This document shows, piece after piece, positions 1-27,838 of a stretch of DNA of 27,838 nucleotides (position 1 is the stretch's first letter; each line of letters starts with the position of its first letter). A program made the translations under genes and the position numbers. The stretch spans positions 1 to 27,838 of the IMG/VR virus record IMGVR_UViG_3300002514_000190; one strand, written 5' to 3'. Under the pieces are notes generated by a model. That model was not told the DNA's origin, made no database searches, and saw only the letters and a list, made by a program, of their open reading frames with translations. The stretch comes from a virus.

Positions 1-413
1 AAACCGGGTACGTTGTCAACAACAAATTGCAAAGAAACCTTTTTTGCTTTCTGTCCCTTGGGGATTTTGATGCCGCAGAGTTTGCGAGCGGATGTGGCGG
101 CGAGATACTTCGGCTCACCATAAAACATATTATAACACAGCCACGAAATAATGCCATTGATTTTGGATAAAAGTGATAAGGTCTGAGCCGAGGAGAAGCC
201 GGAGCGGAACGATTGAAGGGACTGTTCAATATATACAAGTTCTATGGGATATTCGCCCTCTAAGTCCTCCAAGCGCTTTCTAACAATTTGTATTTTCTTG
301 AAGAAGTTCTTTTCTTTTCGTAAGTCAATATGATCGCATGCGAGGATCTTGCCTCCGTGGTCCAATATTGTATAGCCAGTTATACTGGTTGATATGTCTA
401 AGCCTAAAATCAC
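1..413 (-). CDS. RuvC-like Holliday junction resolvase (3' end beyond window)
   Basis: Translating the minus strand from a GTG at 413-411 gives 137 residues that stay open to base 1, so the C-terminus is cut by the window edge. It begins VILGLDISTSITGYTILD, the first strand of an RNase H-like fold with the catalytic Asp at residue 6. A second acidic motif, YIEQSLQSF, places a Glu at residue 63. The following helix (LSLLSKINGIISWL) and the basic stretch KLCGIKIPKGQKAKKV near residues 111-126 match the order in RuvC-family resolvases. These enzymes are about 170 residues, so the last one or two catalytic Asp residues lie outside the window. Such nucleases cut four-way or branched DNA and in phages may clear recombination intermediates before packaging. 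The GTG directly follows the TAA of the 411-residue gene (TAAGTG). No strong Shine-Dalgarno sequence is visible, so coupled re-initiation is likely. A related RNase H-fold nuclease is the main alternative. Confidence 0.82.
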   Translation of the reverse strand, partial: MILGLDISTSITGYTILDHGGKILACDHIDLRKEKNFFKKIQIVRKRLEDLEGEYPIELVYIEQSLQSFRSGFSSAQTLSLLSKINGIISWLCYNMFYGEPKYLAATSARKLCGIKIPKGQKAKKVSLQFVVDNVPG

Positions 414-1649
414 TTATATATCTAATTTCAATTTGAAAGTAAAGTCTCTTGTAGGAGTTTTTCTAATGGGTGTTGCAGGTTTAGCAATTGCGATAAGGTT
501 TTTGTTTCGGTCATAGATTGCAATTTTAGAAACATAGGTAGTTTTTACAAAAGACCCAGTAGGATCATTATACGAGGAACTAACAATATTTTTAATAGTT
601 AGTTCCTCGTTTTGTACATAAGCTGTTGGCGACGAGCTAGCTTGGCTGCCGGATTGAAAGCTCACAAAGGTAGGATTATTAGAATGATTAAGGTCCCCTT
701 TGGGAGCAGTAGCAAACATAGTAATATTCTGAATTTTAGTCGTGCCGCTCATATAGAGCAAGAAAGCACTATCGGGACACACGCTGCCCAAGGCCCCTGC
801 CGTTCCTGGTATAGATTGAGCAAAATAACGCCAGCGCGGAAAGTCAGTCCCGCTTACATAGGTGTCTCGGTGAGCGCCGCTCTTGAGTGCCGTAGAGCCT
901 GTTAGAATTATAAACCCTTCATTATATAATACAAGCCCGATAGCACTTCCGCTAGCTGGGGATCCAGCATAGTTATCATAAAGAACCCCGTCACGGTTGA
1001 GGTCCTGAGCTTGGGCTATTTGAGAGCCCGTAAAATAATATTTCAAATTTACAGAACCCGGCTTAATTTGAGTACCATAAAAAATAGTAGGAACACTAAT
1101 CAAGCCAAGCGGTATATTCTCAAAACTTCTTTGAAGTACTGACGATGAGTAATCAAATCTAGGATCCACATAACGATAATAATCTATGGTATTTTTAAGA
1201 GCGTGAAGGTGCGAGACAGAACCACTGCTAAGAACAGTTTTGCCGACGGCCGAGCTAGAAATAACAGCCGACACAAAACGGGCCGTAGTTGAGGTGTAAT
1301 ATTCTTTAGTTATAGAAGACGTCTCGGGGTAAGACCCATAAATGATATCACCGAGTTGATACTCACTGGCATAGCTCGCATTTGACGTTGTCCGAAACCC
1401 AATTTTGGTTCCATCTTTAATAATAAAGGGCGTGATAACCCCTGTTTTATCCGCGCTGCGGTCGACATTCATCTCGAAAAGAGATATATGACCGGGAGTG
1501 GTCATACGAATAGATCCGGTAAAAGACCCGGAGATATCAGGAGTGTTGTTGAACGAGGAGGTGCCGTTGTAGACTAAGAGTTTTACTTCAGGGTATGTCT
1601 TAAGCGTATTGATATAGACATCATTACGCTTGAATTTGTACAGGGGCAT
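414..1649 (-). CDS. Virion structural protein, paralogue of the 363-residue protein
   Basis: This 411-residue protein is rich in Ser, Thr, Gly and Tyr and has no signal peptide or membrane segment. Its C-terminal half aligns by eye with the 363-residue protein encoded just upstream. Both have a segment like GLVLYNEGFIILTGS, an NITMF-type strand, a YSSN/HSNNPT-type stretch, and an end like KIAIYDRNKNLIAIAKP...FKLKLDI. The N-terminal part (MPLYKFKRNDVYINTLKTYP) is not shared. I recall this C-terminal pattern from structural proteins of large aquatic phages but know no assigned function. An outer tail, fibre or decoration role is inferred from beta-rich composition and position. The ATG at 1649 is supported by AGGA at 1659-1656, six bases upstream and overlapping the previous gene's TAG stop. 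The CDS ends directly against the RuvC-like gene. Confidence 0.8.
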   Translation of the reverse strand: MPLYKFKRNDVYINTLKTYPEVKLLVYNGTSSFNNTPDISGSFTGSIRMTTPGHISLFEMNVDRSADKTGVITPFIIKDGTKIGFRTTSNASYASEYQLGDIIYGSYPETSSITKEYYTSTTARFVSAVISSSAVGKTVLSSGSVSHLHALKNTIDYYRYVDPRFDYSSSVLQRSFENIPLGLISVPTIFYGTQIKPGSVNLKYYFTGSQIAQAQDLNRDGVLYDNYAGSPASGSAIGLVLYNEGFIILTGSTALKSGAHRDTYVSGTDFPRWRYFAQSIPGTAGALGSVCPDSAFLLYMSGTTKIQNITMFATAPKGDLNHSNNPTFVSFQSGSQASSSPTAYVQNEELTIKNIVSSSYNDPTGSFVKTTYVSKIAIYDRNKNLIAIAKPATPIRKTPTRDFTFKLKLDI

Positions 1650-1655
1650 TGCTCA

Positions 1656-1660
1656 TCCTA
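1656..1660 (-). promoter_or_regulatory. Shine-Dalgarno fused to stop codon (TAGGA)
   Basis: The TAG stop of the 363-residue gene (1660-1658) continues into GA, giving AGGA six bases before the ATG of the 411-residue gene at 1649. An ATG at 1656-1654 overlaps the motif but is out of frame with the downstream gene. This is the second stop/Shine-Dalgarno fusion in the window. Confidence 0.6.
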
Positions 1661-2749
1661 GTAGTCCAAGCGTACTCTGAGGGTAAATTCGTTTGTTGGG
1701 TCCTTCTGGAGGGGTTCAGACAGCTTCGCCACAGCCATCAGCTCATTATCGGGCGAATAGAGTCCGACTGCCGTAGGATAAGAAACAGGATTATCTTGAG
1801 AATTGTTCTTAACTACGAGGCGACTTGCACTCAAATAAGTTTTATTAGAAGAATAATTAAACTCATTATGGTTAGCCCGGCAGAAATAGACAGTAGAGTT
1901 TAGCTCGGTTGTATTATTGAATTGAATGTTGGCAATCCGATGACGAAGTGCGTTGGCGCTCCCTGAAATAGATGCAGTCACAAGCGTATTTCGAACGAGC
2001 TGATCCGTGGCTGTAGCTCCATAAGGATCGAATAGGGGCTGCGATGAAGCACTAATAAGAGACCCAAAGACCGACGCAGTCAGTACTGCAATGCCTGCTT
2101 GATAATATACAAGACCGCATGCGTGGGATCCTGTGCCATTAGTAAGTTGATTCTTCGCTCCGGAACTATTGGTGAGGTAAAGGATTCCATATTCACCAAC
2201 GGGGGAGTTTACTTTATATACATTTTCAGCATTCGTATCTTTGATGAGCGCGGTTCCTGTCATTGAAGACGAAACTCCCTCCGCGACTCCCACTGTCATC
2301 GAAAAACTACCCTTTTTAATCTCGTCTTTGGTCAACAGTCTGGTGAAATTAATAAAAAGAGCCTCATCTATCTTTCGGCCCCCCGTAAGATCGCCATCTT
2401 TATCAAACCTTCGAAGGTTTCCGTTCTCATCAAACCCCACTAAAACTTGTGCCATCTCGTTGTAGATATTAATCTTCTTGGCGTTTTGCGTAGCGGTAGA
2501 AGAAGAGAGACTAGAGGTGGCTGCATAGCCAGCGGTTAGATCAAAAATATGGTTAGCCGAAGAGCTTAGATAAGGATAATCATAGACCGACTGGAACATG
2601 CCATGTGAATAGTTTTTAATATTGTTTCCATTGGGATAAGTGCCGTAGGTACCAGAAATGATAGTACCAGTAATTGGGATAGACTCGTGAAGCAGATTTC
2701 GTGTGGAAACGATATCATTAGCAGTGAGTGTTTTGAATGAAGATGCCAT
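1658..2749 (-). CDS. Virion structural protein, paralogue of the 411-residue protein
   Basis: This 363-residue protein starts MASSFKTLTANDIVSTRNLL and is predicted soluble, with a mixed N-terminal half and a beta-rich C-terminal half. The C-terminal half carries GLVYYQAGIAVLTAS, FNNTTELNSTVYFCRANHNE, FNYSSNKTY and PTAVGLYSPDNELMAVAKL, ending FTLRVRLDY. Each block has a counterpart in the next gene, so the two probably arose by duplication. Around residues 105-122 the Asp/Asn/Gly-rich stretch FDENGNLRRFDKDGDLTGG resembles calcium-binding loops, but that is only suggestive. The protein probably belongs to the tail or baseplate surface, since all its neighbours look structural and none looks enzymatic until the RuvC-like gene. 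The ATG at 2749 has AAAGG eight to ten bases upstream, immediately after the stop of the 326-residue gene. No closer functional assignment is possible. Confidence 0.82.
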   Translation of the reverse strand: MASSFKTLTANDIVSTRNLLHESIPITGTIISGTYGTYPNGNNIKNYSHGMFQSVYDYPYLSSSANHIFDLTAGYAATSSLSSSTATQNAKKINIYNEMAQVLVGFDENGNLRRFDKDGDLTGGRKIDEALFINFTRLLTKDEIKKGSFSMTVGVAEGVSSSMTGTALIKDTNAENVYKVNSPVGEYGILYLTNSSGAKNQLTNGTGSHACGLVYYQAGIAVLTASVFGSLISASSQPLFDPYGATATDQLVRNTLVTASISGSANALRHRIANIQFNNTTELNSTVYFCRANHNEFNYSSNKTYLSASRLVVKNNSQDNPVSYPTAVGLYSPDNELMAVAKLSEPLQKDPTNEFTLRVRLDY

Positions 2750-2761
2750 AATTTCTTACCT

Positions 2762-3742
2762 TTAGCTAGTAGACTTGACAAACCGTACTGGAATGTCAAT
2801 ACTATATCCTGTGTTAATCCCCGAGACGCGAATTGTAGAATCAATAAAACGATAGGAGCCGGCGAGTAGGCTCTGGCCACCATCTGCTGTGGCGTCATTA
2901 GCCAGCGTAGTAGATCCTAGGCTTCCAAGGGTGGTGAATAAATAATCGCTAGTTCTCAGTTCCAAGCTTGATCCCACACGAAGAGCCAAAGTAGTACCTT
3001 TGGGTCCAACAATAGACGAATCAATCGAGATACTCGGAAGATTTTGAACGAATCCGTTAGTAGTATTAGCCGTAAAATAATAATTGGCTATTGAATCATC
3101 ATCGATAAAAGACGGAGTGGCGGCCGCTAATTGAACATTGCTTGCCGCATTGACCGTTGCTGCGGCGCCAGCACCGGGTGGAGGAAATATCTGCCCCAGG
3201 CGATTATCCACTTGCACGATATATTGAGTTTCCACCAAATCATCCGACAGCGGCTCTTCGGCAGAAAGTTGATTAGTATTAAGTCCCTGATCGAATCTAA
3301 CTTTAGAAGTATCTGACCCAGGTCGGAATCCATTTAAAATTCCCGTTCCAAGAACCTTTCCTAAATTGTTTACAGTAGTTTCATCAACCGCAACAATAAA
3401 GGTATTGGCCGCGTTCATGGCGACGCCAATGCCTGTGCGTTCATTGAGCACAATTTCAGGTAAATAAAGGATATCGTTGCGTCCAATCGAAATGAGACGA
3501 GACTTCATGCTTGCAATATTATTAGTAAAGGCTTCTAACACCGGGGTCTGTAATATCTGAAGATCATAGTAGGCAGAGCCACTAACATTATTTTTATCAT
3601 ATAAAGTATAATCTATTTCGTCATCCGCCAAAGCAAATTTAGAAATTTTGAAGCTGCCGTCTCCTTTGGCTAGCCTCATTCTGCCGGTATCTGTTAGTAC
3701 CGCATCAAGTATAATATCACCTGAATTATCTAGGAATCCCAT
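2762..3742 (-). CDS. Phage structural protein with a conserved N-terminal docking-type motif
   Basis: This 326-residue protein opens with MGFLDNSGDIILDAVLTDTG, followed by RMRLAKGDGSFKISKFALAD and DEIDY. I recall this N-terminus as strongly conserved among unnamed virion proteins of many large phages. Its pattern (MxF, aliphatic pair, LTxxGxxxLxxG, aromatic, DDxI) recurs at the N-terminus of the 331-residue protein encoded at 11594-10599, so it may be a shared attachment domain. The middle is Ala/Pro/Gly-rich near residues 190-200 (FPPPGAGAAATVNAAS), like a linker. The last 100 residues alternate hydrophobic and Ser/Thr residues, consistent with an Ig-like domain ending SIDIPVRFVKSTS. A GAGAGGTG Shine-Dalgarno lies about eight bases before the ATG and is one of the strongest in the window. 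The gene follows the largest intergenic gap seen here. Confidence 0.83.
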   Translation of the reverse strand: MGFLDNSGDIILDAVLTDTGRMRLAKGDGSFKISKFALADDEIDYTLYDKNNVSGSAYYDLQILQTPVLEAFTNNIASMKSRLISIGRNDILYLPEIVLNERTGIGVAMNAANTFIVAVDETTVNNLGKVLGTGILNGFRPGSDTSKVRFDQGLNTNQLSAEEPLSDDLVETQYIVQVDNRLGQIFPPPGAGAAATVNAASNVQLAAATPSFIDDDSIANYYFTANTTNGFVQNLPSISIDSSIVGPKGTTLALRVGSSLELRTSDYLFTTLGSLGSTTLANDATADGGQSLLAGSYRFIDSTIRVSGINTGYSIDIPVRFVKSTS

Positions 3743-3792
3743 TGTTTATTCACCTCTCGTAATATAAATAGTGGCCACTTTAACTAATGTCT
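3743..3792. other. Largest intergenic gap, with a 10-bp palindrome
   Basis: This 50-base gap separates the 421- and 326-residue genes and is the only spacer long enough to hold more than a ribosome binding site. It contains the perfect palindrome AGTGGCCACT at 3770-3779. TATAAATA, identical to the T4 late promoter core, occurs at 3763-3770 but on the plus strand, so it would drive transcription against the operon. On the coding strand I see no convincing promoter and no hairpin followed by a T-run. The strong GAGAGGTG before the 326-residue gene suggests re-initiation of translation. Whether the palindrome binds anything is unknown, and AT-rich sequence yields such matches by chance. Confidence 0.3.
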
Positions 3793-5058
3793 CTAAGGAT
3801 TTGTGACGCCTGTATTTTTGAATGTAATGTTTAAATCCATTTTTTTACCTGTTTTTTTGCTTCTTAGTCGAATCTTGAATTTCTTATCCCATACTGAATC
3901 TGCCGCGGCACCTATACTATTGCTCTGTGGGGCTGTATGAAGCGCGCCAACCGGCAGAGGCTGAGATCCCAATACCCGCTGAAGGTGCGCGGGCTCAATG
4001 GCCATAAGTCGCCGAGCAGAACGGACCGGTTGCTGTGGGGTTGATTCAAATGTAAACAACTTCTTCATGAGATATAATTGGCCCGCATTATCCACCAATT
4101 CTAGCTCAAAAATAAAAGTCGGGTTAGAGATGTTCTGATGGCGATCGATTGAGCGAGCACAATAATAATATTTTACATTAGGGCTAATTGTATCCAAATA
4201 TGAAGCGCCAGTGGAAAATTTACTAGGCGCCAGCTGTTCTACAACAGTGGCAAGTTTGTTTCCTATAAACGAAGCATAAGAAGTAGGCTTTTCTTCAATC
4301 CGAAATATCTCATAAGTACGGACCGGGTCATCTGATGCATATGTAATTTTTTCAGTGAGGGAGCCAACCTGGTCGGCCGTTATAACCATATCTTTTTGGG
4401 AGTAATACTCTTTTATAATAAAAGTAGAATCACTCGTTGCTAAAGGAATGGGAACAGATTGGGAGTGGCCCAGGTTGGGTGCAAAAAGTAACAATAACTT
4501 ATTGTTCTTTCCTTTATACGGAATAAATACTATATCAGGAGGTACGGGAGGCTTGTCAGTAATAACACTTGTAACTTTACAGTGTTTCATAACAAGAGGC
4601 TGAATATTGGCCATGTTCTTTACTGTTATCTCAGCCCTAGGGGGTGCGCCGCCTAGTTGTCCGGGATGGGATCCTGCGATATCCTTCTGTGCGGTCTGGC
4701 CATGTTCTCCTGTTGCAAATTTCAACCTAAAAGAACGATTATCTAAATTCTGAACTTCATACTGCACTAGAAATTGGCGGTGTTGCTTCGCAAGCGTATA
4801 GCCGGGGTGATGAGCGGTCTTGGTGGCCCCAGTTGCACCTCCACCAGAAGTACTTGATGGCATTGGTGCAAAACGAGCTCTTATTGTATAGAGGGTATCG
4901 TGGCGTCCATCATCATAATGAGATTGAAAAGCCGAATTAATCCGACTCACTAAGTCAGGCACTTCCACACCTTCATCGTTTTTGAATTCTATAGGGCCAA
5001 CTGAAAGGTTTACTCTCGGCTCTTTTTCTTCAATATCAATATACCAATGAAATCCCAT
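3793..5058 (-). CDS. Structural protein with a fibronectin III-like segment
   Basis: This 421-residue protein begins MGFHWYIDIEEKEPRVNLSV. A Gly/Ser/Thr-rich linker (SSTSGGGATGATK) lies near residues 68-80. At about residues 245-325 there is a pattern typical of fibronectin III-like repeats in phage tail proteins: YEIFRIEEKPTSYASFIG, then PNVKYYYCARSIDRHQN and SNPTFIFELELVDNAGQLY. The C-terminus is basic and strand-rich (KKFKIRLRSKKTGKKMDLNI). Such folds usually mediate protein-protein or weak carbohydrate contacts on the virion exterior, so I infer a tail or fibre-associated role. I recognise no enzymatic motif. The start is well supported: AGGA at 5069-5066 lies seven bases before the ATG and overlaps the TAG stop of the upstream gene. 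The gene ends at a TAG followed by the 50-base gap. Confidence 0.8.
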   Translation of the reverse strand: MGFHWYIDIEEKEPRVNLSVGPIEFKNDEGVEVPDLVSRINSAFQSHYDDGRHDTLYTIRARFAPMPSSTSGGGATGATKTAHHPGYTLAKQHRQFLVQYEVQNLDNRSFRLKFATGEHGQTAQKDIAGSHPGQLGGAPPRAEITVKNMANIQPLVMKHCKVTSVITDKPPVPPDIVFIPYKGKNNKLLLLFAPNLGHSQSVPIPLATSDSTFIIKEYYSQKDMVITADQVGSLTEKITYASDDPVRTYEIFRIEEKPTSYASFIGNKLATVVEQLAPSKFSTGASYLDTISPNVKYYYCARSIDRHQNISNPTFIFELELVDNAGQLYLMKKLFTFESTPQQPVRSARRLMAIEPAHLQRVLGSQPLPVGALHTAPQSNSIGAAADSVWDKKFKIRLRSKKTGKKMDLNITFKNTGVTNP

Positions 5059-5065
5059 TTTCTAT

Positions 5066-5070
5066 TCCTA
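5066..5070 (-). promoter_or_regulatory. Shine-Dalgarno fused to stop codon (TAGGA)
   Basis: The last codon of the 859-residue gene is TAG at 5070-5068, and the following bases make TAGGA. The AGGA part sits seven bases before the ATG at 5058, so the terminating ribosome is already on the next start signal. This is direct sequence evidence for coupled translation. The same arrangement recurs at 1660-1656. Confidence 0.65.
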
Positions 5071-7647
5071 AAACGATAAGTCGGTGAACAGCATCGTACC
5101 TATTATACTGTAGTCCTGTGCGCTGTTTTCGAAGAAGTTCTCGGTGCACCCACCAGGGGCCGCGGCACCGGCGGCATCGGGGTAGAACAGAGAGCTTATG
5201 TGGACAGGAGGTAAATTGGGGCCGCCCGATGATCCTCCAAGTTGGAGAAGCGTGCTAGTAACAAGGAAATCATCTTGCGCGGCTTCGGTCCCGGTAAAGG
5301 TGCCGAGGTAGCCCAGGTTGATGAGGGCTGTATGGGCTGATTGATCCTCGGTCTGGCCGAAGAGGTCGACGTCCCCTGGGTAGTCCCCCACAATAGAGGA
5401 AGCCCCCATGGTGAAGGCTATCGGTGCCTGAACAGAGCTCTTGTAGACTCCTCCGTCTTGATTACCATCAAACCCATAGCCGCGGCGAAGGAAAAGTTTG
5501 ACGCGAGCAAGGTACTGACAGTCGCCCCAATCGGATCCGGATGCCGCCCAGTTCCATTGCAGCTGGTGTAGCGGCTCCTCTGGGTCAATTGCAAAATATC
5601 CCCTCTGAATTTCAGAAAACGATGTATCCGATGTATTATTAGTATAACTAAAGTTACTAATTGCCGCGGCATATGTATCTGCCTTAATCTCCGGGCTCGT
5701 GGCGCGGTAAAATCCTAACGCATTTCCAACGGCGCGGCCATAACCAGCATAACCAGCATAATAAAGCTTCAAATCGTCATAATAATATTTGTTTCCAAAA
5801 ACCACTCGTATTTCTTGAATATCATATTGATAACGAACTCCATACCGCACCTGAGAATCGATATATTGGAGGGGGCCCGGGTCGCTAATTCGTCGCGACA
5901 AATAAATTGTTTGAACTATTGTAGGATCTATGTTGCCGTCTTTGTCGACAACCCTTTTATCTATTTTATAAAGTAGAGTCTCAGAATGTGCGCCGGCGCA
6001 AGACAATACACTTTCAAAATTACGCACAGGATATTTAATATTATTATTGTCCACTTGATCATAAAAGTCTCCAGCAGCAGCTGGGTCTGGAGCATCGAAC
6101 TCTCGCTTTTTTTGTGCAGTGGCAGTCCAGCGACCGTCGTCAGCATAATCTCTTATGAGTACTAGATTATCGCGCTTCCAAGCGAAGTCGGTGACGCCCA
6201 ACTGCGAATTATTATGAGCAATCCGCGAACGAAGCCAAAATGCATGATTTACAAATCCTTGATACATGTCAGGTAGCCCGGGAATTGAGGCCCCCCCACC
6301 TAGTGGGCGGCTGAGGTCTACATATAGAGAGGAGGTAATTGTAGTCGAAGGGCCGGTGTTGCCCTGGGGGTGGCCGCCTATTCCGCGCACAACTTCATGA
6401 AAAGTGGCCGGAGCTGGTGCTCCAGCTTCCAAAAACGTAATAATATACATTTGGAGGAGGTCAAGAAAGCTAGTGTTATCAAAGCCTGTGACGTGATCCA
6501 GTCCTTGAAAAAAAGAGGAAGCTTGCTCAAACTCCCCAGTTGTAGAAGCAAATTCATCTTGGCCTACTGTCACCACATTATAAAAAGGTAGAAAACTGAG
6601 CCCAGAAGTTTTTTTATCGGCCCTGGTGAGCTTATTAATAGCATCAATATCGCTGTGCAACACCACCACATTTTTGAGACTACTAGTGAACTGAGCTGTG
6701 ACGGCTGCGAGATCAGTGGCATTTTCATTGATACGTTGCATCTGGGAGGCGTAACTTTGATAATAGGACTTGGTATGACTTTCACTATAGCCGCCATTGT
6801 TGTCTTGAACAAACCAATCTGTGATACGTTCGAACAACGTAATCGATTGATAGTAATCATCAGCGTAGGCCTCACTTCCCGTATTCCGTAATTCGGCTTC
6901 AAAAATATAAAAATTCGGAAGGAGAGACTCGGGGGTGTTGGCTGTAACATCCTCGTAAGCCGGAGATGTATCTAAATAAAAATTATAGACCGGCTTCACT
7001 TGAATATCAACGCCGCCGCTGAGGCGCACTGATAGGTTCTCCGACGGCTTTAGATATCGAAATGTATGGTCCAAGAAGGCATTCGCGTGACCTTGTCGAT
7101 TAAAAATAGGCGACAAACTACTATTCACCTTGTCGCCGGCTATGAATCCATTTTCCAGAAATTTACCATAATAGGGATCTCCTTCGTTGATACCGGGGTC
7201 CTGAACGAATGTCTTCAATAAATCGTGGGTATGATTAGTGTTCGCGGCATCGTTCCAGTCCGCATGGTTGGGCTCTAGTAAATATTTCGATTGATAAAAA
7301 CGGCCGTGCGAGATGTGGTCAGCCTCTTGGGCTGGGCCGAGGGACGTCCTGTGCAACGGGCGAAGGATGTTTTGCATAGACCCGCCAACAATGTGCTGCT
7401 CATTATTAAAATTCCATACTAATGCACCGTCGTCGCTCGCGTCCGAGCCTTGGTAGGGGAGCACTCCTAGATAATGCCCCTGCACGCCGCGAAAACGGTC
7501 GACCGTTTCCCAATTGTTGCGTAAAAGAGTGTTATTAGCAATGTACTGCGAAGTCGCACTGTTGGCCCGGGCCCAGAGCCCCTGCTGATTATTCATACCA
7601 GCGTTGATAAGAAGAAGTTTGTCTCGTTTTGTAGGATCTTGGGCCAT
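5068..7647 (-). CDS. Large virion structural protein with a fibronectin III-like region
   Basis: This 859-residue protein opens MAQDPTKRDKLLLINAGMNN. It has no signal peptide, membrane helix or recognisable catalytic motif. Near residues 575-640 the succession TIYLSRRISDPGPLQYIDSQ, VRYGVRYQYDIQEIRVVFG and NKYYYDD looks like a fibronectin III-like domain: ligand strand, Pro-rich turn, then the tyrosine-corner pattern YGVRYQYDI. The N-terminal 200 residues are rich in Asn, His, Gly and aromatic residues. The C-terminus is Gly/Ala/Pro-rich (AAGAAAPGGCTENFFE) and ends MLFTDLSF. I recall similar long unnamed proteins in the late region of large phages. A baseplate-peripheral or tail-fibre role is inferred from the neighbours. 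The ATG follows the upstream TAA by three bases. Only a weak GAG lies about twelve bases upstream, so expression probably depends on coupling. Confidence 0.8.
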   Translation of the reverse strand: MAQDPTKRDKLLLINAGMNNQQGLWARANSATSQYIANNTLLRNNWETVDRFRGVQGHYLGVLPYQGSDASDDGALVWNFNNEQHIVGGSMQNILRPLHRTSLGPAQEADHISHGRFYQSKYLLEPNHADWNDAANTNHTHDLLKTFVQDPGINEGDPYYGKFLENGFIAGDKVNSSLSPIFNRQGHANAFLDHTFRYLKPSENLSVRLSGGVDIQVKPVYNFYLDTSPAYEDVTANTPESLLPNFYIFEAELRNTGSEAYADDYYQSITLFERITDWFVQDNNGGYSESHTKSYYQSYASQMQRINENATDLAAVTAQFTSSLKNVVVLHSDIDAINKLTRADKKTSGLSFLPFYNVVTVGQDEFASTTGEFEQASSFFQGLDHVTGFDNTSFLDLLQMYIITFLEAGAPAPATFHEVVRGIGGHPQGNTGPSTTITSSLYVDLSRPLGGGASIPGLPDMYQGFVNHAFWLRSRIAHNNSQLGVTDFAWKRDNLVLIRDYADDGRWTATAQKKREFDAPDPAAAGDFYDQVDNNNIKYPVRNFESVLSCAGAHSETLLYKIDKRVVDKDGNIDPTIVQTIYLSRRISDPGPLQYIDSQVRYGVRYQYDIQEIRVVFGNKYYYDDLKLYYAGYAGYGRAVGNALGFYRATSPEIKADTYAAAISNFSYTNNTSDTSFSEIQRGYFAIDPEEPLHQLQWNWAASGSDWGDCQYLARVKLFLRRGYGFDGNQDGGVYKSSVQAPIAFTMGASSIVGDYPGDVDLFGQTEDQSAHTALINLGYLGTFTGTEAAQDDFLVTSTLLQLGGSSGGPNLPPVHISSLFYPDAAGAAAPGGCTENFFENSAQDYSIIGTMLFTDLSF

Positions 7648-7650
7648 TTC

Positions 7651-10599
7651 TTATTTCTCAACAATATGGGGTCGCATGGTAGTCGACATCCCTATCTTAA
7701 CTACACTCTTATCCGAAATTCGCACCGGCGGAAGCAATGGCAGCGTGATTTGAGACGGCGCAACGTTGGCAAGAGGTGTATCAATATTAGAAGTAACATT
7801 TTTAGTAGTTCTGTGGAGCACTGACTCAACTTGTCTAAAATATCCTCGATAAGGTAGGTGAGCTCGACGGCCCGGGGCTGTTGGTAAAGAACCTATCATA
7901 AAAAGGTTATCATATCCTTCCAAATCTAAACTATTTCCACCATTGGTAACATTCGTTGTAGGTTGTAGCCGGCATAATAATAAAGAGTTATTACTCTGTG
8001 CTTGATTATATATCTCTTTCGTCATTATGTTCCAGAGGGGCTGATCCAATAATATATCTCCCTCAGGATTGGTTGCAAATCCTTGAAAGTATTGAACTTG
8101 TTGAACAGAATTCAAACTAATAGTGCTTGTGGCCAAATTATTTTCTTGTACAATAAAAGGATTGTCGGAAATTTTCTTTGCGGCTAGAGATCCTGCGATA
8201 CCTATAATATTTTTTACTGCTACTTTTTGTGTGAAAGATGCAACTTGTGAATTTATTAAGCTTTTCGCAAGGGCAGATTCTTGAATCGCGGCTTTGGTGG
8301 CCGAGCAGAGAGGAAAAGCATACTGCATGTTCTGCTCGGTGGACCCTGAAGTCTGCGCGCTCTTATAAGTATCTTCTGAAGCAAATGCCGATCCAGTAGA
8401 AAGGTATTTGCTGGAGTCTGTTAATTGAAGATCGGTGGCCATGGAAAGAGTAGGGGTCGAAAGATTTCTCGTTAGTGTAATGTCTTCTTTAAGAGGCTGG
8501 ATAGAAATCCCGCTCAATCGCAATAGGCCGGTAGTTTCTTCAGAGGGTGATGCTAAGGGTGAGTTGGTCACCTGAAAAGATAGTGCAGGCGTCTGGGGCT
8601 TCTTTTTGGCGTGAAGAAGGTCGGTTATGTTATCAATCCCCACTTGGAAAGTATTCGTCTCAATAATATTAGTAGGAGTTTTAATCCGCGCGGGAGTAAG
8701 GTATCCAGGTTTATTTACTTGTTGACTGTTGGGGGCGCTCACTCCAAACTTACCAATTTCATTATTAATTCGAGTATTGAAAGCAGCAAAACTCAACCCG
8801 CTTAGTGCGGGGCCCTGTTGAACCAATGTTTCATCCAAATAATCAAATCCTGTTTGCGCATCTGATTTATTTTGGTATACATTAGGAAAAACCATGTGGA
8901 AAGAAATCCGCTGCGCGTTGGGGGCCATAGAATTAATCTTAGATCTTACGCTGAACTTCTGGTTACTTTTTCCAAGGGTGGAAGGATTGATCATAGCGTT
9001 TATAGAACTATAGAACCGACTCACGAGCTCTGCAACTTCATGCATACTTTCAGTATTCCCATTGATTGGGTTGGCCATGGCCAGTAGATTTTTTCTCCAC
9101 TCATCAATGCTTTGTTGGCCGAATGCGTCGTGGCCAAAAATAAAAGTAACACAAGACAAGTAATAATCAATTAGTTCTTTCCATGCCTTATCTTGTTGCA
9201 AAAACTTACTTTGCATTTGAACTCGTTGCGACACCGCATGTTTGCCGCCAAATCCTTTTTCATAAAAGGCGCGTTTGAGCCACGAAATATAAGCAATAAG
9301 CCGTATATTGAGTCCCTTCATAAAAGTATGGAGAGCATGCGCACTATTATCCACTGCATCCATATGTAAAGAATATTCATAAACACCCATATCTTTAGAA
9401 GACATTTCTATATCTGTGGCAACATAAGTGGTAACACCTGGCGCTTGATTGGCAAAATTTATGGTACTCACTGTTCTGTCTGTTATAGAGGAAACAAGCT
9501 TAGGGCTCTCTAATTGTTTAACACCACAAATATTAAGTTTGCCAGGTGTTAGAGAATTAGATGAAATATTCATTCGAATTCGAGTGCGAAAGACTCTAAT
9601 ATTTTCAACTTTAAAACAACTATTTAGCGCTTCCTTGTTTGTGAACAAAAAATTCATTTTAGTATTGGCTTGCACAAAATGTTTATAATTTATAGAAAAA
9701 AGCACCTTAAGGACGTTACCTGTGGTTCTAGAGTAATGAGCGTCGGACACCCCATTATTGCCTTTTTTAACAATATTTCGGGCAACTTCAAAATCCTTTG
9801 TTATGCGGCTATTTAATGTTTGCATTTGTTTGGTCAGGCCCGACAAAAGTCGGTCTTGTTGACGCATGAACGATTTATCCTGCAGTTTCTGATTAGAAAC
9901 GGTGTTTATCTTAAGAGGGGGATGATGTTCAGTCGCATCGTGCCGCGAGCCGGCCATAGTAGTCCCTTGATGTATGTGGACAGGGCCGTCCCAGATTTCG
10001 CCCTCCTTCCCGTATCCCGCTACGGTTTCTTGGAGTGTATATACGATTCCTACAGGACTTGCACGATTAGAAACATATATCGTTTCAACTGCTGGGGTAC
10101 CAAGTTTAATAGACTTAATCTTTGTACTAACTCCGGAATTTGTAATATCCTGTGGGTTTACGGCGTAGGCCACAGCATATATGTATAGGTTGGGCCAGAG
10201 TCCTTGGTCGAGCGGAGCAGGCCGGAAGGTGATCTTCTTTTGGGCAATCCCGGTGGCCAATTTGGGGTCTAATAACGTGATCTCGTCAAATGATTTTACC
10301 CCCCCTGACTCATCACCCAATAAATACACTTTCATGAAATCGGATGTTTGTTTAGTGTCATCGAGAATACAATGTTTAGCATAGGATTCATGCTGCATAA
10401 ATTTTTGAATAATGCTATCATCATCGGTCATGATCACCATGACTCTATATGGGGTAGTTTTAGTCCAAGTGGACGGAATTCGATATAAGAAATCAATCTT
10501 TACATCATTGACTCCTTTTTCAGGAATAGAATCAAAAATAACCTGGTCAACAATAACATTGGGAAGACCATGTTTGAATATCCCGGGGGCAACTTGCAT
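7651..10599 (-). CDS. Large virion structural protein (about 982 residues)
   Basis: I place the start at the ATG at 10599, which overlaps the previous stop as TAATG and has GAGGA nine bases upstream. The alternative GTG at 10605 would add two residues but leaves only three bases of spacing. The N-terminus (MQVAPGIFKHGLPNVIVDQV) is followed by a beta-rich first 200 residues. Around residues 190-220 there is an unusual Trp/Pro/His cluster, GEIWDGPVHIHQGTTMAG then HDATEHHPPLK. Next comes a helical stretch, NQKLQDKSFMRQQDRLLSG to about residue 280, possibly coiled coil. I recall a similar W-x-GPVH plus NQKxQD arrangement in structural proteins of T4-like and other large phages but cannot name the family. 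The C-terminal half is Ser/Thr/Gln-rich and beta-like. No enzyme motif is seen. Its size and location favour a baseplate or tail-fibre scaffold. Confidence 0.8.
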   Translation of the reverse strand: MQVAPGIFKHGLPNVIVDQVIFDSIPEKGVNDVKIDFLYRIPSTWTKTTPYRVMVIMTDDDSIIQKFMQHESYAKHCILDDTKQTSDFMKVYLLGDESGGVKSFDEITLLDPKLATGIAQKKITFRPAPLDQGLWPNLYIYAVAYAVNPQDITNSGVSTKIKSIKLGTPAVETIYVSNRASPVGIVYTLQETVAGYGKEGEIWDGPVHIHQGTTMAGSRHDATEHHPPLKINTVSNQKLQDKSFMRQQDRLLSGLTKQMQTLNSRITKDFEVARNIVKKGNNGVSDAHYSRTTGNVLKVLFSINYKHFVQANTKMNFLFTNKEALNSCFKVENIRVFRTRIRMNISSNSLTPGKLNICGVKQLESPKLVSSITDRTVSTINFANQAPGVTTYVATDIEMSSKDMGVYEYSLHMDAVDNSAHALHTFMKGLNIRLIAYISWLKRAFYEKGFGGKHAVSQRVQMQSKFLQQDKAWKELIDYYLSCVTFIFGHDAFGQQSIDEWRKNLLAMANPINGNTESMHEVAELVSRFYSSINAMINPSTLGKSNQKFSVRSKINSMAPNAQRISFHMVFPNVYQNKSDAQTGFDYLDETLVQQGPALSGLSFAAFNTRINNEIGKFGVSAPNSQQVNKPGYLTPARIKTPTNIIETNTFQVGIDNITDLLHAKKKPQTPALSFQVTNSPLASPSEETTGLLRLSGISIQPLKEDITLTRNLSTPTLSMATDLQLTDSSKYLSTGSAFASEDTYKSAQTSGSTEQNMQYAFPLCSATKAAIQESALAKSLINSQVASFTQKVAVKNIIGIAGSLAAKKISDNPFIVQENNLATSTISLNSVQQVQYFQGFATNPEGDILLDQPLWNIMTKEIYNQAQSNNSLLLCRLQPTTNVTNGGNSLDLEGYDNLFMIGSLPTAPGRRAHLPYRGYFRQVESVLHRTTKNVTSNIDTPLANVAPSQITLPLLPPVRISDKSVVKIGMSTTMRPHIVEK

Positions 10600-10613
10600 T
10601 AGCACGGTTCCTC
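10597..10613 (-). promoter_or_regulatory. Shine-Dalgarno and TAATG coupled start
   Basis: The final codons of the 331-residue gene (Glu-Glu-Glu-Pro-Cys-stop) contain GAGGA at 10613-10609. The TAA stop at 10601-10599 shares its last A with ATG at 10599-10597. Spacing from GAGGA is nine bases to this ATG and three to the upstream GTG at 10605. The site therefore decides the start of the 982-residue protein and indicates termination-reinitiation coupling. Confidence 0.65.
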
Positions 10614-11594
10614 TTCGTCAGTGGTATACAGATCTCTAACAATATTAAGACGACTAGAGTTAGTAAGAACTGCCTCGGGCGTTAGCCCTACTGTATTTAG
10701 AATCTCAGCAGGAATATTAGCATCGCGATATATGTTCATATAATATTCAACGTTTGCGACGTCCCCAGATAATAGCGAAAGAGGCGCCGTAATGGTTTCT
10801 GCATCATTAGGCAAGAAGTTCATTTGTACCAAACTGGTGGTACTCCCCGACACGCTGCTGGATAGTGACACATGATATACTTCCATATCAAAATTTTCGC
10901 GTTCGAAGGTCGAGTTCTTTTCTAAAATATCCAGTACCAAATAATTTTCTATCAATGCCAGTCTCACTGGAATGTCTCCACTCGAAGCAGTGGGTAACAT
11001 CGGACTTATAGCCCGCGGGTCGGCTTCTGGGCCGAAATAAAGCTGATAATCTAAGTTGATATTCAATTGAGGGATCTCTGTAATAATCCCGTTGAGTGAC
11101 CCCGTTATCATGCTGCTTGTAAGATTGGTGACCATATAGCCTTGGCTGGATGAGATGGTGGTAGCGTTACGATTCAAAAGATTGACCGACCACGCAGGAT
11201 CATATTGAGAGGTCAGGGCCGCTGTTCCCAAAGGAAAGGCTGCCACATTTGCCACATTCTCAAACGGTTGTTGCATATTGAAGTTGTCTACTTTGTTGGC
11301 TGGATCTGAGTTTTCCTGCCAGTTGGAAGATGTAACATTCTGTAAAAATTGATCCACTCGGGTCTGGGCCCCTGAACGATTCGAAATCACCTTCAAGTTG
11401 GGTGTATCGTATCGGATGCGCCGGTCGGTGGCATTTTGGATTTCATTGCCGCCGGCATAACGATCGTTATAAAGGATATCGTCGTCAAAAAAAGCATAAT
11501 AGGTGGGGTTTAACGCGCCGAGAGATAATAAATACTTCCCATATTCAGTAAGCTGCAGTTCTATAACCTCTTCTTTTTTATTGAAAAATTCCAT
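10599..11594 (-). CDS. Phage structural protein with an N-terminal motif shared with the 326-residue protein
   Basis: This 331-residue protein starts MEFFNKKEEVIELQLTEYGK, then YLLSLGALNPTYYAFFDDDI and LYNDRY. I recall this N-terminus as a conserved signature of an unnamed structural family in large phages. The same skeleton (MxF, aliphatic pair, LTxxGxxxLxxG, aromatic/Phe, DDxI-Y) opens the 326-residue protein at 3742. The rest is acidic and Asn/Ser-rich, with no membrane segment or enzymatic motif, and ends DLYTTDEEEPC. The acidic tail codons double as the Shine-Dalgarno for the next gene. The ATG abuts the TAA of the giant gene (TAAATG). Its own Shine-Dalgarno, AGGGGA, lies in the codons for the giant protein's Lys-rich C-terminus. 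A role as connector between baseplate and the giant protein is conceivable, but only from position. Confidence 0.82.
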   Translation of the reverse strand: MEFFNKKEEVIELQLTEYGKYLLSLGALNPTYYAFFDDDILYNDRYAGGNEIQNATDRRIRYDTPNLKVISNRSGAQTRVDQFLQNVTSSNWQENSDPANKVDNFNMQQPFENVANVAAFPLGTAALTSQYDPAWSVNLLNRNATTISSSQGYMVTNLTSSMITGSLNGIITEIPQLNINLDYQLYFGPEADPRAISPMLPTASSGDIPVRLALIENYLVLDILEKNSTFERENFDMEVYHVSLSSSVSGSTTSLVQMNFLPNDAETITAPLSLLSGDVANVEYYMNIYRDANIPAEILNTVGLTPEAVLTNSSRLNIVRDLYTTDEEEPC

Positions 11595-14500
11595 TTACTT
11601 CCCCTTCTTCTTTTTTATCTTACCGTCAAATCCTTTAGACTCCGGCTTACCGTCTGCCTCAAAGCGAGGGGGCGCGGGGGGTTTGCCCTGGTCGGGGAGA
11701 TCCCAATCGGCTGGTTTTTTTCCGTCGGCTTTTTTATTATCTAGTGAGCTTTTCAGATTCGGTGGCATGGGCGCTGCACTTATGCGTTTTCTTCCTTCCT
11801 GAGTACGAGAGTCGTCGCGGCAGGCGGAGCTGTTAAACTTTGGAGCGGTTAGGGGATCATAATCAATAGTAATAGTCTCAGGCGAAGTGGCGTCGCGGGA
11901 TGCCCATTGGACATTTTCTTCAAGTTGGACCAATTCAACCAAAGATGCATAATCATAGGGCCAGTTATAGCTATATTTTTCGGTAATAGAAGCAGCTAAG
12001 GCGCCAGTATGCGGTGTAACCATAGCTCGACGGTTTCTTTCGAAATCGACTGCGACGCGTTTCTTCACCTTGAAAACCATCCACTGTAGTTCACTGGTGC
12101 CTTCTAATAAAATCTCTAGTAATTCTTTTTCTTCAACAATAACTTCAGAAGTTTCAAATTTAGTGCCTATAGTGGGGAGCAGGTTTTGCCACATATCACC
12201 TAGATCTTGCTGAGACATAGCGGCACTAAATTCGAATACATACATTAAAATTGGGTCGACCGTATCAAACTTAGTAAAATCTAGGCGGGGAGGGAAATTG
12301 TATTTCTTCATCGCGAGTTCTAAGTTCTTATAAGTTACACTAATGCTGTGTTCCTTGTCCGACAAATCAATAAACTTGCGTCGGTTGTTGTGGATTTCGA
12401 ATGGAACAGCAACAACGGCTTCTTCCCACTTAAACTCTTTCTTTAGGGCGCCGACGCGTTGTTGTTGACCAACTGGAAATCCTACAATCTTTCCTAAGTT
12501 GTTGGATGATCCAGTAGTAGTCGTGTCTAGGATAGCAAACACACCTTCCTTCGCTTTAGAGGGGACCGTCGCATATTGACGCCAGATACACTTGGTACCC
12601 AGGTCGCGGTATTGCTGGACTCCTGATGCCAGTCCGTACTTTGGGTTATAAGCGACTGGTGGCTTAGAAGCCGACGCGGCAGCGACATTCAAAATTGGTG
12701 TTTCATACTTGCTTTGGATCAGCCACCTAAATTTTTGTTCATTTGTGCCAGGAGGCACTTCGGTGATTTTCTCCATCAAATTATAACATTCATCAACCAT
12801 CATTTTTCCTACGTTGCCGCTGACATACACGGCCGGGTGGTTGATGGAACGATGTGATCGGTCCAGATTCATAGTAAGATTGGAAAATATTTCATCAACT
12901 GTCGGCTTCCCGTCATAAGAAGCTGTGTAGACAAGTTCCGCCTGACCGACACCGTTATAATAAGGAGGGGTAACATGGTCGAAGGTCGGATAATATTTAA
13001 ATCCGTTCCCCGGGGTGGGGTCCATTTCGTAGCCCAACAGAGGGGCTCCGAAGCCGGCTTCTCTTTGAGCCATCTCGAAAGTCTCCCGGTCGGGGAGATA
13101 TGAGCCACTATACGACGTGCGCAGCACTTTGAACTGTAGGGTGTACACCTCGCCTTTTTTTACCGTACCAAAGTCTTCTTCGCGCGCCGATACAAAAGAA
13201 GAAAACTCATTTGTAAAAACATCAGAGGTAGCACACAAAAAATTATCCATTGCAAGGGTATATAATTTCTTAGTTTCAAAATTACTAATGGTGATGAAGG
13301 CCTGCCCCTTGCCGGGAGTGGCAATCGATGTAGAGTTTTGCAAAAAGGAAGATATGCCATGTGCTTCGCTCTGAGAGGGGGCCGAATCGACCAAATTAGG
13401 GTAGGCGCTTTGGCCATTGAGTTTCAATAAATTCTCCTCATTAAAGAAAGTAGTCGGTCTATAGAGTGTCTCAAAAGGTACTCTATTTATGACGTAGTAA
13501 CGATTCGCGGCGTTGCCTTTCGCATTAGCCACCATACAATCACGGAAACCGATGATGGCGTCAGCTGGCGACTGCTCGGGTAAGCGATTATCGAATACAA
13601 CACCAGCTTGAGCAACGTTTGGTTGGATCCAGCCTCCGGAATGCATGGAATCAACGGAGGTGGCTGTCTTGTGGATCTTTTCGTTGACGATACAAAAATT
13701 AGAACACGCGAGGCCGGATTTGATGGTATTGTACATTATGCCTGGTGCGAATAGGGGCTCCATCGCAATTCTCATGGAGTGCGCGCGCGGTGCGTTTGTG
13801 TTCTGGATTACCGCGCCCATCGATTGGGAAAATAAAGCAGCCAATTCTAAAGTACGTTCAGAAGGATAGAAACCCTTATAAGGTAAAAATTTCAAAAACG
13901 CTCTGCAACTCAAACTAATTTTATCTCGCACAATGGTAAGATCACCGGACCGCTGTTCGTTTAGATCATCATCCACCACAGAAAAATATTTCAAAAAGTC
14001 TGAATTGCTATAGATTTTATAGAAATTAGAATCCCTACTGTCCGGATAGGTGGCACCCGTCAGAGAAAAAATATTATCTAGTGGGGCCAAGAAATCTCCC
14101 TGATTCTTATCAATATATACAGGCATCAACTCACTTATCCTGAATTCGGGCACAATTGAATAGTCTTTTCCGGAAGATCGGATATGATCCCGGTAAGTTT
14201 GTGGCGCCTGATAGGGCTCTTTATTAGCCTGAGTCGCTGCGAGGAACTCCCCATCGCCGGCGACGATCGCACTGTTGACATGAATAGTACCAGACCCCAG
14301 GGCTATTGGCATTTCCAGAATAGGGCTCGCCCGCAGAACACCAGGAGTGGCGTAAGAAGACCGCGGACCATGGGAAAACCGGGAATAATTATTTTGTAAT
14401 TCTCCGGCGCCGTCGATGGTGTTTACCTCCGGGAAAGTAGTGGTAAAATTATTATGACCATCAAGAGGCCAAATACTTTGACTTAGAGTCGACGCGCCCA

Positions 14501-17500
14501 TTGCGTTTGGAACCGCCGGTGCTCCCAACGCACTCCGCTCGTCTCGAAGCTTATTCCATATATTATCAATAGTAAACTGAGTCCGCTCTCGAATTTGATT
14601 GCTGTAGGCATTCTGAGCCGTTGGATAAACGCGCTGAATATAGTTGGCCACCAAACTGAGGCCGCTATTCACCGCAAAGTCGGCTATAGTATTATAGGAA
14701 TGGCCGTCGTCCACGATTTTGCTCAAATTCAGTCGGTTATTGAGACCCTGGTTGGTGAAGTATTCTAAATTATTGGCATAACTAACTTGCAGAGAAATGT
14801 TGTTGGCAGCATCTGAGTCAACTGTATTATCTTGGAAAGCAAAATAAACCGGCTTATTGTGGCTCACTACGGGGCGCTCAACATAATCAACAAATGTGGT
14901 GGACTTCAGGCCGCGGTCATAGCCACGTTGTCCAGAGGACACCAAAGTTGAGCCAGAATAAATATACGACATCTTTGGAACCCATGGAGGGGGTAGCAAC
15001 ACACCAATCTTGTTGGCTTTACGGAGTGCGCGGGCGACCTTGGTTTCTCCAGTTCGAATTTGCTTCCATGTAGGCCAGCCGTATGGGCCGTTGCGGTTGT
15101 TGGTGAGGATGTTGAGTCCGTCGACACTGTTGGGGCTGAAGCGTACAAGTTCCAGAGCGCTTCCTGTGCCGATTGTTCCCGCGCCGGACCAGAAGGACGT
15201 CCGGTTTTGGATAACACTGGTAGTATCGCCCCGGGTGGGGGAGCGCTCGGTGCCATCGCCGCCGGTGTTGGCGGGGAACGGATTCATGCGATACCAGGCT
15301 GCTAAGTCCGACCCGGCGCCGCCAAGAGCCGATGATTCTATATTAAAGGGGCGTCCTCCATTATATAAAGTAAGTACGTTGGCGGCAGATAACTCCTTTT
15401 CCCATATTCCAACATCACATATATATCCATCCCAGCCTTTGTCGCCATAATTTCCTATCGTCACGTAGTCGTCGCCGGAGATGTCGTCAACGCCCGCTCC
15501 GGGTGTGTCTGTCCCTTGTACCACTCCATCTAAATACAATGTCAGAGTATTAGTACCGATAGCGGTGCCTCCATCATAAGCAGCCACGACATGATACCAG
15601 CGATTGAGTTCAATGCGCTCGGAAAGGACCTCGCCGTAGGTAAACCCGGCTTCCATATGCCATACGATTTTGTGGTCACCCCAATTCATTCCCAGCACCC
15701 GGTTTGTGCCTAGGGCAATAATCTTGCCCTGATCTACCGGGCCGTAGCCGGTGGCATAGAACCAGGCCGAAACAGTAAAAGCAAGAGCATTAATACCGCT
15801 ATTTCCTATACGGGCGTCCCACGTGGCGGCGGTGCCGAAATCAATTTGGGAAGTACTTCCATTAAACTTGCCAGAATACGTGCCCACATCAAGAGGGGAA
15901 TATTCATTGGCACGTAAAAGATGAGTCTTCTCGTCAACAGTATCGACAACCATACGACCCGCATAACCTGCAAAATTCTGTTTATAGGACTCCCCGTAAT
16001 AATCTGCTGCTGGCATAACAGCGCCGGAGATCAGTTGTGTAAAGCTTCGAGCGTCACCGCACCTTGGGGCTTCCAGACCAAAGATGGTGGACCCCGATTT
16101 CATCGACGCGTCTACCCAGGAATATTGTTCCGTCGACCTCGGGATCTGATGTTGTATATAGAGGTTGTCATATGTCTTCTCTAGGGCAACAGTCACAGGG
16201 AGATGATGTAGACCAGTCGGTAGTGTTAAATCTGTAGCTGTCCCGTCAGTGCTCGCCGGCGGGTTCGGCGCGGAATTCAAAATTGTGGCAGTACTGTCAC
16301 CCACGGCAGTATTAAAACTATACCAAGCAATCAAACCGTTCATCACGCTTTGGTCGGTAAATAATCCTCTTTGGGGGCGTCTAGCGACTCGTCCCGCATT
16401 ATATATAACACTCGCTTCTCCGGCAGTTAGAGCGCGGTCCCAGATTCCACAGTTTTGGATATAACCGTCCCAAGTGCTGACGAAGAAACCTTCATTGCCG
16501 ATGTAACCGTTGAGCCCCCCGATCGCCGAGGGACTGCCCATAGGTACGCCGACGTTTGTATCAAGGACTCCATCAATATACATGTCAATGTCCCCCCCTA
16601 TGCCGCCGGAATATGTTGCAACCACGTGGTACCACTTATCAAAATCTAGGGCGCTTGAGTCGGTGTAGCCGTCCGGGACAAAGGCAATAGCCATTTTCAT
16701 CCTCAACTTACCGGCATTCCAGAGGAGTTGGCGATCGGAGCTTGCAAAACTGAATACGTTCCCGTTGCCGCCCTCTCCTGCACTTTTTGCATAAACCCAT
16801 GCCGACAAGGTAAACGCCTTGGCGTCGGCGCCGGCGCCCCCAATCAAAGAGTCCCAAACCGTATCTGTTCCAATGTCCACTCGACTATCTGCCCCGTCAA
16901 ACTCACCGGTGCACCTAGTCACTTCTTTTATAACAGTACGGCCATTTCTGTTGGTCTTATGCCACGAGGGGAGGGTGACATAGCTACTAGAAGGCACAGA
17001 GCCGTACGCGGCGTCATGGCCGAACTGTCCACAGTGGAGCGTTGCCCGCTGATCGAGTCCGCGGAGCTTGTTGATCTGGTCTCGGACTGTAATGGTTTTG
17101 CCAAACACCGAAGTGTCAATTGAAGCGGAGCCCGAAAGACCATAATTACGAATAGAGAGATTGTGATACGGTAGGGCGTTGTACACCGATAATGATTCAT
17201 GAGCCGGGTCCATATATCCTCTGGACATGACCTCATAGCCGCTGCCGGCGAAACGGTTGACGATAATAGACTGGTTGGAGTTGTCTCCGGATCTGTTGGG
17301 GAGGGCGTAGTTGAGGCCACTGTTAATGTACTTAAATGGGGCCGTTTTATGAATGGGGGGGGCCGAGTAAAGGGTGATATCACGATTCCCTATTTGATCG
17401 TAAATGGTCGTGCTGTCATCGCCGGCGCCATTGCCCATACGCCACCAAGCCAATGGGGCCAGTGCTGCCAAATCGAGTTGAATACCATTGTTGTAAAGAG

Positions 17501-20500
17501 TTCTGACGGCACCCGCATGCAGGGCGCGGTCCCATACCGCAATATCGTTCATATAACCATTAAAGGGGGTCGAAATTCCCGTGTCAACACCTAGCTGAAA
17601 CCCCGGAGTTCCCAGTATGCTGTTCGGTGTGGGTGCGCCGGCACCGGGGGTCGTGACATTAACACCATTAACATAAATTTGAAGCGGGCTCGTGGTTCCG
17701 CCGGCGAAAGTGCCAACAACATGATACCATGTAGCGCCGCCGACGGTAATGGTCGTGTAGCCGACATTGGCCCCCGACGCATAAAGTATCAAGACGCCGC
17801 TGGCGTGCCATTGAAGTAAGCGTGCACTGATCCCGGCAAACGTAGGGTCCCCAATACACCAAATGATATCCCCACCTGTTAGGGTACTGAAGTTTACCCA
17901 AGTAGACACCGTAAACGGTTTTGCCAATCCACCGGCGCCACCCACTAAAGCATCCCACGTCGCGGCGTTGCCGTTATTGCCAAAATCAGCCGTTCCATCA
18001 AACAAAACTGATTTTTGATTGGTGACTGCGCGAGGAGTCAACGGCATATCACCCCTCACTGCCAACGTCTCAGGATAGGGAGCAAAGTCAAATGATTGAT
18101 CATTGAAGAATGGATCGTTGAGTTCGCGACCGCTGGACTGAACAACTTGATAATTCTTGGAATAGTTTCCGATAGGGTCGTGAAGGATGGTGCCAGATAA
18201 GCGATCCGCCGGGTCAGCGGTCGACATCAGAATATTCTTAATATTGACCGGTCGTTTTGCATATTCGGACCGAGCAAGATTAGCTTTTGGACGATAAAAG
18301 AGATATCCCTTGGGGGCCGATCCCGAAACAGATTCTGGATCGGGATATTGAGGACCCGTTATTCCCAGTGCGCCCTTACCGCATGATACTGCTTCCTCAC
18401 ACAAACCAAGCTTAAGCATCCACCCCTCAGGACGATTTTCTCTACTATCAAGATTGTTCTTTCCTGGGCTACCCGCACTATAATGATTAAGCTCAATATG
18501 TCGATGCTGTCGTCCCCCCACAAATTTTTCTGTGAAAGGCCCTTGAGCGGGAATATCATTACTGTAAACGATATCGTGATGCAAGTTGGTAATCATAACA
18601 CCTGAATGATACAAATCAATTACTTTGGCATTGTAGCCTGTTTTCACCGAAGAGCTATAAAGACTGAAAGGGGCCAGTACATTGCCGTCCATCCGGTTTT
18701 TGGTGGAACTCTTGCCGGGCTTGGGTCCTCCACGGTTGATGTCAGGATTCATGGAGAAGCCCAAGCGTTGTTTGAGACTGGGATAATATATATCAGTGGT
18801 GTCGACCAGGTCTTCCACCTCCTTTTGAAAGCCCAACATAACGTTTACTGGAATATTGGTACCATTTACCACTCGTCCTGCGGGCGCCGTGGCGCCATAA
18901 ACAAACTGACTTCTCTTGTTGGGGTGGAAGCCAACGCCGCCCATGGCAACACTGCCTTCGGTGCCAAAGCGTACTGGGGAATCGGCTGCAATGTTGCGTG
19001 ACTTTTCAATGGCCATCAAAAGATCCTGGCGAACATAGTTGGTTGCGGCAGCGCCGCTTCCTGTTAGGGCTTCGGATTGCGCACGGTTCGCGAAGTATTG
19101 CCACCAATAGCGCTTTTCGGCTTGCCTCATGTCGCGTACGTCGGTATAAGTACCACCGCCCACGGCTAACTGATCAACCGCTGTCATTGCTGTTACGTTG
19201 CCGTAACCAGGGGGATCGACGGCTGGATCGTCAATCCAGTAGTTGCCAACTGCGTCATTACTTCCCTTCATATCGTAAATGGTGTCGCCATCCGGCGTGC
19301 CAGAGCCGTTGTCTCCAGAGCCCATGCGCCACCAAGAAACTAAATCAGAATAAGCGGAATGAGTGGCAAGGTTTTGGGGACCTGGATTAAAACCAGTTGC
19401 CGGCGCGAAACCAGTAGTCTTGTTATATATCTCTGCTACTTCCGGTGCACTTAGCTTCTTTCCCCACAAACTCATTGTGGCAATCTCGCCGTCGCGGAAG
19501 CAGTCATTGTGCGACATCCCGCCGGCGTTTAATATACTTCCGATTATGGCGCCGTGGCCGCCATGCGGCATAGGAGTCTCGATTACGCCCGTCGGTGTTG
19601 TATCCGTAGTCATGGTCTTAGCCACTCCGTCGACATAAATAACAGGTACATTCGCCGTGGAAGAGCCGTCGTAACAGATGGCTATATGTCGCCAAGAATC
19701 TCCAGACAAGCTAGCATCCGTTGTGGTCCACTCACCGTTTGCGCCGGAGAAGTTAACACCAAATTTTATTTCTCCTGTGCTCAACAGCCACGCCCTCCGG
19801 TAGCCGACTTCGCCAAACTGGAACCAAGTACGCGTGCCGTCTGACGGATTGAACTTTAGCCAACCAGCAAATGTAAAGGCGGTTGGCGTAGTCCACGAAG
19901 CATCAATTGCAACATTATAACCCACAGCTTGTGGGAATCCCCCGGGTTGGGTGAATGCAACATATTTATCATTATAATAGCTATAAGAACGAGTGGTCCC
20001 TGGTAGTCCCGGAGAATGTAAATACTGCCACTCCTTCGTGCGAATAGGGTTAGAAGAGCCAACTTGGCGCCGTGTATAGGCAGTATTGGCGAAGATGCCT
20101 GTTCCGGCCGGGAAATCAGGAGGGCACGCCATGGCTGTGGCATCATTGCCGGTGCCCCATACTGAACCGTGTATGGGATTTAGTTTATCTTCCAAGAAGG
20201 GGAACTTGTTTTGATATTTGCTACGTTCTAAAACATGACTTTCAATTACTGTGCGTACATTTTCGGCGAAATCAGTAGAAGCCGGAACAAGTTGATTGAG
20301 CATGACAGTAAGCGACGAATCAAACCACTTATAAAATTCATAAAATTTATTGAAATCTATCTCATCGTTGCCCACTGTTGCAAAGAATTTTTGTCGCAGA
20401 TATTTAAGTCCCTTGTATTCTTGGCGATAACGATTAACTGGCGCACCTATAAGAGTATTCAAATCTTTTAGGGTGGCAAAATAGTTGAGGATTTCCTCAG

Positions 20501-23500
20501 AAATGCTTTGATAGAGGCTCTTTTCAAAAGCAAAGTAATAATGGATAGGCCGCGAGTCCATAACAAAAACATCTTGCTCGGCAGCGTTGAACACCTTGAC
20601 CATCTCCGTCGAATAAACGTTCTCCGGAAGAGTCTGCTTGGAGGCGATCACATAGTCTTTATCGATTGGAGAGGTAGAACTCGCCGCAAAATCAAATCCA
20701 CGAGCGGAGTATTGCTTTCCTAGAATCTCTCCAAGCCATCCATTGTTGGCTGTGGCAGTAGCGTTTGATCCGGAGGATTCATCCACCACATCAAAGCGAC
20801 CCAGCGCATTGGAACCAGTATTGGTGCTGAACTCCCAATTGAAAACTAAAGTATCAAACGTGGAGATTTCGCCAAACGACGCTGAGGTATTAAAGGGATA
20901 GGCATAATAATGGGGTGTACTCGTGCCGGCATTTTGAGTATCATGAGCATGCGAATTCAATGTGCCATCCTCTAGGTAGTCTAACCAGAAGCGACAAGAA
21001 TTAACTTTTACATCTGTTCTTTCACGGACACTTCCGGTAAAGTTAGTGCGGTGGGCACCGACGAAAACACGCTTACTACCCGTAACAAAAGCATACCGTC
21101 GGCCTGCGCCAGGAGAAGTCAATGATCCCGTAATAGTAAATTCGTTCATGAGGACACCGGCGTCGACATTCACGCCATGTAACTCTATAACATAATTGGT
21201 CGGAGTAACACCATCTACCTGTGTAAGAGGATAACTTTCCGGTTTAACACGTACGGACAGATTCCAGTTGGTGTCTTGATAAACATCTTCATATAAATCC
21301 GAAACCATTCGCGGGAGAACGTGCCCAGCAGTTCCAGTAAGCACAAATCGAACGTTGTCGGACTCTAGTTCGTCTCGGACGGCATACACCTGAAAGTTGG
21401 TCACATCAGTGGCTGCCCAAGTAGGAGTAGCTTCCGAACCGGCGTTCCCATGAGCACCAAACAAGCTAGCGCTGATAGTATTTGTCCCCTGATAGCCTAT
21501 TGCAGCAGCACTAAGCTTTTCAGGAAAGTAAATCTCGCTTTCTAAAGTAAACGCATAACCATTTCGCATATTGGCTGATGCTGAAATATAGCCGGCTGTG
21601 TTAGTGGTGTCAGCAGGATTCTGATATTGTATAATAGTAGCAGTGCTATTATCCCCCGTGTTAAAATTAACAAATTTATCCGGGACTGCGACATTTTTGC
21701 GATTGGTGCGCATCTGTGCTTCAATATCGTTGGCATAAAGATTGAGTTTAATAAGCTCATCATCAATGCCGAAACACCGCATGAGGTTGCGAAATGATTT
21801 TTCAGTTCCTTTGGTCTTATAAATATAAGCTAAGTTGTTGTAAATATTTTGATATATCGTATTCTTGACGTCCGTCAAGGTTTTTTCATAAACCCGAAAT
21901 TCACTCCTGTCGGCGAGTTTTTCTAGAACATCTGCGTCCAGGAAAATGTCTGGAGACACAAAACCATAAGAATTAAGAAGCTGGGCTCCGTACGGAAGAG
22001 GCTTCTCGCTGCCACTAGGATATTCAACGCTGCGCAAATTTGTGAGAGCTTCGGCCTTAAGCTGATAATCATCAAAATAGCTGGACATAATTTGAGTTAG
22101 ATAGCGAATGTTGTTGGAACCTTCTTCGTCTTCCTCTCGAATCCATTGTGGCATCGTGTTATAAATGTTAGCGTTATTGTTTCCATCATAATCTGATCCT
22201 GATAGATGCAACGAAGAGGACAAAGCTACCACTGATGGGTGGAAACTATAGATAATGGGATCTTTGTATTCTTTGATGGCCGCGGCAGATATAACAATGG
22301 CGGAGCCCGTATTACGAGAGCTGGGCGTGTAGCCAGTCCAGGCGCCATTCGTCACCCGGCCGGAATAATCTAATACAGTTTTATCGGTTGCCGTGACTCC
22401 AGTAATGCCTTCGTTGAACTTATAATAAACCCCCAACAAAGTGTTAACATCTTCGGTGGTTTCTACAAACGGTAGCGGGTCGTCGTTAGTGCCACCTCCA
22501 ACTTGAGTAAACCAATAACGTCCCACATCTTGAGAAGTTCGCTGTGTCTTCCAATAGCGGAACTCGTCCAAAGAAGCCGAGAGCTTGCCGTAGCCGGCCA
22601 GGGCCGTACTTCCCGACGGGGATGTGATAAGGGCTCCAATATACGCTTGGAGCGCGCCTGTGACCTCGTTGATGCCTGTCGTTCCATAGGTGCCTTCATT
22701 ATTCAGTTCCCCATCGACGTAGAAGCGAGTTTGAATGCCTGCGGAAGCTGATTTGAAAGTGAAAGCATAGTGGTGCCAATTTCCATCCGCCACTGATGCA
22801 CTAGTAAAGGTGCTCGCGCCCACACTCTGGCTTACAATGCCCGTAGTGCCGGACAAGAGAGTAACCCGGAAAGGATCCAGGCCAGAAGTGGCACCAGTCA
22901 ATTCAATCCGCAGTCGACCATAACTCGTCGAGCTACTTAATGCACTATTCCAGAGGTCGAAAACTACTTCTTTTCTGGTAAGCGGCCGGATGAATGTATC
23001 TTTCTTTAGCCAGAATTCAACACTGGTCCCCTTGGTAGAGAGGTCATACTTGAGATTGGTTTCTCGGTTCTTATCTGGTTCATAATAATTGGACCCGGTA
23101 AATTTGGTGGCATGAGGAAGCATTCCATTCGCATTTGCGTGAGGGCCACCATAAAAATGAATATATTCTTGCGCAGAAGATGATCCATAACCATCCGCCA
23201 TGTTACCTGTTCCCCACCCTTCGGCAGAGAAAATAATGTACCCATTAGTGCGTGGATATAAATTATCATAAATGTACAGATCAATATCGAGCGATTCATT
23301 TTCCCACTCTAAGCGCTCTCGACGAGAACCATCATAAGGAAAAGTACCATAGATTCGCTTTATAGAAGAATCATAATATTCAGTTGCTAGCCCATATCGA
23401 GCAAAGTTTTCAGGCTTTGAAAAATCAACACGCGGAATAAACCGCCGTTCTTTGATAATATCTTCTTCGTGATATCCGACCGATTCAACTTCGCCGCCAA

Positions 23501-23570
23501 TCTCGTCGCCAGTGAGGCCAGAGATTGCATTTACTTTTTCGGCTTTGGCAAAGTAATTCTTTAGAGACAT
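11595..23570 (-). CDS. Giant 3991-residue virion protein with five LamG lectin modules
   Basis: The N-terminus (about residues 1-130) carries RFIPRVDFSKPENFARYGLA and PYDGSRRERLEWENESLDID, a pattern I recall from very large unnamed structural proteins of aquatic phages. LamG/concanavalin A-like modules lie near residues 156-415, 1216-1443, 1849-2067, 2217-2448 and 2561-2800. Each has the W-x-H core strand (DGNWHHYAF, GDSWRHIAI, GATWYHVVG, FDKWYHVVA, LNRWYHVVA), then a YVDG-type turn and a W-x-x-x-L-x-x-x strand. A more diverged sandwich spans about 627-880. A backbone signature, NGPYGWPTWKQIR, lies just after the last module. The C-terminus is Pro/Lys-rich and ends KIKKKKGK. LamG folds often bind glycans, so a surface-binding role on the tail is inferred. 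It follows the 507-residue gene by seven bases and has no clear Shine-Dalgarno. The frame is open throughout, so this is one polypeptide unless processed. Confidence 0.88.
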   Translation of the reverse strand: MSLKNYFAKAEKVNAISGLTGDEIGGEVESVGYHEEDIIKERRFIPRVDFSKPENFARYGLATEYYDSSIKRIYGTFPYDGSRRERLEWENESLDIDLYIYDNLYPRTNGYIIFSAEGWGTGNMADGYGSSSAQEYIHFYGGPHANANGMLPHATKFTGSNYYEPDKNRETNLKYDLSTKGTSVEFWLKKDTFIRPLTRKEVVFDLWNSALSSSTSYGRLRIELTGATSGLDPFRVTLLSGTTGIVSQSVGASTFTSASVADGNWHHYAFTFKSASAGIQTRFYVDGELNNEGTYGTTGINEVTGALQAYIGALITSPSGSTALAGYGKLSASLDEFRYWKTQRTSQDVGRYWFTQVGGGTNDDPLPFVETTEDVNTLLGVYYKFNEGITGVTATDKTVLDYSGRVTNGAWTGYTPSSRNTGSAIVISAAAIKEYKDPIIYSFHPSVVALSSSLHLSGSDYDGNNNANIYNTMPQWIREEDEEGSNNIRYLTQIMSSYFDDYQLKAEALTNLRSVEYPSGSEKPLPYGAQLLNSYGFVSPDIFLDADVLEKLADRSEFRVYEKTLTDVKNTIYQNIYNNLAYIYKTKGTEKSFRNLMRCFGIDDELIKLNLYANDIEAQMRTNRKNVAVPDKFVNFNTGDNSTATIIQYQNPADTTNTAGYISASANMRNGYAFTLESEIYFPEKLSAAAIGYQGTNTISASLFGAHGNAGSEATPTWAATDVTNFQVYAVRDELESDNVRFVLTGTAGHVLPRMVSDLYEDVYQDTNWNLSVRVKPESYPLTQVDGVTPTNYVIELHGVNVDAGVLMNEFTITGSLTSPGAGRRYAFVTGSKRVFVGAHRTNFTGSVRERTDVKVNSCRFWLDYLEDGTLNSHAHDTQNAGTSTPHYYAYPFNTSASFGEISTFDTLVFNWEFSTNTGSNALGRFDVVDESSGSNATATANNGWLGEILGKQYSARGFDFAASSTSPIDKDYVIASKQTLPENVYSTEMVKVFNAAEQDVFVMDSRPIHYYFAFEKSLYQSISEEILNYFATLKDLNTLIGAPVNRYRQEYKGLKYLRQKFFATVGNDEIDFNKFYEFYKWFDSSLTVMLNQLVPASTDFAENVRTVIESHVLERSKYQNKFPFLEDKLNPIHGSVWGTGNDATAMACPPDFPAGTGIFANTAYTRRQVGSSNPIRTKEWQYLHSPGLPGTTRSYSYYNDKYVAFTQPGGFPQAVGYNVAIDASWTTPTAFTFAGWLKFNPSDGTRTWFQFGEVGYRRAWLLSTGEIKFGVNFSGANGEWTTTDASLSGDSWRHIAICYDGSSTANVPVIYVDGVAKTMTTDTTPTGVIETPMPHGGHGAIIGSILNAGGMSHNDCFRDGEIATMSLWGKKLSAPEVAEIYNKTTGFAPATGFNPGPQNLATHSAYSDLVSWWRMGSGDNGSGTPDGDTIYDMKGSNDAVGNYWIDDPAVDPPGYGNVTAMTAVDQLAVGGGTYTDVRDMRQAEKRYWWQYFANRAQSEALTGSGAAATNYVRQDLLMAIEKSRNIAADSPVRFGTEGSVAMGGVGFHPNKRSQFVYGATAPAGRVVNGTNIPVNVMLGFQKEVEDLVDTTDIYYPSLKQRLGFSMNPDINRGGPKPGKSSTKNRMDGNVLAPFSLYSSSVKTGYNAKVIDLYHSGVMITNLHHDIVYSNDIPAQGPFTEKFVGGRQHRHIELNHYSAGSPGKNNLDSRENRPEGWMLKLGLCEEAVSCGKGALGITGPQYPDPESVSGSAPKGYLFYRPKANLARSEYAKRPVNIKNILMSTADPADRLSGTILHDPIGNYSKNYQVVQSSGRELNDPFFNDQSFDFAPYPETLAVRGDMPLTPRAVTNQKSVLFDGTADFGNNGNAATWDALVGGAGGLAKPFTVSTWVNFSTLTGGDIIWCIGDPTFAGISARLLQWHASGVLILYASGANVGYTTITVGGATWYHVVGTFAGGTTSPLQIYVNGVNVTTPGAGAPTPNSILGTPGFQLGVDTGISTPFNGYMNDIAVWDRALHAGAVRTLYNNGIQLDLAALAPLAWWRMGNGAGDDSTTIYDQIGNRDITLYSAPPIHKTAPFKYINSGLNYALPNRSGDNSNQSIIVNRFAGSGYEVMSRGYMDPAHESLSVYNALPYHNLSIRNYGLSGSASIDTSVFGKTITVRDQINKLRGLDQRATLHCGQFGHDAAYGSVPSSSYVTLPSWHKTNRNGRTVIKEVTRCTGEFDGADSRVDIGTDTVWDSLIGGAGADAKAFTLSAWVYAKSAGEGGNGNVFSFASSDRQLLWNAGKLRMKMAIAFVPDGYTDSSALDFDKWYHVVATYSGGIGGDIDMYIDGVLDTNVGVPMGSPSAIGGLNGYIGNEGFFVSTWDGYIQNCGIWDRALTAGEASVIYNAGRVARRPQRGLFTDQSVMNGLIAWYSFNTAVGDSTATILNSAPNPPASTDGTATDLTLPTGLHHLPVTVALEKTYDNLYIQHQIPRSTEQYSWVDASMKSGSTIFGLEAPRCGDARSFTQLISGAVMPAADYYGESYKQNFAGYAGRMVVDTVDEKTHLLRANEYSPLDVGTYSGKFNGSTSQIDFGTAATWDARIGNSGINALAFTVSAWFYATGYGPVDQGKIIALGTNRVLGMNWGDHKIVWHMEAGFTYGEVLSERIELNRWYHVVAAYDGGTAIGTNTLTLYLDGVVQGTDTPGAGVDDISGDDYVTIGNYGDKGWDGYICDVGIWEKELSAANVLTLYNGGRPFNIESSALGGAGSDLAAWYRMNPFPANTGGDGTERSPTRGDTTSVIQNRTSFWSGAGTIGTGSALELVRFSPNSVDGLNILTNNRNGPYGWPTWKQIRTGETKVARALRKANKIGVLLPPPWVPKMSYIYSGSTLVSSGQRGYDRGLKSTTFVDYVERPVVSHNKPVYFAFQDNTVDSDAANNISLQVSYANNLEYFTNQGLNNRLNLSKIVDDGHSYNTIADFAVNSGLSLVANYIQRVYPTAQNAYSNQIRERTQFTIDNIWNKLRDERSALGAPAVPNAMGASTLSQSIWPLDGHNNFTTTFPEVNTIDGAGELQNNYSRFSHGPRSSYATPGVLRASPILEMPIALGSGTIHVNSAIVAGDGEFLAATQANKEPYQAPQTYRDHIRSSGKDYSIVPEFRISELMPVYIDKNQGDFLAPLDNIFSLTGATYPDSRDSNFYKIYSNSDFLKYFSVVDDDLNEQRSGDLTIVRDKISLSCRAFLKFLPYKGFYPSERTLELAALFSQSMGAVIQNTNAPRAHSMRIAMEPLFAPGIMYNTIKSGLACSNFCIVNEKIHKTATSVDSMHSGGWIQPNVAQAGVVFDNRLPEQSPADAIIGFRDCMVANAKGNAANRYYVINRVPFETLYRPTTFFNEENLLKLNGQSAYPNLVDSAPSQSEAHGISSFLQNSTSIATPGKGQAFITISNFETKKLYTLAMDNFLCATSDVFTNEFSSFVSAREEDFGTVKKGEVYTLQFKVLRTSYSGSYLPDRETFEMAQREAGFGAPLLGYEMDPTPGNGFKYYPTFDHVTPPYYNGVGQAELVYTASYDGKPTVDEIFSNLTMNLDRSHRSINHPAVYVSGNVGKMMVDECYNLMEKITEVPPGTNEQKFRWLIQSKYETPILNVAAASASKPPVAYNPKYGLASGVQQYRDLGTKCIWRQYATVPSKAKEGVFAILDTTTTGSSNNLGKIVGFPVGQQQRVGALKKEFKWEEAVVAVPFEIHNNRRKFIDLSDKEHSISVTYKNLELAMKKYNFPPRLDFTKFDTVDPILMYVFEFSAAMSQQDLGDMWQNLLPTIGTKFETSEVIVEEKELLEILLEGTSELQWMVFKVKKRVAVDFERNRRAMVTPHTGALAASITEKYSYNWPYDYASLVELVQLEENVQWASRDATSPETITIDYDPLTAPKFNSSACRDDSRTQEGRKRISAAPMPPNLKSSLDNKKADGKKPADWDLPDQGKPPAPPRFEADGKPESKGFDGKIKKKKGK
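15170..15890 (-). repeat. LamG module 5 of the giant protein
   Basis: This module, about residues 2561-2800, begins GKFNGSTSQIDFGTAATWDA, then AFTVSAWFYATG, LNRWYHVVAAYDGG, LYLDGVVQGTD and DVGIWEKELSAANVLTLYNG. Its tail is LAAWYRMNPFPANTGG, extended by a Gly/Thr/Arg-rich loop before TTSVIQN. It is followed by the backbone signature NGPYGWPTWKQIR. Confidence 0.78.
16225..16920 (-). repeat. LamG module 4 of the giant protein
   Basis: This module, about residues 2217-2448, begins GEFDGADSRVDIGTDTVWDS, then LIGGAGADAKAFTLSAWVYA, FDKWYHVVATYSGG, MYIDGVLDTN and NCGIWDRALTAGEASVIYNA. Its tail, LIAWYSFNTAVGDSTATILN, has lost the RMG residues of modules 2 and 3. The entry strand is closely similar to modules 3 and 5. 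Confidence 0.78.
17370..18025 (-). repeat. LamG module 3 of the giant protein
   Basis: This module, about residues 1849-2067, begins KSVLFDGTADFGNNG, then TWDALVGGAGG, PFTVSTWVNFS, ATWYHVVGTFAGG, IYVNGVNV and DIAVWDRALHAGAVRTLYNN. It ends in the tail LAWWRMGNGAGDDSTTIYDQ. It is closest to modules 4 and 5 in its FDG/WDxxxG entry and WDRAL strand. Confidence 0.78.
19240..19925 (-). repeat. LamG module 2 of the giant protein
   Basis: This module, about residues 1216-1443, shows PTAFTFAGWLKFNPSDG, GDSWRHIAICYDGSS, VIYVDGVAKTM and ATMSLWGKKLSAPEVAEIYN. Its tail is LVSWWRMGSGDNGSG then GDTIYDMKGSND. The WWRMG tail is nearly identical to that of module 3, so both derive from one LamG-plus-tail unit. 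It sits between backbone segments ending NPIRTKEW and starting KRYWWQYFANRAQ. Confidence 0.75.
20930..21695 (-). other. Diverged LamG-like beta-sandwich in the giant protein
   Basis: About residues 627-880. The succession GYAFTLESEIYFPEK, NWNLSVRVKPESYP, NYVIELHGVNVDAG, KRVFVGAHRTNFTG and SCRFWLDYLEDGTLNSHAHD has the strand order of a jelly-roll lectin-like domain. It lacks the W-x-H core seen in the five clear modules. I take it as part of the backbone rather than a sixth copy of the same repeat. Structure prediction would decide this. Confidence 0.45.
22325..23105 (-). repeat. LamG module 1 of the giant protein
   Basis: This module, about residues 156-415, begins KFTGSNYYEPDKNRE. Core features are TSVEFWLKK, DGNWHHYAFTF near residue 260, FYVDGELNNEG and SLDEFRYWKTQRTSQDVG. 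It ends with a tail, GVYYKFNEG then TVLDYSGRVTNG. It is more diverged from modules 3-5 than they are from one another and probably belongs to the ancestral part of the protein. Boundaries are approximate. Confidence 0.75.
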
Positions 23571-23600
23571 ATATTAATTATTCTTCAACTCGAAATTTGA
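23571..23600 (-). promoter_or_regulatory. Weak ribosome binding region of the giant gene
   Basis: The seven bases between the TAA of the 507-residue gene and the ATG of the giant gene are TTAATAT. The nearest purine run is GAAGAA, which encodes the last two Glu codons and ends about ten bases from the ATG. No AGGAG-like motif is present, unlike most neighbouring genes. Initiation probably relies on ribosomes arriving from the upstream gene. Confidence 0.45.
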
Positions 23601-25101
23601 ACGTTTGAGGTTGTTCTATCCAACTTCCTATACTATCATTATAATAGGCTAATTTAATGCCGTACATATAATCTTTCTCTAACAATGACATATCTAGGTC
23701 GAAATAATTACCGCTTACGTCATAAGAGAGATAAGTGCTTTTTTGATCGTTACTTCCAGTGCCAAATGAAATCACCTCTAAATTATCAACTACTCTGTAG
23801 ATAGCATATGAGGCACTTGTAACAATATCAGTCGGATTATTGGCGACTGCTTTCACATAAATTGTCGGAGACCAGTTCTTATCCCGGATAAACGTACGGA
23901 ACCGGGCTGTTTCTGAACGCTTATAAGAGCCTCTAAGATCACGAATAGTCGTAGAATAATTAAAAGTAGGTGCATTATTATAGTTTGGAGGAGTCTTCGG
24001 AGCAAATGAGCTGGTAAAATATTCCACACTTGCGGAACGCCATACATCAAAGATTTTCTCCAACGGAGTCGTTGCAGCAGTGAGGGCAACCTGAACGGAA
24101 TAAACCCCTGTCGAGACCCAACTACCGGTAGCTGTTGCATTACTATCTGAAAGGATAATGCGTGAACCAGTAGGAACGGTAGACCCTGAATAAAAAGAAA
24201 CACTAATGTTGCCCGTTCCCACAGATGGTATATCGACGAGACGCCCACGCACATAGTTATACAAGTAAAGGGTGTTGAGATTATCCGCGGCCGGGGCCAA
24301 CGAACTCGAATAATAAAATTGCCCTCGTTGATCACTGATACGAGAGTCCCATCGGGCTTCTAGAACAGGTCGCTTGAAGAAAAATTCTGTGCTCCGGGAA
24401 AAGAACTTTTTAGTATAGTAAGTTTGCGTTGCGCCGGTTAAGTTATTGATAAGACTCCCGGAATCTGCGCCAGTCGAGCTTGAATAGTATGCTTCTTGAC
24501 TCGCTGTGAGGTGTATTCCCACACCGTAGTTGTCTTCTCCGCCGCCGGCGCGAGTAGCAATCCACTGTTCCACGAGGCCGCTAATGTCTAATTCTATATC
24601 TTCCCATCCTAGTGGAAACGTAACTGTATAATTATTACCAGCGCTAGAGGAAATATAATCTCCTCCGATAGAACTCCACCCAGCACCAGTACTGGCCGAG
24701 ATCCAGTTAGCTTTACCCAAATCTTGATAATTATCCATATCAAGGCCAGTTCCTTCTTGCCAAGAACGCGAAACAGGGAGTACATTTAACGTAAAGCCTT
24801 GAGGGAGAGTCCACGGCGTTTCGGCGTTATACATTCTCAAAAAGAAGGAAACACTACCTGAGGCTGGAATACTACGAGCGGCCCGGGCGCGTGTGATCTG
24901 ATTAATTGGAAACTGTATGAGACCACGAGAGAGTTCTGGCGACGCGCCGGCGGCAGATGACGAGAGCTGTCCATAAATAGAAAAGATTTCAATTGAATCA
25001 GCATAGCCCATGTTCGAGCCGGTTCCGCGGATGGTGAGGTTGGCTTCAAAAGCATTCGTAATAGTAGTATCAATGCTGGCGGTGTAACGGAAAATGGCCA
25101 T
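23578..25101 (-). CDS. Tail/baseplate-associated protein with a DNRLRE-like beta-sandwich
   Basis: This 507-residue protein starts MAIFRYTASIDTTITNAFEA. Residues about 20-255 follow the plan of DNRLRE-type carbohydrate-associated domains. They show an early SRGLIQFPINQI strand, FFLRMYNAETPWTLP, then VSRSWQEGTGLDMDNYQDLG and KANWISASTGAGWSS. Next is ELDISGLVEQWI with GVGIHLTASQE, then TKKFFSRSTEFFFKRPVLEARWD split over the closing strands. The second half (about 275-507) has two Ig-like stretches, one starting NTLYLYNYVRGRLVDIPSVG. I recall that YVRGRL motif from other phage structural proteins. It lies between the gp6-like wedge and the giant LamG protein, so a role linking wedge to periphery is plausible but inferred. 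The ATG abuts the gp6-like TAA, with AGGGAG ten bases upstream inside that gene's end. Confidence 0.8.
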   Translation of the reverse strand: MAIFRYTASIDTTITNAFEANLTIRGTGSNMGYADSIEIFSIYGQLSSSAAGASPELSRGLIQFPINQITRARAARSIPASGSVSFFLRMYNAETPWTLPQGFTLNVLPVSRSWQEGTGLDMDNYQDLGKANWISASTGAGWSSIGGDYISSSAGNNYTVTFPLGWEDIELDISGLVEQWIATRAGGGEDNYGVGIHLTASQEAYYSSSTGADSGSLINNLTGATQTYYTKKFFSRSTEFFFKRPVLEARWDSRISDQRGQFYYSSSLAPAADNLNTLYLYNYVRGRLVDIPSVGTGNISVSFYSGSTVPTGSRIILSDSNATATGSWVSTGVYSVQVALTAATTPLEKIFDVWRSASVEYFTSSFAPKTPPNYNNAPTFNYSTTIRDLRGSYKRSETARFRTFIRDKNWSPTIYVKAVANNPTDIVTSASYAIYRVVDNLEVISFGTGSNDQKSTYLSYDVSGNYFDLDMSLLEKDYMYGIKLAYYNDSIGSWIEQPQTFKFRVEE

Positions 25102-26898
25102 TTATTTGATGCTCCCTACAATATCGACGTTAGGAAATTTCAATTCAAAAATACTATTCTGGTCTGATCGAATGGCCCTAGCATCGGACGACATAGCTCG
25201 AATAGGATCGAAATTACTATCTGAGTAAAGGCCGCCGGTCTTGCCAATGATCTGCACATCAACAACATCCACTACGCCAGCGACTTTGTTGAGTTGGCGA
25301 TAAATATCGTTAATGGTAATAGATTCACCAATTTCAAAGCGATTCCGTAGATAAAAGGTGCGGATATGACGATTGGCTTCATTTAGAATGGTATAACGAT
25401 TGCTGTTAAGATCAATTGTAAGGGAATATTTGATACCAAAATTCACGATCTTCGCATCCAAGATATCAATTGTATCATTGATCATTTTATAATTAACGAG
25501 CCAATTCTTCAAATTATCTTTGAGAGTTTGATTCGCGGACGTAAGCTTCCCAGAAGTATCTTCAGAGATAACAAAAAGATTCAGATTTCGTTTAAAAGCA
25601 TCAAAATCGCGGACTATGGATACGCTCCTGACGGCGCCGAACTTGGCCGGCATTGCATAACAGACAGCGTTATAATCTTCCGCAGTAACCGCACGATTCT
25701 GGGTAGCAAAATATCCATACACTCGTTGTTTGATATCATCTGCGGTAGGCAATGTAACACTCCCTACAAATGGAGCTTCATTTGTAACTTCCAAAGAATT
25801 GAGTACTGCGGTCCTTGCCGTGGCAGACAGGCTTCCCTGCGAGGCAAATTTCACAAGAGGGTTCGCAACTGTCACAATGGTGTTGGTTGCTGCGTTGACA
25901 TCCTGTGTACTATTAAGCCGATATCCAATCCTCAATATGGTATTCGCCGGAGCGATGCCGAATTTATCGGAGGATATCAACTTAGCGGGATCAAAGCCGG
26001 CGTCCGTAATATAATTTCGCCCTTTGAGATCAAGCATTAGGTTGGTCGGGTCTACAATAGCTTCGGATAGAAGCTCCGAGTCAGATCCGTAGCCAAACTG
26101 TAAATAACTGGCCACTCCGTCAGACTCCACAACAAAGCGCCGAGGAACAGGAACTGCTTTAAGAATATTAGGTACCGTGGCTTGGGTAGCCGTAACATTA
26201 CGAATGGCTTTGAAAATAACATTTTGAGACAGATTATCCACCTCATAATATTTATGTCCTTCAGAATCTACTACACTCAAGATAGCCGAAACGTTAACAT
26301 TATCCAACTGAACTTTGCGGAAGCGCTCAAAATCTCCCAATTCCACAGATTGAAAAGCTACGCGTCCAGACACTGCGCGGGCCTGTGCACGGATAACGTA
26401 ACTGGTAGGAAGCCCCGTAGTGTCATCTACCGTACCCACCACTACTTGATTCGTACTAGTAGAGAACACTACGTCTTGGAGAATTGTATAGAGGCCACCT
26501 CCTGTGGAAGAAAAAGTTGAGCCTGCGCGAAGGATGGGAGCGAGACTCAAGTCGGGGCCCATGCTGGTAGTGGCCGCTGGGATTTTGATATAAAAAGTCA
26601 GGATACCATAGGAAGAAGGATTGCGGTCAATCTTATAACCAAATTGGCGCGCATGCTTTATCACGTTATTATATTCAACGGCCGTTTCTAAAAAACTCTC
26701 GTTTGCTTGATAATCTAAGTAAAAAGAAAGGATATCTCCGATATAAGAAACTGTGTCGAGCATGAGAGACCCGAACGAGGCTTCATTAAAATCTTTGTAG
26801 GTATCCGGATAATACCTTTTAGCAAAGTTTTCGAGGTCGCGACGAATAGAGTCAAAGTCGCGGCTCGTGTAGTCAATTGGTTGTAGTTTCTTGGCCAT
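25102..26898 (-). CDS. Baseplate wedge protein, T4 gp6 / P2 J-like
   Basis: This 598-residue protein begins MAKKLQPIDYTSRDFDSIRR and continues FGSLMLDTVSYIGDILSFYL and NESFLETAVEYNNVIKHARQ (residues about 43-85). These are hallmark motifs of the gp6/J baseplate family, especially the version in T4-like phages of aquatic bacteria. The family core reappears around residues 395-415 as NRAVTAEDYNAVCYAMPAKF. A C-terminal segment near 530-550, INDIYRQLNKVAGVVDVVDV, matches the end of J-like proteins. In T4, gp6 dimers join neighbouring wedges into the ring around the hub and change conformation on sheath contraction, so the same role is expected here. Its length is close to that of T4 gp6. It follows the gp25-like gene by 29 bases with AGGAC as Shine-Dalgarno. 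The pairing with gp25 is the classical order in contractile tails. Confidence 0.93.
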   Translation of the reverse strand: MAKKLQPIDYTSRDFDSIRRDLENFAKRYYPDTYKDFNEASFGSLMLDTVSYIGDILSFYLDYQANESFLETAVEYNNVIKHARQFGYKIDRNPSSYGILTFYIKIPAATTSMGPDLSLAPILRAGSTFSSTGGGLYTILQDVVFSTSTNQVVVGTVDDTTGLPTSYVIRAQARAVSGRVAFQSVELGDFERFRKVQLDNVNVSAILSVVDSEGHKYYEVDNLSQNVIFKAIRNVTATQATVPNILKAVPVPRRFVVESDGVASYLQFGYGSDSELLSEAIVDPTNLMLDLKGRNYITDAGFDPAKLISSDKFGIAPANTILRIGYRLNSTQDVNAATNTIVTVANPLVKFASQGSLSATARTAVLNSLEVTNEAPFVGSVTLPTADDIKQRVYGYFATQNRAVTAEDYNAVCYAMPAKFGAVRSVSIVRDFDAFKRNLNLFVISEDTSGKLTSANQTLKDNLKNWLVNYKMINDTIDILDAKIVNFGIKYSLTIDLNSNRYTILNEANRHIRTFYLRNRFEIGESITINDIYRQLNKVAGVVDVVDVQIIGKTGGLYSDSNFDPIRAMSSDARAIRSDQNSIFELKFPNVDIVGSIK

Positions 26899-26927
26899 GG
26901 TCTAAAGTCCTGTAATAATTAGTTGTA

Positions 26928-27323
26928 TTAGTTGTTGTTCACAGGAATCAATAAGCTTGTTGAAATTTGCAGCGGTAAAATGGTAAATTGCAAAGTCATC
27001 GACAATGAGTTGGGAAATAAGTCCGGATTGTTCTCAACATAATTGTAATCAATATTATCGATTCGAATAAATTTCATATAAGTGCGCACCTGCGAGTGAA
27101 TGCGTTCGGTAATTTGGGAGTAAGTCGCCTGATCATTATTCTCAAAAAAGAATCGCCTAAGGCCGACGCCAAAATTGGGATTCATAATTCGCTCGCCAGG
27201 ATTGGTGAGCAAAAGCATTTTCAAATTTTGAGTTGCTAACTCACCAAAATTAGTATTAAGATTATACGCCCCAAACACTTCGTTCACTGTAAGGGGTAAT
27301 TTAGGTGAAAGTCCTGCTGCCAT
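26928..27323 (-). CDS. Baseplate wedge protein, gp25-like
   Basis: This 131-residue protein matches the gp25/W family in length and in its core motif NPGERIMNPNFGVGLRRFFF at residues 41-60. In characterised relatives this segment packs in the baseplate core. The family was once called lysozyme-like, but the members known to me act structurally. In T4 the protein forms the wedge core with gp6 and helps start sheath assembly. The N-terminal 30 residues (LPLTVNEVFGAYNLNTNFGE) are typical of the aquatic-phage branch, and the C-terminus is beta-rich, ending in Asn repeats. The start ATG has AGGAG at 27337-27333, nine bases upstream. The gene lies 26 bases downstream of the preceding stop and 29 bases before the gp6-like gene, consistent with one transcript. 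Confidence 0.93.
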   Translation of the reverse strand: MAAGLSPKLPLTVNEVFGAYNLNTNFGELATQNLKMLLLTNPGERIMNPNFGVGLRRFFFENNDQATYSQITERIHSQVRTYMKFIRIDNIDYNYVENNPDLFPNSLSMTLQFTILPLQISTSLLIPVNNN

Positions 27324-27349
27324 ATCTCTTCTCTCCTGTTCCTATATAA

Positions 27350-27838
27350 TTAACACTCTAATGGATTATTTCCCTCAGAAAGTTCAGGTGAATCACCATC
27401 TCCCTCCAAAGCGGCCGCTGCTTCCCTCTTTAGGAGATCAAGCAAAATATACAAAATGCCAAACGGAAGGGGTGGTATCATCAACATTCCACTAAGAGTG
27501 CCCGTAAATTTAACTCCGTCTAAAGTCAGCTTCGGTAAAATATTATTAATTATTTCTTCATTTTCCAACGCACCGGGTGCGCTGGCGTTGACACCCGCTT
27601 TGAGGCCCGTCTGCATCGCAAATTGTGCCAGACAGAGCATAATGCTCACCACATCTTCACCAGTGAGGGGGGGCAGCCCTAACTCCTCGGTCATTTCGTT
27701 GATTGGACCTAGGCCGTTGCTCATATCAATAGCTTTGATCATTTCACTAAACGCCATTCCCGTTACATTACGCACCACTTTCCAGATAGCCACGTGAGGA
27801 TCGATCATTTCTGCGAGGCCCTTCAGAATCATTATTGG
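27350..27838 (-). CDS. Unidentified phage protein, C-terminal part (5' end beyond window)
   Basis: The frame is open from the right edge (bases 27838-27833 encode Pro-Ile) through MILKGLAEMIDPHVAIWKVV to a TAA at 27352-27350. An in-frame ATG at 27832 exists, but the lack of an upstream stop and the mid-protein look of the first residues make a longer protein more likely. The visible 162 residues include an Asn/Gly/Pro-rich acidic middle and PLTGEDVVSIMLCLAQFAM. Then comes a hydrophobic Pro/Leu stretch (GMLMIPPLPFGILYILLDLL) about 40 residues from the end that could be a membrane-active or buried segment. The tail is acidic and ends GNNPLEC. I recall a DPHxAI-type stretch in very large unnamed phage structural proteins but cannot assign it. 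Its place directly before gp25 suggests a tail or baseplate component. Confidence 0.7.
   Translation of the reverse strand, partial: PIMILKGLAEMIDPHVAIWKVVRNVTGMAFSEMIKAIDMSNGLGPINEMTEELGLPPLTGEDVVSIMLCLAQFAMQTGLKAGVNASAPGALENEEIINNILPKLTLDGVKFTGTLSGMLMIPPLPFGILYILLDLLKREAAAALEGDGDSPELSEGNNPLEC

Follow-up and report, generated by a model that had tools for sequence, protein, structure and literature searches.

A giant LamG-bearing protein encoded behind gp25 and gp6 in marine Far-T4-like phages: a probable gp7-type baseplate wedge subunit

Locus organization and integrity of the giant gene

The window analysed here is a 27.8-kb IMG/VR virus fragment (27,838 nucleotides) in which a single frame, read from 23570 to 11595 on the minus strand, stays open for 11,976 bases including the stop; the other large ORFs also lie on the minus strand. 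An earlier note, made from the sequence alone, had described this 12-kb frame, and its length, coordinates and neighbours agree with ours, the strand being minus. In the order of transcription, the locus contains:

26928..27323, minus strand: gp25-like baseplate wedge protein (phrog_261, 1.4e-17)
25102..26898, minus strand: gp6-like baseplate wedge protein (phrog_219, 8.5e-23)
23578..25101, minus strand: 507-aa protein with homologues encoded between gp6 and the core gene of phages immuto and Mel-JY01 and of record LR756508
11595..23570, minus strand: giant ORF, 3991 aa (ORF list; 33 complete homologues)
10599-11594, 7651-10605 and 5068-7647, minus strand: genes for 331-, 984- and 859-aa proteins after the giant gene, conserved in the giant family

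The gp25 and gp6 gene calls of the earlier note are thus backed by PHROG matches, and the homology of the 507-aa protein is strong (hhalign 99.6%, E 8e-25). The 331-, 984- and 859-aa products belong to no known family and have no clear counterpart in the immuto or Mel-JY01 loci; a profile of the 331-aa protein gave one weak match in phage S-CREM2 (0.003). These three are likely further baseplate-periphery proteins.

Toward the ends of the window, two products of 363 and 411 residues (414-1649 and 1658-2749, minus strand) have the look of tandem paralogues, their C-terminal ends being alike by eye. The 363-aa family profile matches several adjacent Mel-JY01 genes and one immuto gene, indicating a multi-copy tail protein family common to them. 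A truncated gene for a RuvC-like Holliday junction resolvase (3-413, minus strand; PHROG 2.6e-6) directly follows the tail genes. At the other end, 27350-27838 (minus strand) encodes the hydrophobic C-terminal end of a large upstream protein of ~1900-2090 aa, which spans 447-6203 in the related contig L008; in L017, L022, L038 and L057 this large upstream region is read instead as one ORF of ~1450-1580 aa and another of ~500-640 aa.

A scan of IMG/VR found relatives of the giant protein on 67 marine contigs, 33 of them complete, measuring 2782-4274 aa, sharing one common backbone and free of internal stops, a degree of conservation well outside chance. The order gp25, gp6 (~598 aa), ~500-aa gene, giant gene is repeated in those loci that reach upstream, and complete loci carry genes of ~330, ~950 and ~900 aa after the giant gene. 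Relatives are 60-80% identical to the window protein over residues 1-1150 and 29-56% identical over residues 2800-3900. When the gene is compared with those of L008, L049 and L009, pS is ~0.8, near saturation, while pN is 0.14-0.31, the pattern of a coding sequence whose backbone is under purifying selection. A frame change splits the gene in two relatives, L012 (19399/19425) and L050 (11680/11748), either through sequencing error or as a real lesion. This is what could be said for the frame being an artefact, whether misassembly or fused genes; the two changes fall at different places, and the 33 complete frames from many metagenomes, together with the saturated pS and low pN, leave that reading with a negligible probability. 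An assembly error joining genes, listed by the earlier note among the findings that would refute its description, is ruled out by the same complete frames.

Domain anatomy of the giant protein

LamG domains were called at the cut-off of Pfam PF13385 (Laminin_G_3), which the giant protein passes at five places (E 2e-73 overall), so the five LamG modules read earlier from the translation are borne out. The protein is organized as follows:

22521..23060, minus strand: LamG 1, residues 171-350, fixed in the whole family (PF13385; LG fold ~108-430)
21711..22253, minus strand: first half of the putative wedge core, residues 440-620, with homology to residues 406-580 of immuto gp109
21759..21854, minus strand: KGT-helix signature, residues 573-604, YKTKGTEKSFRNLMRCFGI (profile score Z 7.1)
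20646..21713, minus strand: second LG-like sandwich, residues ~620-975, between the core halves (model, structure alignment)
20211..20558, minus strand: second half of the putative wedge core, residues 1005-1120 (second hmmsearch segment, aligned with 662-793 of immuto)
19434..19928, minus strand: LamG 2, residues 1215-1379, optional cassette, hot-spot 1 (PF13385)
17505..17966, minus strand: LamG 3, residues 1869-2022, optional cassette, hot-spot 2 (PF13385)
16413..16865, minus strand: LamG 4, residues 2236-2386, optional cassette, hot-spot 3 (PF13385)
15375..15830, minus strand: LamG 5, residues 2581-2732, optional cassette, hot-spot 4 (PF13385)
11871..15173, minus strand: conserved C-terminal region, residues 2800-3900 (family alignment; without known relative)

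LamG 1 is present in all 34 proteins (the 33 relatives and the window protein), and its fold (~108-430) aligns with the LG domains of PAPP-A and pentraxin (VIA, Z ~19). In the relative L047 (10001-22825) the fixed LamG is detected as two pieces, 173-272 and 316-499, which suggests interruption by an extra insert. Residues ~620-975 are predicted to form a beta-sandwich, with pLDDT mostly 70-88, and two-domain LG structures align across residues 109-967; the "diverged sandwich" of the earlier note is therefore real. The helical segments 440-620 and 1005-1120 lie between and around these LG sandwiches. We describe the N-terminal ~1150 residues as a predicted wedge-type core split by two LG-fold sandwiches.

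Pfam finds no module type besides LamG in seven sampled middle regions of the family, and a profile of the N-terminal region yields only weak, irrelevant matches among PDB sequences. For the C-terminal region, the profile has no match among PDB sequences, there is no consistent PHROG match, and tblastn of phage records with the last 1199 residues finds no relative. No relatives of the giant protein were found in bacterial and archaeal genomes.

The C-terminal region bears directly on the suggestion that the giant protein replaces several separate peripheral baseplate proteins, that is, that it is a fusion standing in for T4 gp7, gp8, gp10, gp11 and gp12. Its size and position would suit such a fusion, as would the failure of PF09215 (gp8) and PF07880 (gp9/gp10) to pass cut-off in ten partial records, a weak search across divergent families in which no positive control registered for either model. 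Against this, the ~1100-aa C-terminal region matches no gene of the T4, P-SSM7, HTVC008M, immuto or Mel-JY01 loci, and it has neither a PDB sequence match nor a consistent PHROG. In addition, genes annotated as gp8 and gp9 lie beside the gene for a 7124-aa protein in P-SSM7. The core looks like one gp7-type subunit, the C-terminal part matches no separate gene in the loci compared, and a fusion of this kind is quite unlikely.

Exchange of LamG cassettes

The fixed LamG is the only one in 14 of the 33 relatives, which measure 2782-3183 aa. The other relatives and the window protein carry one to four additional LamG modules, nearly all at four sites, at backbone positions 1137-1426, 1844-2058, 2216-2427 and 2564-2816. 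The history of these modules differs from that of the backbone. L014 and L058 share a site-1 LamG that is 91% identical on backbones that are 51% identical, and their nucleotide identity, ~45-70% ahead of the LamG, climbs to 90-100% across it and drops to <50% beyond it. Similarly, an L009 LamG is 73-74% identical to those of L013 and L014 on backbones of 54-56% identity. The converse is seen in L008 and L009, whose backbones are 87% identical while their site-2 LamG modules are 23% identical, with sharp edges. Among 153 pairs compared at site 2, the cassettes have a median identity of 28%, the backbones one of 53% and the fixed LamG modules one of 57%. At the sequence level, these comparisons demonstrate that optional LamG modules move laterally between phages at four fixed sites.

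Rapid divergence in place fails to account for the L014/L058 case, in which a 91% identical LamG sits on 51% identical backbones. The G+C content of the cassettes (0.52, against 0.46 for the conserved backbone) is only suggestive: a circular-shift test of cassette GC3 gave 153/3891, and the fixed LamG carries the same bias.

Core homology and lineage

When phage records were searched by tblastn with the N-terminal 1160 residues, the sole clear match was gp109 of Flavobacterium phage vB_FspM_immuto (YP_010114574), a 1265-aa "hypothetical protein" encoded a few genes after gp6 in the same order behind gp25 and gp6. The family profile aligns to immuto gp109 in two colinear segments (hmmsearch 7.5e-20), and hhalign gives a probability of 97.9% (E 4e-13). 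Immuto gp109 is one third of the giant's length, lacks LG modules both within the aligned core and ahead of it, has no second sandwich, and is unrelated in its C-terminal part. The Microcystis phage Mel-JY01 protein WWT39511 (1336 aa) and its relatives occupy the same position with a homologous core and have an LG-like sandwich after the KGT helix, at the same insertion point as in the giant, but lack the optional LamG cassettes and the 2800-aa extension. Judged by these alignments, the giant core is homologous to the immuto gp109/Mel-JY01 WWT39511 family, the two parts of the predicted helical core following in matching order.

The capsid gene points the same way. Gp23 was found in five of ten related records, and the viruses of the giant family are, by capsid sequence, T4-related and Far-T4-like, since the nearest records to the L049 capsid gene are Mel-JY01, immuto and LR756508.

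Relationship to gp7

The gene that follows gp6 in T4 is gp7; in P2, gpI comes after gpJ. The giant gene lies near the gp25 and gp6 homologues, separated from them by a single ~500-aa gene, an arrangement also seen in immuto and Mel-JY01. A profile was built from T4 gp7, P2 gpI, IME-SM1, HTVC008M and P-SSM7 around the KGT helix; residues 573-604 of the family score Z 7.1 against it, the next best column scoring 3.3, and the corresponding column likewise ranks first in the immuto family (4.7). As an HMM, the KGT profile ranks the giant family first among 6,806 ORFs, but individual members have E-values of 0.06-1 and are not independent of one another. An HPA motif, spotted by eye and tried as a second gp7 signature, failed the profile test.

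In profile comparison, which the earlier note had proposed against T4 gp7, gp8 and gp10, hhalign assigns the giant 1.6% against T4 gp7 alone, yet aligns it exactly at KGT, and assigns the giant/immuto/Mel core 66% against a pooled gp7 profile. The compact IME-SM1 protein scores 94% against T4 gp7. No curated gp7 or gpI profile is significant on the window protein; PF21428, PF23786 and PF09684 give nothing at E<=1, a matter of detection thresholds, as T4 gp7 itself misses PF23786 and the 3341-aa post-gp6 protein of GAP32 likewise matches none of the three. The T4 gp7 domains PF21428, PF21427 and PF21456 (helical, V and VI) are present in T4 gp7 and absent from the giant.

Structure prediction, also proposed earlier, succeeded for the LG sandwiches and returned the helical core at low confidence. 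Most of residues 512-626 and 976-1120 have pLDDT <50, and AlphaFold of the compact core of an immuto-like relative, with 29 sequences, reached a pLDDT of 44, so that the core fold is unproven. Foldseek and VIA searches with the model of residues 1-1200 returned answers for the LG domains only; no baseplate structure is among the matches listed, which has no bearing on the low-confidence core.

The absence of any gp7 family profile above cut-off is one argument for regarding the giant as a free-standing adhesin, or a protein resembling a tail fibre, that docks on the baseplate, another gene encoding the real gp7. LamG content fits an adhesin, and the downstream 331-, 984- and 859-aa genes are also uncharacterised. 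These three are unconvincing as an essential wedge protein, however, because they lack a clear counterpart in immuto and Mel-JY01, while the core of the giant has homologues at the identical place in the immuto, Mel-JY01 and LR756508 loci and carries the KGT signature. We regard a stand-alone adhesin as unlikely. Position, the KGT motif, core homology and weak profile scores suggest that the giant core most likely fills the role of T4 gp7, held probable, not proven, on the KGT scores and the 66% hhalign value. The giant is probably a gp7-type wedge subunit, grown very large, of a marine Far-T4-like contractile-tailed phage.

A proposed model of the giant as a wedge subunit

A structural precedent is offered by Vibrio phage XM1, in which gp17, the gp7 orthologue, forms a core bundle with two copies of gp16 and holds the spikes on loops; the proposed trigger runs from spike to gp17 to sheath initiator (PMC10457771). 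By analogy with XM1 gp17, the LamG modules may be receptor-binding parts built into the wedge chain. In the model we propose, one giant copy per wedge would join the gp6 dimer via the helical core, and the long middle and C-terminal part would project to the baseplate rim, where the LamG modules would bind host-surface glycans or glycoproteins. Because the modules sit on the wedge polypeptide, binding could be passed straight to the gp25/sheath trigger, and exchange of cassettes would retarget the phage or give it further receptors without disturbing the wedge joint. The earlier picture of a large adhesin displaying many predicted binding sites is plausible in this form and gains strength from the optional, laterally swapped LamG cassettes. 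In its strongest version, which we put forward tentatively and consider somewhat doubtful, the wedge subunit is itself the receptor-binding protein, LamG cassettes set into fixed hot-spots of a gp7-type scaffold are traded between phages as host-range modules, and adsorption would act on the sheath trigger directly, with no need of a separate fibre. Host-recognition parts may be carried by the wedge itself, and expandable wedge subunits would let host range evolve inside the baseplate core, beyond the tail fibres.

Far-T4-like phages occur widely in aquatic habitats, and no T4 "core" genes for host interaction could be detected on contigs of this group (PMC4360716). The giant family is a concrete candidate for their host-contact apparatus, with an exchange mechanism that is visible. 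An annotation rule is also suggested, whereby a large "hypothetical" or "virion structural" gene behind gp6 is often a gp7-type wedge gene with lineage-specific inserts.

Comparison with other phages

T4 gp7 (1032 aa), P2 gpI (176 aa) and XM1 gp17 (242 aa) share with the giant their position after a gp6 homologue. The KGT helix is found in T4 gp7 and P2 gpI, and LamG in none of the three. A longer protein of similar make-up is PSSM7_090 of Prochlorococcus phage P-SSM7, a "virion structural protein" of 7124 aa encoded directly after gp6 of its gp25-gp6 pair; the size of the window protein is indeed exceptional among phage structural proteins, as the earlier note remarked, but has this still larger precedent. 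P-SSM7 ORF090 is likewise a giant chain with LamG domains and carries PF23786 (Baseplate_wedge, 2.6e-9) at its KGT core. It differs in being longer, in the location of its core (671-722), in an extra YHYH domain and in its cyanophage lineage; apart from the core motif and the LamG fold, it shows no detectable similarity to the window protein. In this protein (L210, 6053-27427) KGT lies at residue 694, a LamG at 2302-2415 and HPAS at 3483; if both motifs belong to the gp7 core, ~2800 residues are inserted where the sandwich of the window protein sits.

ORF122 of Synechococcus phage S-CREM2 (1937 aa, half the giant's size) is encoded directly after gp25-gp6 and is homologous to the P-SSM7 core, with 37.8% identity. 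Mass spectrometry of virions purified on CsCl detected it through 91 unique peptides (PMC10665884), which, along with the gp25/gp6 synteny and the immuto/Mel-JY01 core homology, lends support to the virion and baseplate role first proposed for the giant. Post-gp6 products reach 3341 aa in GAP32 and 1016 aa in HTVC008M. Given the precedents in P-SSM7, GAP32, HTVC008M and S-CREM2, large wedge proteins encoded after gp6 form a class already known, if little described, of which the giant family, sharing with these precedents the core motif and LamG fold and no further similarity, is a new branch.
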